Source: an uncultured Myxococcales bacterium (lineage in GTDB: Bacteria > Myxococcota_A > UBA9042 > DTJE01). Taken from it: 64,000 nucleotides of DNA. The stretch covers positions 1 to 64,000 of the forward strand of contig CAINDP010000137.1 in NCBI GenBank assembly GCA_903847405.1, read 5' to 3'. The translations under genes and the position numbers were made by a program. The notes beneath the pieces are model-generated. The model was not told the DNA's origin and did no database searches. It was given only the letters and a program-made list of their open reading frames with translations. Position 1 is the first letter of the stretch; every line of letters starts with the position of its first letter. This document shows positions 1 to 64,000 of the stretch, piece by piece.

Positions 1-1
1 C

Positions 2-1159
2 GACGGTTCGGTCCGGGTCGCCCACAACCACCTCCTGGGCGGATCGGGCGGGGCGGGCCTGCGCGGCATCGACGGCATCGACGGGAACGACGGGGCCTGG
101 GGCACCGGCGGCATCGCGGCGTTCGACCTCCTCGCCACCTACGGCCTGGACCACTGCGCCACGAAGACGCAGTTCCTGTCGCCGGGCGGCCCGGGCGGGA
201 CCTTCCAGTGCGGCGGCGTGGACGTGTCCGGTGGCGCGGGCGGCGTGCGGACCTGTCCCGCGATCCTGGACGGAACGAACCAGACGACCGCGCTGCCGGT
301 GGCCGTGGAAAGCGGGATCGCCGGCAGGAACAACGCCGTCGGCGGCCTGGGCGGCACCCCGGGCCGGGACGTGTACCACCAGGCCTATTCCTGCGACGGC
401 TACTCGACGCTGGGCCCCGTGGAAGGCGGGAACGGCCTGGACGGCAAGGAAGGCACGGACGGCGGGTCGGGCTCCGGCTGCGCGTTCGCCGCGGGCCAGG
501 TGCTGAACGGGTCCTGGGTGCCCGGCGGCGGATCGGACGGGGCCACGGGCCTCTCCGGGGGCGGCGGCGGCGGCGGCGGGTCCGGCGCCGGCGCGTGGTC
601 CGAGCAATCCTGCTTCTCGAAGGGCTTCGGGCGCGACAACTTCGGCGGGTCCGGGGGTGGCGGCGGCTCGGGCGGATGCCAGGGGTTCGGCGGAACCGCG
701 GGAACCGGGGCCGGCGGGGCCTTCACGGTGTTCGTGGCGTTCCAGGCCGCGCCGGGTACGATCCCCGAACTGACGGCCAACGCCATCGCGGGCGGCACCG
801 GTGGCACGGGCGGCGTCGGCGGGAACGGCGGCGTCGGCGGATCCGGCGGCCTGGGCGCCACCGGCGGCGCCGCGGGTGGCGGCTACATCCCTCCATCGAT
901 CACCTATCCCGCGTTCCAGGGCGGCAAGGGCGGATCCGGGGGGCGCGGCGGCCATGGCGGCGGCGGCGGCGGCGGCTGCGGCGGGCCGGCCTACGGAATC
1001 TTCCTGTCGGGCGTCGCCGGATCCCAGGCCGGCGCCTGGAAGTCGGACAACACCTTCGAGAATCCCGGCACCGGCGGTGCGGGCGGCCTGGGCGGCTTCT
1101 CGCTGGGCGAGCCCGGTGGGGATGGCGCGGCCGGGGTCGCTGCCGAGGCGAACTTCTGA
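2..1159 (+). CDS. Gly-rich (PGRS-like) secreted or surface protein, 5' partial
   Basis: The frame is open from the left edge of the window, so the start and any signal peptide are missing; 385 codons are visible before the TGA. The product is dominated by GG-x-GG-x runs with scattered Cys and aromatic residues, and by spacers such as AYGIFLSGVAGS and FTVFVAF. The runs alternate with non-Gly segments in a way seen in Gly-rich surface proteins of Myxococcota and relatives. I see no catalytic motif. It lies directly upstream of the OmpA/TSP3 gene on the same strand, with a structured repeat between them, so a surface or matrix role is an inference from context. Codon use (GC-rich third positions) agrees with a real gene rather than a shadow, although Gly-rich DNA also opens other frames here. 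Confidence 0.75.
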   Translation, partial: DGSVRVAHNHLLGGSGGAGLRGIDGIDGNDGAWGTGGIAAFDLLATYGLDHCATKTQFLSPGGPGGTFQCGGVDVSGGAGGVRTCPAILDGTNQTTALPVAVESGIAGRNNAVGGLGGTPGRDVYHQAYSCDGYSTLGPVEGGNGLDGKEGTDGGSGSGCAFAAGQVLNGSWVPGGGSDGATGLSGGGGGGGGSGAGAWSEQSCFSKGFGRDNFGGSGGGGGSGGCQGFGGTAGTGAGGAFTVFVAFQAAPGTIPELTANAIAGGTGGTGGVGGNGGVGGSGGLGATGGAAGGGYIPPSITYPAFQGGKGGSGGRGGHGGGGGGGCGGPAYGIFLSGVAGSQAGAWKSDNTFENPGTGGAGGLGGFSLGEPGGDGAAGVAAEANF

Positions 1160-1179
1160 CGCTCGGGATGATTGGTCCG

Positions 1180-1223
1180 GCCCGAGGCGACTCGGGCTGC
1201 GGCAAGAGATCGCATACGCAATC
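1180..1223 (+). repeat. 44-bp dispersed two-hairpin element, copy 1
   Basis: The copy at 56696-56739 is identical at 42 of 44 positions. Hairpin A is a perfect 7-bp stem (GCCCGAG / CTCGGGC, 1180-1197, loop GCGA). Hairpin B (GATCGC / GCAATC, 1208-1223, loop ATAC) has one mismatch here. The element sits 20 nt after the preceding stop and 100 nt before the next start. No U-tract follows, so a simple intrinsic terminator is unlikely. Confidence 0.8.
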
Positions 1224-1230
1224 ACCAACT

Positions 1231-1258
1231 TTGCCCCGGACCGCCCCGATGGTATCCT
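1231..1258 (+). promoter_or_regulatory. candidate sigma-70 promoter for the OmpA/TSP3 gene
   Basis: A TTGCCC box (1231-1236) is followed after 16 nt by TATCCT (1253-1258), about 65 nt before the GTG start and just after the 44-bp repeat. Each box matches only four consensus positions, so this is a weak prediction. Confidence 0.35.
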
Positions 1259-1323
1259 GCGCTGCCCACTGTTCGCTTTCGGAACGGGGGGCGGATGGTG
1301 ACTCGTTCCGGGAGACCCGAACC

Positions 1324-3054
1324 GTGGTGACCCGCACAGCCGTTCTTCTGGGACTCCTGGCGACGTTGTGCCTCCCGGCCTCGGCCCGTGCCGGCAACCC
1401 GCCGCTCAACGCGAACTTCTTCCGTCCGGCGGTGCATCCGGGTGCGCTCCTGAATGTCGACACGACGCTGATGCCCGATGCGATGGCCTGGGGCGTCGGG
1501 GCGTTCTTTTCCTACGAGTACCACTCGTTGCGCCTCGAGGACCCGCAGGGCGGCAAGGTCTACCAGATCCTCCGGGACGTGGCGAAGGCCGACGTCTATG
1601 GCCACTTCGCGCCGACCCGCTGGCTGGACATCGGCCTGGACGTGCCCGTGTTCCTGTTCATCCGCGGCGATTCGCCCCCGGCCGGCGCGCCCCTGACGCA
1701 GGTGAAGGGCACCTCGCTGGGCGACCTGCGACTGGGGCTCAAGTTCCGGATCCTCGGCGGCAACGGCGAGGGGTTCGGGCTGGCCGTCAGTGAGGACCTG
1801 ACCTTCCCGACCGCCACGGGCGGCAACCTGGGCGGCGATCGGTACGTCACCTCGACCACGCTGCTGGTCGGAGGCTACAACCGCCGCGGGTGGGACGTGG
1901 CCCTGAACGTCGGCGTGCGCCTGAAGGCCCCCGTGAAGTTCCTGGATACGGAACCGGGAACCTTGACCGGGCACCAGCTGCTGATGGGTCTGGGCCTGTC
2001 CGCGCCTCTGATCTGCGGACGGCTGGAGGCCATCGGAACCCTGGAAGCGCGAACGCGGTTGACCGCCCCCTTCCAGTCGTCGCAGCACGACGCCCTGGAC
2101 CTGATGGCGGGCCTCCGGGGGCAGATCGGGCCGGTGTCGCTGACCGCGGCGGGCGGCGGCGGCGTGCTGGCGGGCTTCGGAAGCCCCCTGGGACGGGTCC
2201 TGATCGCCGTGGCCTACGCGCCTCCGGTGGACCGGGGCTGCGGCCCCCGGGCCGAACGGCCGCGCCCGGCGGACGAGGAGCCCCTGCCGATGGTCGTGGC
2301 GCCGCCCGCCGATCGCGACGGGGACGGGGTCATCGATTCGGCCGACGCCTGCCCGGACGCCGCCGGCCTTTCCAGCCCCTGGCCGAAGCGCAACGGCTGC
2401 CCGTCCGACCGGGACGAGGACGGCTTCCCGGACCTGACGGACGCCTGCCCGGACCTCGCCGGGGTCGCAAACCGCGATCCGCTGTTCAACGGCTGCCCGC
2501 CCGACCGGGACGGCGACGGCTACATCGACGTGCTGGACGTCTGCCCCGACCAGCCGGGCGACGACCTCAGCGGCGCCGATCGGCTGGGCTGCCCGGCCGA
2601 CCGCGACGGCGACGGCATCCTGGACTTCCTGGATGCCTGCCCCGACGTGGCGGGCATCGCCCGGGACGACCCGATGCTGAACGGATGCCCGAAGACGACG
2701 CCCCAGCGCCAACTGGTGATCGGGGAGCGCGCGGAGTTCGTCCTGGACAGCGCGACCCTGACGGTCCAGGCCCGCCAGGTGCTGGACATCGTGGTCAACA
2801 CCCTCGTCGACCACCCGGAAGTCACGCAGATCCGCATCCAGGGCCATACGGACGACCTGTACAGCCTGGCCCACAACGTCCGGCTGTCGCGGGCCCGGGC
2901 CATGGCCGTCCGGAACTACCTGGTGGGCAAGGGCATCGCGCCGGCGCGCCTGGTCACGGAAGGCTACGCCGACACGCGTCCGCTGGACACCCGCGACACC
3001 GAGGAAGCCCGCCGGAAGAACCGGCGCGTCGACTTCATGATCCTCGGGCCGTGA
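1324..3054 (+). CDS. OmpA-family outer-membrane protein with thrombospondin type 3 repeats
   Basis: The 576-aa product starts with a classic signal peptide ending near ARA-GNPP. It continues with a ~290-residue segment rich in alternating hydrophobic strands, which looks like an outer-membrane barrel. Then come four calcium-type TSP3 repeats of the form DRDGDGxxDxxDxCPD (about residues 330-455). The C-terminal OmpA domain binds peptidoglycan and contains IRIQGHTDD and RARAMAVRNYL with a final RRVDF. It should anchor a surface structure to the cell wall. Two adjacent GTG codons (1324, 1327) follow a GGAG at 1311-1314; I chose the first. Open sequence upstream in this frame is Arg-rich shadow of the Gly-rich gene. 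Close family members are common in deltaproteobacteria. Confidence 0.88.
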   Translation: MVTRTAVLLGLLATLCLPASARAGNPPLNANFFRPAVHPGALLNVDTTLMPDAMAWGVGAFFSYEYHSLRLEDPQGGKVYQILRDVAKADVYGHFAPTRWLDIGLDVPVFLFIRGDSPPAGAPLTQVKGTSLGDLRLGLKFRILGGNGEGFGLAVSEDLTFPTATGGNLGGDRYVTSTTLLVGGYNRRGWDVALNVGVRLKAPVKFLDTEPGTLTGHQLLMGLGLSAPLICGRLEAIGTLEARTRLTAPFQSSQHDALDLMAGLRGQIGPVSLTAAGGGGVLAGFGSPLGRVLIAVAYAPPVDRGCGPRAERPRPADEEPLPMVVAPPADRDGDGVIDSADACPDAAGLSSPWPKRNGCPSDRDEDGFPDLTDACPDLAGVANRDPLFNGCPPDRDGDGYIDVLDVCPDQPGDDLSGADRLGCPADRDGDGILDFLDACPDVAGIARDDPMLNGCPKTTPQRQLVIGERAEFVLDSATLTVQARQVLDIVVNTLVDHPEVTQIRIQGHTDDLYSLAHNVRLSRARAMAVRNYLVGKGIAPARLVTEGYADTRPLDTRDTEEARRKNRRVDFMILGP

Positions 3055-3109
3055 CGTCCGGGAGACCCCTCCCCCTCGACGCCCCCGACCGACGAACGTC
3101 CTCGCGAAA

Positions 3110-6100
3110 TCACGGCAGGAAGACACCCACGATCCCGGCCCGATCGGCCCGGATCCGCAAGCCCATCGAAATGGACTCCCGGGCGCCGTCGCCGTCGAGG
3201 TCGATGTCGGGTTTCAGCAGCAGGTTCAGGAGGGTGTAGATCTGGTCCTTCGGCATGGGCAGCTCGGCATCGGGCACCTGCGCCAGGGCGGCGAACAGTT
3301 CGGCCTTCCGCAGCGCTCCGCCCAGGACGCCGTCGATGCCCGTGACAACCCCGCCCAGCAGGGAGGCCGTGGCCTGGAGGCGGGCGTCGTAGAGGGTCAG
3401 GGTGACCACCGTCGAGCCCACCAGCGGGATGGACAGCGAAATCTGCGAACCGGGGCCGCCCGCCGAGAGGTCCGGCCCCTGCAGCACGGCGTTGTCGAAG
3501 GCATACAAGGGATTGCAGTCGGCATCGAACTGCGAGGCGTTCGCCTGGAAATCGCACCCCGGGCCGGTGAAGTCGCAGGCCGGCGACCCGGGAGGCACGC
3601 GGCCCAGGAAGAACGACATGCGGAACGGCGCGGGACCGGGGTCCCGGAGGTCCACCAGCAGGTGCAGCCACCCGCGCAGCAACTGCTTGTCCAGTTCGGG
3701 GTTCAGGACCTCGGCGATCAGGCTCAACTGGTTGTCGATTCCCCCGCTGCACAGGGGCGTGCCGTCGCTGTGGGTCCCGTCGGGCTTGCACGTGGCGGGA
3801 TTGCGATCGACGTCCAGGCCCTGGCCCGGGGTGCCGTCGGCGCCGACCAGCAGGGACTGGATGCGGCATCCGTCCCCGAACGCCAGTCCCTGGAAACACG
3901 CGGCCGGCTGGCCCGTGCACACCCCGGCGACGCACGTGTCGCCGACCGTGTAAGCCAGGCCGTCCTGGCAGGGCAGACCTTCGCCCGGCGACCAGGCGGC
4001 CGGGTCCAGAGCCGGATCGCACCGCAGGCACGGGTCGTCCGGGCTGGCCGTTCCCGCATCCACGCACCGCCCGCCGATCGCGCAGGTCCCTTCGTCCGTG
4101 GCCCCGTCGCAGTCGTCGTCGCGCCCGTTGCAGGGCTCCGGAGCCCCGGGCCACGCCGTCGCCCGGGTGTCGTCGCAGTCGTCGCCAGCGGTTTCGACGC
4201 ACCCCGGCGGCACGCAGGCAAAGATGCGGCAGGTGCCGCTGGGGTCCAGGCTGCGATGCCCGTCCCCGTCCCGATCGCAGTGGTAGGTTCGCAGGGGACA
4301 GGCCTCGCCGTCGTCCACGCCCCCGACGCAGTCGTCGTCCATGCCGTTGCACGTTTCCGGCACGCCCGGCCGGACCGCCGGGTCGTTGTCGTTGCAGTCG
4401 TCGCCGGCCGTCGGGGTGCACCCGGCCGGAACGCAGGCGAACCGCTCGCAGGTGCCCGTCGGCAGCAGGGCGGGGTGCCCGTCGCGATCGGCATCGCAGT
4501 GGTAGGCGACCACGGCGCAGGTGCCCGGTTCGTCCACCGTACCGTCGCAGTCGTCGTCCAGGCCGTTGCAGGCCTCGACCGCCCCTGGATGGATCGCCGC
4601 CGCCCGGTCGTCGCAGTCGTCCCCGGGGACCGTGCCGCATCCGGACGGCACGCACGCGAACGTGGCGCAGGTCCCTGTGGCGCCCGTGGACCGGGACAGA
4701 TCGCCGTCCCCGTCGCAGTAGAAGGCCACCACGGGACAGACCGCGGCGCCGTCGTCCACGCCCCCCGCACAGTCGTCGTCGACGCCGTTGCAGACCTCGG
4801 ACACGCCCGGGCGCACCGCCCCGTTGGCGTCATCGCAATCGTCGCCCGGCAGGTCCCGGCATCCCTCGGGCACGCAGCGGAACGTGTCGCAGGCCCCGCC
4901 CGGAACCGTCGCGAACCGCCCGTCCACGTCCCGATCGCAGTACCAGGCGGCCATCGGGCACACCCCCGAGCCATCCGCGTTGCCGTCGCAATCGTCGTCG
5001 ATCCCGTTGCAGGATTCCGGCGCGCCGGGGTGGATGGCCGGGTTGCTGTCCGCGCAGTCGGTGGCCCGGGCCGCCGTCGAGGTGTAAGACGCCAGGGGCG
5101 CGCACCGGCACTGGCTGTCCGTCGGGATCCCGTACCCGTCCTGGTCCAGATCCCGGTACCAGCTCACGCAGTGCAGCGCGTTGCGGGCGTCGGCGGACCC
5201 GTTGCAGTCGTCGTCGGCCGGGGTGGCGCAGTCCTCCGCCACGCCGGGGTGCACCGCGGCATCGCCGTCGTCGCAATCCCGGCCGGCCGTGGTCCGGCAG
5301 CCCTCGGGCACCTGCCCGACGTCCTCGCACCGGCCGGTGGGCAGCGCGGCGACGTAGAAGTCCCCGTCCATGTCGCAGTAGTACAGGACCGTCAGGCAGA
5401 CGTCGTCCTCGTCCGTCCGGCCATCGCAGTCGTCGTCGATCCCGTTGCACCCTTCGACCGCCGCCGGGTTCCGTTCCGGGACCGCATCGTCGCAATCGCC
5501 GGCGCGCGGCGCGACGTAGGACCCGTCCGGCCCGCAGCGGCACTGGGCGTCTGCACCGTCCGCCGCAAAGTCATCGCCGTCGCCGTCGATGTACCAGGGA
5601 ACGCACCCGACGGCATCCAGGGCATCCGCCGTTCCGTCGCAGTCGTCGTCCGCCGGCGTGGCGCAGTCCTCGGCAAGGCCGGGACGCACCCCCGATTCCT
5701 GGTCGTTGCAGTCGCCACCGGGACTCGTCAGGCACCCGTCCGGGACGCATCGGAAGGTCGAACAACGCCCCGAAGGCTCCGCGGAACGGGCACCGTCGCG
5801 GTCGAGGTCGCAGTACCAGTCCAGCACGGGGCAGACCCCCGGGCCGTCCGCCACCCCGTCGCAGTCGTCGTCCCGGCCGTTGCAGGCTTCGGCCGCCCCC
5901 GGGCGCACCGCGCCGTCCCCGTCGTCGCAGTCCAGGCCCGCCGCCTCCAGGCATCCGGCGGGGACGCAGGCGGCCCCCCGGCAGGATCCCGTGGGCGCGG
6001 CGGCACGCTCGCCGTCGACATCGACGTCGCAGAAGTACGCCACGGACGGGCAGGTGTCGCCGCCATCCACCCCGTCCACACAGTCGTCGTCCCGGCCGTT

Positions 6101-7369
6101 GCACGTTTCGACGGCGCCCGGGTGGACGTCGGCGTTGGCGTCGTCGCAGTCGTCGCCCGCAGTCTGGCCGCACCCCGCCGGCACACAGTCGAACGCCCCG
6201 CAGGTGCCCGTGGCGATGGCCGCGCGATGGCTGTCCCGGTCGGAATCGCAGAAGTAGTCGCGCCGGGGGCACACGTCGCCGTCGTCGGCGCCCCCCGCAC
6301 AGTCCTCGTCCCGGCCGTTGCAGGTTTCCACTGCACCCGGATGGACCGAACCGTCCCCGTCGTCGCAGTCGTCCCCGACCAGGGCCGAGCACCCCTCGGG
6401 CACGCACCCCCAGGACGAGCAGGTCCCGCTGGGCGTGGCCGACCGGTGGGCGTCCCGATCGAGGTCGCAGTGGTATGCCTGGGCGTCGCAGGCCCCGCCG
6501 TCGTCGGCGCCGTCCCGGCAGTCGTCGTCCCGGCCGTTGCACGCTTCCGCCGCGCCGGGATGGACCGTGCGGTCCCCGTCGTCGCAGTCGTCGCCCGGGT
6601 CCGTCCTGCACCCCGACGGCACGCACGCCCACGCCGCGCACGATCCCGTGGCCGTCGCCGACACGCGGCCGTCCCCGTCGCCGTCGCAATAGAAGGTTTC
6701 GGCCGGGCAGGCCCCGTCCTCGTCCGTCACGCCGTCGCAGTCCTGGTCGATGCCGTCGCAGGACTCGGCGACGCCCGGGTGGACGTCGCGCGCGTCGTCA
6801 TCGCAGTCCCCGCCCGGTTCGACGTCCAGTCCCGGGAATCCGCGGCACCAGCACTCGCCACCGGTCTGGGCCCCGAAAAGGTCGCCGTCCACGTCCGGCC
6901 GGAACACGCGACAACCCAGGCCGTCCCGCCCGTTGGTGTCGCCGTCGCAATCGTCGTCCCCGTCGGTCCAGCAGTCCTCGCCGGCCCCGGGGTGCACCGC
7001 GCCGTCGGCGTCGTCGCAATCCCCGGAAACCGTTGCCAGGTAGGGAGATGCCGGCACCGCCAGGCACAGGGAATCGGACGTCCCGAACCTGTCCCCGTCC
7101 TCGTCCCGGAAGTACGGCACGCACGGGATGTCCCCGACTGCGTCCGCGCCGCCGTCATCGGCCCGGTCGTCCGCACCGTCCTCCCGGAAGACGTCCCGGT
7201 CCGCCACATCCGGGAGGGTGTCGGCGCCCCCGCCGAAATCCGCGTCGGTCCCCGAATCCTCCGAACCCGCCGGGTCGTCCGGTCCCCCGGCCGCAGCGCC
7301 CGTTCCGCAGGCCACGGGGCCGCACGCCAGCGCCAGGCAGGCCGCCAGGATCCGAATCCCGAAGTTCAT
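3110..7369 (-). CDS. giant MopE-like Asp/Cys-rich lipoprotein with one PGQGLDVD-type C-terminal module
   Basis: This 1419-aa protein begins with a signal peptide and a lipobox-like LACGPVAC, so it is probably membrane-anchored. About residues 80-1090 hold roughly fourteen units of the MopE-like putative metal-binding repeat, recognisable by GDDCDDGD, VHPGA and CNGRDDDCDG. MopE of Methylococcus binds copper and MopE-like repeats are shared by many secreted proteins; metal or calcium binding here is inference. The last ~350 residues form a different domain with a GQGLDVD motif, paired Cys, CNPLYAFDNA and DIDLDGDGARES. The neighbouring giant gene (7464-17801) has four copies of this domain. I chose the ATG at 7369 because GGGAGG lies 10 nt upstream; in-frame codons further upstream lack this. 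Both giants lie on the minus strand 94 nt apart. Confidence 0.85.
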   Translation of the reverse strand: MNFGIRILAACLALACGPVACGTGAAAGGPDDPAGSEDSGTDADFGGGADTLPDVADRDVFREDGADDRADDGGADAVGDIPCVPYFRDEDGDRFGTSDSLCLAVPASPYLATVSGDCDDADGAVHPGAGEDCWTDGDDDCDGDTNGRDGLGCRVFRPDVDGDLFGAQTGGECWCRGFPGLDVEPGGDCDDDARDVHPGVAESCDGIDQDCDGVTDEDGACPAETFYCDGDGDGRVSATATGSCAAWACVPSGCRTDPGDDCDDGDRTVHPGAAEACNGRDDDCRDGADDGGACDAQAYHCDLDRDAHRSATPSGTCSSWGCVPEGCSALVGDDCDDGDGSVHPGAVETCNGRDEDCAGGADDGDVCPRRDYFCDSDRDSHRAAIATGTCGAFDCVPAGCGQTAGDDCDDANADVHPGAVETCNGRDDDCVDGVDGGDTCPSVAYFCDVDVDGERAAAPTGSCRGAACVPAGCLEAAGLDCDDGDGAVRPGAAEACNGRDDDCDGVADGPGVCPVLDWYCDLDRDGARSAEPSGRCSTFRCVPDGCLTSPGGDCNDQESGVRPGLAEDCATPADDDCDGTADALDAVGCVPWYIDGDGDDFAADGADAQCRCGPDGSYVAPRAGDCDDAVPERNPAAVEGCNGIDDDCDGRTDEDDVCLTVLYYCDMDGDFYVAALPTGRCEDVGQVPEGCRTTAGRDCDDGDAAVHPGVAEDCATPADDDCNGSADARNALHCVSWYRDLDQDGYGIPTDSQCRCAPLASYTSTAARATDCADSNPAIHPGAPESCNGIDDDCDGNADGSGVCPMAAWYCDRDVDGRFATVPGGACDTFRCVPEGCRDLPGDDCDDANGAVRPGVSEVCNGVDDDCAGGVDDGAAVCPVVAFYCDGDGDLSRSTGATGTCATFACVPSGCGTVPGDDCDDRAAAIHPGAVEACNGLDDDCDGTVDEPGTCAVVAYHCDADRDGHPALLPTGTCERFACVPAGCTPTAGDDCNDNDPAVRPGVPETCNGMDDDCVGGVDDGEACPLRTYHCDRDGDGHRSLDPSGTCRIFACVPPGCVETAGDDCDDTRATAWPGAPEPCNGRDDDCDGATDEGTCAIGGRCVDAGTASPDDPCLRCDPALDPAAWSPGEGLPCQDGLAYTVGDTCVAGVCTGQPAACFQGLAFGDGCRIQSLLVGADGTPGQGLDVDRNPATCKPDGTHSDGTPLCSGGIDNQLSLIAEVLNPELDKQLLRGWLHLLVDLRDPGPAPFRMSFFLGRVPPGSPACDFTGPGCDFQANASQFDADCNPLYAFDNAVLQGPDLSAGGPGSQISLSIPLVGSTVVTLTLYDARLQATASLLGGVVTGIDGVLGGALRKAELFAALAQVPDAELPMPKDQIYTLLNLLLKPDIDLDGDGARESISMGLRIRADRAGIVGVFLP

Positions 7370-7437
7370 CGTTGCGCAGCCTCCCAGGCCCGTCCCGGTC
7401 GCGGGTGCAAACGTGGATGACATTCTGCCCTTTCCTT

Positions 7438-7459
7438 CCGGATCCCGCCCGGGATCCGG
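7438..7459 (-). other. perfect 10-bp inverted repeat between the two giant lipoprotein genes
   Basis: CCGGATCCCG and CGGGATCCGG are separated by two C residues, beginning 5 nt beyond the stop of the 3445-aa gene on the minus strand. It can form a strong 3' UTR hairpin, but no U-tract follows on that strand. It may attenuate or protect the end of the transcript, or be a protein-binding palindrome. Confidence 0.6.
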
Positions 7460-7463
7460 CGCA

Positions 7464-10400
7464 TCAGAGGGGGGGGATCGGGGTGCCGTCGAGGCAGGTG
7501 GCCGTCGTCATCCGCAGGTGGGAGCACCCGTTGTCCAGCCAGCATCCGTCGCTGGTGCAGGGGTTCCCGTCGTCGCAATCGGCGTCCGTCCGGCAGATCG
7601 CCCGCACGTCGTGATACTGGGCCCCCAGGCCCGTGAACAGCACGCCGAACGACACCGCTTCGAACACGCCGTCCCCGTTCACGTCCACGTCCGGCGTCAA
7701 CAGGTTCTGCAGCACGCTGCGCAGGAAGCCCTTCGTGTAGCCCTCGTACACTACGATGTCCTCGGGACCGGGGAACTGCACGTCCAGCAACAGCATCGCG
7801 TCGCTCATGCGGAACGCCCCGCCCGCCAGGCCGCCCGACTGGATGCCGACCACGTGCCCGGCGTCCCGGACCACCCGGACGTCCACGGCCACGTCGAAGA
7901 CCGGGATCGTCACCTGGGCGGTGCCCGTCCACGTCGACACTTCGAAGCCCTGCCCCGGGCCGCCGGCCGTCAGCCGATCGCCCACGATCACGGCATTGGC
8001 GAAGGACCACATCGGCTGGCAGGTCGCCCCGAAATTGAAGTACGGCAGGTCGAATTCGCAGGTCTGGGTCTGGAAGTCGCACACCCGATCCAGCACCACG
8101 TTGCCCAGGTAGAACGGCAGCCGGAAGGGCACGCCGTCGGCCTGGAACGCCCCGAAGTCGCCCAGGATCGTCCCCCAGGTGCTGCCGGCCAGAACCTGGT
8201 CGATGGCCGGGTTCAGGATGGAATTCGTCACGCTGAGCGCGTTGTCGATGCCGTCCGAGCACCCGGGCCCCGTGCCCCCGCCGTCCATCGCGGGCGCGCA
8301 GGTCAGCGTCCGACCGTCTACGTCCAGCCCCTGGCCCGGGAAGCCGCTGACGCCCAGCGACGCGTCGTTGATCGCCACCAGGTCCCCGACCGTCGCCAGA
8401 GGGCCGCAATCGGGGATCGTCCCCTGGCAGGTCCCCAGCAGGCACGTGTCGCCCAGGGTCAGCGGGTTTCCGTCGTCGCAGGCCACCGTCGTGCGGATGT
8501 GCGAGCACCCGTTGTCCGGCCAGCACCCGTCGGCTGTGCACGGGTTGCCGTCGTCGCAGTCGGCACTGGTGCTGCAGATCTCCCGCACGCCGTGCAGTTC
8601 GCCCCCCAGGCCCGTGAACAGCGCGCCGAACGACACGGCCTCGACGACGCCGTCCCCGTTCACGTCCACGTCCGGCGTCACCAGGTTCTGCAGCACGCTG
8701 CGCAGGAAGCCCTTCGTATAGCCCTCGTAGACCACGGTGTCCTCGGGGCCCGGGAACACGGTGTCCAGCAGGGCCATCGCGTCGCTCATGCGGAACGCGC
8801 CACCCGCCAGGCTGCCCGACTGGATGCCGACCACGTGCCCTGCCTGCCGCGTCACCCGGACGTCCACGACCACGTCGAAAACCGGGATTTCCACCTGCGC
8901 GCCGCCCACCCAGGTCGATACCACGAAGTCCTGCCCCGGGCCGCCGGCCGTCAGCCGATCGCCCACGATCACGGCGTTGCCGAACGACCACATCGGTTCG
9001 CACGTCGGGCCGAAGTTGAAGTACGGCAGGTCCCATTCGCAATTCTGGGTCTGGAAGTCGCACGCCCGATCCAGCACCACGTTGCCCATGTAGAACGGCA
9101 GCCGGAAGGGCACGCCGTCGGCCTGGAACGCCCCGAAGTCGCCCAGGATCGTCCCCCAGGTGCTGCCGGCCAGAACCTGGTCGATGGCCGGATTCAGGAT
9201 GGATTCCGTCACGCTCAGCGCGTTGTCGATGCCGTCCGAGCAACCCGGACCCGTCCCCGAACCGTTCAGCGCCGGCGCGCAGGTCAGCCCCTGCCCATCG
9301 ACGTCCAGCCCCTGGCCCGGGAAGCCGCTGACGCCCAGCGACGCGTCGTTGATCGCCACCAGGTCCCCGACCGTCACCAGCGCGCCGCAGCCCTGGATCG
9401 TTCCCTGGCAGGCACCCAGCACGCACGTGTCCCCGACGGTCAGCGGATTGCCGTCGTCGCAGGCCGCCGTCGTCCGGATGTGGGAGCACCCGTTGTCCAG
9501 CCAGCATCCGTCGGTGGTGCAGGGGTTGCCGTCGTCGCAATCGGCGCTGGTGCGGCAGATCGCCCGGACGTCGTGGTACAGCCCCCCCAGGCCCGTGAAC
9601 AGCGCACCGAACGACACGGCCTCGAAAATGCCGTCCCCGTTCACGTCCACGTCCGGCGTCACCACGTTCTGCAGCACGGTGCGCACGAAGCCCTTCGTGT
9701 AGCCCTCGAAGATCACGGTGTCCTCGGGGCCGGGGAACTGCGCGTCCAGAATCATCAGCGCGTCGCCGATCCGGAACGCCCCGCCCGCCAGGCTGCCCGT
9801 CCGGAACCCGACCACGCGCCCGGCCTCCCGGGTCACCTGGACGTCCACGACCACGTCGAAGATCGGGATCGTGACCTGGGCGTCCCCGATCCAGGTCGAT
9901 ACCCGGAAGGTCTGCCCCGGGCCGCCGGCCGTCAGCCGGTCACCCACGATCACGGCGTTGTCGAACGACCACATCGGTTCGCACGTCGGACTGAAGTTGA
10001 AGTACGGCAGGTCCCATTCGCAGTTCTGGGTCTGGTAGTCGCACACCCGGTCCAGGACCACGTTGCCCAGGTAGAACGGCAGCCGGAAGGGCACGCCGTC
10101 GGCCTGGAACGCCTGGAAATCGCCCAGGATCGTCCCCCAGGTGCTGCCGGTCAGGATCTGGTCGATCGCCGGGTTCACGATCAGGTTCGTGACGCTCAGC
10201 GCGTTGTCGATGCCGTCCGAGCACCCCGGGGCCATGCCCGAACCGTCCAGCGCCGGCGCGCAGGTCGCCCCGTCGCCATCGACGTCCAGCCCCTGGCCCG
10301 GGAAGCCGCTGACGCCCAGCGACGCGTCGTTGATCGCCACCAGATCCCCGATCGCGACCCGTGCGCCGCAGTCCGGGATCGACCCGACGCAGGCCCCCGC

Positions 10401-13400
10401 CATGCACGTGTCGCTGACGGTCGCCGGGTCGCCATCGTCACAGCGGTCGGAGTTGAACGTCCGCGTGCAGCCGGCCTCGGGCAGGCACGTGTCGGTCGTG
10501 CAGGGGTTTCCATCCTCGCAGTCCGCCACCGCCGCGCACGGCGTGCCGACGTCCACGATCACGCCGCGTCCCGCCTGGACCCGCAGGCCGAAGGAAACGG
10601 CGTCGGGCGTCCCGTCCCCGTCGGTGTCGACGTCCGGGGCGACCAGGTTCTGCAGCACGTTGCGCACGAAGCCCTTGGTGTAGGTCGCGTAGACGATCGT
10701 GTCCTCGGGACCCGGGAAGGCCGCGTCCAGCAGGGCCAGGGCCTCGTCCACCCGGATCGCGCCCGCGGCCAGGCTGCCCGGCAGCATCCCCGTGACGTGC
10801 CCGCCGGTGATGGCCAACCGCGCGCTGACCTGGGTCCCGTGGACCGTGGCAGACACGCCGTAGCGCGTGGGCACCGTGAAGGCGTACCCTGCACCGCCCG
10901 CCGTCAGCAGGTCGCCGACGATCGTGGCATTATCCCAGAAGTACAGGGGCTTGCACTGTCCGTCGAAATCCTCCCGGGGCAGGACGTAGTCGCAGGTTTC
11001 CGTCTTCGGGTCGCAGCCGGGCGTGGTCGGGCCCACCTCGGCCATGTACAGGGGCAGCACGAACCGGCTGCCGTCGAAGGTGGCATTCCGGAAGTCGCCC
11101 AGGACGCTGCCCTGGGTGAAGCCCGCCAGCAGGTCGGCCGCCACCGGGCTCAGCAGGGTTTCCAGCACGGACAGTTCGTTGTCGATGCCGTCGCTGCACC
11201 ACGGCGTCACGCCCAGGCCGCTTTCGACCGGCGCGCAGGTCGCCCCGTCGCCGTCGACGTCCAGGCCCTGGCCCGGGAAGCCGCTGGCGCCCAGGGTCAC
11301 GTCGGTCAGTGCGACCACGTCGCCGAAGTCGACGTACGGGGCGCAGTCCTCGGCCGTGCCGGCGCAGGTGCGGGCCGCGCACGTGTCGTTCAGTGTGTAG
11401 GCCAGGCCGTCGTCGCAGGCCGCGCCGTCGTCCCAGCACAGGGCCCCGTCGTGGCAGGCGCCCTGGTCGGTGGCGCCGTCGCAGTCGTCATCGACGCCGT
11501 TGCACGTGGCGTCGGTCGCCGCCGGAAGGCCCGGCCGGCAGGCGGTTTCAGTCCCGCCGACGCACGTCGACGGCGAGTTGCCCGCAAGGCACGCGCCCAC
11601 GCCGCACGCCGCGTCGGGAACGTAGCCCTCGTCGGTCGCGCCGCTGCAATCGTCGTCCACGCCGTTGCAGGTGGCGTCGGTCGCCGCTGGAAGGCCCGGA
11701 CGGCACGCGGTTTCGGTCCCGCCGGCGCACGTCGACGGCGTATTGCCCGTGTTGCACGCACCCACGCCGCACGTCGCGTCGGGGGCATAGTCCTCGTCGG
11801 TCGCGCCGTTGCAGTCGTCGTCGATGCCGTTGCACGAGGCGTCCGTGGCCGCGGGCAGGCCCGCCTGGCACGCCGCCTCGACGCCGTTCACGCAGGCGGA
11901 AACCGACGCGCACGCCCCGGTCCCGCAAGCCGCCGGGACGTACCCGTCGTCGGTCGCGCCGTTGCAGTCGTCGTCCATGCCGTTGCACGTGGTGTCGGTC
12001 GCCAGGCACCCGCTGGCGTCGAAGGTGACCAGCGGCTTGAACGTGGCGGCCGCGTCCAGCAGCGGCGTTTCCAGGAAGGCCGTGGCGTTCACCACCGCCC
12101 CGCCCGCGTTCAGCACGTCCAGGATCACGACCACGCCGATGCCCGGCTCGGCCGTGGTGAGCCCCGAGACCTGGGTGGTCCACACGCCGCCACCGACGTG
12201 CGCCGCTTCCGTCAGCACGCCGTTGGCGGTGCCCGACCGGGCCCCCGTGAACGCGATCGTCCCCGCGTTCAGGACCGTGGCCACCTCGTAGCGCACGCGG
12301 ATGCCCGCCGTCACGTCCGTCTGGTCCCGGTCCACGACGTGGGTCCGCAGCAGCACCTCGCCCGTCCGGATGGGGTCTGGAACCGCCTGGACGTCCACGA
12401 AATGCGACAGGCGCGCCAGGACCTGCGACGCATAGAAGGCGTCGTTGACCATGACGGTGCCGTCGGGGAACAGATCGCTCTGGGCCTGCTGGGTCGGGTT
12501 CGGCACCACCAGCGGCGGAACGACCGTGATCTGCTGGATGAACAGGATGTCGGCAATCGAGAACTCGTTGTCGTCGTTCGCATCGCCGAACAGGCCGCTG
12601 GAGTCGGGATCCAGGTCGCCGGCGCCCGCCACGATGTTACGGGGCACCGCACCGCCGATCGCGACGCCGGTCCGGTCGATGAACCCGCGGATCACGCCGC
12701 CCATGGCGCTGATTCGCGGACCACCGGCGCTCTTGATGGCCTTGAAGCGCAGGACCGCCACCTCGATCGCAGCGCCGGACACTCCGGCCCCGGCGATCGG
12801 CGGCGAGGCATTCAGGTAGATGCGGCCGGGCTCGGACACGTTGGCCGCAAACAGGGCCCCCGGGATGCCCGACCCGACGCGGGCGCTGTCGGCCAGGAGG
12901 ACGGACGGGTCGTAGGTGATCTCCAGGTCGATGCCGCCCAGCGTCCGGCTGCCGCTGTTCACGCGGACCGGCATGTCGAAGTACTCGTCGCCGGTGCGGT
13001 CCGGGAACGCGAGGCCGGTGCTGTTGCCCAGGTCGACGTCGCCCACGTCGGGCAGGAGGTTCACGGCCAGGGACAGGGGCTTCGGGGGGTCGTACAGCGT
13101 CCCCGTATCGACGATCGGATCCACGTCCACCGTCATCGTCACCGGACCGTTGCCCCGGGCGGTGGCCACTCCCGTGGCCGCGACCGTGGCGTACTGTACG
13201 GCGCTGCTTGCAAAGCGCAGCAGGCCCGGGATCAGTTCGCCGCCCGTGAGGATGTTGTGCGTGCCGTCGGCGAAGCGCCCGACGACGGCCAGCGTCGCCT
13301 GGCCCACGTCCTTGATGCCCAGGAAGGTGGTGCCCGCCGCGTAGGTCAGGGTCAGGTCCGCCAGGTCCTGCTTGGCAGGGTCGACCGCCATCTGCAGCGG

Positions 13401-16400
13401 CGGGCTGCCATGGCCCGAGTTCCGGGCGACCACGTCCACCAGGCCGTCGGACACGCCGCGGACCACCGCCGAGGCGTCGATGGACAGGACCCCGGCAATC
13501 GGGGTCGACGTCCCCCGGACGTACACGCTGAAGGTCGTCTGCGGATGGGCCGTCACGTCCAGGGAGGACCCGTCCGTGAACCGGTTCCGCACCTCCAGGC
13601 GCGAGCGCTGGCGGACGCCGGAGTTCTCGATGAAGGACAGGACGCGCTCGACCACGCGGGTCGTGGACGCAGGCGTGTGCAGCTCCCACGACTCCACGGT
13701 CAGGCCCTGGTGGGTCACGACCTGCAGCTCGACCGTGGCGGACACGGCCTCCAGGTAGGTCCCCGGGAACGAAATGCCGATCGAGGCGCGGCCGGCGCCG
13801 GTCCCCGTGGCGTGGGCCGTGCCGGGAACGCAGCCGGTGACGCCGGCGCACGACGCCGCGTCGTCCACGGACAGCAGGTCCGCCGGGTCCAGGGCGACCG
13901 CGTCGTAGCGCGTCCGGGGGTCGGCGGTGAAATCCTTCGAGGTCCCGTCCTCGAAATGCACGCGAACCGTGATCGGGCGGCTGGACGGCAGGCCCAGCAG
14001 GGTGGCCGCGACGTCCGCGTCGCTCAAGGCGACCCGCGGGTCCGTGACCGTGGCGTCCACCCCGATCGGCTTCGGCAGCAGCACCTTGAAGGTGCCGCTC
14101 CCCGAGGCGATCGGAGCGCCGCCCGCGTCCTCGAAGGACGCCGTCAGGTCCGTCCGGCCCCCGCCGATCGCGGTGACGACGCCGCCCGCGTCGACGCTGC
14201 CGATCAGCGCGTCGCCGGTGGAATAGCGCGTCGTCGGCGCGGCGGTGACGTCAACGCGGCTGCCGCCCGCGGTGGCCGCGTCATCCGACAGGACCAGCAA
14301 CGCCGCCGCCTGCGCGGTGCGCCCTTCGGCCGTGAACAGGTTCGTCACCCGGGCCTGGACCGTCAGGGTGCCGGTCCGATCGGGTACGGGATTCGGTTCC
14401 GCCTGGTCCACCAGGACGGTCGCGGGCACCAGCACGCGCATCCCCGTGACATGCGTCAGGGCCGCGGCATCGACGACCACCGGGGCTGCGCCCAGGACCG
14501 CGTCACCCTCGCCCAGGACCTGGATCTGCGCCGCACCGTCGGCGACCGGCGTCGCCAGCCCCGTCGCCGCGTCCACGGACAGGATGCCCGGGGCCGACGA
14601 CGCAAAGCGCACCCGCGACGTGACGTCCATCGTGAAGGGCGCGAAGGACCCGCCCGCGAACGACGCGCGGACCTCGGTCCGCGCCTGCTGGTCGCGATCC
14701 AGTTCGACGATGTGCCCCAGCGTCGGGTCCGAAACCCGGACGTCCAGCGGCAGCCCGGTCGCCAGCACCCACAGGTTCGTCGTTCCCGACACCGCGCCCA
14801 CGGAGGCCGTGATCGGCGTGAACCCGCCGCCCGTCGCCGCGATCGCGCACCCGGTGGCCGAGGCCACTCCGCCGTCGGTGGGGGCACAGGTCGTTCCCGG
14901 ACTGGCGCGCACGTCGGCAATCGCCCCGTCGGACTGCACCGCCAGGACCGCCACCGCCGTCGAAGTCGGCACGCCGTCGAACGGACGCGTGTGCAGCAGC
15001 ACGTTGTCGTCCATCCGGGCGAACACGCCGCGGGTCGCGACGTTCTTGACCCGCACGACGCCCGAGTCGCCCGGACCGTCGCCGTCCCGGACCAGGATCA
15101 CCGGGTTGGCCAGGAACGACACGCCCGCGCCGACGGTGTTGTACAAGCCCAGGGCCGCGCCCGACACGTTCGCGGCGGTCCCAGCGGCGACGCCCGTGCG
15201 AACCCGGAAGTGCGCGACCGCCACCTGGACCCGCGCGCCCCGGGCGGTCGTGCCCGTCGGGTTCGCGTTGATGGCGTTGAACGACAGGCTGCCCAGGGTG
15301 TTGGCCGTGGTCGCGGCGTTGCTGACCGGCGGGGCCAGGTCCGTGGCGGCGCCCTGGCCGACGGACAGGACCTCCAGGACGGCCGGGTCGAAGTCGATCC
15401 GGAGGTCGTACGAACCGATGGTGTTGGCGCCCGTGTTCACGTAGACCGGGACGTCGATCAGCGAGTTGTCGAAGCGGGGACCCAGCGGCAGTTCCAGGCC
15501 CAGTTCCCCGGGTTCGGTGACCAGGGCGGACGGGTTCTTCCGCACCGCGATCGCCACCGACGACGACGAAACGCCGTCGCAGTCGGCGACCAGGGACGCC
15601 ACGCCGCCGACCGCGAAGGCCGCGGTCGGGACGGTCAGGGTGGCCGAGAACACGCCCCCTCCGGCGGGGGTTGCGGTCGCGGTGACCGTCGTCGCGCCGG
15701 TCGTCCGGAACGTGACCGTCCGCGTGGACGCCACCGGGCTGCCGATGCCGTCCGTGACGAACGCGTATACCTTCACCCGGCTGTCGTCGCTGAAGACCTC
15801 GTCGCGGCTGGAGATCGCCCGCACGGTGGCCGTTTCCACGGGGCTCGTCGCGAACGCCCGGTCCGTCGATGCGTTCCCGCCCGCCAGGGCGCGCACCGTC
15901 CCGGAAAGGCCGGGATTCGTCAGGTCCACCACGGCGGCGCCGTAGGTCCCGTCGCCGTTGTCCGTCACGATGCCCGAGGGCGTGCCCAGCGTGCTGCCGA
16001 ACACGACCTTCGCACCCGCGACCGGGCTCCCGATCTGGTCGCAGGGCGGGTCCGAATCCTCGTCGGTCGTCCCGTCGCAGTCGTCGTCCACGCCGTCGCA
16101 CGTGGCGTCGGTGGGCGCGGCGATCCCGGGCACGCACGCCGTTTCGCCCCCGCCCTGGCAGGACGAGGGAACGTTGCGCGTCCGGCAGGCGCCCACGCCG
16201 CAGGTGGCGTCGGGGACGTAGCCCTGGTCGGTCACGCCGTCGCAGTCGTCGTCCACGCCGTCGCACGTGGCATCCGTCGTCGCCCCGGAGGGCGGCAGGC
16301 AGGCCGCTTCGACACCGCCCGCGCAGGCCGAGGGAACGCCCCCCAGGCCGCAGGCGGCCAGGCAGGACGCGTTCGGCACGTAGTCGTCGTCGGTCGCGCC

Positions 16401-17801
16401 GTCGCAGTCGTCATCGACCCCGTCGCACGTCGCGTCGGTGGCCGCAGGCACGGGCGGCGTGCAGGCCGTCACGTGGCCGCCCGCGCAGACCGAGGCGGAC
16501 CCGCCGAATCCGCACGCGCCCTGGAGGCACGTCGTGACCGGCACGTAGTCCTCGTCCGTCGTCCCCTCGCAGTCGTTGTCGACACCGTCGCAGGTGGCGT
16601 CGCTGGCCGCGGCGATCCCGGGCTGGCAGGGGGTCTCGTGGCCGCTCACGCAGAACGACGGAAGGGCCGACCGGGCGCACGCCCCCAGGCCGCAGGACGT
16701 GACGGGCACGTAGTCCTCGTCCGCCTTCCCGCTACAGTCGTCGTCGATGCCGTCGCACGTGGCGTCGGTTGCAGCCGCCGCCCCGGGCTGGCACGGGGTC
16801 ACAACGCCACCCACGCACGAGGAGGGCGTCGGCGCCACGCCGCACTGCCCCACGCCGCAGGCCGTGACGGGCACGTAGTCCTCGTCCGTCGTCCCGTTGC
16901 AGTCGTCGTCGATGCCGTTGCAGGTGGCGTCGCCGGCTGCCGCCGTCCCGGGCCTGCAGGCCGTTTCGACCCCGGCCACGCAGGACGACGGGACCGCGTT
17001 GGTCGCGCACGCTCCCACGCCGCATCCCGCCACGACCACGTAGTCCTCGTCCGCCGCCCCGCTGCAGTCGTCGTCGGTCCCGTCGCAGGTGGCGTCGCCG
17101 GCCGCCGCGGTCCCGGCCTTGCACGGGGTTTCCACGCCCCCAACGCACGTCGAGGCGGTCCCGCCCAGGCCGCAGGCGCCGACCAGGCAGGCCCCGTCCC
17201 GGACGTATTCCTCGTCCGTCGACCCGTCGCAATCGTCGTCGATCCCGTCGCAGGTGGCGTCCGTCGTCGCCGCGGGCTGGTCCTGGCATCCCAGGACCGC
17301 CACGCACTTTTCCTTGCCGTTGCAGAGGTTGTCGTCATCGCACAGGGAGTCGTCGGGGGTGGAAACGCATCCGTCCACCGGGTCGCATCGGTCCACCGTG
17401 CAGGCAACCTTGTCGTCGCAGTCCACCGGCGTGCCCGTGCAGGTCCCCGCCACGCAGTGATCCCCCACGGTGCAGCCGTCGCCGTCGTTGCACAGGACCT
17501 CGGAGGCCACCGGGAACGCCGAGCACCGGCCGGTTTCGTCGTTGCAGCGCCCCGTCATGCACGGTCCCTGCGTTTCCTTCGCCCAGGTGTCGCATGCGTC
17601 GGTCGGGAAGCCCGGCCCACACTGGGCCTGATCCGCGTCGGGGGCGGTGTCGGCCGTCACCACGTCGCCGATGAAGTCCGTCAGGGGCAGGTCGCCGGGG
17701 CCCTGGTCCGGGCCGGTCCACTGGAATTTGCCGCCGCCCTGGCAGGCCTGGACCAGCAAGGTTCCGAACAGCAGGACCAGGCGCTTCGACGAACGTGTCA
17801 T
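7464..17801 (-). CDS. 3445-aa modular lipoprotein: MopE-like repeats, cohesin- and dockerin-like domains, four tandem PGQGLDVD modules
   Basis: The signal peptide ends in a lipobox-like LLVQAC. Cys-rich segments follow, then eight MopE-like repeats of ~51 aa (about residues 180-590; ATCDGIDDDCDG plus a CGVGAC half). The middle (590-1930) looks like Ig/Big-type beta domains. It includes two cohesin-like domains (about 754-907 and 1580-1724, with VPVYVNTGANTIGSYDLRI in the first). A dockerin-like pair of F-hand loops follows the second one (GDANDDNEFSIADILFIQQ, then DLFPDGTVMVNDAFYASQVL). Four further MopE-like repeats (1930-2120) precede four tandem modules of 325-327 aa reaching the C-terminus, each with FPGQGLDVDG, CSDGIDNALS, FPGPED and TPDVDVNGDG. 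I chose ATG 17801, preceded by GGGGAG; a TTG lies five codons upstream. The role is unknown; a surface or matrix scaffold is inferred. Confidence 0.87.
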   Translation of the reverse strand: MTRSSKRLVLLFGTLLVQACQGGGKFQWTGPDQGPGDLPLTDFIGDVVTADTAPDADQAQCGPGFPTDACDTWAKETQGPCMTGRCNDETGRCSAFPVASEVLCNDGDGCTVGDHCVAGTCTGTPVDCDDKVACTVDRCDPVDGCVSTPDDSLCDDDNLCNGKEKCVAVLGCQDQPAATTDATCDGIDDDCDGSTDEEYVRDGACLVGACGLGGTASTCVGGVETPCKAGTAAAGDATCDGTDDDCSGAADEDYVVVAGCGVGACATNAVPSSCVAGVETACRPGTAAAGDATCNGIDDDCNGTTDEDYVPVTACGVGQCGVAPTPSSCVGGVVTPCQPGAAAATDATCDGIDDDCSGKADEDYVPVTSCGLGACARSALPSFCVSGHETPCQPGIAAASDATCDGVDNDCEGTTDEDYVPVTTCLQGACGFGGSASVCAGGHVTACTPPVPAATDATCDGVDDDCDGATDDDYVPNASCLAACGLGGVPSACAGGVEAACLPPSGATTDATCDGVDDDCDGVTDQGYVPDATCGVGACRTRNVPSSCQGGGETACVPGIAAPTDATCDGVDDDCDGTTDEDSDPPCDQIGSPVAGAKVVFGSTLGTPSGIVTDNGDGTYGAAVVDLTNPGLSGTVRALAGGNASTDRAFATSPVETATVRAISSRDEVFSDDSRVKVYAFVTDGIGSPVASTRTVTFRTTGATTVTATATPAGGGVFSATLTVPTAAFAVGGVASLVADCDGVSSSSVAIAVRKNPSALVTEPGELGLELPLGPRFDNSLIDVPVYVNTGANTIGSYDLRIDFDPAVLEVLSVGQGAATDLAPPVSNAATTANTLGSLSFNAINANPTGTTARGARVQVAVAHFRVRTGVAAGTAANVSGAALGLYNTVGAGVSFLANPVILVRDGDGPGDSGVVRVKNVATRGVFARMDDNVLLHTRPFDGVPTSTAVAVLAVQSDGAIADVRASPGTTCAPTDGGVASATGCAIAATGGGFTPITASVGAVSGTTNLWVLATGLPLDVRVSDPTLGHIVELDRDQQARTEVRASFAGGSFAPFTMDVTSRVRFASSAPGILSVDAATGLATPVADGAAQIQVLGEGDAVLGAAPVVVDAAALTHVTGMRVLVPATVLVDQAEPNPVPDRTGTLTVQARVTNLFTAEGRTAQAAALLVLSDDAATAGGSRVDVTAAPTTRYSTGDALIGSVDAGGVVTAIGGGRTDLTASFEDAGGAPIASGSGTFKVLLPKPIGVDATVTDPRVALSDADVAATLLGLPSSRPITVRVHFEDGTSKDFTADPRTRYDAVALDPADLLSVDDAASCAGVTGCVPGTAHATGTGAGRASIGISFPGTYLEAVSATVELQVVTHQGLTVESWELHTPASTTRVVERVLSFIENSGVRQRSRLEVRNRFTDGSSLDVTAHPQTTFSVYVRGTSTPIAGVLSIDASAVVRGVSDGLVDVVARNSGHGSPPLQMAVDPAKQDLADLTLTYAAGTTFLGIKDVGQATLAVVGRFADGTHNILTGGELIPGLLRFASSAVQYATVAATGVATARGNGPVTMTVDVDPIVDTGTLYDPPKPLSLAVNLLPDVGDVDLGNSTGLAFPDRTGDEYFDMPVRVNSGSRTLGGIDLEITYDPSVLLADSARVGSGIPGALFAANVSEPGRIYLNASPPIAGAGVSGAAIEVAVLRFKAIKSAGGPRISAMGGVIRGFIDRTGVAIGGAVPRNIVAGAGDLDPDSSGLFGDANDDNEFSIADILFIQQITVVPPLVVPNPTQQAQSDLFPDGTVMVNDAFYASQVLARLSHFVDVQAVPDPIRTGEVLLRTHVVDRDQTDVTAGIRVRYEVATVLNAGTIAFTGARSGTANGVLTEAAHVGGGVWTTQVSGLTTAEPGIGVVVILDVLNAGGAVVNATAFLETPLLDAAATFKPLVTFDASGCLATDTTCNGMDDDCNGATDDGYVPAACGTGACASVSACVNGVEAACQAGLPAATDASCNGIDDDCNGATDEDYAPDATCGVGACNTGNTPSTCAGGTETACRPGLPAATDATCNGVDDDCSGATDEGYVPDAACGVGACLAGNSPSTCVGGTETACRPGLPAATDATCNGVDDDCDGATDQGACHDGALCWDDGAACDDGLAYTLNDTCAARTCAGTAEDCAPYVDFGDVVALTDVTLGASGFPGQGLDVDGDGATCAPVESGLGVTPWCSDGIDNELSVLETLLSPVAADLLAGFTQGSVLGDFRNATFDGSRFVLPLYMAEVGPTTPGCDPKTETCDYVLPREDFDGQCKPLYFWDNATIVGDLLTAGGAGYAFTVPTRYGVSATVHGTQVSARLAITGGHVTGMLPGSLAAGAIRVDEALALLDAAFPGPEDTIVYATYTKGFVRNVLQNLVAPDVDTDGDGTPDAVSFGLRVQAGRGVIVDVGTPCAAVADCEDGNPCTTDTCLPEAGCTRTFNSDRCDDGDPATVSDTCMAGACVGSIPDCGARVAIGDLVAINDASLGVSGFPGQGLDVDGDGATCAPALDGSGMAPGCSDGIDNALSVTNLIVNPAIDQILTGSTWGTILGDFQAFQADGVPFRLPFYLGNVVLDRVCDYQTQNCEWDLPYFNFSPTCEPMWSFDNAVIVGDRLTAGGPGQTFRVSTWIGDAQVTIPIFDVVVDVQVTREAGRVVGFRTGSLAGGAFRIGDALMILDAQFPGPEDTVIFEGYTKGFVRTVLQNVVTPDVDVNGDGIFEAVSFGALFTGLGGLYHDVRAICRTSADCDDGNPCTTDGCWLDNGCSHIRTTAACDDGNPLTVGDTCVLGACQGTIQGCGALVTVGDLVAINDASLGVSGFPGQGLDVDGQGLTCAPALNGSGTGPGCSDGIDNALSVTESILNPAIDQVLAGSTWGTILGDFGAFQADGVPFRLPFYMGNVVLDRACDFQTQNCEWDLPYFNFGPTCEPMWSFGNAVIVGDRLTAGGPGQDFVVSTWVGGAQVEIPVFDVVVDVRVTRQAGHVVGIQSGSLAGGAFRMSDAMALLDTVFPGPEDTVVYEGYTKGFLRSVLQNLVTPDVDVNGDGVVEAVSFGALFTGLGGELHGVREICSTSADCDDGNPCTADGCWPDNGCSHIRTTVACDDGNPLTLGDTCLLGTCQGTIPDCGPLATVGDLVAINDASLGVSGFPGQGLDVDGRTLTCAPAMDGGGTGPGCSDGIDNALSVTNSILNPAIDQVLAGSTWGTILGDFGAFQADGVPFRLPFYLGNVVLDRVCDFQTQTCEFDLPYFNFGATCQPMWSFANAVIVGDRLTAGGPGQGFEVSTWTGTAQVTIPVFDVAVDVRVVRDAGHVVGIQSGGLAGGAFRMSDAMLLLDVQFPGPEDIVVYEGYTKGFLRSVLQNLLTPDVDVNGDGVFEAVSFGVLFTGLGAQYHDVRAICRTDADCDDGNPCTSDGCWLDNGCSHLRMTTATCLDGTPIPPL
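7590..11350 (-). repeat. four-unit in-frame tandem repeat of ~981 nt inside the 3445-aa gene
   Basis: The same landmark (the Leu-Ala/Gly-Gln part of PGQGLDVDG, read on the plus strand as CTGGCCCGGG) recurs at 8331, 9312, 10293 and 11268. The spacings are 981, 981 and 975 nt, all whole numbers of codons. The three C-terminal units are strongly alike at nucleotide level over long runs; the first unit (11350-10430) is more diverged. The linker between units carries a Cys-rich CDDGNPCTxDGCW segment. Confidence 0.9.
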
Positions 17802-17972
17802 CCGGACTCCCCGCAATCGCAGTGGCGATCCCTTGCCGCCATGTCGCCAAATGGGCGCGGCACACTAGAGGATCGCGCATGTAGCATCCGCGACCGCCCC
17901 TACCACGTCAAGAAATGGCTTCAGACCGCCACGAATCCGGGATCCTGCCGATGCGGGTTGGCGTCGCCTGGG

Positions 17973-18185
17973 TCAGGCAGCCTTCTTGTTCGGGCAGGTG
18001 CTGAACCCGAAGACCGTGTACAGGGGGCACGTCCCGATCAGGCCCGTCGTGATCGGGATCAGGCCGATGTAGCCCCACGGCGTTTCCGGACCGACGAAGG
18101 CCAGGGAAAGGATCCCGATGCCCGCCAGGACCCGGACGATGCGCTCGGCGACATGGACGTTCCGGGGCAGCAGTTTTTCGATCAT
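17973..18185 (-). CDS. DUF2892 (YgaP-like) small inner-membrane protein
   Basis: The 70-aa product has an N-terminal amphipathic stretch, two hydrophobic helices (about residues 17-33 and 38-52) and a short tail with two Cys (TGLIGTCPLYTVFGFSTCP). The GTCPLY...STC pattern and length fit DUF2892, the membrane part of YgaP, which in E. coli is fused to a rhodanese; no rhodanese is attached here. The ATG is preceded by GGAGG with a 5-nt gap. It is transcribed divergently from thioredoxin and the two share a 137-nt promoter region, which suggests a link to sulfur or redox handling (inference). Confidence 0.85.
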   Translation of the reverse strand: MIEKLLPRNVHVAERIVRVLAGIGILSLAFVGPETPWGYIGLIPITTGLIGTCPLYTVFGFSTCPNKKAA

Positions 18186-18227
18186 GAGGACCTCCTTCAG
18201 GCAAGGACCTTCCCCGCCGTGGCTTTC

Positions 18228-18255
18228 AATCTACGCACGATTCGTACTTTGGAAA
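18228..18255 (-). promoter_or_regulatory. candidate promoter for the DUF2892 gene
   Basis: On the minus strand TTTCCA (18255-18250) is followed after 16 nt by TAGATT (18233-18228). Both boxes are partial matches; the position, 43 nt before the start and back to back with the trxA promoter, supports it. Confidence 0.35.
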
Positions 18256-18260
18256 GGCTC

Positions 18261-18289
18261 TTGACACAGGGACTTGCCGTCCATATATT
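18261..18289 (+). promoter_or_regulatory. strong sigma-70 promoter of the trxA operon
   Basis: A consensus TTGACA (18261-18266) is followed after exactly 17 nt by TATATT (18284-18289), 33 nt before the trxA ATG. It lies in an AT-rich island that stands out from the surrounding GC-rich DNA and is the best promoter match I found in the window. Confidence 0.8.
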
Positions 18290-18322
18290 TCTTTCGCGAC
18301 ATATTCCTGGACGGAGGTTCCC

Positions 18323-18688
18323 ATGAAATCCCTGGTGCTTCAGGTCACCGACGCGACATTCGAGCGGGAAGTCGTAGACTCCGAAATCCCGGTGTTCGTG
18401 GACTTCTGGGCGCCGTGGTGCGGCCCCTGCAAGGCCGTGGCGCCGCTGATCGAGGAACTGGCGGCCGAGTACCAGGGCCGCATCAAGTTCACGAAACTGG
18501 ACACCGAGTCCAGCCCCGGCGTCCCCGGCCAGATGGGCATCCGGTCGATCCCCACCCTGGTGGTCTTCAAGGGCCCGGACGTGGCGGAAGTGAAGGTCGG
18601 CGCCGGCTCCCGGGAGGACCTGCGGGCGATGCTCGACCGCTCCCTGGGCATCAAGAAGCCGGGCCTTTTTGCAAAGCTGTTCGGGTAG
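18323..18688 (+). CDS. trxA: thioredoxin
   Basis: The 121-aa protein has the thioredoxin fold signature FVDFWAPWCGPCK (active site WCGPC near residues 34-38) and the cis-Pro segment RSIPTLVVFK. There is no signal peptide, so it acts in the cytoplasm as a protein-disulfide reductase. The tail beyond the normal ~105 residues (KKPGLFAKLFG) is slightly long. GGAGG with a 5-nt gap precedes the ATG. It is the first gene of an apparent operon with a 61-aa protein, a methyltransferase and an Mrp-type ATPase, which suggests a role dedicated to that pathway beyond general housekeeping (inference). Confidence 0.95.
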   Translation: MKSLVLQVTDATFEREVVDSEIPVFVDFWAPWCGPCKAVAPLIEELAAEYQGRIKFTKLDTESSPGVPGQMGIRSIPTLVVFKGPDVAEVKVGAGSREDLRAMLDRSLGIKKPGLFAKLFG

Positions 18689-18707
18689 ACCACCCGCGGA
18701 GGCGAAC

Positions 18708-18893
18708 ATGTCCTTGACCGTCCTGACACAGCCCCTGACCGCCGCGGTCCTGCCGCTGCCGGCGGGAACCCAGGAAAAATCCCCGCCGCTTCCCGGAGCG
18801 GACCGTCTGCCGCCCCCTGTCCTGCCGTCGGCGCCGGCGCTGGACCGGCGGCGCTTCCTGCGGACCCCCGCACGGCCACCCGTCCGGGAATGA
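18708..18893 (+). CDS. 61-aa Pro-rich protein of unknown function in the trxA operon
   Basis: I do not recognise this protein. It starts MSLTVLTQPL and is rich in Pro and Leu, with RRRFLR near the C-terminus and no Cys. Support for it being real comes from context: GGAGG lies 5 nt before the ATG (18698-18702), the same spacing used by its operon neighbours. It also fills the 237-nt gap between trxA and the methyltransferase, and its stop is 32 nt before the next start. The frame could be a fortuitous GC-rich opening, so I rate it below its neighbours. Confidence 0.55.
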   Translation: MSLTVLTQPLTAAVLPLPAGTQEKSPPLPGADRLPPPVLPSAPALDRRRFLRTPARPPVRE

Positions 18894-18925
18894 CGTCCCC
18901 GGGCCTGGACACAACGGAGGACACG

Positions 18926-19534
18926 ATGGGCCATCACGATCACCCCCACAAGTTCGACCCGGCGAACGCCGCGCGTCTGGACGACCCGCTCCGTCGCGAG
19001 GCCATGCCCCCGGCAAGGCTCGCTGCGGCCCTGGCGTTGCAGCCGGGCGACCGCGTCGCCGACATCGGCAGCGGCGCCGGGTACTGGCTGATTTCCCTGC
19101 TGGACGCGTCGCCCGACGGGGTCGTGTTCCAGGGGGTGGACAGCGAACCCGCCATGCTGGCGGTGCTGGAGGAACGGCTGCGGAACCACCCGCGGCGGGC
19201 GGACGTCACGCTGACCCGCTCGACCGAGCACGCGGTCCCCCTGGCCGACGGCTCGGTGGACGTCGTGGTGATGGGCGCCGTGTACCACGAACTGGCCGAT
19301 CGTCCCGGATTCCTGCGCGAGGTCCGGCGGCTTCTGTCGCCCGGCGGCCGCCTCGCGGTCATCGACTGGGACGCCCTGCCTCCCGGCGTCGAACGCACGA
19401 TGGGCCCGCCCACCGACGAGAGGGTGCCGTTCGCGACGGCGCTGGAGGAGATAGGCGCGGCCGCCTTCACCGGGGCCGCGCCGATCGACGGTTTCCGCGA
19501 ATCGTACTGCCTGGTGGCCCGCAAGGCCGCGTGA
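18926..19534 (+). CDS. class I SAM-dependent methyltransferase with His-rich N-terminus
   Basis: The 202-aa product has motif I VADIGSGAGYW, an acidic ribose-binding region (GVDSEPAML) and the later DVVVMGAVYHELAD and LSPGGRLAVIDW motifs of Methyltransf_11/25 proteins. The N-terminus MGHHDHPHKFDP is His-rich and may bind a metal. The substrate is unknown. A start 36 nt upstream (18890) would overlap the previous stop as ATGA, but GGAGG 5 nt before 18926 favours the shorter form. Location between trxA and mrp suggests a thiol, metalloid or Fe-S-linked substrate, but that is inference only. Confidence 0.88.
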   Translation: MGHHDHPHKFDPANAARLDDPLRREAMPPARLAAALALQPGDRVADIGSGAGYWLISLLDASPDGVVFQGVDSEPAMLAVLEERLRNHPRRADVTLTRSTEHAVPLADGSVDVVVMGAVYHELADRPGFLREVRRLLSPGGRLAVIDWDALPPGVERTMGPPTDERVPFATALEEIGAAAFTGAAPIDGFRESYCLVARKAA

Positions 19535-19549
19535 CGCGAGGAGGACACC

Positions 19550-20467
19550 ATGGGTTGCGGGTGCGGCGGCGGGGACGGCGGATGTGGCGGCGGTGGCGGC
19601 GGGCTGGAGCGTGAACGCGAGGACGCGCAGCCGGACGGTCGCGCCCGGGCCGCGATGCGCCGGATCCCCCACAAGATCCTGGTCATGAGCGGGAAGGGGG
19701 GCGTCGGCAAGACCACGGTCGCGGTCAACCTTGCCTACGCCTTCGCGGCACGCGGCTTCCAGGTGGGGATCGTCGATGCGGACCTCCACGGGCCGGACGT
19801 GCCGCTGATGACCGGGCTCCAGGGGATGCAGGGCGATGCCGAGGGGGATGCGCTGCAGCCGCTCCAGGCGGCGCCGGGAGTCCGCGTGCTGTCGGTGTCC
19901 GGGTACCTGCCGTCCGCCGACGCCCCGGTGATCTGGCGCGGTCCCGCGAAGGCCCAGGTGCTGGCGCAGTTCCTGGGCCAGGCGGACTGGACCGGAACCG
20001 ACGTCCTGGTGGTCGACTGTCCCCCGGGCACCGGCGACGAGCCGTTGTCGGTGGCGCAGATGATCCCGGATGCCGACGGGGTCGTGATCGTCACGTCGCC
20101 CCAGGGCGTGTCGCTGCTGGATTCCCGGAAGTGCGTCGGGTTCGCGCTGCAGATGGGCCAGATGGTCCTGGGCATCGTCGAGAACTTTTCGGGGTTCGCC
20201 TGCCCCGGGTGCGCACGGCGCATCGACCTGTTCAAGCGGGGGGGCGGGGAGCAGGCGGCCGAGCAACTGGGCGTGCCCTTCCTGGGGCGGATCCCGATCA
20301 CGGAGGCGATGGTCGAGGCCGGGGACTCCGGCAAGCCGCTGGTGGCCTCGGAGCCCGAGGATCCGGCCGCCCAGGCCCTGGTTGCCATCGCGGCGGCCAT
20401 CGCCTCGGGATGGGTACCGGGCGAGGGCGCCGTCAGGGCGGCCGCTACTCCGTCGGACCCGGCATAG
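19550..20467 (+). CDS. Mrp/ApbC/NBP35-type P-loop ATPase, Fe-S cluster carrier
   Basis: The 305-aa protein carries the deviant Walker A MSGKGGVGKTTVAVNLA (near residue 46), IVDADLHGPDVP, and DCPPGTGDEPLSV, all standard for Mrp family ATPases that assemble and deliver Fe-S clusters. The C-terminal ACPGCARR supplies the CxxC that bridges the cluster in the dimer. A short Cys/Gly-rich N-terminus (MGCGCGGGDGGCGGGG) adds three more Cys, as in NBP35-like forms. AGGAGG with a 5-nt gap precedes the ATG, 15 nt after the methyltransferase stop. Its 3' end overlaps the convergent histidine kinase gene by 23 bp. Confidence 0.92.
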   Translation: MGCGCGGGDGGCGGGGGGLEREREDAQPDGRARAAMRRIPHKILVMSGKGGVGKTTVAVNLAYAFAARGFQVGIVDADLHGPDVPLMTGLQGMQGDAEGDALQPLQAAPGVRVLSVSGYLPSADAPVIWRGPAKAQVLAQFLGQADWTGTDVLVVDCPPGTGDEPLSVAQMIPDADGVVIVTSPQGVSLLDSRKCVGFALQMGQMVLGIVENFSGFACPGCARRIDLFKRGGGEQAAEQLGVPFLGRIPITEAMVEAGDSGKPLVASEPEDPAAQALVAIAAAIASGWVPGEGAVRAAATPSDPA

Positions 20468-22844
20468 GGGCGTCCAGCGCCTCGCGAACCTGGCGGGTCA
20501 GGTCGATCACCGAAAACGGCTTCTGCAGGAACCGCACTCCCGGCTCCAGCACCCCGTGCTGCACGATCACGTCGTCCGTGTACCCCGACATGAACAGGAC
20601 GCGGAGGCCGGGCTGACGCTTCGAAAGGCGCTGGTACAGCTCCCGCCCGTTGGCGCCCGGCAGGATCACGTCGCTGACCAGCAGGTGCAACCGGCCCGGA
20701 TGGGCGGCGGCAAGGGCCTCCGCGCTTTCGACGTCGCCGGCCTCGATCACCCTGTAGCCATGGGATTCCAGGATTCGACGGGCCAGCCCGCGCACGCTGG
20801 GCTCGTCCTCGACCAGCAGCAGCGTTTCGCCCCCCCCCTCGGGAGGCGGCGGCGCGCTGGGGGTTTCAGCCCGGCTCGCCGAGGACTGGACCCGCGGAAG
20901 GTAGACGCGGAAGGTGGTCCCGTGGCCCAGCGTGCTGTCCACGCAGAGGTGGCCGCCGTGCTGCTTCACGATCCCGTAACTGGTGGCCAGGCCCAGGCCC
21001 GTCCCTCGCCCCGTCCGCTTCGTGGTGAAGAAGGGCTCGAAGACGCGGGCCAGCGTGTCGGCGTCCATGCCGTGGCCCGTGTCGGTGACCTCCAGCACGG
21101 CCCAGGCGCCCGGCGCAACGCCCGGATGGCGCGGATCGTCGCCGCCCAGCGTGACCCGGTCGGTGTGGATGTGGAGCCGCCCGCCCAGGGACATGGCGTC
21201 CTGGCCATTCATCACCAGGTTCACCAGCACCTGGTCCACCTGGGAGGGATCGGCCAGCACGTCCAGCGCCCCTGCATCCAGATCGATCGTCAGGGCCAGA
21301 TCCTCGCGGATCAGGCGCTGCAGCATCGGCGCCACCCCGCTGACCAGCCCGTTGAGGTCCACGACCTTCGTCTGCAGCATCTGGCGCCTGCCGAAGGCCA
21401 GCAACTGGCTGGTCAGGTCCTTGCCGCGCACCCCGGCCGACCGGATCTGCTCCAGCGCCGGCCGCAGGGCGTCCCCCTCCGGCAGACCCAGCAGCAGCAG
21501 GTCCGAAAAGCCGATGATCGGCGTCAACAGGTTGTTGAAGTCGTGGGCCACGCCGCCCGCGAGCCGCCCGATCGACTCCAGGCGGTGGGCCTCCCGCAAC
21601 TGTTCCTCCAGCCGCGCCTGTTCGGCTTCGGCACGCTTGCGGTCGGAAATGTCACGCAGCATGGACACGAAGCGCGGCGGCCCCCCGTCCGGGTCCACCA
21701 GCAGCCGCGTGCTCATCGAACACGGCACGGCGTGCCCGTCCCTGTGCCGGATCCGCACCTCGAAATCGTCCACGTGGCCGTCCGTGCCCAGCCGACGCAC
21801 GATCTCTTCCCGGGCGCCGGGATCGACGTAGTTGTCGTGCGGCCGAAGGTGCCCGACGGCCTCCTCCCGCGTGAACCCGAACAGGCGTTCGATCGAGGGA
21901 CTGACCTCCAGGACGACCCCGTCGGGACCGGTCTCGACGTACACGTCGACGATGTTCTCGAAGATCCGCCGGTAGCGGGCTTCGTTGGTCGCCAGCAACT
22001 GCATCGAGCGTTTGCGCTCCGACACGTCGCGGGCCACGACCGCGATGCGGGCCGTCGTCGCCCCGGTGTCCTCGGGCGACAGGGCGAACGCCGAATACTC
22101 GACGTCAATCGCCTGGCCGGTCCGGAAATGCCGCAGCCGGGCCTCGCCCGTCAGAAACCCCGGGTCGCGCAACGCCGGCAGCAGGCGCGCCGCGACGTTC
22201 TGACGCGAGTCCTCGTCGAGGTAGTCGCTGATCGGCCGCCCCACGGCCTCGGCCGGTTCGGTCAGGCCGACCATCTCCCGCCCCGCCGGGTTGAGATAGT
22301 CGACCCTGCCGTCCAGGGTCCCGATGCTGACGAATTCCTTGCTGTTTTCGACCAGGGCCAGGAAGGTGGCATAGCCGGCCTGGGCGTGCTTCCAGTCCTC
22401 GATGTCGCGGGTGACGGACAGGACGTAGGCCACGCCGCCCAGGTGGAAGATCCGGGCCGACAGCAACCCGGTGTGCTCACGGCCGTCCTTCAGGCGGAAG
22501 CGGGCCTCCAGGTTCGTCACGGCGCCCCCGGCCCGCAGGCCGTCGAGCAGCCGGATCCGATCGCCCGGATCGACCCAGATGCCGACCTCCAGCGTCGGAC
22601 GACCGATCACCTCGTCCCGGCGCCAGCCCGTCAGGGCAGTGAAGCCTTCGTTGGCGTCGATGTAGACGCCGTCGGACATCCGGTTGACGTTGATCGCATC
22701 CGGGCTGGTCTGGAAGGCGGCCCGGAAGATCGCCGCGGCCTCGGACGACTCGGCGCCCAGGACCGGTCCCGCGACGGCGCCGGCGACGGGCGCCCTTTCC
22801 GTTGGACCGTCCCGGGAAGGATCGTCTCCAGGACCATTGACCAT
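20445..22844 (-). CDS. hybrid sensor histidine kinase: three PAS domains, HisKA, HATPase, C-terminal receiver
   Basis: The 799-aa cytoplasmic protein has no obvious membrane segment. Three PAS domains occupy about residues 30-415 (AAFQTSPDAINVN, YATFLALVENSKEFVS, YRRIFENIVDVYV), the last ending in DISDRK. A HisKA domain follows with GGVAHDFNNLLTPI (phospho-acceptor His), then a HATPase with VLVNLVMNGQDAM and GTGLGLATSYG. The C-terminal receiver has LLLVEDEPSV, VSDVILPG (phospho-acceptor Asp) and FLQKPF. I chose ATG 22844, which has GGGAG 9 nt upstream, over an in-frame start 72 nt earlier. It follows a second hybrid kinase in the same direction; no free response regulator is adjacent. Confidence 0.92.
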   Translation of the reverse strand: MVNGPGDDPSRDGPTERAPVAGAVAGPVLGAESSEAAAIFRAAFQTSPDAINVNRMSDGVYIDANEGFTALTGWRRDEVIGRPTLEVGIWVDPGDRIRLLDGLRAGGAVTNLEARFRLKDGREHTGLLSARIFHLGGVAYVLSVTRDIEDWKHAQAGYATFLALVENSKEFVSIGTLDGRVDYLNPAGREMVGLTEPAEAVGRPISDYLDEDSRQNVAARLLPALRDPGFLTGEARLRHFRTGQAIDVEYSAFALSPEDTGATTARIAVVARDVSERKRSMQLLATNEARYRRIFENIVDVYVETGPDGVVLEVSPSIERLFGFTREEAVGHLRPHDNYVDPGAREEIVRRLGTDGHVDDFEVRIRHRDGHAVPCSMSTRLLVDPDGGPPRFVSMLRDISDRKRAEAEQARLEEQLREAHRLESIGRLAGGVAHDFNNLLTPIIGFSDLLLLGLPEGDALRPALEQIRSAGVRGKDLTSQLLAFGRRQMLQTKVVDLNGLVSGVAPMLQRLIREDLALTIDLDAGALDVLADPSQVDQVLVNLVMNGQDAMSLGGRLHIHTDRVTLGGDDPRHPGVAPGAWAVLEVTDTGHGMDADTLARVFEPFFTTKRTGRGTGLGLATSYGIVKQHGGHLCVDSTLGHGTTFRVYLPRVQSSASRAETPSAPPPPEGGGETLLLVEDEPSVRGLARRILESHGYRVIEAGDVESAEALAAAHPGRLHLLVSDVILPGANGRELYQRLSKRQPGLRVLFMSGYTDDVIVQHGVLEPGVRFLQKPFSVIDLTRQVREALDAPMPGPTE

Positions 22845-22920
22845 GCAACTTCTCCCGACCCGACCCGGCACGCGGGCCGACCACGAACGGGCAGGGGGCC
22901 CGCTCCGCCAGTGCACCCGC

Positions 22921-24627
22921 CTACCTCTCGAGGCCTTTCCGCACCTTCTCCAACAGGAGTTTCTGCGTGAAGGGCTTGTGGAGGAAATCGTCGGCCCCCA
23001 CGACCACGTCCCCTTCGTTGTAGCCGCTGGTGAGGATCACCCGGATGTCGGGACGGATGGCCCGCAACTCCGCCAGGGCCTCGGCGCCGTTCATCGTGGG
23101 CATCGTCAGGTCCAGCAGGATCAGCGCGACCTCGCCGGCCTCCCGGCGGAAAACGTCGATCGCCTCGCGGCCATCCACCGCCGTGACGACCTTCAGGCCG
23201 GCGCCCTCGAGCATCATGGTCATCATGCGGCGCAGCATGTCGTCGTCATCGACCACCAGGACCTTCCCGGTCCCCCGCCACGCCTTTTCGCGCGGCTGCC
23301 CCGGGCTTGCGGCCACTTCCGTCGGCAGGCGCTCGGTGGACGGCAGCAGGACCCGGAACGTCGAGCCCTGTCCGGGCACGCTGGCGACCGTGATGGTCCC
23401 CCGGTGGGCCCGGACGATGCCCAGGACCGCTGCCAGGCCCAGTCCCCGACCGGTGGCCTTCGTGGTGAAGAAGGGGTCGAAGATCCGCGACCGGGTTTCG
23501 GCGGTCATTCCGCAGCCGGTGTCCTGGACCTCCAGGAAGACGTACTGTCCCCTCGCAAGCGCCTGGTCCAGCACCATCCCGGGGATCGGACCGCCGCCCA
23601 GGATCACGGCGCCGGTTCGTATCGTGACCGTTCCGACCTCCTCGCCCACGGCCTCGGACGCATTGGTCAGCAGGTTCATGACCACCTGGCGGATCTGGGA
23701 GGTGTCGACCTCGACGGCCGGCAGGGGCTCGGTGAACTCGAACCGCGTTTCCACCTTCTTGGCGGTTCCCACCGCCAGCAGGCCGGACAGGTCCTGGACG
23801 AGGGCGTTGAGGTCGATCACGTCCACGACGAAGCGGCCGCGCCCGGAATAGGCGAGCATCTGGTTCGTCAGCCCGGCGGAACGGATGGCCGCCCGCTTCG
23901 TTTCCTCCACGAATCCGCGGGCCGACGAGTCCTGCGGAAGTTCCGCGAGGGCCAGGTCCGCGTTGCCCAGGATGCCGGCCAGCAGGTTGTTGAAGTCGTG
24001 GGCGATGCCTCCGGCCAGGACGCCCAGGCTTTCCAGTTTCTGCACCTGCTGGATCTGCACCTCCAGCTTCAGGCGCTCGGTTTCCGCATGCTGGTGCTCG
24101 ATGATCTCCTGCCGCAGCCGGGCGTTCGCGTCCGACAGTTCCGAGGTCCGCCGGCGCACGAGTTCCTCGAGGCGCTCCCGGTGCTCGATCAGCTCCTCCT
24201 GGGCCCGCCGCAGTTCGGTAACGTCCCGGATGACGCCGACCAGGAAGCGGTCCCCGTGCTCGTCGACGAACACCGTCTTCTTGGTGACGATGACGTGGGT
24301 CACCCCGCCGGAGTCGGTGAACAGTTCCTCGCTGACGTTTTCCCCGCCGACCGCGAACACCTGGTCGTCCCGGTCCCAGAACACCCTGGCTTCCGGGGCC
24401 GGGAAGAAGTCGGGGTCCGACTTGCCCAGGAGTTCCTCGCGACGGTAGCCCATGAAGCGGCAGTAGGCCTCGTTCAGCGCGACCCATCGATGGGCACGGT
24501 CCTTGACGAACAGCGGATCGGCCACGGTGTTGATGACGGTGTCCAGGAAGCCCGCGCCATACTGCGGTGCGCCGGTGTCCTTTCCGGTTTGCGACACCTG
24601 ACCGGTTTCTTCGTGATCCACGATCAT
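22921..24627 (-). CDS. hybrid sensor histidine kinase: PAS, HisKA, HATPase, C-terminal receiver
   Basis: The 568-aa product has one PAS domain (about residues 25-145; FLDTVINTVADPLFVKD), a coiled coil of ~50 residues, HisKA with GGIAHDFNNLLAGI, a HATPase with NLLTNASEAVGE and GRGLGLAAVLG, and a receiver (VLVVDDDDML, LILLDLTMP, FLHKPF). It has no membrane segments. The ATG at 24627 lies only 2 nt after AGGAG; a GTG two codons downstream (24621) has better spacing and may be the true start. The gene is 76 nt upstream of the three-PAS kinase and probably co-transcribed with it. The pair may share a signal relay through their His and Asp domains (inference). Confidence 0.9.
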   Translation of the reverse strand: MIVDHEETGQVSQTGKDTGAPQYGAGFLDTVINTVADPLFVKDRAHRWVALNEAYCRFMGYRREELLGKSDPDFFPAPEARVFWDRDDQVFAVGGENVSEELFTDSGGVTHVIVTKKTVFVDEHGDRFLVGVIRDVTELRRAQEELIEHRERLEELVRRRTSELSDANARLRQEIIEHQHAETERLKLEVQIQQVQKLESLGVLAGGIAHDFNNLLAGILGNADLALAELPQDSSARGFVEETKRAAIRSAGLTNQMLAYSGRGRFVVDVIDLNALVQDLSGLLAVGTAKKVETRFEFTEPLPAVEVDTSQIRQVVMNLLTNASEAVGEEVGTVTIRTGAVILGGGPIPGMVLDQALARGQYVFLEVQDTGCGMTAETRSRIFDPFFTTKATGRGLGLAAVLGIVRAHRGTITVASVPGQGSTFRVLLPSTERLPTEVAASPGQPREKAWRGTGKVLVVDDDDMLRRMMTMMLEGAGLKVVTAVDGREAIDVFRREAGEVALILLDLTMPTMNGAEALAELRAIRPDIRVILTSGYNEGDVVVGADDFLHKPFTQKLLLEKVRKGLER

Positions 24628-24799
24628 CGCTCCTCGCGCGTCGCGCCGGCAGAAACGCCCATCGGAAGCCGCCGTGATCGCCCGCCAGGATAACTCGATT
24701 CTTCTCAAGCATAGACGCGTGGTTCCCGAGGTCAAGCATCCCCGCGGCGACCTCCCGTGGGCGGGCAGGTGCGCTCCCGCCCCAACCGGGCTACGATTG

Positions 24800-26890
24800 G
24801 TGCCTGCTGACCGATGGTGTCCGGTGCTCCGCGCGCTCCTCCCAGGCCTGGCCCTCCTCGCATGCCTGTCCGTGCTGTCCCCGCCGACCCTCCTGGCGCA
24901 GGCCGCGCCCCCCGGTTCCTCCCGCGTGATCCCCGGGGGCCTCGAGTCCGCTTTCCGCGACGCGCTGACGCCCCCTCCGGAGGGAATCCCGGGGGAAGGG
25001 CCGATCGCCCTGCGGTCGATCCGGATCGGAGGCGCCGAGGCGTCGGCACGCTACCTCCTGGGTGGAACCCCGGTTTCGATCCGCCTGACCGACCGCGCGG
25101 ACGACTGCATTCCGGGAGTGGCGTCCCGCGACTTCTGCGTCACCCCCGACGACGGTGCCCCGGCGGGCCTTCACCTGGCCGCCTGGGCCGCAGCGCGCCT
25201 CGATGCGTCCACGGCCACGTTCTGGATCACCGTCGTTCCCGCGGCCCCACCGCCGGTCGAATCCGCCCCGGCGCCCGCCCGTCCGGTCGTGCCGTGGTTC
25301 CTGGTCGCCCAGGGGTTGTGGATGGTGCTGGCGGCAGTGTTCGTCGCCGGCCTCGTTCGCCGCCTCCGCCGCGGCGGGCCGCAGCCCTGGCTGGAGCACG
25401 CGACCCTGGTGGCAGCCTCGCTGGTCGTCCGCCTCCTGGTCGCGACCTGGGGGCCCGGGGACCTTTCCCTGAACCTGGACAACGTGTTCTACGGCCGCGA
25501 AAACCTCCGCTACGGTCCGGGGCCCGACCCGATCCTGATTCCCCTGGTGCGCCTGCTGGCCGGGGACGATCGGACGGTGATCGCGTTCAACCTGCTGGTC
25601 GGTGCGCTGTGCCCGTCGATCCTGCTGGCGTTCCTGCGGCGGCTGGATTTCGCGGACGATCGGACCCGGGTGATCGCCGCGATCCTGCTGGCCTTCCTGC
25701 CCCTGCCGGTGCGGTTTTCGGGCGAATGCAACCGCCAGGCGCTGATCCTGTTCCTGGGCCTGACGTCCCTGTGGGGGCTGGCCGGGATCCGGCGCGGCGC
25801 CGTCGTTTCCGGCGTCGCCACCGCGATCGCGGCGGCCTCGCTGACCTTCATGACCCGGCCCGAGGGCGCCCTGGTGTTGATCCTCCTGGGCCTGCTGGCC
25901 CTGGCGCCGACGCCGGCCGATCCCCGGAAGTCCTGGTGGCCCGTCGTCGCCGCCGCCGGGGCGGCCTCCCTGTTCCTGGCGTACTACCTGGACTTTCATG
26001 CCGGGAACGCCACCTCCCAGACCTACGTGGCCCGTTCCCCCGGCTGGATTCGCCTGGCGCTCCTGGCCAGCCCGACCGCCCAGACGTGGCTGGACCCCCG
26101 CTTCACCCCCATGGTCGTCCTGTTCGGCATGGGGATGGGGATGGCCGGCGACCTGCGGAAGGATGACCCGCACCGCGCCTGGGCCGCCTTTTCGCTGATC
26201 GGCCTGGGTTTCCTGTTCGCGGTCATGCCGGGCAGCGAAGGCGGCATCCTGCAACTGGCCAACGCGCGGTACCAGACGCTGTCCGCGATCCCCCTGGTCC
26301 TGCTGGCCGCGGCCGGCATGTCGGGCCTCTGCGGCCTGCCGTCGTGCCCCCCGGCCGCATCGTTGCGAATCCGCCGGATCCTGCTGGGGGCCGTCGCCCT
26401 GTTCAGCGTGATGGTCGCGTCGCAGGCGGTCCAGGGGCCCACCGACGCGGACTACGAGTACCTGGCGCTCCGGGAGTGGGTGGCCGAACTCCCCCCGGGC
26501 GCGGAAATCCACCACGTCTACGGCTGGGGCAGGCACCGGAAGGTCGACGACCTGTCCCTGCACGCGCCCGACTACCTGTCCGCGGTGCTGCACCGGCCCG
26601 ACGTCGGATGGTACGAATGGCCCTACGAGCCCGGGCGCCCGGGACACCCGAAGTTCTTCCTGCTGCCGGCCGCCTGCACCGAGGCACGGGTCGCGAGGTC
26701 CCAGGACCCGGCGTTCGAATCGTTCCTGGCGGCCTGCGACGACGGGCTGCAGGCTGCGGACCCGACGCCCTGGCGCCAGGCACGGTTCCCGTTCCGCCGG
26801 TTCCTGGACGCCCGGGTGGGCACCGGATCCATTCCGATCGGGTTGTACCGGCTTCCGGCGGCCCTCGAAGCGCCTTCGTCCCCCCCCTGA
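24800..26890 (+). CDS. polytopic membrane protein, possible GT-C-type glycosyltransferase
   Basis: The ~696-aa product has a cleavable or anchoring N-terminal hydrophobic segment (ALLPGLALLACLSVL), a ~150-residue domain outside the membrane, and then about ten membrane helices from residue ~170. An acidic/Asn loop with LNLDNVFYGREN follows the first core helices. ARYQTL and a soluble C-terminal domain with HHVYGWGRHRK follow the helices. The overall shape recalls GT39/PMT-like enzymes that use lipid-linked sugars, but I cannot see a definitive signature. The start is uncertain: GTG 24800 and GTG 24824 are both possible and neither has a clear ribosome-binding site. It is divergent from the kinase pair. 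Confidence 0.7.
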   Translation: MPADRWCPVLRALLPGLALLACLSVLSPPTLLAQAAPPGSSRVIPGGLESAFRDALTPPPEGIPGEGPIALRSIRIGGAEASARYLLGGTPVSIRLTDRADDCIPGVASRDFCVTPDDGAPAGLHLAAWAAARLDASTATFWITVVPAAPPPVESAPAPARPVVPWFLVAQGLWMVLAAVFVAGLVRRLRRGGPQPWLEHATLVAASLVVRLLVATWGPGDLSLNLDNVFYGRENLRYGPGPDPILIPLVRLLAGDDRTVIAFNLLVGALCPSILLAFLRRLDFADDRTRVIAAILLAFLPLPVRFSGECNRQALILFLGLTSLWGLAGIRRGAVVSGVATAIAAASLTFMTRPEGALVLILLGLLALAPTPADPRKSWWPVVAAAGAASLFLAYYLDFHAGNATSQTYVARSPGWIRLALLASPTAQTWLDPRFTPMVVLFGMGMGMAGDLRKDDPHRAWAAFSLIGLGFLFAVMPGSEGGILQLANARYQTLSAIPLVLLAAAGMSGLCGLPSCPPAASLRIRRILLGAVALFSVMVASQAVQGPTDADYEYLALREWVAELPPGAEIHHVYGWGRHRKVDDLSLHAPDYLSAVLHRPDVGWYEWPYEPGRPGHPKFFLLPAACTEARVARSQDPAFESFLAACDDGLQAADPTPWRQARFPFRRFLDARVGTGSIPIGLYRLPAALEAPSSPP

Positions 26891-27111
26891 ATCGGGGCCC
26901 GGAATCGCGCAGGCCTGCCACCCGAACTTGCCAAACCGCCCGGGAAGGCGCATAGTGCTGCCGAAGCCGACCCCCCGTGGGCGGCAAGACGGTGGCCTCT
27001 TCCGGCGATCCCTCCGTTTTTCACCACAAATACTGCCGGAACCGGACGGGCAATGATGCCCGCCGATGGAACGCCCTGCCCCGTACCGGGGAGGGCAGAG
27101 GAGTCTGTACC

Positions 27112-28779
27112 TTGAGTTTCGATCAATCCATGGTTCCCGAAGGTTCCACCAGTTCCGAAGCCCCCGTGGGCACGTTCCACGAATTCGGCCTGCACGCGGA
27201 CCTGATGCGCGGCGTGACCGACATGGGCTTCGCGAAGCCCACCCCCATCCAGGCCATCGCGATCCCGCCCCTGATGGAAGGACGGGACGTGCTGGGCGCC
27301 GCGGCCACCGGCTCGGGCAAGACGGCGGCCTTCCTGCTGCCGATCCTGCACCGGCTGATGGACCGGCCCCGGGGCGTCACGCGCGTCCTGATCCTGGAGC
27401 CGACCCGCGAACTGGCGGCCCAGGTCGTCGAGCACATGGCCGAGTTGGCCCGGCACACGCGGCTCCGCGGCGCCTCGGTCTTCGGCGGCGTGGGCATGGG
27501 CCCGCAGGTCGACGCGTTCCGCCGCGGCGTGGACGTGATCGTCGCGACGCCCGGGCGCCTGCTGGACCACATGCAGAACGACTACGCGCGCCTGTCGAAC
27601 CTGGACGTCCTGGTCGTGGACGAGGCCGACCGCATGCTGGACATGGGCTTCCTGCCCGACGTCAAGCGCGTGCTGGCCCAGTTGCCCGCGAAGCGCCAGA
27701 CGATGCTGTTCTCGGCGACGATGCCGCAGCCGATCGTGGACCTGTCCCGCGGCCTCCTGAAGGACGCCGTGGCGCTGAACATCCACCGGAAGGCCGCGCC
27801 GGCCAAGGGAATCACGCACCACGTCTACCCGGTGCCCCAGGACATGAAGCCCGCGCTGCTGGTCGAACTGCTGGCGAAGACGGACTACGAAAGCGTGCTG
27901 GCCTTCACCCGGACGAAGCACCGGGCGAACCGCCTGGCCGACCTGCTGGAAAAGCAGGGCGTCGCCTGCACGCGCATCCACGGCAACCGCAGCCAGACGC
28001 GGCGTACCGAGGCCCTGTCGGGGTTCAAGGACGGGAAGTTCCGGGTCATGGTGGCGACGGACATCGCCGCCCGTGGCATCGACATCGAGGAACTGGCCCT
28101 GGTGGTCAACGTGGACGTGCCGCACATGGCCGAGGACTACATCCACCGGGTGGGCCGCACCGCGCGCGCCAACGCCCTGGGCGTGGCCATCACGCTGGTG
28201 TCCCCCGAGGAGGAGGACGATCTGCGGGCCATCGAGCGGGTCCTGAACACCCGCATGCCCCGGGAGCGCCTGGAGGGCTTCGACTACAACCGCAAGGCCG
28301 CCGAGCACTTCGAAGTGCCGATCGGCGTGCGGATCGCCGAGATCCGGGCGCGCAAGGCCGACGAGCGGGCCCGCGGCCGGGAGAAGGCAGACCGCAAGGC
28401 GGCGGCCCAGGGAGGTGCCCCGGCGCCGCGGTCTGCACAGCCTGCACGGGCGCCTGCGCCGGCACGGCGGCCGATGGAAGCCGCCCCGCGGCGTCCCGAA
28501 CCGCAGCGTTACGCCGAGGCGCCCAGGCGCCCGGAACCCCAGCGGTATGCCGAGGCGCCCAGGCGTCCCGAGCCGCCCCGCTACGCCGAACCGCCACGCC
28601 GCGTCGAGGCGGCGCAGGACACCGGCTCGCCGGACCGCTACAACATCCCGTCCCCGCGGCGCGACGACGCCGGCAGTGCGCCCGCCGCCACCGCTTCCCA
28701 CCAGGACTCCTGGGTGCGCAACGCCGCATCGGGACGTTCGGCGACGACCCACCGCTTCAACGGCGGACGGCGCGACTAG
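27112..28779 (+). CDS. rhlE: DEAD-box RNA helicase, RhlE type, with repetitive basic C-terminal tail
   Basis: All core motifs are present: Q motif GFAKPTPIQ, motif I AATGSGKTAA, Ia PTRELAAQ, II VDEADRMLDMGF, III SAT, V ATDIAARGID and VI HRVGRTARA. The ~375-residue core is followed by an RNA-binding-like tail rich in Arg, Pro and Ala, with repeats of the type RRPEPQRYAEAP. It should unwind structured RNA in ribosome assembly or mRNA turnover. I chose the TTG at 27112 (MSFDQS), 8 nt after GAGGAG; an ATG six codons later is the alternative. The product is 555 aa. The JAMM-motif gene follows 107 nt downstream on the same strand. Confidence 0.93.
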   Translation: MSFDQSMVPEGSTSSEAPVGTFHEFGLHADLMRGVTDMGFAKPTPIQAIAIPPLMEGRDVLGAAATGSGKTAAFLLPILHRLMDRPRGVTRVLILEPTRELAAQVVEHMAELARHTRLRGASVFGGVGMGPQVDAFRRGVDVIVATPGRLLDHMQNDYARLSNLDVLVVDEADRMLDMGFLPDVKRVLAQLPAKRQTMLFSATMPQPIVDLSRGLLKDAVALNIHRKAAPAKGITHHVYPVPQDMKPALLVELLAKTDYESVLAFTRTKHRANRLADLLEKQGVACTRIHGNRSQTRRTEALSGFKDGKFRVMVATDIAARGIDIEELALVVNVDVPHMAEDYIHRVGRTARANALGVAITLVSPEEEDDLRAIERVLNTRMPRERLEGFDYNRKAAEHFEVPIGVRIAEIRARKADERARGREKADRKAAAQGGAPAPRSAQPARAPAPARRPMEAAPRRPEPQRYAEAPRRPEPQRYAEAPRRPEPPRYAEPPRRVEAAQDTGSPDRYNIPSPRRDDAGSAPAATASHQDSWVRNAASGRSATTHRFNGGRRD

Positions 28780-28886
28780 GGTCCGCGGTCCCGGGAGCCT
28801 CTGCGCGATCCCCCGCCCACGCCTCGCCTTGCCCCCGACCTCGCCCCGGCAGCACAATGGGCCCTGGCCCCAGCGGAGGCCCGCCC

Positions 28887-29627
28887 GTGAGCAAGGTGGA
28901 AGAACGGAACCCGCACGGATACTACGTGCGGGTGTCCGAGGACGCCCTGGTGCAACTGGTGCTGGCGGGCCTGGAGGCCTATTGCGTGGACCACGCCCAC
29001 GACGGCCGGCGACGATCGGGCGTCGAAACCTACGGGACGTTGTGGGGCCACCAGGTGCACGTCGGCAAGAACGGGCCGACCGTGTACTGCATCAGCCAGG
29101 TGGGCATCGACACCTCGGCCGAGCGCGCCCGGGACTCGGTCCACCCCTCCAGCGAGGCGCTGACGCTGAAGCGCGAGATCATGGCGTCGCTGTGGCCGCA
29201 CTACGAGTTCCTGGGCGACGTGCACACGCACCCCTACGGCCACGTTTCCAAGGTCTCGTCGGTGGAGCGGGGCTTCAGCGACGTGGACATCCGCGACATC
29301 ACCCACAATTCCGGCTACTGGGACGACCTGGGCTACCGGGTGGGCATGGTGCTGTCCATCGCCTGGCTGAAGCGCGCGGTGCCCGACCCGAAGGTCGAGT
29401 TCCTGGACGACGGCAGCCTGCGGATCACGCTGAAGAACGTGCGGATGTGGCTGAAGGCCTACGTGGCGTACTCGGTGGGACGGACGCCGCCCGAACTGGC
29501 GGTCACGGGGGAATGGGTCGTGATCGATTGCCCGGGCCTGACCGGCCTCAGCCTGCATTACGGGCCCATGGGAAAGGTGGCGACCGGCCGCAAGCGGAGC
29601 TACGTGCCCGCCGACCGCGGTCGATAG
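28887..29627 (+). CDS. stand-alone JAMM/MPN-motif metalloprotease-like protein
   Basis: This 246-aa protein starts at a GTG with GGAGG 8 nt upstream. It shows the spaced JAMM residues: Glu47 in GVETYGTLWG, then FLGDVHTHPYG (His113, His115), and GFSDVD (Ser131, Asp134). The His-to-Ser spacing is somewhat longer than in textbook JAMM proteins, so the zinc site is likely but unproven. JAMM proteins cleave isopeptide or peptide bonds, for example in ubiquitin-like or Cys biosynthesis systems. No ubiquitin-like or E1-like gene is next to it, so its target is unknown. It has no signal peptide. Confidence 0.65.
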   Translation: MSKVEERNPHGYYVRVSEDALVQLVLAGLEAYCVDHAHDGRRRSGVETYGTLWGHQVHVGKNGPTVYCISQVGIDTSAERARDSVHPSSEALTLKREIMASLWPHYEFLGDVHTHPYGHVSKVSSVERGFSDVDIRDITHNSGYWDDLGYRVGMVLSIAWLKRAVPDPKVEFLDDGSLRITLKNVRMWLKAYVAYSVGRTPPELAVTGEWVVIDCPGLTGLSLHYGPMGKVATGRKRSYVPADRGR

Positions 29628-29689
29628 GCGGACGGAACGGGTCGTGCTAGCCTCGATCCGTCATCCATCCACCGCAAAGGAGGTACGCC

Positions 29690-30460
29690 ATGGACCTGAA
29701 GGGCAAGGTGGCCGTGGTCACCGGGGGCGCGTCGGGCATCGGCCTGGCGATCGCCCAGGGATTCGCGCGCAAGGGGGCGCTGGTGGTCCTGGCCGACATC
29801 AACGAGGCGGCCGTCCGCCAGGCGGTGGCGACCCTCCAGGAAACCGGGGGCACCGCGTCCGGCGTCGCCTGCGACGTGCGGGACGAGGCCCAGGTGTCGA
29901 ACCTGATGGACACCGCGGTGCGGCTGCACGGACGCCTGGACGTGGTCGTGGCCAGCGCCGGGATCCTGCGCGACGGGATGCTGCTGAAGGTGGACAAGGA
30001 AACCGGAAAGGTCGCCAGCCGGCTGGCCCTGCAGCAGTGGCAAAGCGTCCTGGACGTGAACCTGACCGGCGTGTTCCTGACGGGTCGCGAGGCCGCGGCC
30101 CGCATGGTGGACCTGGGAAACGGCGGCGTGGTGATCCTGATGTCGTCCATCGCCCGCTCGGGCAACTTCGGCCAGAGCGCCTACTCGGCGGCCAAGGCCG
30201 GCGTGGTGGCCCTGGCGGTGTCCTGGTCCCGGGAACTGGCGCGCCATGGCATCCGCGTGAACGCCATCGCCCCCGGGTTCATCGAAACCCCGATGGTCAT
30301 GCACGACATGAAGCCGGAGGCCCTGGAAAAGTTCCGCGCCACCATCCCGGTGGGGCGCATGGGCCGTCCCGACGAGATCGCACAGACCGCGGCCTACATC
30401 GTGGACTGCGATCTGCTGACGGGCTCCTGCATCGACGTGACGGGCGGCGTGCGGCTGTAG
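29690..30460 (+). CDS. short-chain dehydrogenase/reductase, FabG-like
   Basis: The 256-aa protein has the NAD(P)-binding TGGASGIG, the ASAG variant of the NNAG motif, catalytic Ser in LMSSIA and YSAAK with the catalytic Tyr and Lys, followed by VNAIAPGFIETPM. It resembles 3-oxoacyl-ACP reductases, but the substrate cannot be told from the sequence. The stretch LLKVDKETGKVASRL around residue 101 is an insertion relative to short FabG forms. AAGGAGG precedes the ATG. The next gene, a glycerophosphodiesterase, starts 22 nt after its stop. Confidence 0.92.
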   Translation: MDLKGKVAVVTGGASGIGLAIAQGFARKGALVVLADINEAAVRQAVATLQETGGTASGVACDVRDEAQVSNLMDTAVRLHGRLDVVVASAGILRDGMLLKVDKETGKVASRLALQQWQSVLDVNLTGVFLTGREAAARMVDLGNGGVVILMSSIARSGNFGQSAYSAAKAGVVALAVSWSRELARHGIRVNAIAPGFIETPMVMHDMKPEALEKFRATIPVGRMGRPDEIAQTAAYIVDCDLLTGSCIDVTGGVRL

Positions 30461-30482
30461 TGCATTGAGTTGAAGGAGTTTC

Positions 30483-31391
30483 ATGAGCCTGCGCACCCCC
30501 GCGATCCTTGCCATGGCAGGTGCCCTGTTGGCGACGTCCACCGCGATCGGGGCCGACACCCCCGGCCGGACACCGGTGCTGGTCATCGGCCACCGGGGCG
30601 CCCGTGCGGTGCGCCCGGAAAACACGCCCGCCGCATTCGCTTACGCCCTGCAGGCCGGCGTGGACGCGATCGAACTGGATCTGGCCGTGACCCGCGACGA
30701 CCGACTGGTGGTGGTCCACGATCCCCAGGTGAACGGGGACCTCTGCCTGGGCCCCGACGGGAAGCGGATCACCGAGCGCACCGCGATCCGGGCCCTGACC
30801 CTCGCCGAGGTCCGGCGCCTGGACTGCGGGACGCTGCGCAACCCGCGCTTCCCCGACCAGGTCCCGGTCCCGGGCCAGCGCATCCCGACCTTCGAGGAGG
30901 TGATCGCCCTGGTGCGCGGCGCGACCGGCCCGACCGCGGCCACCGTGCGCCTGCTGGTCGAAATGAAGACCGTCCCGGGCCGGCCCGACCTGGGCCCGCC
31001 GCCCGATCGACTGGCCGAGTTGCTGGTCGCGGCGGTGCGCGCGTCGGGATTCGCGGACCGGATCACCCTGCAGTCCTTCGATCACCGGGTCCTGACGGCG
31101 GTGCGGGCCCTGGATCCGACGATCGCGCTGTCGGCCCTGGTGGGCGAAAACCGCCTGGCCGACCCCGTCGCCGTGGCGAAGGCGGCGGGCGCCGGGGTGC
31201 TGGCGCCCCATCACGAGTGGATCGACGCCATCGACGTCCGGGCGCTGCACGCGGCCGGGATCCGCGTCCTGCCCTGGACCGCCAACGGGGCGGCGGCCTG
31301 GGATCGGCTGCTGGACCTGGGCGTGGACGGGATCATCACGGACGATCCGACGGGACTGATCGGGCATCTGCGCGGGAAAGGACTGCGCTAG
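30483..31391 (+). CDS. secreted glycerophosphodiester phosphodiesterase (GDPD)
   Basis: The 302-aa protein has a signal peptide (ATSTAIGAD) and the GDPD signature: IGHRGARAVRPENT, AIELDLAVTRDD and VVVHDP, which supply the His and Glu/Asp metal and catalytic residues. It hydrolyses glycerophosphodiesters to sn-glycerol 3-phosphate and an alcohol in the periplasm. Later TM-barrel segments IPTFEEV, LLVEMKT, LQSFDH and PWTANG are in order, so it looks active. AAGGAG lies 4 nt before the ATG. Its 3' end overlaps the convergent lgt gene by 56 bp. Confidence 0.93.
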   Translation: MSLRTPAILAMAGALLATSTAIGADTPGRTPVLVIGHRGARAVRPENTPAAFAYALQAGVDAIELDLAVTRDDRLVVVHDPQVNGDLCLGPDGKRITERTAIRALTLAEVRRLDCGTLRNPRFPDQVPVPGQRIPTFEEVIALVRGATGPTAATVRLLVEMKTVPGRPDLGPPPDRLAELLVAAVRASGFADRITLQSFDHRVLTAVRALDPTIALSALVGENRLADPVAVAKAAGAGVLAPHHEWIDAIDVRALHAAGIRVLPWTANGAAAWDRLLDLGVDGIITDDPTGLIGHLRGKGLR

Positions 31392-32187
31392 AAACGGCCA
31401 CCACGATCCCCAGCAGAACCATCCCCAGCGCGACGACCTGTGCGTCCCGAAGGCCCAGGAAGCGGTCGGGCCGATCCTCGGACAGGCGGATGAACTCCAC
31501 GGCAAAGCGCGACAGGCCCGCCAGCACCAGGTAGATCGCGAACAGCAGGCCCGGGATGCGGAGCCGCGTGCGCAGGAACCACAGCAGCCCGAACAGCGCG
31601 AAGGCCCCCAGGGCCTCGTAGACCGGCGTCGGGTGGACCGACAGCCACGTCGGATCCGGGGCGTTGAGCGGGCAGATGTCGTAGCGGAACCCCTGGACCT
31701 CGCAAGGCGAAGGCACCATGCCGTTGGGGTAGGCCATGCAGGCGACGTCGTGCCACCAGCCCGGGGCGCAGGGAATCCCGAAGTCCCCGTCCCCGGCCAG
31801 GTGGCACCCGATCCGGCCGAACCCGTAGCCCGAGGCCAGCGGCGGGGCCACCGCGTCCACCATCACCCGCAGGGGCAGGCGCCGCAGCAGGTAGTAGGCG
31901 ATGAAGACGGTCGCGGCCAGGATCAGGCCGCCGTGCCACGTCAGGCCGCTGCCCGACCACAGGTCGGACCACTCGAAACTGGGCGCCTCGGTGAACAGGT
32001 AGGCCAGTTTCGCCCCGATCAGGCCCGAGGTGACGCCCAGGAAGACCGTCGTTTCGGCGACGGCCGGATCGATCCCGCGGCGACGCAGGTCGCGGGCCAG
32101 CAGCCACCACGCGGTCAGGAACCCGATGGCCATCATCACGCCGTAGGAACCGACACGGAATGGCTGTTCGATCACCCAGGGCCACAT
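31336..32187 (-). CDS. lgt: prolipoprotein diacylglyceryl transferase
   Basis: The 283-aa polytopic protein has about seven membrane helices and the Lgt landmarks: LTWHGGL, the GYGFGRIGCHLAGDGDFG variant of the Lgt signature, and HPTPVYE. It transfers diacylglycerol from phosphatidylglycerol to the lipobox Cys of prelipoproteins, the first step of lipoprotein maturation. This is relevant here because the window encodes at least seven predicted lipoproteins. An insertion with several Cys (CAPGWWHDVACMAYP, CEVQGFRYDICP) lies before HPTPVYE. Confidence 0.94.
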   Translation of the reverse strand: MWPWVIEQPFRVGSYGVMMAIGFLTAWWLLARDLRRRGIDPAVAETTVFLGVTSGLIGAKLAYLFTEAPSFEWSDLWSGSGLTWHGGLILAATVFIAYYLLRRLPLRVMVDAVAPPLASGYGFGRIGCHLAGDGDFGIPCAPGWWHDVACMAYPNGMVPSPCEVQGFRYDICPLNAPDPTWLSVHPTPVYEALGAFALFGLLWFLRTRLRIPGLLFAIYLVLAGLSRFAVEFIRLSEDRPDRFLGLRDAQVVALGMVLLGIVVAVSSAVLSRADARSVPSDRP

Positions 32188-32309
32188 GGTCGCGCCTCGA
32201 TCAGGGGCCCGGAGGATGGGACGGACCGCGGGCGCGTGTCAAGCCGGGGGGAGGGGATGAAACGGATCGGGGCCCGGAACGATTCATTGATCGTCCCGAG
32301 GAGGCCGCG

Positions 32310-33398
32310 ATGCAACTGCGACTGGAACCTGCGCCCGACCTGCGGGCGCCCGGGGACCCCCTGGCGATCCGGCGGCACCGCGACCTGCTGGCCCGGTGGG
32401 CGTCCCGAAACGACGGGGCGCCCCCGGCCGTCGACCCGGAACGGCAGTTGCGCCAGGAAACGGACCGCATGGCCAGGACCGGCTGGCGCTACTGGATCCC
32501 GGACACCACCCGCCTGGCCCGGCGCCTGGGGCCCGACGCGCCCGACCTGCTGTTCGCCGCGGGAACGCCGGACCTGGCCACCCCGACCGTCGCGGTGGTC
32601 GGGACGCGCCGCCCGGATGCCTACGGCCTGGCCATGGCGCGGCGGATCGGTGGCGCGCTGGCCCGGGTCGGCGCCGTGGTGGCCAGCGGCGGGGCCCTGG
32701 GGATCGACGGGGCCGCCCACGAAGCCGCGCTGGAGGCCGGAGGCCGGACGATCGCCGTGCTGGGCGGCGGCCTGGGCGTGCCGCACCCGCCCTCGCACAG
32801 GGCGCTGTTCGACCGGATCGCCGCCGCGCCCGGGTGCTGCGTGCTGTCGGAGGCGCCCTGCCTGGGCCCCGCCCGGCCGTTCAGTTTTCCCCAGCGCAAC
32901 CGCCTGCTGGCGGCCCTGGCCGACGCGGTCGTGGTCGTGCAGGCAGGCGTGCCCTCGGGGGCGCTGATCACCGCCCAGCGGGCGAAGGGCCTGGACGTCC
33001 CGGTCTTCGCGGTGCCCGGAGACGCCTGGTACGAGCGATCGGCGGGGACGCTGGCGTTGCTGCGGGCCGGCGCCCGGGTCTTCGCGTGCCCCGGCGACCT
33101 CGCCGAGGTCCCGGACCTGGCGGGGATCCAGCGCGCGCCCTGGCCCCGGCCCGGCAGCCGTCCGCTGGGCCTGCCGTCGCCGTGGGAACCGGCACCGTCC
33201 GCCGCCCCGACCGCCCTTCCGCCGGACGCGGACGCGGCGATGGCCGTGATCGCGGGGGGTGCCCGCAGCGTCGACGAAATCGTGGCCGTCCTGCCCCTGC
33301 ACGCGGGCCGCGTCCAGGCCGCCCTGCTGTCCCTGGAGATCGCGGGACTGGTGAGGGTGCTGCCCGGGGGGCTGGTGGTGCCGCTGCGGGAAAACTAG
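32310..33398 (+). CDS. dprA: DNA-processing protein DprA
   Basis: The 362-aa protein has the DprA Rossmann-like core: VAVVGTRRPDAYG, ASGGALGIDGAAHEAAL, AVLGGGLG, FPQRNRLLAALADAVVVVQA and VFAVPGD. A C-terminal winged-helix-like segment (GGARSVDEIVAVLPLHAGRV) follows. DprA binds incoming single-stranded DNA and loads RecA in natural transformation. GAGGAGG lies 5 nt before the ATG. The N-terminal ~90 residues before the core are short of a full SAM domain. It ends tail to tail with the hydrolase gene, whose stop shares the same CTAG. Confidence 0.93.
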   Translation: MQLRLEPAPDLRAPGDPLAIRRHRDLLARWASRNDGAPPAVDPERQLRQETDRMARTGWRYWIPDTTRLARRLGPDAPDLLFAAGTPDLATPTVAVVGTRRPDAYGLAMARRIGGALARVGAVVASGGALGIDGAAHEAALEAGGRTIAVLGGGLGVPHPPSHRALFDRIAAAPGCCVLSEAPCLGPARPFSFPQRNRLLAALADAVVVVQAGVPSGALITAQRAKGLDVPVFAVPGDAWYERSAGTLALLRAGARVFACPGDLAEVPDLAGIQRAPWPRPGSRPLGLPSPWEPAPSAAPTALPPDADAAMAVIAGGARSVDEIVAVLPLHAGRVQAALLSLEIAGLVRVLPGGLVVPLREN

Positions 33399-34240
33399 AA
33401 GATCTTCGCGTCGTGCAGCCACCGCAGGATGACGTCGGACACCGCACCCGGCTGCTCCAGCGGCAGCATGTGCCCGGTCCCCGGCACCTCGATGGACTGC
33501 CCGTTGGGGATCAGCCGGTCGAACTTCCGGACCGCGCCCCGGGTCAGGGCGTCGGAGTGCCGGCCCCGGACCAGCAGCGTGGGCACCGGCGAACGCCGCA
33601 CCCAGTCCCAGGCATCGGCCGGGGTGGTCCGGAAGATGGCGGCTTCCCAGGCCTTCGGATAGCGCAGGCGCAGCCCGCCCTCGGGCACCTCGGCCAGGCC
33701 GGTGTCCAGGTAGGCCTCGAAGCACTCGTCCCGGAAGGGCCGGAACAGCGCCTTGTCGCGCCACGCGGCCCGGGCCTCCGCCCGGGTCCCCCACCGGTCC
33801 CGCCGCCGCAGCGCGCCGGCCACGATCGGCGTGCGATCCAGGCGCCGCAGGCGCTGCAACCATCCCCAGGCGAACGAAATCGGTCCCGCGAAGAACGACG
33901 GGTCCACCAGGACCAGGGCCCGGAACAGGCCCGGATCCTCGACCGCCGCCCACAGGCTGGTGATCGCGCCCAGGCTGTGGCCCATGCCCAGGCCGCCCCG
34001 GAAGCGATGCGACTGCAGGGCCACCTGGAGGTCCCCGACCAGCGGCGACCAGTCGGGCAGGCGCGTCGCATCCGCGCCGGGCCACAGGGGACGCGACTCC
34101 AGGCTGGCCACGCGGAAGTGGGGCAGGAAGTTCCGCAGGAAAGCGCCGTAGGTCCGCGGCGGAAAGCCGTTGGCGTGGCCGAAGTGCAGGGGCGGGCCCT
34201 TGCCGCCCCACTCGATCCAGGCCCCCGGGGGCACCCTCAT
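33395..34240 (-). CDS. alpha/beta-hydrolase fold enzyme
   Basis: The 281-aa protein shows the alpha/beta-hydrolase pattern: LHFGHANGFPPRTYG near the N-terminus (oxyanion region), the nucleophile elbow GMGHSLGAI (Ser), an acidic residue after VPTLLVRGRHSD, and a final GTGHMLPLEQP containing the catalytic His. The substrate is unknown. No clear ribosome-binding site precedes the ATG, and the gap to the NUDIX gene is only 35 nt, so it probably relies on co-transcription in the alr-hemL-NUDIX-hydrolase run. Its stop codon overlaps that of dprA. Confidence 0.88.
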   Translation of the reverse strand: MRVPPGAWIEWGGKGPPLHFGHANGFPPRTYGAFLRNFLPHFRVASLESRPLWPGADATRLPDWSPLVGDLQVALQSHRFRGGLGMGHSLGAITSLWAAVEDPGLFRALVLVDPSFFAGPISFAWGWLQRLRRLDRTPIVAGALRRRDRWGTRAEARAAWRDKALFRPFRDECFEAYLDTGLAEVPEGGLRLRYPKAWEAAIFRTTPADAWDWVRRSPVPTLLVRGRHSDALTRGAVRKFDRLIPNGQSIEVPGTGHMLPLEQPGAVSDVILRWLHDAKIF

Positions 34241-34275
34241 CGGGTTCGAACGGCCGACGTCGCCCGCTTCGCCGC

Positions 34276-34845
34276 TCACCGGCCCGTCCCCTCGGCGAGG
34301 ACCCGCCGGGCGAAGAGCAGCGCGTTGATCACCAGGGCATGATCGATCGCGCCGGACCGGATCATCGCGTCCACCTCGTCCCAGGTGGCCTCGAAACTGC
34401 TGATGTCCTCCCGCTCCTCCAGGTGCAGATGCCCGTCGGGCCGGGCACCGATCGCCACGAAGGTGTGCAGGAAGTTTCGCTGGATCGCGGGGTTCGGCCG
34501 CAGCTTCCCGGTCCGGACCACCGTGTCGCAGCGGTACCCGGTTTCCTCCTCCAGTTCGCGCGCGGCGCTGTGCTGCGGATCCTCGCCGGGATCGACCATG
34601 CCGCCCGGCACCTCGATGGCGACCTCGTCGGACCCGGCCCGCCACTGGCGGATCAGGACGACCTTCCCCTCGGGCGTCACCGGGACCACGTTCACCCAGT
34701 CGACGGACAGGATCACGTAGAAGGGGAACTCCCCGGCGCCGTCCGGCCGGGCGTAGGTCTCGTCCGCCATCCGGAAGATGCGGTAGTCGGCCACGACCTT
34801 CTCGTTGACCCGCCGCCAGGGCTGGACGCCCTCCTTCGCTGTCAT
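34276..34845 (-). CDS. NUDIX hydrolase, ADP-ribose pyrophosphatase-like
   Basis: The 189-aa protein has a complete Nudix box with GMVDPGED then AARELEEETGY, matching GX5EX7REUXEEXGU, preceded by VVLIRQWR. The ADPRase-type organisation (RQWR before EVPGG and RPNPAIQ after the box) suggests hydrolysis of ADP-ribose or a related nucleoside diphosphate sugar. AAGGGG lies upstream of the ATG. It follows hemL by 27 nt in the same direction. Confidence 0.92.
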   Translation of the reverse strand: MTAKEGVQPWRRVNEKVVADYRIFRMADETYARPDGAGEFPFYVILSVDWVNVVPVTPEGKVVLIRQWRAGSDEVAIEVPGGMVDPGEDPQHSAARELEEETGYRCDTVVRTGKLRPNPAIQRNFLHTFVAIGARPDGHLHLEEREDISSFEATWDEVDAMIRSGAIDHALVINALLFARRVLAEGTGR

Positions 34846-34872
34846 GCAATCACCCCTTGCGTGCCCGCGTCG

Positions 34873-36174
<1,302 letters not shown>

Positions 36175-36190
36175 CGCACCCTCCCCATGG

Positions 36191-37333
36191 TCAAACCGCC
36201 ACCCGAGGCACCGACTCGGCGATCCGGGTCGTGACCTCGTAGTTGATCGTTCCCGCCCACATCGCGACCTGTTCGGCCGTGACCGCGTCGTCGCCCGATC
36301 GCCCGATCAGCACGACCTCGTCGCCCGCCGCCACGCCCGGCACGTCGCTGACGTCCACCATCACCATGTTCATGCACACCCGGCCCCGGACCTGCGCCCG
36401 CATCCCGCGGACCAGCACGTACGCCGCGTTCGACATCCCGCGGTCGTACCCGTCGTAGTACCCGACCGGCAGCACCGCGATGCGCGTGTCGTGGGTGGTC
36501 CGGTGGGTCCGCCCGTACCCGATGTACTCGCCCGCGGGCACCGTCTTGACCTGGGCGACCTGCGTCTTCCAGGCCAGGGCCGGCCGCAGCAGAAGGCGAT
36601 CCCGGTGGGTCAGCGTGGCCGACACGAGGGTTTCGTTCGACGGCCACATCCCGTACGCCGAGATCCCCACCCGAACCATGTCCAGGTGGGCCTCGGGCCA
36701 CAGGATCGTCGCCGCCGAGTTCGCGATGTCGCCCTTCAGGTCCGGCAGCCCCTCGTCCCGCAGGGCCGCCAGCCCCGCCTTGAAGGTCGCCAGTTGCTGG
36801 CGGGCGTACGCATGGTCCGTCGTGTCCTCGACGTCGGCGAAATGCGTGGCCACCGCCGCGATGGCCACCCCGGAAAGGCCCGCCGCGTGGCGTACCAACT
36901 GCCGGGCCTCGTCCAGCCCGACGCCCTGGCGGTTCGTCCCGGTTTCCAGTTTCAGGTGCACCCGGACCCGTCGTCCCGAACCCGCCGCCGCGGCGTCCAG
37001 CGCATCCAGCAGGTCACTGTCGTAGGCCACCAGGCTGACGCCCAGCCCCACCGCCTCCCCCGCCTGCTCCGGCGTGACGCGCCCGACCACGTGCAGCGGC
37101 AACGCAACTCCCGCCTCGTGCAGGACCGACGCTTCCCACAGATCGTTGACGCACAGGACGTCGGCCCCCGCCTCGGCGAAGGCCCGGGCCGCCAGCACCA
37201 GCCCGTGGCCGTACCCGTTCGCCTTCACGGTCGGCGCCAGCAGGCACGCCGGCCCGACCAGCCGCCGGAACTCGGCGATGTTGGCCTGCAACGCGCCCCG
37301 CGAGATTTCGCACCAGGTCAGCCGCTGCACCAT
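36191..37333 (-). CDS. alr: alanine racemase
   Basis: The 380-aa protein has the PLP-lysine motif APTVKANGYGHG near the N-terminus, KLETGTNRQGV, HFADVED, RVGISAYGMWPS, and the region VGYYDGYDRGMSN that carries the catalytic Tyr. It converts L-Ala to D-Ala for peptidoglycan. GGAGGGAG lies just before the ATG. A TAGAAT box (minus strand, 37360-37355) sits 22 nt upstream without a good -35 partner. The divergent thyX promoter overlaps this control region. Confidence 0.95.
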   Translation of the reverse strand: MVQRLTWCEISRGALQANIAEFRRLVGPACLLAPTVKANGYGHGLVLAARAFAEAGADVLCVNDLWEASVLHEAGVALPLHVVGRVTPEQAGEAVGLGVSLVAYDSDLLDALDAAAAGSGRRVRVHLKLETGTNRQGVGLDEARQLVRHAAGLSGVAIAAVATHFADVEDTTDHAYARQQLATFKAGLAALRDEGLPDLKGDIANSAATILWPEAHLDMVRVGISAYGMWPSNETLVSATLTHRDRLLLRPALAWKTQVAQVKTVPAGEYIGYGRTHRTTHDTRIAVLPVGYYDGYDRGMSNAAYVLVRGMRAQVRGRVCMNMVMVDVSDVPGVAAGDEVVLIGRSGDDAVTAEQVAMWAGTINYEVTTRIAESVPRVAV

Positions 37334-37378
37334 GGCTCCCTCCGCGACCGGGGCATTCTAGCACCACACCCGCCCGGG

Positions 37379-37407
37379 TTGACCTGCCCGCGCCCCGGGA
37401 CTACCGT
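37379..37407 (+). promoter_or_regulatory. sigma-70 promoter of the ThyX-like gene
   Basis: TTGACC (37379-37384) and TACCGT (37402-37407) are 17 nt apart, about 60 nt before the GTG start. The spacing is ideal and the -35 box is close to consensus. Confidence 0.6.
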
Positions 37408-37466
37408 ACGGCCATCCCCGGTTGTAGCCCGTTCCCACCGAACCGGGGCCCAGCAAGGAGGCGATC

Positions 37467-38900
37467 GTGGCCCGAGTGGACCTGGCGGGGTTCAATGTCG
37501 ATGCGGACCTCCTGCGCGAACTGGCGGCCTCCCATCCCGAGCCCGTCGAACTGACCCCCGAAACCGTGTCGGCCGCCTACGCCCGCATCAGCCGGGATTC
37601 GCGCCCGGTGGGCGAACTGCGCCGCATTTCACGGAAGGAAGTCGAAAAGGCCCGGGCCTCCAACGAGCGCATCGTCTTCGGCCTGGGCCACGCCTCGGTG
37701 GCCGAGCACGCCGTGTTCAACTTCGACGTCCTGGAGGTGTCGCGCCTGGCGATCGAGGCCCTCGAAGCCCACCGGCTGGCGTCGTACACCGAAAAATCCC
37801 AGCGGTACGTCCGCCTGGGCGAGGACTACGCGATCCCCGAGGAGGTCCAGGCGAAGGGCCTCGGCGACGCGTTCACGGAATTCGTCAGCCGCTCCTTTTC
37901 GCGGTACGCGCTGCTGGTGGCCCGCCTGATGGCCTCCGGCGTGCCCGACAAGCTGGCCGGCGAGGACGCCCGGTACGCGCTGCCCCTGGCGGTCCACGGG
38001 CAGTTGGGGATGACCTGCAACGCCCGGTCCCTGGAGCACCTGGTCCTGCGCCTGAACTCCAGCCCCCTGGCCGAGGTCCGGGACCTGGCCCGCAGCTTCC
38101 TGGCCGTCGCGAAGCCCGTGGCCCCGTCGCTGCTGCGCTACATGACGCCCGGGCCGTACCACCTGCTGCGCGAGGCGGACGTGGCCGAGGTCGTGCGGGA
38201 CCTGCTGGGACCGCCGGCCGCCCCGACGCCCCTGGAGGGCCCGACCGACCTGCCCCCCACCGGCGTCCGCCTGGTGAACGCCACCGCGGACGGCGACGCC
38301 CGGATCCTGGCGGCCCTGGCCCTGCCCACCCTGGGGACCGACTACCTGTCCGCCCTGGCCGCGATCCGGGCCCTGGACGACGACGGGCGCGCCCGGCTGT
38401 ATGCCGCCGTCACCGCGCGCCTGGGCGTCCACGACACCCTGCCGCGGGAGTTCGAACTGGCGTCGATGACCTTCGAGATGGTCGTTTCCGCCGCGGCCTT
38501 CGGCCAGCAGAAGCGCCACCGCATGTCCAGCCTGACCACCTGGCCCTACGACGCCGCCCTGGGCGTCACGATCCCGCCCGCGATCGCGGAAGCCGGCCTG
38601 TCGGACATCCTGCTGGAAGGCGCGGCGGAGGCGGAGGCGATGGCCCAGCGCCTGGGCGGTCCCGCGGACCCCGTGGCCGCCTATGCCCTGCTGAACGCCC
38701 ACCGGCGCCGGTGCCTGTGGACCCTGAACCTGCGGGAGTTCTATCACGTCAGCCGGTTGCGCGAGGACGAGCACGCCCAGTGGGACATCCGGCACCTGAC
38801 CTCGGCGATGGCCGACCTGGTCCGCGGCGCCTTCCCGATCTGCTCCGGCCATCTGGGCGGCAAGGATTCGTTCGCCGCCCGGACCGCCCCCGCGGGATGA
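37467..38900 (+). CDS. thyX: duplicated (tandem) ThyX-family flavin-dependent thymidylate synthase-like protein
   Basis: The 477-aa product is about twice the usual ThyX length and contains two ThyX-like halves. The first half has GHASVAEHAVFNF and AHRLASYTEKSQRY (101-114), corresponding to the RHRxxSxxxxSxRY signature with its first Arg replaced by Ala. The second half has FEMVV, then RHRMSSLTTWPY, which keeps RHRxxS but lacks the later SxR. It ends with NLREFYHVSRLREDEHAQWDIRHL, the usual C-terminal region. ThyX makes dTMP from dUMP using FAD and methylene-tetrahydrofolate. The active site may be formed between halves (inference), or the protein may have another role. GTG start with AAGGAGG 5 nt upstream. 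Confidence 0.85.
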   Translation: MARVDLAGFNVDADLLRELAASHPEPVELTPETVSAAYARISRDSRPVGELRRISRKEVEKARASNERIVFGLGHASVAEHAVFNFDVLEVSRLAIEALEAHRLASYTEKSQRYVRLGEDYAIPEEVQAKGLGDAFTEFVSRSFSRYALLVARLMASGVPDKLAGEDARYALPLAVHGQLGMTCNARSLEHLVLRLNSSPLAEVRDLARSFLAVAKPVAPSLLRYMTPGPYHLLREADVAEVVRDLLGPPAAPTPLEGPTDLPPTGVRLVNATADGDARILAALALPTLGTDYLSALAAIRALDDDGRARLYAAVTARLGVHDTLPREFELASMTFEMVVSAAAFGQQKRHRMSSLTTWPYDAALGVTIPPAIAEAGLSDILLEGAAEAEAMAQRLGGPADPVAAYALLNAHRRRCLWTLNLREFYHVSRLREDEHAQWDIRHLTSAMADLVRGAFPICSGHLGGKDSFAARTAPAG

Positions 38901-38961
38901 ATCTGCCCCTGCTCCCGTCCCGGCGCGGCCGGAACCGGGGCCGCGGGGGGTGGATGCCGTC

Positions 38962-38990
38962 TTGACCGGTTGACTGCACCCCGGTACACT
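38962..38990 (+). promoter_or_regulatory. sigma-70 promoter of the vWA lipoprotein gene
   Basis: TTGACC (38962-38967) is followed after 17 nt by TACACT (38985-38990), 30 nt before the ATG at 39021. A second TTGACT overlaps the spacer at 38970. Confidence 0.65.
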
Positions 38991-39020
38991 CCAACCCTGA
39001 GCGCTTGCAGGGGTATCCCG

Positions 39021-41747
39021 ATGAAGATTCGCGCCTTCGCCGCCTTGATGGCCTGCTCGCTGGCCTCGGTGGCGTGCAACGATGTCCCGGTGCGCAACCT
39101 CACCTCGTCGTACCAGTTGCAGATCCAGGAACTGCGCGACCGCGGCAAGCCGGCCAAGCTGGACATCCTGTGGGTCGTCGACGATTCCCCGTCGATGTGC
39201 CAGGAACAGCAGAGCCTTGCGACATCGTTCAAGGCCTTCCTGGAGGTCTTCCAGAAGTACACCGCCATCGACATGCAACTGGCGGTCACCACCACCAACG
39301 TCTGCGCCAAGAACAAGCCCGGCGCCGTCCGCGGCAAGTTCGTGTACGAACCCGCGAAGGAAGTCGCGCCGGACTGCGTGGAAAAGCGCGTCATCTCCTG
39401 CCGTTCCGACGCCGACTGCCTGGCGTATTCGACGGCGCACCCGGAAGCCCCGCTGCCCGATCCGACCAACTGGGTCTGCGAAAAGCGCCAGGCCAGCGAT
39501 CAGTGGACCTGCGACACCCCGCAAGCGGTCAAGGACCAGGGCGGCGTGGACACCTTCGAGCCCGGCGACTACCTGTTCACCTTCACGTCGCAGTGCCGAT
39601 ATCGCTGCACCAAGGAAACCGACGTCGGGGCCGCCGCGTGCGCCCGCGTCTTCGGCCAGCCCGACGGCTGCGCCGCGACGTCGGCGACGGGCGCCCCGCT
39701 GTCGATGTGCGAAAACAGCCAGTGCAGCACCGGCGCCTGCGAGGGGAACGCCGGCCTCACCAGCACGGTGGTGGACTGCGCCTCCCGCTGCCGCGGCCGC
39801 GAGTGCACCGCCGTCTGCGCCGATTTCCTGACCGACGCCACCCAGTGCCAGGCCAAGTGCGAGGCGGCCAACGGATCCTGCATCGACGTCTGCCAGGTCG
39901 TATCCAAGGTGGACGAGTGCGGCGCCGTCTGCCAGTCGGACTGGACGTGCCAGCAGAAGTGCGAGGGCTATCTCCACGACGCGGCGCGGTGCCAGGCCGT
40001 CTGCGCGAAGGGCACCCTGACCGAGTGCCGGACCGAGTGCAACACCCAGTTCACCAACCAGGACTTCCTGTGCCTGCTGTCCTGCGACAGCAAGTACGAC
40101 TGCACGGATCGCTGCACCGCCCAGTTCGGCGCGCCCACCTACCGCTGCCTGTACCCAGGCAACGACAAGACCATCGCCGGCTGCGTGCTGCCCCCGGCGA
40201 CCAACCCGTGTCCCGCCGTGGCCGAGGGCCCCCGGATGCTGAACAACACGGTGGCCGACCAGTGGCTGAAGGAATGGATCGCGGGCCGCTGGGGCGGCGA
40301 CCCGGACTGGGACATCCGCTGGAAGCAGTTGCCGACCGGCGACTCCACCGAGGACTTCGCCGCCCGCGAGGTGGCGCGCTCCAAGGTCTTCGAGCAGCTC
40401 TTCAAGTGCATGGCCACGCTGGGCACGCAGCAGACCGGCTGCGCACTCCAGGAGCAGGGCCTCCGGGCCGCCTGGATGGCCCTGGACACGGAAGGCGAAA
40501 ACGCCGACCAGGCCCGGAAGTTCCTGCGCGACGACGCCTACCTGCTGATCGTCGCGGTCGGCGACGAGGACGACTGCTCGGCGCCCGAGTACAAGAAGGC
40601 GGACAACACGTTCGACAACGTCATCCCCGCCGAGCAGTACGGCCGGTGCACCTGCCAGCGCGACGAACTGGGCTGCACCCCCGCAGGCGACTGCGACCCG
40701 TCGCTGTGCCTGACCAACGGTTCCTTCGACGCCAAGAAGTGCCCGCTGTACTCGACGGCGCGCTTCGTGAACCTGCTGCGCAGCCTCAAGCCCGACCCGG
40801 CGCAGGTGGTCTTCGCCTCCATCACCGGTGGCGTGATCGCCGGCTCGACGACGTCGCCCTCGGACGATCTGGCGGCCATCACCTCCCGCTACTTCGACTG
40901 CAAGTGCAGCAGGCCGGGATCGCCCATCCCCCCGTTGACCTACGGCTGCCTCAGTGACGGCGGCAAGGCCGACCTGGGCGTCCGGTTCGCCGAGGTCACC
41001 AAGGCGTTCGGCCTGGGCACCTACGGCCAGTTGTCGAACATCTGCTCGGACGCCGGCATCCGTCCGGCCCTGGAATCCATCGCGAACCTGGTCATCCCGC
41101 TGCTGACGCAGGTCTGCCTGCCGCGGCCGCTGGAGTGGTCGTGCCAGGGCAAGTGCGAGTCGCTGTTCAACGACCGCGACGCATGCCAGGTGGCCTGCGC
41201 GGCGTCGGACTGCTTCACGACCTGCCAGGACACCTTCGCCGGCAAGCCCGGCTGCGCGGCCATCTGCTCGTCGGGCGAGTTCATCGAGGTCTACAAGTAC
41301 GACGCCAAGGGCAACTGCGCCAAGGTGGACGCCGGCGGCAACTGCCTGCCCATGAAGTTCGCGCCGAACGCCGACGCGGACGGCGACTACTCCCTGGTCC
41401 AGAACTCGCCCGTCTGCCCCCTGTTCTACGTGACCCAGGGCGAGCGCCTCGAGAACGCGATCCAGTTCCGCACGCCCCTGGAGTACTCGGACCGCATCGA
41501 GATCGTGTTCCGCGCGGCGGCGTTCAGTTGCCAGGACCGCTGCGGCCGCGTCTTCCGGGACCAGGCGACGTTCTGCGACACCACCTGCAACGGAACCACC
41601 GAGGCCTGCCTGGACAACTGCACGAAGGCCCCGGCGGCCCGCAATTGCGGCTACGTCTGCGGCACCCGTGCCGACACCTGCATCCAGCAGTGCACCGCCG
41701 CGGGCCGCACCAACTGCACGGCGATCTGCCGGGCGGACCCGCCCTGA
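39021..41747 (+). CDS. Cys-rich lipoprotein with von Willebrand factor A domain
   Basis: The 908-aa protein has a lipoprotein-like signal (SLASVAC, Cys19). A vWA domain begins at LDILWVVDDSPSMCQEQ with the MIDAS DxSxS. The vWA region is interrupted by a long Cys-rich insert (about residues 185-390) built of units such as DWTCQQKCEG, ARCQAVCAKG and TDRCTAQFG. The domain resumes around YLLIVAVGDEDDC. A second Cys-rich block closes the protein (ACRVF-type CQDRCGRVF, CDTTCNG, CIQQC). Family members are envelope lipoproteins of Myxococcota and relatives, possibly in metal-dependent adhesion. Even spacing of Cys implies many disulfides. Confidence 0.85.
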   Translation: MKIRAFAALMACSLASVACNDVPVRNLTSSYQLQIQELRDRGKPAKLDILWVVDDSPSMCQEQQSLATSFKAFLEVFQKYTAIDMQLAVTTTNVCAKNKPGAVRGKFVYEPAKEVAPDCVEKRVISCRSDADCLAYSTAHPEAPLPDPTNWVCEKRQASDQWTCDTPQAVKDQGGVDTFEPGDYLFTFTSQCRYRCTKETDVGAAACARVFGQPDGCAATSATGAPLSMCENSQCSTGACEGNAGLTSTVVDCASRCRGRECTAVCADFLTDATQCQAKCEAANGSCIDVCQVVSKVDECGAVCQSDWTCQQKCEGYLHDAARCQAVCAKGTLTECRTECNTQFTNQDFLCLLSCDSKYDCTDRCTAQFGAPTYRCLYPGNDKTIAGCVLPPATNPCPAVAEGPRMLNNTVADQWLKEWIAGRWGGDPDWDIRWKQLPTGDSTEDFAAREVARSKVFEQLFKCMATLGTQQTGCALQEQGLRAAWMALDTEGENADQARKFLRDDAYLLIVAVGDEDDCSAPEYKKADNTFDNVIPAEQYGRCTCQRDELGCTPAGDCDPSLCLTNGSFDAKKCPLYSTARFVNLLRSLKPDPAQVVFASITGGVIAGSTTSPSDDLAAITSRYFDCKCSRPGSPIPPLTYGCLSDGGKADLGVRFAEVTKAFGLGTYGQLSNICSDAGIRPALESIANLVIPLLTQVCLPRPLEWSCQGKCESLFNDRDACQVACAASDCFTTCQDTFAGKPGCAAICSSGEFIEVYKYDAKGNCAKVDAGGNCLPMKFAPNADADGDYSLVQNSPVCPLFYVTQGERLENAIQFRTPLEYSDRIEIVFRAAAFSCQDRCGRVFRDQATFCDTTCNGTTEACLDNCTKAPAARNCGYVCGTRADTCIQQCTAAGRTNCTAICRADPP

Positions 41748-41877
41748 TCCCGCCCGTCGCCGGTTGCAGGACGCCGCACCGCCCCCGACTACACCTTTCC
41801 GCCGCCCCCGTGCAACGATCGGGAATCGACGCACCGTCCCCGACGTTTCCGGGTGCCGGTCGCCCTCCGGAGGTGCC

Positions 41878-43245
41878 ATGACCCGACGAAACCTGGTCAC
41901 CACGATCCTGCTGGCCGCCGTCCTCGCCGCGATTCCCGTGGCGCACGGCCCGGCGGCCCAGACGCCCCCCGCACCCACCGCCGCGCCTGCCGCGGGAGTT
42001 TCCGAACCCACCCGGGGCCCGGACAGCAAGGACCTCTTCGAGTCGATCCACGTGGTGGTGGGGCCCTCGTCCCGCGCCCTGGACCCGATCGCCGTGTCGC
42101 CGTTCACCTGCGTCGACGGCGCCCAGGGTTCCTGCAAGGAAATCGACGACGTCCTGACGAAGGACCTGACGCTGTCGGGCTTCTTCAAGGTGCTGGACCC
42201 GGCGGCGTTCCTGGGCGATCCGGCGACGGCCGATCCGTCGGCCCCCCACTGGGACAACTGGTTCAACGTCGGGGCGAAATACCTGGTCACCGTGGGCGTG
42301 TCGAAGGGCGCCTCGGGCGTGGACCTGCGCTTCCGCCTGTTCTCGGTCGGCGATCGGAAGTCCATCACGGTCAAGGGCTCGACGGCCACCAACGTGGCGC
42401 CGAAGGGCATCCGGCGGGCGGTCCACGCCTTCGTGAACGGCATCATCGAGGCCATCACGGGCAAGCCCGGCATCTTCGGGTCCCAGGTCCTGATGTCGCT
42501 GAAGATGCCCGGGTTCGAGCGGGTCCTGCAGGCCATGGACATGGACGGCAGCGGGCGGCGGACGGTCATCGAAAACAAGTCGGCGAACATGTTCCCGCGG
42601 TGGGCGCCGGGCGGGGGCGTGCTGTACACGTCCTTCCTGTCGGGCCTGCCCCAGATCTACGTGGACGACCGGCGGATCACCCATGACGATCGCCAGTACC
42701 GCAGCGCCGCCTTCTCCCCCGACGGGTCCCGGATCGTGGCCTCCGTGGACATGGACGGCCAGTCGGACCTGGTGATCCTGGACCCAAAGACCGGCGCGAT
42801 CACCCGGCGCCTCACCGAGTCCGAGTGGGACGAGGTCACGCCGTCGTGGTCCCCCGACGGGCGCAGCATCGCGTACTGCTCGAACAAGACCGGGCGCCCG
42901 CAGATCTACCTGATGAACGGCGACGGCACCGGCGAGCGCCGCCTGACGATGCGCGGGTCGTACAACACCTCCCCCCGGTTCGGGCCGACGGGACTGGTGG
43001 CCTTCGCGGGCATGGACGACTTCGTGTCGGACCTGTTCACGGTGGACATGTCCGGGAACATCAACCGGTTGACCCAGCAGCAGGGCAGCAACAAGGATCC
43101 GGCCTGGTCCCCCGACGGCCGGTGGCTGGTGTTCATGTCGGACCGGGCCGGCGCCTGGCGCGTGTTCCTGATGACCGAGGACGGCCGCTACCAGTTCCCG
43201 GTCACCGGCAAGGGCGAGCCCGTGGGCACCCCGGACTGGCGCTAG
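41878..43245 (+). CDS. tolB: Tol-Pal system protein TolB
   Basis: The 455-aa protein has a signal peptide, an N-terminal TolB domain (DDVLTKDLTLSGFFKVLDP) and a C-terminal beta-propeller with WAPGGGVLYTS, AAFSPDGSRIVASV, PSWSPDGRSIAYCSN, PRFGPTGLVAF and PAWSPDGRWLVFMSD blades. TolB is periplasmic and links Pal to the inner-membrane Tol complex. GGAGG lies 4 nt before the ATG. tolQRA and pal are not adjacent, which is unusual for many proteobacteria, so they must lie elsewhere if present. Confidence 0.92.
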   Translation: MTRRNLVTTILLAAVLAAIPVAHGPAAQTPPAPTAAPAAGVSEPTRGPDSKDLFESIHVVVGPSSRALDPIAVSPFTCVDGAQGSCKEIDDVLTKDLTLSGFFKVLDPAAFLGDPATADPSAPHWDNWFNVGAKYLVTVGVSKGASGVDLRFRLFSVGDRKSITVKGSTATNVAPKGIRRAVHAFVNGIIEAITGKPGIFGSQVLMSLKMPGFERVLQAMDMDGSGRRTVIENKSANMFPRWAPGGGVLYTSFLSGLPQIYVDDRRITHDDRQYRSAAFSPDGSRIVASVDMDGQSDLVILDPKTGAITRRLTESEWDEVTPSWSPDGRSIAYCSNKTGRPQIYLMNGDGTGERRLTMRGSYNTSPRFGPTGLVAFAGMDDFVSDLFTVDMSGNINRLTQQQGSNKDPAWSPDGRWLVFMSDRAGAWRVFLMTEDGRYQFPVTGKGEPVGTPDWR

Positions 43246-43302
43246 GGATCACGTGGATCCCAGGCGGCTTCGGCTGCGTGGAGGATTGTTCCTGGACACG
43301 AA

Positions 43303-43697
43303 CTACCGACCTGCCAGTTTCCGAACCTTTGCCAGGGCACGGTCCAGTCGGTAGGACTTGCACAGCGCCTGCAGTCGCTGGATATCCAGGTCGGGGTTGC
43401 TATCGAGCAGCGCCAGGATGTCATGGTTTGACTTCGGTCCACCCGCGTAGAGTTTGAACACAATCAGGTGATCCAGATCGACCACCCGGAGAAGGCCGCC
43501 CTCGACGAACGGAACCGAGGTTGAAATGGCATCCGCGACCAGGCGAGGAAAGCCTCCGGAGGGCGGGTTCAGGAAGTTCACCACCTGGACCAGGTCGCCC
43601 GCGTCAGACCGGACGTCCACGCGCCGTGGTTCCGTGCCACGTCCAGCACGTCCTCGGCGACGCGCAAGGAACTGTCGAGGTCCGGCATTCCGGTCAT
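43303..43697 (-). pseudogene. decayed nucleotidyltransferase-like gene (AbiEii-type fold)
   Basis: The ATG at 43697 overlaps the stop of the 73-aa gene as ATGA. It begins MPDLDSSLRVAEDVLDVARN, but this frame hits a TGA after ~36 codons. The expected GGxA and DxD catalytic core is missing. A different frame then gives VDLDHLIVFKLYAGGPKSN and HDILALLDSNPDLD, which is typical of the C-terminal half of these nucleotidyltransferases. The simplest reading is an internal deletion plus frameshift. The remaining 105-aa open frame (43303-43620) could still be translated but lacks the catalytic residues. Confidence 0.7.
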
Positions 43698-43915
43698 GGC
43701 GTGTGCCCCCCCTGGGCGCGCATCGCCATCAGGGCCAACCGCCGCCTGCCGAGCGCCAGAGCCAGTTCCATCCGCTGCCGGGGAGTCATGGCGCGGATTC
43801 GGGCCAGTTCGGCGGCCTGGGATGCATGGGCGCTGGGACTGAACCTGCCAGGAACCACGTCTGACTTCGCGTCGGCTCGCCCACTTTTCCGGGGTTTCCC
43901 GTCGCGAACGGGCAT
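43694..43915 (-). CDS. 73-aa partner protein of the broken nucleotidyltransferase
   Basis: The product has a basic, flexible N-terminus and then a helical C-terminus with RIRAMTPRQRMELALALGRRRLALMA, quoted here only as its two halves RIRAMTPRQRM and ELALALGRR. Similar small proteins, with an MTPxERMxLALxLGRR core, precede AbiEii-like nucleotidyltransferases in other high-GC bacteria, as recalled from family knowledge. GGAG lies 8 nt before the ATG. The overlap ATGA with the downstream remnant shows the pair was once translationally coupled. A toxin-antitoxin-like role is possible but not established. Confidence 0.7.
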   Translation of the reverse strand: MPVRDGKPRKSGRADAKSDVVPGRFSPSAHASQAAELARIRAMTPRQRMELALALGRRRLALMAMRAQGGHTP

Positions 43916-44008
43916 GGTAGGGCTCCGAATCCTGGAAGCAGTTCGCATTCTAGGGGCGTCTGCCGACCCAGTCCAGACGCTGCCCCTGACGCAGGAAAGG
44001 TGGTCCCC

Positions 44009-45043
44009 TTGTCCCGCCCCACCCGACCGTCCTATGCTTCCGATGGCCTCGGCACAGGGTTCCCGGTGAACGACGCACCGACTTCGCAGGATGAGGGCAG
44101 GCAGGCTGCGGCAGACGCGACGCCCGGGATCCGCCCGCCGGTGATTTCGCGTGCCACCCGGGCCACGGCACGGTCCTTCCGAACCATCCTTCGGGTGGCG
44201 GCCGACGCCCTCCGGGTCTACGTCGACGCCCGGGCCTTCGACCACGCCGCCTCGCTGTCGTTCTTCGCCCTCCTCTCGCTGGCGCCCTTCGTCGTGCTGC
44301 TGGTTTCGGCGGCCGGCTACCTGGCGATGCTGCTGGGGCCCGAGGCCGCCCAGGTGGACTGGCTGGCCGGCCGGGTCACCGAGGCCCTACGCTCGTTCAC
44401 GCCGGTGGAAGGCGACAAGGTCCACGAGGTCGTGGCCGCCCTGGTGGCCCGCCGGACCTCCTTCGGAATCATCGGCGGCGTGGTCCTGCTCTTCGGCGCC
44501 TCCATGGTCTTCGGGGCGTTCGAGCACGCGATCGGCGACATCTTCGGCCTGGCCCGACGCCGCAAGTTCCTGGTGTCGCGCGCCTTGTTTTCGGCGCTCC
44601 TGGTCGCGTCGGGCGTCGCCCTGTTCGCGCTGCACCAGGCCATGACCATGGCCGATTCCCTGTTGCTGGCCTGGCGCGGCGCCACCCTCGACGAACTGCT
44701 TCGGGAAAGCGCACTGCTGGACGCGATCCTGACGTACCTTCCCGTGCCCCTCGGCTTCCTGGCCGCCCTCTACCTCCCGGGCCTGGTCCGCCCACGCCTG
44801 ACCGCGGCCCTCGCGGGCGCGGGCGTGTTTTCCGTCCTGTGGGAACTGGCGCGCGTGGCCTACGAGTTCTACGTCACCCGCATCGCCTCCTTCGGCGTCC
44901 TCTATGGATCGGTCGCGGCGCCGCTCCTGGTGATCCTGTGGACCTTCTACTCGGCGAACATCTTCCTGTACGCCGCGTCGGTAACGGCCGCCGTTCAGCC
45001 CCGGATTGACAAACCTCTTGCGTCGAAGCCCCCCAGGGAATAA
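44009..45043 (+). CDS. YihY/virulence factor BrkB family membrane protein
   Basis: The ~344-aa protein has a hydrophilic N-terminus of ~60 residues and about six membrane helices with the family pattern DHAASLSFFALLSLAPFVVLL, split here as DHAASLSFFALLSLA and PFVVLL, plus FGVLYGSVAAPLLVILW. The family was once annotated as RNase BN, which is now considered wrong; its function is unclear. The start is uncertain: TTG 44009 lies 8 nt after AGGAAAGG, and GTG 44066 is an alternative without a clear binding site. Confidence 0.88.
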   Translation: MSRPTRPSYASDGLGTGFPVNDAPTSQDEGRQAAADATPGIRPPVISRATRATARSFRTILRVAADALRVYVDARAFDHAASLSFFALLSLAPFVVLLVSAAGYLAMLLGPEAAQVDWLAGRVTEALRSFTPVEGDKVHEVVAALVARRTSFGIIGGVVLLFGASMVFGAFEHAIGDIFGLARRRKFLVSRALFSALLVASGVALFALHQAMTMADSLLLAWRGATLDELLRESALLDAILTYLPVPLGFLAALYLPGLVRPRLTAALAGAGVFSVLWELARVAYEFYVTRIASFGVLYGSVAAPLLVILWTFYSANIFLYAASVTAAVQPRIDKPLASKPPRE

Positions 45044-45095
45044 ACTCCGCCGAACGGTTCTTTGGGTTGGTGGTCTCTTTAACGAGGGTTGGACA

Positions 45096-46688
45096 ATGAA
45101 GATCCGGTCGATGCTGGTGGCCTCGCTCGCGATGATCGCGGTTGTGGGCTGCAAGGAGCAGGCGGGTACGGACGCCGCGGGCAAGGGCGCCGAGCCCAAG
45201 GAAAAGGTCGAGTTCGCGATGCACGTCATGTCCCAGTGTCCCTTCGGCGTGCAAGTCGAAAACGGCTTTGCGCCGGTGCTGGCCAAGCTGGGCAAGGCCG
45301 TGGACTTCCGGATCTATTTCATCGGCGACGAGCCCACCCCCGGCCAGTTGACGTCGATGCACGGCGACAACGAGGTCAAGGGTGACCTGCAGCACGTCTG
45401 CGCGATGAAGCACGCGCCGAACAACTACATGGACCTGATCCTGTGCCAGAACAAGAACGCCCGGGACATCCCGAACAACTTCGACGCCTGCGCCACCGAG
45501 GCGAAGGTCGACGGCGCGAAGATCAAGGCGTGCGCGGAAGGCGACGAGGGCAAGGCCCTTCTGTCGGCTTCCTTCAAGGTTTCGAAGGACAAGGGCGCCC
45601 GTGGCTCGCCGACGCTGTTCCTGGCGGGCGCGAAGTACGAAGGCGGCCGGACCGAAAACGACTTCATCCGGGCGATCTGCGGCAAGTTCACGACCGCGAA
45701 GCCGGAAGTCTGCAAGAACATCCCCGAGCCCAAGAAGATCCCCCTGACGGTCCTGTCCGATGCGCGTTGCAAGGACTGCTTCCCGGACCGCATCCTGGGC
45801 CAGCTCAAGAACATGTTCCCCGGCCTCGAGGCCAAGACCGTTGACTACGGCACGCCCGAAGGCAAGGCCCTCTACGACGGCCTGAAGGACAAGGGCGCCA
45901 AGCTGCTGCCCGCGTTCCTGTTCGCCCCGATCGTCACCGAGGACCCGGGCTTCCAGCAGGTCCAGCGCTTCGTCGCCGACGCCGGCGAGTACAAGCTGCT
46001 GCAGATCGGCGCGAAGTTCGACCCGACCGCCGAGATCTGCGACAACACGATCGACGACGACGGCAACGGCGCTGCCGATTGCGCCGACGCCGCCTGCAAG
46101 GGCAAGGTCGTCTGCCGCGAGACCAAGGCGAACCAGCTGGACGTGTTCGTCATGTCCCAGTGCCCCTTCGGCGTGAAGGCCCTGAACGCCATGAAGGAAG
46201 TCCTGGAAGCCTTCAAGGACGACCCGATCGTCTTCAACGTCAACTTCATCGCCGACGAGCTGCCCGACGGTTCCTTCAAGGCCCTGCATGGCCAGCCGGA
46301 AGTCGACGAGAACATCCGCGAGCTGTGCGCGATCAAGTACTACCCCAAGGGCTACAAGTACATGGACTACGTCCTCTGCCGCAACGGCGACATCCGGTCG
46401 ACCGAGTGGCAGAAGTGCGCCGTGGGCGGCATCGATGCCAAGGTCATCGAGAAGTGCTTCACCGGCGGCGAGGGCAAGAAGCTGCACTCCGAGAACATCA
46501 AGCTGGCCAAGGACCTCGGCATCGGCGCCTCGCCGACGTGGCTGGCCAACAACAAGAACCAGTTCTCGGGTGTTGCGGCCGAGCAGGTCAAGAAGAACTT
46601 CTGCGCCTACAACGCGACCCTCAAGGGCTGCGCGAAGACGCTGTCCGGCGACGCCAAGGGCCCCGCGGGCGGCTGCGGCGCGAACTGA
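45096..46688 (+). CDS. lipoprotein with two thioredoxin-fold-like SQCPFG domains
   Basis: The 530-aa protein has a clear lipobox (IAVVGC, Cys19). Two similar domains each begin with VMSQCPFGV (Cys48 and Cys356), followed by FIGDE or FIADE, a block with LHG or MHG, and CAxK...YMDxxLC. They are joined by a linker with CDNTIDDDGNGAADC, a calcium-type motif often seen in secreted proteins of this group. The arrangement resembles GILT/DsbA-type thioredoxin folds, but the active-site CxxC is reduced to CPFG in both copies. A role in envelope thiol chemistry or metal capture is inference. Confidence 0.85.
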   Translation: MKIRSMLVASLAMIAVVGCKEQAGTDAAGKGAEPKEKVEFAMHVMSQCPFGVQVENGFAPVLAKLGKAVDFRIYFIGDEPTPGQLTSMHGDNEVKGDLQHVCAMKHAPNNYMDLILCQNKNARDIPNNFDACATEAKVDGAKIKACAEGDEGKALLSASFKVSKDKGARGSPTLFLAGAKYEGGRTENDFIRAICGKFTTAKPEVCKNIPEPKKIPLTVLSDARCKDCFPDRILGQLKNMFPGLEAKTVDYGTPEGKALYDGLKDKGAKLLPAFLFAPIVTEDPGFQQVQRFVADAGEYKLLQIGAKFDPTAEICDNTIDDDGNGAADCADAACKGKVVCRETKANQLDVFVMSQCPFGVKALNAMKEVLEAFKDDPIVFNVNFIADELPDGSFKALHGQPEVDENIRELCAIKYYPKGYKYMDYVLCRNGDIRSTEWQKCAVGGIDAKVIEKCFTGGEGKKLHSENIKLAKDLGIGASPTWLANNKNQFSGVAAEQVKKNFCAYNATLKGCAKTLSGDAKGPAGGCGAN

Positions 46689-46709
46689 ACCCCTCCTGAC
46701 GCCTTCGAT

Positions 46710-46745
46710 GGCGGCCCGGTCGCAAGGCCGGGCCGCCGTTTCAAC
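46710..46745 (+). terminator. intrinsic terminator-like hairpin after the SQCPFG lipoprotein gene
   Basis: A perfect 10-bp stem (GGCGGCCCGG / CCGGGCCGCC, 46710-46737, 8-nt loop) follows the stop by 22 nt. A short, weak T-tract (GTTTC) follows. Confidence 0.7.
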
Positions 46746-46873
46746 CTCCCCCCGAACCCACAGCACCTGAAGACCCTGGCCATCGTTTGACCGTGCCCGG
46801 GAGTCCGCGATGGACGAACCGCAGGGACGCGTCCGGCGAGGGTGCGGCGCGCTCCGGGAAGGTGCGATGTGGG

Positions 46874-46921
46874 GGTCAGCGGGCCAGCGGGCCAGCGGGT
46901 CAGCGGGTCAGCGGGTCAGCG
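46874..46921. repeat. octanucleotide tandem repeat, six units of GGYCAGCG
   Basis: Six contiguous 8-bp units occur (GGTCAGCG, two GGCCAGCG, three GGTCAGCG), followed by decayed GGGAAGACG-like units. The tract lies 27 nt downstream of the zinc-ribbon gene stop and outside recognisable coding sequence. Confidence 0.85.
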
Positions 46922-46947
46922 GAAAGACGGGCCGGCGGGAAGACGGG

Positions 46948-47793
46948 TCAGTGGGTCGGCGCGCGGCTGGTTTCCACGAGGGCCTCGCGGCGAGCCACGT
47001 CGGCTTCGACCCCGTCCAGGTCTGCCGCGGCCCGGGCGAGCTGCCCGCGGACGTCAGCCGCCAGGACCGCAGGCAGCCATGCCGCCGGTCCACTGGGGAT
47101 TTCCCGACGAAGGCGCTGGGACAGGTTCTGGAGGAGGGGATCCAGGGCGCGCAGGCGCAGGTAGACCCCCTGCATCAGCGCCTGGTCCTTCCCGGGCAGC
47201 CGCTCGAAACCCGGCACCAGCCCCTCATGCACCTCGAAGGCCTTGATCAGCGCCTCGCCCTCGACGGCGGTCGGCACGTCCCGGGCGTCCAGGAACCGCC
47301 CGATGCCCGCGATGTGGCCCCGGGCCACCCCCAGGAACGTCCGGGCCTCGGTGGGAAGGGCTTCGTGGATGGCGCCCTCGTAGAGGGGCTTGCGCAGCGA
47401 GAAGACGTCCGGCAGCGCCACGTACAGGCCCGCGGAGGCCAGGCCCAGGACCAGGGTTTCCACCATCAGCCGCCCCAGGGTGACCCGTTCCAGGAAGGAC
47501 ACCAGCAGGTACAGCCCCGCCAGCCCGAACAGCACCATCGCCACGTAGGGCCCGAACGCCCGCAGCGCCGAGCCGTTCAGGTACATCAGCAGCGCGATCG
47601 CCAGGGCGCCCAGGCCTGCCAGGGACCGCACGACGCGGGTGGTCCGTCCCAGGGGACGTCGCCAGCCGGTCACCGCCGGGCCCTGGCCCCCCCGCAGGCG
47701 CGCCTGGTGCTCGGCGTGCTTCGCGAAGACGATGCCGCAGGATGCGCACTCGAAGGCTTCGGGTTGCTCGTGTCCGCAGGCAGGGCAGAGCAT
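46948..47793 (-). CDS. membrane protein with N-terminal zinc ribbon
   Basis: The 281-aa product starts MLCPACGHEQP followed by FECASCGIVF, a CxxC...CxxC zinc ribbon. Three to four hydrophobic helices (about residues 55-145) follow, and then a helical soluble tail (LQNLSQRLRREIP, ADLDGVEADVARREA). I do not recognise a characterised function. The ATG is preceded by a modest GAGG. It is the last gene of a minus-strand run behind the radical SAM and zinc-ribbon/coiled-coil genes. The octanucleotide repeat follows its stop. Confidence 0.78.
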   Translation of the reverse strand: MLCPACGHEQPEAFECASCGIVFAKHAEHQARLRGGQGPAVTGWRRPLGRTTRVVRSLAGLGALAIALLMYLNGSALRAFGPYVAMVLFGLAGLYLLVSFLERVTLGRLMVETLVLGLASAGLYVALPDVFSLRKPLYEGAIHEALPTEARTFLGVARGHIAGIGRFLDARDVPTAVEGEALIKAFEVHEGLVPGFERLPGKDQALMQGVYLRLRALDPLLQNLSQRLRREIPSGPAAWLPAVLAADVRGQLARAAADLDGVEADVARREALVETSRAPTH

Positions 47794-47859
47794 GGGGCCT
47801 CGCGTCCAGGACCGGCCTTGATGATAGGGGCGTCGCGCCCTGTCCGACAAGGGAAACGA

Positions 47860-48645
47860 TCAGACCACCCGCAGGCCCAGTCGCCGGGCCTCCGTGACCA
47901 CGACATCCACCTCTGCGGCCGTGGGCCGGCGCGCGAGGTCCGGCAAGGACGGTCCGTCGGCCAGGGGCCGGTACTGAGCCAGGATCGAAACGGCGGTCCC
48001 CGGGGCCAACCCCGCCAGGAAGGCCATCACGGCCAGCGCGTCCGCGGTGGCGCCCGGCATCACCAGGTGCCGGACGATCAGCCCGCGCACCGCGATGCCG
48101 TGGCCGTCCAGGACCAGTCCCCCGACCTGCCGGTGCATCTCGCCGAGGGCCGCCCGGGCAACGTCGGGATAGTCCGGGGCATCGAACCAGCGGCCCGCCC
48201 GTTCGACGTCCAGCGTCTTGAGATCGGGCAGGAAGACGTCGAACACGCCGTCCAGGCGCCTGAGGGTGTCGGGGTCCTCGTATCCCCCGGCGTTGTACAC
48301 CAGCGGCACGTGCAGGCCCTTGCGGGCCGCGATGTCCAGGGCCGCGACGACCTGGGGAAGCACGTGGGTCGGCGTGACGAGGTTGACGTTCCGGCACCCC
48401 CGGGCCTGCAACGCCAGCATCAGTCCGGCAAGGTCCTCGGCGGTCACCTCGCGCCCCGCCCCGCCACGGGAGATGGAGGCGTTCTGGCAGAAGCGGCAGC
48501 CCAGCCCGCACCCCGCGAAGAAGATGGTTCCGGACCCGCCGCGCCCCACCAGGCACGGCTCCTCGCCCAGGTGCGGAAACGCCGCCTCCACGCGCGCCAG
48601 GACACCCGTGCGGCATCGGCCGGATGCCCCCGCCCCGCGGTCCAC
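47860..48645 (-). CDS. radical SAM protein, PflX (COG1313) type
   Basis: The protein has the radical SAM cluster motif in FFAGCGLGCRFCQN (Cx3Cx2C) and family blocks LVTPTHVLPQ, LVYNAGGYEDPDTL, DVFLPDLKTL and LIVRHLVMPG. These are homologs of pyruvate formate-lyase activators whose target is unknown. The first ATG/GTG/TTG in frame is GTG 48645, but clearly homologous residues continue upstream to about 48753 (PRYLSLFHSGALSRLSEDL, then DCRLCPRHCAVDR). That extension has no canonical start codon, so the true start is unresolved. It sits between a zinc-ribbon/coiled-coil gene and the membrane zinc-ribbon gene. Confidence 0.85.
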   Translation of the reverse strand: MDRGAGASGRCRTGVLARVEAAFPHLGEEPCLVGRGGSGTIFFAGCGLGCRFCQNASISRGGAGREVTAEDLAGLMLALQARGCRNVNLVTPTHVLPQVVAALDIAARKGLHVPLVYNAGGYEDPDTLRRLDGVFDVFLPDLKTLDVERAGRWFDAPDYPDVARAALGEMHRQVGGLVLDGHGIAVRGLIVRHLVMPGATADALAVMAFLAGLAPGTAVSILAQYRPLADGPSLPDLARRPTAAEVDVVVTEARRLGLRVV

Positions 48646-48763
48646 CGCGCAGTGCCGCGGGCACAGACGGCAGTCCGCCAGGCCCGCCGAAAGGTCTTCC
48701 GACAGGCGCGACAGGGCTCCCGAGTGAAACAGGGACAGGTAGCGAGGGGGGATGACGGGGTGA

Positions 48764-49495
48764 TCAGCCGTGGACGGGCTCCTCGGGAGCGGTCTCGACG
48801 TACACGAAGCGGTTGCAGTACGGGCACGCCAGCAGCGAGTCCTGCCGCAGGAGCGTGTTGTAGAGCTGCGGGGGGATGGAACGGTGGCAGCCGCCGCAGG
48901 AGCCCCGGGTATCCACCAGGACCACCGCCATGCCCTGCCACGCCTTCTGGATGCGACGGTAGCGGCTGAGGACTTCCGCCGGGATGCCGCGCTCGTAGGA
49001 GGCGTACTCGACCGACAGGCGCTCGATGCGCTCGTCCAGTTCCTTCACGCGGACGCCGGTCGTCGCCTGCTCGCCCGCCAGTTCGGCCCGCATGGTGCCC
49101 AGCTTGGCGTCCTCTTCCTCGACCGCCCGCTTGAACTCTTCCATGACGGCCAGAAGCTTGAGGATTTCCTCTTCCTTCTGGGAGTTGCCGCGGCGCAGCG
49201 CCTCGATTTCCCGCTGGACGGCCGCGTACTCCTTGGCCTTGCTCAGCGCGTTCAGACGGGTCTGGGCCCGCTTGATCTTCTCGTTGTCTTCCTTGAGTTC
49301 CTTCTCGCGCTCCTTGTACCAGCGCTCGGCCTCGCGCAGCTTGTCCCGCTTGTCGGACTGCTCCCGCTCGAGATCCGAGACCATGGCGGCCAGCTGGTCG
49401 ACACGCTCGGTGATCGACCGGCGCTCCTTTTCGGCGTCGATCCGCTGGCGATCCACTTCCTGCAAGGCACGCAGGGCGGTGATCAGGTTTTTCAA
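48764..49495 (-). CDS. coiled-coil protein with C-terminal C4-type zinc ribbon
   Basis: The 243-aa product has a long heptad-rich coiled coil (about residues 5-185) and a C-terminal zinc ribbon GSCGGCHRSIPPQ...CPYCNRFVY with four Cys. This matches the C4-type zinc ribbon (zf-RING_7/DUF164-like) family, present in many bacteria with uncertain function, perhaps in nucleic-acid metabolism. I chose TTG 49495 because AGGAGGT lies 7 nt upstream; an ATG six codons earlier would place the ribosome-binding site inside the gene. Confidence 0.85.
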   Translation of the reverse strand: MKNLITALRALQEVDRQRIDAEKERRSITERVDQLAAMVSDLEREQSDKRDKLREAERWYKEREKELKEDNEKIKRAQTRLNALSKAKEYAAVQREIEALRRGNSQKEEEILKLLAVMEEFKRAVEEEDAKLGTMRAELAGEQATTGVRVKELDERIERLSVEYASYERGIPAEVLSRYRRIQKAWQGMAVVLVDTRGSCGGCHRSIPPQLYNTLLRQDSLLACPYCNRFVYVETAPEEPVHG

Positions 49496-49561
49496 GGTGC
49501 GACCTCCTGGCATGAGCTAACGGAAGAAGGGGTGCGCGAAGCCGAAACGGATGTGGTGGAT

Positions 49562-49591
49562 ATGAAAACGGCGCCCGTGCTGGGGCGCCGT
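49562..49591 (-). terminator. intrinsic terminator of the tRNA-Met transcript
   Basis: On the minus strand a 9-bp stem ACGGCGCCC / GGGCGCCGT (49591-49568, loop 6 nt) is followed by a TTTC tract, 110 nt downstream of the tRNA. It also isolates the zinc-ribbon/coiled-coil gene from tRNA read-through. Confidence 0.75.
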
Positions 49592-49700
49592 CCGCCGCTG
49601 ATCAGGCCCCGGGACCATCCACACCCCGGGACATTCGTCGCGGTGTGGGCTGTTCCACGGGGCTTGATCGTCAATCTCATCGGCCACCACTGGTGTCCTG

Positions 49701-49773
49701 TGGGCCCACCTGGGCTCGAACCAGGGACCGACCGGTTATGAGCCGGTGGCTCTACCAACTGAGCTATAGGCCC
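49701..49773 (-). tRNA. tRNA-Met (anticodon CAT)
   Basis: The 73-nt gene folds into a cloverleaf. The acceptor stem GGGCCTA pairs with TGGGCCC, the D arm is GCTCAGTTGGTAGAGC, the anticodon loop CTCATAA is closed by ACCGG/CCGGT, and the T arm is CCTGG-TTCGAGC-CCAGG. The anticodon is CAT. The acceptor and D arm resemble elongator Met; an Ile2 with lysidine cannot be excluded without tRNA-synthetase identity rules. The 3' CCA is not encoded. Confidence 0.95.
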
Positions 49774-49792
49774 GTTGGCCCAAGGCGGCCGG

Positions 49793-49821
49793 ATTGTACG
49801 AGAGCCCGGCGCCATTTGCAA
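49793..49821 (-). promoter_or_regulatory. sigma-70 promoter of tRNA-Met
   Basis: On the minus strand TTGCAA (49821-49816) is followed after 17 nt by TACAAT (49798-49793), 19 nt before the mature tRNA 5' end. Confidence 0.75.
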
Positions 49822-49878
49822 GCCTGAAGTGGCGATCGGCAGGGACGATGGGAGGGAGCGCCGGCAGGCTCGCGAAAC

Positions 49879-50949
49879 TCAAGCCTTCCGGACGCGACGC
49901 GCCGCGGCCTTTGCCGGTGACCGGCGGGCCGCCCAGGACGACATGAGGGCCTCGGTAATCTGCAGCCGGGCCGTTTCCTCGTTCCCGCCGGCGACGTCGC
50001 CCAGTGCCGCCGAGAAGCCCCCCGAGAAGGTGCGGCCGCCGCAATCCACCGGGAATCCCAGGCGCGAGGACAGGGCGCCGTCCAGGAATGCGTAGGGGTC
50101 CAGCGTCGGGTCCTGGGCCCGGAGGGATCCGTTGAAGCGGCCGTTGACCAACCCGAACACGATGACCGTGTTCGTGCCCTCGGCCCGGGCCAGGAAGTCG
50201 GCCGTTTCCCCGATGGTGTCGCGGGCGCGGCGCCCCACCTTGCCGGCGTACGCCACCGTCAGGCCGCCCTTCGACTGGACGGTCCGCAGGGCCGTCGTCA
50301 GGGTTTCCAGGAAGGTCTTGCCCAGCGGCGTCTGGACGATCGTGCGTGTCATCTCGGCCGATGCGTAAGGCGCCAGCAGCGACGCCGCGTGATGGTCGGC
50401 CGCACGGGCCGTCACGAAGTCCAGCGTGTCGGTGCGGATGCCGTACAGCAGGGCGGTCGACAGGCGACAGGCCTCGTTCGGGTCGATTTCGGTCATCTTC
50501 AGCAGGTTCGCGAAATGCATGGCCATCAGCGTGCACGTGCTGCCCGCCTCCGTGATCTGCTGGGAGAACACCGCCCCGGTCGGAACCGGCGCATGGTGAT
50601 CGATGTGCACCAGCAGGGGAAGGCGCTTCGGCTGGGGCACGGGCAGGCGGGCGTTCTGCCGGTCCACCACGGCGAAGGCCGAAAAGCCCAGGCGCGGAAG
50701 GACGCCGGTGACCTGCCGGAAGGGGATGCCCAGCAACTGGGCGAACACCATGTTGTCGGGGCGGCTGACGACCTCGAAGGTCAGGATGTCCATCGTGACG
50801 CCAGCATGGCGCGCCAGGAGCCTGAGGGCCCACGCCGACGCGAGTCCGTCGGGATCGGGCGAGCCGAGGACGGCGACGAACATGCGCTTGCCCGCGTATC
50901 GCCCAAGGACTCCCAGCAGTTCCTCGGTCCGGGATGACAGTGCTTCCAC
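49879..50949 (-). CDS. DHH-family phosphoesterase
   Basis: The 356-aa protein has DHH motif I (GSPDPDGLASA), motif II FAVVDRQN, motif III HIDHHAP and the later GIRTDT, all ligands of a two-metal centre. A C-terminal DHHA1-like domain follows with GFPVDCGGRTFSGGFSAALG. Such proteins include nanoRNases (NrnA) and cyclic-di-nucleotide phosphodiesterases; the substrate cannot be assigned here. I chose GTG 50949 because AAGGAGG lies 4 nt upstream, inside the longer frame. It is divergent from the ACT gene. Confidence 0.9.
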   Translation of the reverse strand: MEALSSRTEELLGVLGRYAGKRMFVAVLGSPDPDGLASAWALRLLARHAGVTMDILTFEVVSRPDNMVFAQLLGIPFRQVTGVLPRLGFSAFAVVDRQNARLPVPQPKRLPLLVHIDHHAPVPTGAVFSQQITEAGSTCTLMAMHFANLLKMTEIDPNEACRLSTALLYGIRTDTLDFVTARAADHHAASLLAPYASAEMTRTIVQTPLGKTFLETLTTALRTVQSKGGLTVAYAGKVGRRARDTIGETADFLARAEGTNTVIVFGLVNGRFNGSLRAQDPTLDPYAFLDGALSSRLGFPVDCGGRTFSGGFSAALGDVAGGNEETARLQITEALMSSWAARRSPAKAAARRVRKA

Positions 50950-50958
50950 CTGGCCTCC

Positions 50959-50988
50959 TTGACGCATTCGAGAACGGCGATCTAGGAT
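50959..50988 (+). promoter_or_regulatory. sigma-70 promoter of the ACT-domain gene
   Basis: TTGACG (50959-50964) and TAGGAT (50983-50988) are separated by 18 nt and lie 37 nt before the ATG. The -35 box overlaps the ribosome-binding region of the divergent DHH gene. Confidence 0.55.
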
Positions 50989-51024
50989 GGACGGGATTCT
51001 ACCACGCCAACATCAGGAGTCGCG

Positions 51025-51426
51025 ATGGACACCATGAAGCAATTGGCGGTGTTCGTGGCCAACCGGCCCGGCACGCTGGCGCAGATCTGCGACACGCTGG
51101 CCCAGAACAAGGTCAACATCCTGGGCATCAGCGTCGCCGACGCCATGGACCACGCGGTGTTGCGATTCGTCGTGGACAACGCGACGGTCGCCGTCCACAT
51201 CCTGGGGGAAACCGGCCTGCTGGTGCTGGATTCCGACGTGCTGGCCATCGCGCTGGACAACCAGCCGGGCAGCCTGTCCGACGTCAGCCGCGCCCTGGGC
51301 GAGGCCGGCGTCAACATCGAGTACGCCTACGGTGGAACCCGCCAGGCGGACAAGTCCGGCACGCTGTTCCTGAAGGTCAGCGACACGGACGCAGCCCGCG
51401 CAGCCCTCACCCGGATCGGCCTGTAG
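51025..51426 (+). CDS. tandem ACT-domain protein
   Basis: The 133-aa product consists of two ACT-like folds: FVANRPGTLAQICDTLAQNKVN and LDNQPGSLSDVSRALGEAGVN with NIEYAYGG, shown here by key blocks NRPGTLAQICDTL and NQPGSLSDVSRAL. Both keep the ligand-loop Gly. Stand-alone double ACT proteins are thought to bind small ligands, usually amino acids, and regulate partners; no partner enzyme is next to it. AGGAG lies 5 nt before the ATG. It is convergent with grpE. Confidence 0.88.
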   Translation: MDTMKQLAVFVANRPGTLAQICDTLAQNKVNILGISVADAMDHAVLRFVVDNATVAVHILGETGLLVLDSDVLAIALDNQPGSLSDVSRALGEAGVNIEYAYGGTRQADKSGTLFLKVSDTDAARAALTRIGL

Positions 51427-51433
51427 TTTCCAG

Positions 51434-52057
51434 CTAGTCGAGGTCGGAGCGGTCCATCCCCGGGGAGGTGACTTCCGGAGGCATCGCCACGGTCACCAGG
51501 GCGGGCCGCAGGACGCGACCGTTCAGGGTGTAGCCGGGCTGGACCTCGTTCACCACGCAGCCCGCTTCCACCGCCTCGGTTTCGACGCGCTGCAGGGCCT
51601 CGTGGATCGCGGGATCGAAGGGCTGGTTGAGGGCGGCGATCGGCTCGACGCCGGCGCGGCGAAGGATCTTCTGGGTTTCGGCGATGACCAGTTCGACGCC
51701 TGCCGAGATGGACGGCGCCTCGCCGTTCCGGGCGGCCGCGTCCAGGGCGCGCTGGAGGTTGTCGACGATCGGCAGGATCTCCTTCAGCAGCCGCTCGTTC
51801 GAAAACCGGATCTGGTCCTGGCGCTCGCGCTCGACGCGCTTCTTGTAGTTCTCGAAGTCGGCGGCCACGCGCGTCGCCCAGTCCCGCACTTCCTTCAGTT
51901 CCTTTTCCAGTTCGGCCACGCGGGCCTCGGCAGGGTGGGGCCCCGTCAACTGGGGAACGGAATCCCGGGCCGCCTGGGGATCGGGAACCAGGCCGAACTC
52001 GTCGAAGAGGTCTTCGGCCTGCTCGTTCACGCCGTTGGAATCGTCAGGAAACGCCAT
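51434..52057 (-). CDS. grpE: nucleotide exchange factor GrpE
   Basis: The 207-aa protein has a negatively charged N-terminus, a coiled coil (ARVAELEKELKEV) and the GrpE core VAADFENYKKRVERER, LPIVDNLQRALD, GVEPI, FDPAIHEALQ and GYTLNGRVLRPALVTVA. It drives ADP release from DnaK. dnaK, dnaJ and hrcA are not in the flanking genes. The ATG is preceded only by a weak AAGGG. Confidence 0.95.
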   Translation of the reverse strand: MAFPDDSNGVNEQAEDLFDEFGLVPDPQAARDSVPQLTGPHPAEARVAELEKELKEVRDWATRVAADFENYKKRVERERQDQIRFSNERLLKEILPIVDNLQRALDAAARNGEAPSISAGVELVIAETQKILRRAGVEPIAALNQPFDPAIHEALQRVETEAVEAGCVVNEVQPGYTLNGRVLRPALVTVAMPPEVTSPGMDRSDLD

Positions 52058-52091
52058 CGTTCGAACCCTTCGCTGGTCGCCGCGCAAAACC

Positions 52092-53414
52092 TTAGATGCG
52101 CGGGCGGGGGTTGTCAACGCAGGACATGGGAAAGGCATCGGGAATGCAGGTCCCCAGGACGACCCGCAGGAAGGCCTCGGCACCCCGGCGCAGGGCCTCC
52201 GGGGCGATCCCGGGACCGCTTTCGGGGGCCGACAGCACCGAATCGTCCAGGACCGCCAGGGGGCCGAATCCGTAGGCAGTCACATCCAGCGGGGCCAGCG
52301 CCGCTGCGTCCCACGCATCCGAATCCAGGGTCGGGACCAGGGTGGCGTCGGGAACGACCCGGCCGACGGCGTCGCCGATCCGGTCCCAGAGCGCCGAGGG
52401 ATGGGGCATCTCGACCGCCTCGACGGATTCCACCGCATCGACCGTCACCTCGGCGCCCAGGAGGCTCTGGAGGTCGCGGATCGACTCCTCGACCCGGCGA
52501 CCCGGCAGCACGCGCAGGGCCAGTTCGGCCTCGGCACGGCCCGCAGGCAGGCCACCCGCCTCGCCCGCCCGGAGACCCACGATTTCCACCGTGTCGCGAC
52601 TGATGTTTGCCAGGGTGGCCGCGAGGTCCCGGTCGGACACCAGGCGCGACAGCGAGGCCCCCGCCCCCAGCAACTGGATCCCGCGCAGCATGGCCGAGGA
52701 ACCCGAGGGGAGCGTCGCTGCGACCGCGTCCATCCAGGCGACCGCCGGGGCACAGGGCCGGGTGCCCAGCACGCCGGATTCGATCTGCAGCAGGCTGCGC
52801 ACCAGGCGCGTCGTGGCGCTGGCGGGGCCCGTGGCATGGGGTTCGGCCAGGGCGGTGACCCGCAGGCGCAGCCAGGCCTTGGAGGCGACCTGGACGCCCA
52901 CCAGCGTACGATTCCCCGGCCGGCGAGGCCCGACGCCATCCGCGGTCAGGACGAAGCGGCACCGCAGGCGGTCCCGATGCCGCGCGGCCAGGTGCCGCAG
53001 GACCGGCGCCCCGTCGGGACCGCGACCGGGCAGGACGGCCAGCACGAGGTCCCGTTCCAGCAGGAAGCCGCGGCGACGCACCAGCGCCAGGGCCATCAGG
53101 CCCACGGCCGCCATGGTGCCGCCCAGCAGGGCCTGGCGGGGAGTGGCGGTGCCGGCGGCCGGCGGATCGGACGACGCCACCAGCAGCAGACCTTCGTCGG
53201 GGCGATGGGCGGACAGGCGCGCCACCAGGCACGGACGGCCGCCCTCGGCTTCCAGCACCTCGCAGGAAACGCCCTCGGCGCCGAGGATGCCCGAAAGGTA
53301 GCGCACGGCCGTGCCGGCCAGGGTCCCCAGCGAGCCCGACTGCGGTCGAACCAGGTGGTCCAGGTGGTAGGACAGTTCGTCCAGTTCGCGGTCGGTGAGA
53401 ATCGGGTCTGCCAT
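52092..53414 (-). CDS. M20-peptidase-fold protein lacking metal ligands
   Basis: The 440-aa product keeps the two-domain outline of M20 family amidohydrolases (ArgE/DapE/CPG2), with a VRPQSGS start and the internal dimerisation region. But the expected HxD is ASSD (LLLVASSDPPAAG), the Asp of the DxKG region is replaced (ALLGGTMAAVG), and the DEE motif region reads AVLPGRGPDG. Metal-dependent catalysis is therefore unlikely. It may act as a binding or scaffold protein, or the match may be only distant. The start ATG 53414 lacks a strong ribosome-binding site. It lies 34 nt upstream of grpE in the same direction. Confidence 0.65.
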   Translation of the reverse strand: MADPILTDRELDELSYHLDHLVRPQSGSLGTLAGTAVRYLSGILGAEGVSCEVLEAEGGRPCLVARLSAHRPDEGLLLVASSDPPAAGTATPRQALLGGTMAAVGLMALALVRRRGFLLERDLVLAVLPGRGPDGAPVLRHLAARHRDRLRCRFVLTADGVGPRRPGNRTLVGVQVASKAWLRLRVTALAEPHATGPASATTRLVRSLLQIESGVLGTRPCAPAVAWMDAVAATLPSGSSAMLRGIQLLGAGASLSRLVSDRDLAATLANISRDTVEIVGLRAGEAGGLPAGRAEAELALRVLPGRRVEESIRDLQSLLGAEVTVDAVESVEAVEMPHPSALWDRIGDAVGRVVPDATLVPTLDSDAWDAAALAPLDVTAYGFGPLAVLDDSVLSAPESGPGIAPEALRRGAEAFLRVVLGTCIPDAFPMSCVDNPRPRI

Positions 53415-53486
53415 CGAAGACCGCCTGCACGTTCGGGGGGAAATCATACACCCCGCGGCGGGCCGGGACCCAGACGACGTCGCCCC

Positions 53487-54452
53487 TCAGTACTTCCCTT
53501 CCCGCAGGCGCTCGGGCTGGACCTCGCCTTCCACGGTGTACCCGACGCGCGGCCAGAACCCCACGTGCTCGACGACCGAGGCCTCGATGCGGGTGACGTA
53601 CTTGGGATTCTTGTAGCCGAACAGACGCGGAACCACGATCCGCGCCGGGAAGCCGTGCCGGAGGGACATCGTGTTGCCGCCGATTCCCAGGGCCAGCAGC
53701 GTCTTCGGCTCGCGGGCAACGGCCAGCGGCAGGGACTCGGTGTACGTGCCACGGACGCTGGTGAACTTCAGGAAGCGGGCCTCGGGGCGGATGCCCGCCA
53801 GGTCCAGCAGGCGGGACAGCGGGATGCCGTTCCAGGGGACGTCCAGGACGTCCCAGCCCTCGACGCAGTGGAAGTCCGTCACCTGGTCCACCAGGCCCAG
53901 GTCGCGCAACTGGCAGAAGTCGAAGGTGAGGGGGGTGTCCACCAGGCCGTCGATGGTCAGGCGCCAGGTGGCCAGGAGGGCGGCCAGATCCTGCCGATCG
54001 ACGGTCCGCTCGCCCCAGTTCTGGGGAACGGGCAGCGCGTCGGACCCGGGAGCGAAGGCCGGGTCGCAGGGGGGCGACACGGCATCGCCGGCAGCCACGT
54101 CCTCGGCGGCAACCTCGTCGCCGTCCAGCGCCGGCCCTTCGTCGGACGGGGCCGCATCGGCCGATCCAGGGTCCCCGGGCGCCTCCTCGGCCGCCACGTC
54201 CCCCGGGGTCTCCCCGGCGCCGTCGAATCCCGCGTCGGCACCGCCCCCGAAATCCCCCGGCCCGCCCGGATCCAGGGCGCCGGTGCCGGAAGCCCGCACG
54301 CACGCGTCGAGGACCGGCGAGAACAGGCCCACGACCGAGGCCTTGCCGAGCCACGCCAGGAGGCTCCGGCGGGTGACCGGCCCGTCGCCACGGTTCTCCC
54401 CGCCCGCCTCCGGGAACCCGGGCGTTTCTGCAGTACCGGCCTGTTCGTCCAT
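53487..54452 (-). CDS. Tat-exported molybdopterin-dependent oxidoreductase, sulfite oxidase family, probably a lipoprotein
   Basis: The 321-aa product starts with a Tat signal TRRSLLAWLG and a lipobox VLDAC (Cys51). A ~90-residue acidic Gly/Asp/Pro-rich linker follows. The catalytic domain has DFCQLRDLG, the Moco-ligand Cys in DFHCVEGWDV, NGIPLSRLLDLAG and GFPARIVVPRLFGYKNPKYV. This is the single-domain YedY/MsrP-like form without the dimerisation domain. The electron acceptor and substrate are unknown. The ATG is at 54452; the gene lies divergent from a small lipoprotein gene. Confidence 0.88.
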   Translation of the reverse strand: MDEQAGTAETPGFPEAGGENRGDGPVTRRSLLAWLGKASVVGLFSPVLDACVRASGTGALDPGGPGDFGGGADAGFDGAGETPGDVAAEEAPGDPGSADAAPSDEGPALDGDEVAAEDVAAGDAVSPPCDPAFAPGSDALPVPQNWGERTVDRQDLAALLATWRLTIDGLVDTPLTFDFCQLRDLGLVDQVTDFHCVEGWDVLDVPWNGIPLSRLLDLAGIRPEARFLKFTSVRGTYTESLPLAVAREPKTLLALGIGGNTMSLRHGFPARIVVPRLFGYKNPKYVTRIEASVVEHVGFWPRVGYTVEGEVQPERLREGKY

Positions 54453-54614
54453 CGCCCCCTCCGCCCCGGCATCCTACCGACCGCCGGTGCAGGGCGGGAA
54501 TCGCAGCGGGAATCGCCCAGGGAATCCCATCGGTTGCATCGCGCTTGACGCCCCTCCCCTTGGAACCGGGCCCCAGGGGTGCGAGGATCGCGACGACGCA
54601 ACGGAGTCCCCCTG

Positions 54615-55097
54615 GTGACAACCCCCCTTCGCGTGCTGGCGGCGGCAGTGCTGGCGGCAATCCCGGTGTTCGTCGGGCCCGCCTGCGCGCCGGGCCCCGA
54701 ACGGGTGGCCGAACCTGCCGTCGCCGTCGACGACCCGTCCCGATCCCCGGTCGACGCGTACGATTTCCAGGTGGTGCCCGCGGGCCCGGGACGCTTCATC
54801 GTCACGGCCATCCGGCGCCTGGGCGGACGGGCCGCCACCGGGGACGCCGCCGTCCGGGCATTTTCGGCGGCGCGCGCGCGGGAGCATGGCCACCTGGCAT
54901 CGGCCCGGGCCTGGCTGCTCCTGGGCCGGGAGGCGGCGCGTCACCATGCGCCCGACGTCGCGACGGCGGCGGCCTTGAACGGCCTGCGGGATCTGGGCGA
55001 AACCGTCCAGGAGCCGCCCGACCCGGCCCTCCTGGATCGCCTGCAAACGCAGATCAAGGCCTACCGGAAGGCGCATTTCGCCGACTTCGCCGAATGA
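54615..55097 (+). CDS. small lipoprotein of unknown function
   Basis: The 160-aa product starts at a GTG, with GGAG 8 nt upstream. It has a signal peptide (VLAAAVLAAIPVFV) ending in a GPAC lipobox-like site. The mature part is rich in Ala and Arg and largely helical (LASARAWLLLGREAARHH, ALLDRLQTQIKAYRKAHF). I do not recognise a family. It stands alone between the oxidoreductase and gdhA. Confidence 0.65.
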   Translation: MTTPLRVLAAAVLAAIPVFVGPACAPGPERVAEPAVAVDDPSRSPVDAYDFQVVPAGPGRFIVTAIRRLGGRAATGDAAVRAFSAARAREHGHLASARAWLLLGREAARHHAPDVATAAALNGLRDLGETVQEPPDPALLDRLQTQIKAYRKAHFADFAE

Positions 55098-55145
55098 CCG
55101 TCGGTGTTCAAGCGGGGTGGATCAGGCAGGAAGGGGCGGGGTGGC

Positions 55146-56480
55146 TCAGACCACGCCCTGGTCCAGCATGGCGTTGGCGACGCGCAGGAAGCCGGCCACG
55201 TTGGCGCCCTTGACGTAGTTCACGAAGCCGTCGGGGCCCTTGCCGTATTCCACGCAGGCGTCGTGGATGCGCAGCATGATCTGGTGCAGGCGCTGGTCCA
55301 CTTCCTCGGCCGACCACCGCAGGCGCATGCTGTTCTGGCTCATTTCCAGGCCCGACGTCGCGACGCCGCCGGCGTTCGAGGCCTTGCCGGGCGCGAACAG
55401 GACCTTGGCGTCCAGGAGGACCCGGGTCGCTTCCAGCGTCGTGGGCATGTTGGCGCCTTCGGTCACGCAGGTGCAGCCGTTGGCCACCAGGGTCCGGGCG
55501 TCGTTTTCGTCCAGTTCGTTCTGGGTCGCGCAGGGCATCGCGACGTCGCACTTGACCTCCCACGGGCGCTTCCCGGGGAAGAACTTGACGCCGAACTTCG
55601 TGGCGTAGTCCTCGACGCGGTCGTTGTTCGACGCCCGCATTTCCAGCATGAAGTCGACCTTGTCGCCCTTGATGCCTTCCGGGTCGTAGACGTAGCCGTC
55701 GGGGCCCGACAGCGTGACGACGCGGCCGCCCAGCTGGTTGATCTTGATGACGGCGCCCCAGGCCACGTTGCCGAAGCCCGACACCGCGACGGTCTTGCCG
55801 GCGAAGGACTGGCCCTTCGTCTTCAGCATCGCTTCCGCGAAGTAGGTCGCGCCGAAGCCGGTCGCCTCGGGCCGCACCAGGCTGCCGCCCCATTCCAGGC
55901 CCTTGCCGGTCAGGACGCCGCTGAACTCGCGGGTGATCTTCTTGTACTGGCCGAACATGTAGCCGATCTCGCGGCCGCCCACGCCGATGTCGCCGGCGGG
56001 AACGTCCGTGTCGGGGCCGATGTACCGGAACAGTTCCGTCATGAACGACTGGCAGAACCGCATGATTTCGTTGTCGGAGCGGCCCTTCGCGTTGAAGTCC
56101 GACCCGCCCTTGCCGCCGCCCATGGGCAGCGTGGTCAGGCTGTTCTTGAAGATCTGCTCGAAGCCCAGGAACTTCAGGATCGACATGTTGACGGACGGGT
56201 GGAAGCGCAGGCCGCCCTTGTACGGGCCGAGGGCGCTGTTGAACTGGATCCGGTAGCCGCGGTTGACTTCGACTTCGCCGCGGTCGTTGACCCAGGCCAC
56301 CCGGAAGGTGTGCAGGGCTTCGGGCTCCACGATGCGGGCCAGGATGTTCGCCTTCTGGAAGCGCGGATTCGCCGCGTACACGTCCCAGACGGACTCGACC
56401 ACTTCCTGCACGGCCTGGAGGAACTCGGGCTGGGAAGGATTGCGGGCGGCGACAGAATCCAGGAATTCCTTCTGCGTCAT
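55146..56480 (-). CDS. gdhA: glutamate dehydrogenase (NADP-type)
   Basis: The 444-aa protein has the family hallmarks: YKGGLRFHPSVNMSILKFLGFEQ (shown as YKGGLRFHPSV), LPMGGGKGGSDF with the catalytic Lys, DVPAGDIGVGGREIGYM and the Rossmann segment TVAVSGFGNVAWGA. It interconverts glutamate with 2-oxoglutarate and ammonia. Length and motifs match hexameric GdhA. I chose ATG 56480 with GGAGG 8 nt upstream over a start 69 nt earlier. Confidence 0.96.
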   Translation of the reverse strand: MTQKEFLDSVAARNPSQPEFLQAVQEVVESVWDVYAANPRFQKANILARIVEPEALHTFRVAWVNDRGEVEVNRGYRIQFNSALGPYKGGLRFHPSVNMSILKFLGFEQIFKNSLTTLPMGGGKGGSDFNAKGRSDNEIMRFCQSFMTELFRYIGPDTDVPAGDIGVGGREIGYMFGQYKKITREFSGVLTGKGLEWGGSLVRPEATGFGATYFAEAMLKTKGQSFAGKTVAVSGFGNVAWGAVIKINQLGGRVVTLSGPDGYVYDPEGIKGDKVDFMLEMRASNNDRVEDYATKFGVKFFPGKRPWEVKCDVAMPCATQNELDENDARTLVANGCTCVTEGANMPTTLEATRVLLDAKVLFAPGKASNAGGVATSGLEMSQNSMRLRWSAEEVDQRLHQIMLRIHDACVEYGKGPDGFVNYVKGANVAGFLRVANAMLDQGVV

Positions 56481-56801
56481 GATCGGAACCTCCGACAACA
56501 GGTTGTACATGTGCCGGGGGGCAGGGCGGGATGGTGTCGCACGGGGCACGATCCGAGGCCGCCGGCCCAGCGAACCGAATCGGGTTCTTAGCCCCCCGCC
56601 TGGGGAAAGTCAAGGAAAGCGAGGCGGCGCAAGGGGTATCGGACCATCTGCGTCCGGTTAGATTCGTTCGCCTCTGCGCCGGGGGCATTCAGCGAGCCCG
56701 AGGCGACTCCGGCTGCGGCAAGAGATTGCATACGCAATCCCTCGCCTCCGCCTCCGTGCTCGGGCATGGTAAAACTGTCGGCGGCGAACCGGAGCCCGCC
56801 C
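56481..56801. other. 321-nt divergent control region between gdhA and the REC-PPDK_N gene
   Basis: It holds the gdhA leader on the minus strand and one copy of the 44-bp two-hairpin element (56696-56739). A GGAG for the downstream gene is at 56791-56794. I see no convincing -35/-10 pair for the plus-strand gene and no other gene. Confidence 0.6.
56696..56739 (+). repeat. 44-bp dispersed two-hairpin element, copy 2
   Basis: This copy matches 1180-1223 at 42 of 44 positions. Hairpin B is perfect here (GATTGC / GCAATC, loop ATAC, 56724-56739) while hairpin A has one mismatch, the opposite of copy 1. It ends 62 nt before the start at 56802. Confidence 0.8.
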
Positions 56802-59777
56802 ATGCAGATCGACGACCTGCTGTCCTCCTACAACCGCTTCCGCGCCCGGGAGGACGCGTCCTACGACCTCTTCCGCCACCGCATCAACGAAATCCTGCTG
56901 GTGTCGTCCTTCTACGACGCCTTCGTGTTCGAGCAGGACGGCGTGCTGTCCGAGATGCTGATCGGCCACTACGGCGAACTGAACCTGTCCTCGCCGCCCC
57001 GCGTGACCAACGCCACGACGGGCGCCGACGCCCTGCGCATGATGAAGTCGCGCCCCTTCGACATGGTCATCGTCACGATGCGGGTGGGCGAAACCACGCC
57101 CTTCGACCTGGCCGCCCGGATCCGCGAGGTGCGGCCCGGCGTGCCGATCCTGCTGCTGCTGTCGAATCCCCAGGACCTGCGCCTGGTCGAGGCCCGCCGC
57201 GACCGCATGAAGGACATCGACGACATCTTCCTGTGGTCGGGCGACAGCAGCGTGTTCCTGGCGATGATCAAGAGCGTCGAGGACCGCCTGAACCTGGCCG
57301 AGGACACGCGCAACGGCCTGGTCCGCGTCATCCTGGTCATCGAGGACTCGGTCCCGCACTACTCGACGTTCCTGCCGGTGCTGTACTCGGTCCTGGTGCG
57401 CCAGACCCAGCAACTGATCACGATGGAACTGACGGAGGCGAACCGCCGCCTGCGCATGCGGATGCGGCCCAAGGTCATCCTGGTCCACGACTTCGCGGCG
57501 GCCGAGCGCATCTACCGCGACTACCGGGAGTACCTGTCCTGCGTCGTCACGGACGTCGAGTTCGAGCGCGCGGGCCGCCTGGACGACGAGGCGGGCCTGC
57601 GCTTCGTCGAGCAGGTCCGCCAGGACAGCCGGACGCTGCCCGTGCTGCTGCAGTCCATGGATCCGGCGAACGCGTCGATGGCCTGGCGCCTGGGCGCGCG
57701 CTTCGTCCACAAGAAGTCGCCCCACCTGCGGGCCGAGCTGCGCGAGTTCGTGCTGACCGAGCTGGGCTTCGGCGACTTCGTGTTCCGCAGGGAGAACGGC
57801 GACGAGGTCGCGCACGCCTCGTCCATGCTGGACCTGATCCAGTTGCTGGCGACCGTCCCGGACGAGTCCATCGTGTACCACTCCCGGAACGATCACTTTT
57901 CGGGCTGGCTGGTGGCCCACGACGAGGTCGTGGCGGCGCGGCGCATCCGGCCGGTGCAGGTCACGGACTTCCCGGACACCGAAAGCCTGCGGCGCTTCCT
58001 GATCGACGCGTTCGTCGGCGTGCGCAAGGAAAAACTGGACGGCCGCATCGTGGACGCGGGCGCCTGGGAGGGTCTGAACCGGTCGCAGGTCGTGCGCCTG
58101 CGCGAAGGATCGATGGGCGGCAAGGGGCGCGGGCTGGCCTTCCTGAACAGCCTGCTGCACGCGCTGAACCTGCACAAACTGGTCCCCGGGGTGCACGTGA
58201 CGCTGCCCGTGACCGCCGTGGTCGGCACCGCCGAGTTCGACGAGTTCCTGGACCGGAACCATCTGCCGCCGGATCTGGCGGGCCGGACGGACGACGAGAT
58301 CCGCGCGGCCTTCCTGGCCGGGAGCCTGTCCGACGAACTGACCGATCGCCTGTGGCGGTTCGTCGAGCGGGTGCGGACGCCGCTGGCGGTCCGCTCGTCC
58401 AGCCTGCTGGAGGACTCCCAGGCGTGCCCGCTGGCCGGCGTCTACCACACGTTCATGATCCCGAACAACGGCGGGGGAACGTCCGAGCGGTTCGAGGACC
58501 TGGCAACCGCCATCAAGCTGGTCTTCGCGTCGGTCTTCGAGCGCGAGTCCCGGGCGTACCTCGAAACCGCGAACTACGGCATCGAGGACGAGAAGATGGC
58601 GGTCGTCATCCAGGAAATCGTCGGCCGCACGCACGGGCGGTACCACTATCCCGACATCTCGGGCGTCGCCCAGTCCTACAACTACTACCCGGCCGGTCCC
58701 GCGAAACCCCAGGACGGCGTGGCCGCGGTGGCCCTGGGGCTGGGAAAGGCCGTCATGGAGGGCCGGCGCGTGCTGCGGTTCTGCCCGCGGTACCCGGGCC
58801 ACGACCTGGTGGCGCCCGAGGACATGGTGCGCGGCTCCCAGCGCGACTTCTGGGCCATCGACCTGGAGTCGCCGGGAGGGGCCATCCGGGCGGGCGAGGA
58901 GGGGACCCTGGCGCGCCTGGACCTGGCCGCGGCCGAACAGCACGGCACACTGGCGGCGGTGGCGTCGGTGTGGGACCGGGAAAACGACCGGCTGGTGGAC
59001 GACCTGTCCGTCGCGGGCCCCCGGGTCGTGACCTTCGCCAACGTATTGAAATACAACCAGTTCCCGATGGCGCCGCTGCTGGAGCGCCTGCTGGCCCTGG
59101 GCGAGCGGGCCCTGGGCATGCCGGTCGAGGTGGAGTTCGCCGCGCTGGTCGGCCGCGGGGAGGGGCGCGACGAGGGGCCCTCCTTCTTCCCCCTGCAGAT
59201 CCGGCCGCTGAACGTGGACCTCAGCGACGTCGAGGTCCCGGCCGATCCTCCGGCGAAGGGCGGCGACGTCCTGCTGTACACCGACGAGGCCCTGGGAAAC
59301 GGCACCGTGGAGGGGGTTTCGGACATCGTGTTCGTGGTGGCGGAAACGTTCAAGGCCACCGAAACGATCGCCATCCGGGACGAGGTCGCGGCCATCAACC
59401 GCAAACTGCGGGACGAGGGGCGGCCCTACATCCTGATCGGGCCGGGCCGCTGGGGCTCCCGGGACCGGTTCCTGGGCATCCCGGTCGCCTGGTCGGACAT
59501 CAGCAGCGCCCGGGTCATCATCGAGGTGGACCTGCCCGACTTCCAGGTGGAGTCGTCCCAGGGCAGCCACTTCTTCCACAACCTGATCGCCCGGCAGGTG
59601 GGCTACCTGAAGGTGCGCAACGACAGCCCGACGTCCTGGATGGACTGGGAGCACCTGGCGAAGAAGCAGGTGGTCGAGCGCACGGCCCACTGCATCCATG
59701 CCCGGGCGGCGGGGCCCTGCGTGGTGCGGATGGACGGCAAGAACGGCCGGGCGGAAATCCGGAAGTGCGGGGCCTAG
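56802..59777 (+). CDS. REC-REC-PPDK_N protein: receiver domains fused to PEP/pyruvate-binding (ATP-grasp) domain
   Basis: The 991-aa product begins with two receiver-like domains. The first (about 30-165) is degenerate, with Thr where the phospho-acceptor Asp should be (FDMVIVTM). The second (175-320) keeps acidic VIEDS, Asp251 in CVVTDVEF and Lys304 in FVHKKS. A middle segment (YHSRNDHFSGWL) follows, and then the PPDK N-terminal domain from about 430 (SMGGKGRGLAFL, PLAVRSSSLLEDS, NYGIEDEKMAVV). The phospho-His swivel domain and C-terminal PEP barrel of PPS/PPDK are absent. It may phosphorylate a target under two-component control; this is inference. I chose ATG 56802 (GGAG 7 nt upstream) over ATG 56766. 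Confidence 0.85.
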   Translation: MQIDDLLSSYNRFRAREDASYDLFRHRINEILLVSSFYDAFVFEQDGVLSEMLIGHYGELNLSSPPRVTNATTGADALRMMKSRPFDMVIVTMRVGETTPFDLAARIREVRPGVPILLLLSNPQDLRLVEARRDRMKDIDDIFLWSGDSSVFLAMIKSVEDRLNLAEDTRNGLVRVILVIEDSVPHYSTFLPVLYSVLVRQTQQLITMELTEANRRLRMRMRPKVILVHDFAAAERIYRDYREYLSCVVTDVEFERAGRLDDEAGLRFVEQVRQDSRTLPVLLQSMDPANASMAWRLGARFVHKKSPHLRAELREFVLTELGFGDFVFRRENGDEVAHASSMLDLIQLLATVPDESIVYHSRNDHFSGWLVAHDEVVAARRIRPVQVTDFPDTESLRRFLIDAFVGVRKEKLDGRIVDAGAWEGLNRSQVVRLREGSMGGKGRGLAFLNSLLHALNLHKLVPGVHVTLPVTAVVGTAEFDEFLDRNHLPPDLAGRTDDEIRAAFLAGSLSDELTDRLWRFVERVRTPLAVRSSSLLEDSQACPLAGVYHTFMIPNNGGGTSERFEDLATAIKLVFASVFERESRAYLETANYGIEDEKMAVVIQEIVGRTHGRYHYPDISGVAQSYNYYPAGPAKPQDGVAAVALGLGKAVMEGRRVLRFCPRYPGHDLVAPEDMVRGSQRDFWAIDLESPGGAIRAGEEGTLARLDLAAAEQHGTLAAVASVWDRENDRLVDDLSVAGPRVVTFANVLKYNQFPMAPLLERLLALGERALGMPVEVEFAALVGRGEGRDEGPSFFPLQIRPLNVDLSDVEVPADPPAKGGDVLLYTDEALGNGTVEGVSDIVFVVAETFKATETIAIRDEVAAINRKLRDEGRPYILIGPGRWGSRDRFLGIPVAWSDISSARVIIEVDLPDFQVESSQGSHFFHNLIARQVGYLKVRNDSPTSWMDWEHLAKKQVVERTAHCIHARAAGPCVVRMDGKNGRAEIRKCGA

Positions 59778-59807
59778 GGCGCGGCGCGGGGTTTCAGGCG
59801 GCGGGAA

Positions 59808-60509
59808 CTAGAAGCACAGGTCGGCGACGACCCCGACGACGTTCCCGACGTCCAGTTTCTCACCGGCGATGATGGGCTGCAGGATGCCGTACACGCCGGT
59901 GACGTTTTCGATCGTGCAGACGAAGTTGTCCACGCACGCCTCCAGCATCGGCGCGCCCATCGACTGGATCAGTTGAACGTTCGGATCGGAACTGTTCGCC
60001 TCGTCCAGCGTCTGGCAGCCCGACTTCAGCGTCCCGTGCTGGCCCACCAGGAAGTCCGTGCAGGTCTGCATCCAGTTGGCCGGGATGAGGTGCAGGACGT
60101 CGCACTTCGTCAGCGCCTTCGCGCAGATGTTTTCCATCACGTACACGCAGGCACGGACGGTGTCGCTGCTCCACTCCTCGCCCGGGTCCGTGGGGCCCAG
60201 GTCCGGCGGGCCGGGATCGACGGGGCCCGGGTCGGGCGGGCCGGGATCCTCGGGGCCCGGATCCGGCGGGCCGGGATCGACGGGGCCCAGGTCGGGCGGG
60301 CCGGGATCCTGGGGTCCAAGGTCCGGGGCGCCCGGGTCGGCGGGGATGCGATCGGCGTCCAGCACGTCGTCCGTTGCGGGCACATCCGCGGCGGGCAGAT
60401 CGCCGGTGGCCACGGCGTCCGGCACGTCCGCGACCGACGCCGTCTTGCTGCAGCCGACGCAGGCCGCCATTCCGACCAGAACCGCCAGGACCCAGACCGA
60501 ACGCTTCAT
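59808..60509 (-). CDS. small lipoprotein with DPGPPDxGP repeat linker
   Basis: The 233-aa product has a lipoprotein signal ending MAACVGC. A linker made of five 10-aa units (DPGPPDLGPV type) follows. The ~110-residue C-terminal domain has paired Cys (VRACVYVMENICAKALTKC, CVDNFVCTIENVTG). The globular domain is unrecognised. GGAGG lies upstream of the ATG. The gene is divergent from the 5'-nucleotidase gene. Confidence 0.8.
   Translation of the reverse strand: MKRSVWVLAVLVGMAACVGCSKTASVADVPDAVATGDLPAADVPATDDVLDADRIPADPGAPDLGPQDPGPPDLGPVDPGPPDPGPEDPGPPDPGPVDPGPPDLGPTDPGEEWSSDTVRACVYVMENICAKALTKCDVLHLIPANWMQTCTDFLVGQHGTLKSGCQTLDEANSSDPNVQLIQSMGAPMLEACVDNFVCTIENVTGVYGILQPIIAGEKLDVGNVVGVVADLCF
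60181..60336 (-). repeat. 30-bp tandem repeat encoding the DPGPPDxGP linker
   Basis: CCGGGATCSW blocks recur at 60211, 60241, 60271 and 60301, exactly 30 nt apart, with partial units at both ends. Each unit encodes ten residues, so changes in copy number would keep the frame. Confidence 0.9.
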
Positions 60510-60616
60510 GGGGCATCCCCTCCGGACTCGCGGCAATCATACACGGACGTGTAGCCGGAGTCAGTCAAGTTGACGCGTTCCAGGGACGCCGCGCTTCGCC
60601 CCCCCCGGGTTGGAGG

Positions 60617-60644
60617 TTGACTTTCTGCACGCTCCTTCTAGGCT
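60617..60644 (+). promoter_or_regulatory. candidate sigma-70 promoter of the 5'-nucleotidase gene
   Basis: TTGACT (60617-60622) is followed after 16 nt by TAGGCT (60639-60644), 60 nt before the start. Confidence 0.5.
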
Positions 60645-60703
60645 CGGCATCAGAACGAAACAAATGCCGCGACCGGAACACCGGCCGGTGCAGGAGGATC
60701 ATG

Positions 60704-62683
60704 ATGCGCGCCCCCACGTTCGTCCCGACCCGGATTCTCGTGATGATCGCGGCCCTCGGTCTGGCGGCGGCCTGTTCCGAAGGGAACGGCGGGACGGCGC
60801 AGGACACGATCGACGAAGGGACGGCCGACGCTACCGACCCCGGCACGCCCGACACGACGACGCCGGACACGGCGGACACGCCGCCGATCCCCGTGGACTG
60901 GGACGCCTTCTTCGCGCCGACCGCCTGGGTCGACGACGGCAAGACGCGGGTCGTGATCCTGCACACCAACGACCTCCACTCGCACCTCGGCGGGCTGGGT
61001 CCCCAGGCGGACTTCACGCCGGGCTCGATCGGCGACGACGCCACCATCGGCGGCTTTGCGCGGATCGCGGCGATGATCGAGCGCGTCCGCCGCGACGTGC
61101 GCCCCGGCGCCGACATGCTGGCCCTGGACGCAGGCGACTTCACGTTCGGTTCGGCGTTTTCCTACCTGTCGCGGACGGAAGGCATCGAACTGAAGATCCT
61201 GGCCGCCATGGGTTACGCCGGAGCGACGCTGGGCAACCACGAAATGGACTGGACGCCGAACGGGGCGGCTGCCGTCGTGTCGGCGGGCCTGCCCCAGGAC
61301 GCGTCCATGAAGGTCCTGGCGTCGAACCTGGTGTTCCCGGACGGGGACGCCGAGGCGGCGGACCTGGCGGCGCTGATGGGCAAGCAGGTCCAGCCGTACC
61401 GGGTCGTCACGCTGACCAACGGCGTGAAGGTGGGGCTGTTCGGGCTGCTGGGGACCGGGGCGATCAAGCTGTCCCCCCACGCGGCGCCCGTCACCGTGCG
61501 GGATCCGAACGAGGCCGCGGCCGAGGTCGTGAACGTCCTGCGGACCACCGAAATGGTCGATCTCGTCGTCTGCCTGTCCCACATGGGCGTCGCGGAAAAC
61601 GATGTCACCGGCGAGGACGAGAAGCTGGCCGCCGCGGTCACCGGCATCGACGTCATCGTCAGCGGCCACACGCACACGCTGATGACCGAGCCCCTGAAGG
61701 TCGGCAACACGCTGATCGTGCAGGCGGGCCAGTACGGCGAGCACCTGGGCAAACTGGTCCTGGTCCGTGACGGCACGACGTTCGGCCTGGAATCCTGGGC
61801 GGCGCAGACGGTCGACGACACCACGCCCGGGCTGCCCGAGATCACCGCCCTGGTGACGGACGCGGCGGGCCGCATGGGCGACACGATGCTGAAGGGCACC
61901 GGCCGCGGCTACGACACGGCCGTGGCCACGACCGGCTTCGACCTGCTGCCGGCCGAGTTCGCCGAAACCAACCTGGGCGACTTCGTGGCCGACGCGGTGC
62001 GGTGGACCACGACGCAGTATTCGGCGGCGGACCCCATCGAGGTGGTGTTCGAGGCGAACGGCGTCATCCGGGACGGCCTGCGGAAGGGCCGGACGGGCGA
62101 ACTGCGCGTGGGCGACCTGGTGCAGGTGCTGCCGCTGGGCATCGGCCCCGACGGCGAGATGGGCTACCCGATGCTGGCGTTCTACCTGACGGCGGCCGAG
62201 GTCCGGACGGCGCTGGAAGTCATCGCGGGCCTGGCCCCGATCGTCGCGGACAGTTTCTACCTGCAGGTGTCGGGCCTGCGCTTCGAGTTCGACCCGAACG
62301 CCGACCTGCTGTTCATGGTGGACAACGTCTGGCTGGGCGACGAGGTGAACGGCTTCGACACCACGCCGCTGGACACCAGCGAAACGAACCCGCGCCTGAT
62401 CCGCGTCGCGACGAACATGTACATCGCGCAGATGCTGGGCGTGCTGCAGGACTACACCGGCGGCCTGGTCGTCATCCAGATGAAGGACAAGGACGGCAAC
62501 GCCATCACCGACCTGGAACAGGCCATCCTGGACATCGACCCGGCGAAGGCGGGCGTGCAGGAACTGAAGCTGTGGCGGACGCTGATCGAGTACGCCGCCT
62601 CCTTCCCGAAGGACGCCGGCACCGGCCTGCCCGCCATCCCCGCCCGCTACGCGGCCTCCCAGGACCGCGCGCACCGCAAGTAG
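60704..62683 (+). CDS. 5'-nucleotidase/UshA-type metallophosphatase lipoprotein
   Basis: The 659-aa product has a lipoprotein signal (LGLAAAC, Cys24) and a Thr/Asp-rich linker. The calcineurin-like phosphatase domain carries ILHTNDLHSH, ALDAGDFTFGSAF, TLGNHEMDW, CLSHMGV and VSGHTHT. A C-terminal 5'-nucleotidase substrate domain follows (NLGDFVADAVRW, FEANGVIRDGL, GYPMLAFYLTAAEVRTALE). It should hydrolyse nucleotides or nucleotide sugars in the periplasm. AGGAGG lies 6 nt before ATG 60704 and 3 nt before the adjacent ATG 60701. Confidence 0.93.
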   Translation: MRAPTFVPTRILVMIAALGLAAACSEGNGGTAQDTIDEGTADATDPGTPDTTTPDTADTPPIPVDWDAFFAPTAWVDDGKTRVVILHTNDLHSHLGGLGPQADFTPGSIGDDATIGGFARIAAMIERVRRDVRPGADMLALDAGDFTFGSAFSYLSRTEGIELKILAAMGYAGATLGNHEMDWTPNGAAAVVSAGLPQDASMKVLASNLVFPDGDAEAADLAALMGKQVQPYRVVTLTNGVKVGLFGLLGTGAIKLSPHAAPVTVRDPNEAAAEVVNVLRTTEMVDLVVCLSHMGVAENDVTGEDEKLAAAVTGIDVIVSGHTHTLMTEPLKVGNTLIVQAGQYGEHLGKLVLVRDGTTFGLESWAAQTVDDTTPGLPEITALVTDAAGRMGDTMLKGTGRGYDTAVATTGFDLLPAEFAETNLGDFVADAVRWTTTQYSAADPIEVVFEANGVIRDGLRKGRTGELRVGDLVQVLPLGIGPDGEMGYPMLAFYLTAAEVRTALEVIAGLAPIVADSFYLQVSGLRFEFDPNADLLFMVDNVWLGDEVNGFDTTPLDTSETNPRLIRVATNMYIAQMLGVLQDYTGGLVVIQMKDKDGNAITDLEQAILDIDPAKAGVQELKLWRTLIEYAASFPKDAGTGLPAIPARYAASQDRAHRK

Positions 62684-62692
62684 GCCCGCCCG

Positions 62693-62717
62693 AAAAAATG
62701 GGGACAGACACCGATTT
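62693..62717. mobile_element. possible remnant of a REP/RAYT-associated element
   Basis: An A-run and TGGGGACAGACACCGATTT lie 9 nt after the 5'-nucleotidase stop. I recall this string as a recurring flank of Y1 (REP-associated) transposases in diverse genomes, but no transposase or second copy is in the window, so this rests on memory. The AT-rich island stands out from the surroundings. Confidence 0.4.
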
Positions 62718-62728
62718 CCTGCGGGTCG

Positions 62729-63502
62729 CTAGCCCTGCGGCAACCCCGACCACTTGAACAGGACGATGGGCGCCCCGAAGGGATCGGCGAGGACGGACAT
62801 CCGGCCCATTGCCGCGAGGTCCGTCGGCCCGACACGCACGGTGGCGGCGTTCGTTGCGCCGATCTGCGTGGCCTTGTCCACGTCCCCGACCACCACGAAG
62901 CACAACCACTCCGACGTGCCGGAACCGGCCGGCGAGCGAACGATGCCGGCGGTTTCCCGATCGCCGCGGTTGCACCGCAGGTACGGACCCAGGGGGCCCG
63001 CCTGCTCGGTGATGCTCCACCCGAACAGTTCGGCGTAGAAGGGCGCGACCGCCTTGGGGTCCGGCGTCTGCAACTGGTACCAGCAGAATTCGCCGACCTG
63101 CGGCATGGCGTCCGACTCGGGCGCGGGCGGCCGCGAGCTCTTGAAGGGGGCGATGGTGGCGCCCGCGGGATCCGCGATGATCGCGAAGCGGCCGATTCCC
63201 GGAATGTCGGTCGGCGGCGTGACCACCTTGCCCCGCATGTGCAGGGCCAGTCCGCAGGCCCGATCGACGTCCGGGACCTCCACGTACGACAGCCACCGGC
63301 TGGTGGTCTGCGCCCGGGGGTTTGACGGATAGAGGCCGGCCACCGTTCGGTCGCCGGCCTTCGCCACCTTGTAGATGCCACCTCCCTCGGTCGGCATGTC
63401 CTCGTAGGACCAGTCGAACAGGCGCCCGTAGAAATCCAGCGCGCGGGACAGGTTCGGCACGGCGTACTCGCTCCAGCAGAAACGACCGTTCTGGGACGGC
63501 AT
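62729..63502 (-). CDS. VOC-family protein with two glyoxalase-like domains
   Basis: The 257-aa product has two VOC half-barrels: RFCWSEYAVPNLSRALDFYG and EFCWYQLQTPDPKAVAPFY, each followed by a metal-type block ending in DPAGATIAPFK or DPFGAPIVLFK. Members act on small molecules or sequester antibiotics; no substrate is evident. AGGAGGT lies 5-6 nt before the ATG. It is convergent with the 5'-nucleotidase. Confidence 0.9.
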   Translation of the reverse strand: MPSQNGRFCWSEYAVPNLSRALDFYGRLFDWSYEDMPTEGGGIYKVAKAGDRTVAGLYPSNPRAQTTSRWLSYVEVPDVDRACGLALHMRGKVVTPPTDIPGIGRFAIIADPAGATIAPFKSSRPPAPESDAMPQVGEFCWYQLQTPDPKAVAPFYAELFGWSITEQAGPLGPYLRCNRGDRETAGIVRSPAGSGTSEWLCFVVVGDVDKATQIGATNAATVRVGPTDLAAMGRMSVLADPFGAPIVLFKWSGLPQG

Positions 63503-63685
63503 GGGACACCTCCTATTGCGAACAGTTCTCAGTTTACGACCGGCGCCGAAGGTGTCCAGCAAGGGACCCGCGGAGGGCCAATCCCAGGGCCTTCAAACGG
63601 GGATCAGCGGTCGCATCCGGTGTCCCCGGATTTCACCCGGATTCGCGATTTGACGGCTTGCGGCGGCCCGTCGTACCCTTCGGCC

Positions 63686-64000
63686 ATGCAGCAGCACGCC
63701 GCCTACGCAGTCCTGTTCGACCTCGACGGAACGCTGGTCCAGTCCGACGATCTGTACTACCGCGCGACCCAGTCGATGCTGGATTGGGTCGGACGATCCC
63801 TGGACGAACTGACGCCCGAGGAACGGTCCCGGATCCCCGGCCGTTCCGCCCTGGAAAACATGCGCTTCTACAGCGAACGGTTCGGGCTGCCGCAGCCCGT
63901 GGAGGCCCTCGTCGATCGCCGGATGGACGACGTCTGCCGGATGCTCGAGGAAGAGGGCGTCATGCTGGTCCCGGGCGCACGCGAAATCCTCGAAAGCCTT
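63686..64000 (+). CDS. HAD-superfamily phosphatase, 3' partial
   Basis: The frame runs off the right edge, leaving 105 codons. It starts MQQHAAYAVLFDLDGTLVQSDD, shown as the HAD motif I FDLDGTLVQSD with both nucleophile and acid Asp. A cap-like helical region follows (NMRFYSERFGLPQPVEA), then VMLVPGAREILESL, typical of subfamily IA phosphatases such as PGP or beta-phosphoglucomutase. The substrate cannot be assigned. Confidence 0.85.
   Translation, partial: MQQHAAYAVLFDLDGTLVQSDDLYYRATQSMLDWVGRSLDELTPEERSRIPGRSALENMRFYSERFGLPQPVEALVDRRMDDVCRMLEEEGVMLVPGAREILESL

Follow-up and report, generated by a model that had tools for sequence, protein, structure and literature searches.

The locus at positions 17,973–20,467 of the window (the whole 64,000-nucleotide stretch of DNA that was analyzed) is probably one operon of a lineage-specific thiol-stress regulon that is repressed by an ArsR-type protein. 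A thioredoxin gene (trx), a methyltransferase gene (MT) and an Mrp-type ATPase gene (mrp) lie on the plus strand, downstream of a promoter that is overlapped by a candidate ArsR-type operator. The features of the locus are as follows:

17,973–18,185, minus strand: DUF2892/YgaP-like transmembrane protein, 70 aa, with a GTCPLYTVFGFSTCP motif (PF11127, 65.9 bits); divergent from trx
18,261–18,289, plus strand: sigma-70-type promoter for trx, TTGACA-17-TATATT (11/12 consensus matches)
18,285–18,304, no strand assigned: putative ArsR-type operator dyad, ATAT-N2-C-N6-G-N2-ATAT, 20 bp, overlapping the -10 box
18,323–18,688, plus strand: thioredoxin with WCGPC and the C-terminal tail LGIKKPGLFAKLFG (TIGR01068, 107.8 bits; cut-off 96.8)
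18,708–18,893, plus strand: 61-codon open reading frame (ORF), probably no conserved gene
18,926–19,534, plus strand: class I SAM methyltransferase of the HKFDP...LDDP...GPP family (Methyltransf_11, 59 bits)
19,550–20,467, plus strand: Mrp/NBP35-type P-loop ATPase, a predicted Fe-S carrier (PF10609, 287 bits; cut-off 27.1)

Gene content of the locus

The DUF2892 gene divergent from trxA, the methyltransferase and the Mrp ATPase that had been named in the sequence-only reading were all confirmed by profile matches. The thioredoxin is a TrxA by both its TIGR01068 score and its WCGPC motif. The DUF2892 protein consists of the PF11127 transmembrane domain alone (70 aa) and has no rhodanese domain, and it was thus not classed as a YgaP, which combines the two. 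No efflux permease or arsenate reductase was found among the genes of the window; the locus is therefore not an ars operon. For the methyltransferase, an alternative start at 18,890 was judged less likely than that at 18,926. A convergent sensor kinase gene (20,445–22,916, minus strand) and mrp overlap at their 3' ends, and the operon therefore most likely stops after mrp.

Four genes had been supposed to share the trx promoter; the analysis leaves three and one unsupported ORF. The 61-aa product had no match in a family profile search, and ORFs of at least 61 codons arise by chance in 43–50% of composition-matched 237-nt stretches. Its GC content by codon position (0.79/0.63/0.81) is weakly gene-like, and its codon bias is below that of its neighbors. 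In sister genomes, the gap between trx and MT is only 17–76 nt and holds no ORF like this one. On these grounds, the ORF lacked support as a gene and was excluded from the system.

The nearest solved relative of the methyltransferase is an Aquifex aeolicus protein (PDB 3dh0; E = 9e-23 by sequence). The fold was predicted with a pLDDT of 91, and its best match was again 3dh0 (TM-score 0.79–0.81). The two proteins have in common an HKFDP...LDDP N-terminus and the HEL and GPP motifs; 3dh0 is a structural-genomics entry without a named function, and the likeness rests on sequence and fold. The His-rich stretch MGHHDHPHKFDP, to which attention had been drawn, is thus in part a family feature. An alignment of the close relatives showed conservation of HKF, DPxR, the SAM motif, HEL and GPP, and contained no conserved cysteine. 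Assignment as an ArsM was rejected, given the lack of conserved As-binding cysteines and a score of 52 bits on the ArsM model (NF008823; cut-off 263). Assignments as DVU_1556 or CpaM were also rejected, as the scores fell far below the cut-offs.

The extra N-terminal cysteines and the CxxC of the Mrp protein, noted earlier as unusual, are present (Cys3, Cys5 and Cys12; CPGC) but are not novel, having been described in MrpORP-type proteins (PMC6345978). Its deviant Walker A motif (MSGKGGVGKTT) and CPGC agree with the MrpORP P-loop pattern, GKGGxGK[ST] plus CxxC; the N-terminal cysteines number three, compared to the four expected of MrpORP. The protein ends at 305 aa, lacks the C-terminal dinitrogenase iron-molybdenum cofactor (Di-Nase) domain and scores 319 bits on the MrpORP model NF041136 (cut-off 450), with only model positions 1–249 of 365 matched. 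It was therefore not filed as an MrpORP, although the P-loop domain is close. The window protein also differs from the MrpORP of Desulfovibrio in its location in a trx-MT operon. In D. vulgaris, a P-loop-only Mrp (DVU1847) lies in an operon with a methyltransferase (PMC6345978). The genome from which the window derives (hereafter, the own genome) encodes two more proteins of this Mrp type on contig C153, one short and one full-length.

Gene order in relatives and the associated ArsR subfamily

Gene order was compared in 14 genomes of the order, two others of which belong to the genus of the window. In G113:C149, the order is CcdA (minus), DUF2892 (minus), arsR (plus), trx (plus) and MT (plus); G031 (contig 63) has arsR followed by trx, MT and trx2; and in G113:C131, DUF2892 is divergent from arsR-MT. 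The arsR gene between DUF2892 and trx is visible in the sister genomes, not from the window alone. DUF2892 orthologues in the same divergent position are 80% (G113:C149) and 88% (G113:C131) identical to that of the window, the arsR-linked thioredoxins of relatives are 68–77% identical, those at the compared loci of the genus 74–75%, and full-length methyltransferase orthologues located beside trx are 76% (G031) and 68% (G113) identical. The mrp gene is placed elsewhere in G113, and a close Mrp homologue was not found in G031. The Mrp loci L001–L005 carry no trx; Mrp adjoins trx or MT only in the own genome. The conserved core in the genus is DUF2892 divergent from (arsR)-trx-MT, and mrp is an addition in the own genome. 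Of the proposed co-occurrence of the genes across genomes, the part concerning DUF2892, trx and MT held; that concerning Mrp and the 61-aa ORF did not, and the four-gene set was accordingly rejected as a conserved unit, and with it the notion of a compact four-gene system.

The limited linkage of Mrp and the variation in gene set among sister genomes are what would be expected of chance neighbors, i.e. a housekeeping-like thioredoxin operon that acquired MT and mrp without a common function. We consider this improbable, as DUF2892 and the divergent trx-MT are syntenic with proteins 68–80% identical, the promoter is conserved and the operator dyad is rare (see below).

The gap between DUF2892 and trx in the window is 137 bp, which leaves no room for arsR, and the gene is absent from the locus. 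Because the sister loci carry arsR between DUF2892 and trx, we infer that the gene was lost here rather than never present. In the own genome, the sole close ArsR homologue is encoded at the end of contig C184; with the trx-linked ArsRs it shares only about 60% identity. An arsR gene adjacent to trx, as in RexT-type systems, was found in the relatives, not in the window itself.

This ArsR subfamily was found in 8/14 genomes of the order, with one other close match in the class. Among 284 genomes of the phylum, close members occur only in the window's family and in one genome of the class; the 297 genomes of the phylum of L002 held nothing close (one weak match). In G031, G113:C149, G113:C80, G117, G040 and G011, trx lies directly 3' of arsR, and related ArsR genes in G079, G110 and G175 are beside genes for Trx-like or Trx-Grx proteins or trxB. 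Most copies of the subfamily are followed by a gene of one of these kinds; one (G113:C159) adjoins Rieske/cytochrome b genes instead. In an alignment of eight ArsR sequences of the family, two cysteines flanking the wing (Cys65 and Cys71) and one close to the C-terminus (Cys103) are invariant; the more distant homologue from G079 lacks Cys71. The alignment has no cysteine at the positions of RexT Cys40-Cys41 (helix 3). The sensing pair of SqrR/BigR/YgaV (helix 2 and helix 5) is incomplete, the first of the two cysteines being missing, and the protein scores 33 bits on the BigR model NF040642 (cut-off 155).

The trx promoter and the candidate operator

The near-consensus promoter described in the sequence-only reading is a real outlier: with 11/12 matches (0.2 such promoters expected in shuffles), it was the sole one of its kind found in the region, and it is conserved across four aligned DUF2892-arsR/trx intergenic regions. 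A block, CTTGAC...ATATTNC-N6-GACATATT, is common to the 137-bp intergenic region of the window and the upstream regions of the sister arsR genes. The operator motif was first recognized in an alignment that included the window site itself. It was then scanned as an exact pattern in 12 genomes, with the reversed pattern as a control; the control gave 0 matches in all 12.

Three exact dyads are present in the 5.65-Mb own genome (about 0.04–0.15 expected), all at thiol-redox promoters: one is the window site, one precedes DUF2892-CcdA (C153:40853) and one precedes a gene for a flavoprotein resembling sulfide:quinone reductase (SQR; C153:52128). Of the four exact dyads of G113, three are at arsR and one is at a Trx-Grx gene, the three of G031 are at arsR, trx2 and DUF2892-CcdA, the two of G117 are at arsR and adjoining thioredoxin-type genes, and one in G175 is at arsR/Trx-Grx. 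Further single dyads occur in G011, G036 and G175:C194. G106 carries seven dyads although it lacks this ArsR, and the motif by itself therefore does not settle the matter. In the own genome, less exact sites are located upstream of trx2 (C153:36330), of a trx-ArsM-peptide-radical SAM operon (C107:20521) and of the C184 arsR homologue; the first two are near sites with two mismatches.

The SQR-like protein downstream of C153:52128 is homologous to the SQR of A. aeolicus (E = 1.3e-28); Cys124 and Cys347 of that enzyme have counterparts in it, and Cys156 has none. Genes for CcdA, for a YeeE/YedE transporter and for a rhodanese-like protein are also located in this region of C153. Such surroundings, and the dyad upstream of the SQR-like gene, are consistent with a reactive-sulfur response like that of SqrR/BigR/YgaV, in which the repressor would sense persulfide or sulfide, the operon would handle sulfane sulfur and the methyltransferase would cap a thiol or sulfide. 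DUF2892 is the membrane domain of YgaP, and YgaV represses ygaP (PMC9774250). The likeness to SqrR/BigR/YgaV/sHdrR extends to the ArsR fold, to regulons with a YgaP-type membrane protein, YeeE transporters and sulfur/thiol proteins, and to an operator positioned over the promoter (PMC9774250, PMC12423496). Their operator, however, is ATTC-N8-GAAT, compared to ATAT-N2-C-N6-G-N2-ATAT here; the present subfamily is without their first sensing cysteine and is far below the BigR cut-off; and no relationship of the window methyltransferase to thiol methyltransferases was found. This account is therefore regarded as rather unlikely.

Proposed regulation, inducer and known systems

For the regulon proposed here, ArsR (encoded on C184, or an orthologue lying in an assembly gap) would act in trans on trx-MT-mrp, repressing the operon by occupying the -10 box, and would release the DNA once Cys65, Cys71 and Cys103 undergo modification or a thiophilic agent binds to them. 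Thioredoxin would reduce oxidized or metalloid-loaded protein thiols and may also supply CcdA with electrons for transfer across the membrane. The methyltransferase would remove a small nucleophile through methylation, Mrp would re-deliver Fe-S clusters lost in thiol stress, and DUF2892 would serve as a divergent membrane partner. The earlier guess that the locus handles a thiol, a metalloid or an Fe-S protein agrees with the ArsR-type operator and with a regulon of thioredoxins, CcdA, DUF2892, the SQR-like flavoprotein and trx-ArsM (the last with a weaker site), though not as one compact system of four genes.

In G113:C80 and on C107 of the own genome, the gene directly after trx encodes an ArsM-like protein, whose cysteines lie in LSCGG, SNCTIN and AECWAG. 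These clusters have in common with the window locus a regulator or near-operator (C107 is without arsR), a homologous thioredoxin and a methyltransferase directly after trx. They differ in the type of methyltransferase, which resembles ArsM and carries As-binding cysteines, and in the genes for a Cys-rich peptide and a radical SAM maturase that come after it; a literature search on the combination of arsR, thioredoxin, arsM and radical SAM returned nothing relevant. Because an ArsM-like protein occupies the same post-trx position, a reasonable guess is that the methyl acceptor of the window enzyme may be a small, soft nucleophile.

The same clusters could be taken to indicate an arsenic-specific detoxification. 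ArsR would be a three-cysteine As(III) sensor, thioredoxin would provide the reducing power to reduce arsenate or to methylate arsenic, and As, Se or Te would be methylated by the methyltransferase without the cysteines of ArsM. The three invariant cysteines of ArsR fit such a role, the wing cysteines of ArArsR being As(III) ligands (PMC11868830), and a single-cysteine ArsM, TtArsM, is on record (PMC8649762); the window enzyme, however, has no conserved cysteine and a score far below the ArsM cut-off. The trx-ArsM operon of the own genome with its near-operator and the arsR-trx-ArsM cluster of G113:C80 also fit. In G040 and G011, genes of the ArsC-like and ACR3-like (SBF family) types adjoin arsR-trx, which fits as well, but the ACR3-like genes have their own adjacent ArsR homologue. 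The SQR-like gene, CcdA and DUF2892 in the regulon are not arsenic genes. An exclusively arsenic-directed function is thus rather unlikely.

For the ArsR-repressed thiol-stress regulon itself, an arsenite-type metalloid and reactive sulfur or disulfide stress are about equally likely as inducers. The former is favored by the site of three cysteines, by the ArsM operon and by the ArsC-like and ACR3-like genes located nearby in G040/G011, and the latter by the SQR-like target, CcdA and DUF2892.

In Nostoc sp. PCC 7120, the ArsR/SmtB repressor RexT controls the thioredoxin gene trxA2; co-occurrence of arsR and trx was proposed to mark a disulfide redox sensor at the genome level, and the RexT disulfide switch on thioredoxin was concluded to be essentially cyanobacterial (PMC8960804). 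The relatives of the window resemble this system in that an ArsR-type gene is tied to a thioredoxin gene. They differ from it in that RexT has Cys40-Cys41 on helix 3, whereas their ArsR has Cys65/Cys71 at the wing plus Cys103 and its operator precedes several operons. We tentatively suggest, as a possibility short of an even chance, that this is a second, non-cyanobacterial ArsR dedicated to thioredoxin, sensing through the wing pair Cys65/Cys71 and Cys103, and that its regulon spans several operons and contains a detoxifying methyltransferase of a new kind, without As-binding cysteines.

The widespread, uncharacterized family of 3dh0-like methyltransferases gains from this locus a regulatory context in which its acceptor can be guessed. 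Synteny and a rare operator tie to thioredoxin genes an ArsR subfamily whose cysteines are other than those of RexT, and this lineage makes the repeated evolution of ArsR proteins into thiol-redox regulators testable.

Peptide operons with an ArsM-like gene

The gene order trx, ArsM-like, 53-aa peptide and SPASM radical SAM enzyme was observed both in the window's own genome (G000) and in a sister genome of the same genus (G113):

G000, contig C107, L138:5592-7000, operon copy 1
G113, contig C80, L101:6255-8870, operon copy 2

The C-terminus of the peptide reads ...QCCAKTS(K/R)(V/A)TMGCHD, and a near-operator, i.e. a looser match to the dyad overlapping the -10 box of the window's trx promoter, is associated with the C107 copy. 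The operon resembles a system, coupled to an arsenite methyltransferase, in which a ribosomally synthesised peptide is modified by a radical SAM enzyme. Seven exact dyads were found by the scan in G106, which belongs to the same order and lacks this ArsR subfamily; their source may be base composition or another regulator. The ArsR homologue of G000 is carried on contig C184, whose last 61 bases (L100) form an almost perfect inverted repeat (GGAAAATGGGGACAGACACCGATTATTCG...). This is probably a repetitive element at which the assembly was interrupted.

Thiol and redox gene clusters

A sulfur/thiol island was located in G000:

C153:36000-67000 (L070, L071), sulfur/thiol island

There, a short Mrp is divergent from a PAS-sigma54 activator, accompanied by CcdA, DUF2892, Trx-Grx, YeeE/YedE, multihaem cytochromes, a full-length MrpORP-like protein, an SQR-like flavoprotein, and rhodanese-like, DsbA-like and Lgt-like genes.

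In several clusters, arsR/Trx-Grx/trxB genes are adjoined by one for a conserved protein of ~120 aa with VCGRMGPMCIPVYG; the one copy searched (L103) had no match in Pfam or NCBIfam:

L103:8488-8853
L102:289-741
L145:2932-3291
L146:1836-2195

Surface-type proteins and extended methyltransferases

Two giant predicted surface-type proteins are encoded in the window:

3110-7423, minus strand, 1437 aa, 11 MopE metal-binding repeats
7464-17816, minus strand, 3450 aa, cohesin domain and MopE-like/cysteine-rich repeats

Across the phylum, distant relatives of the window's methyltransferase (L019, L020, L026, L030, L041 and others) bear long, His-rich N-terminal extensions that are signal- or lipoprotein-like, which would be unusual for SAM enzymes if the proteins are exported.
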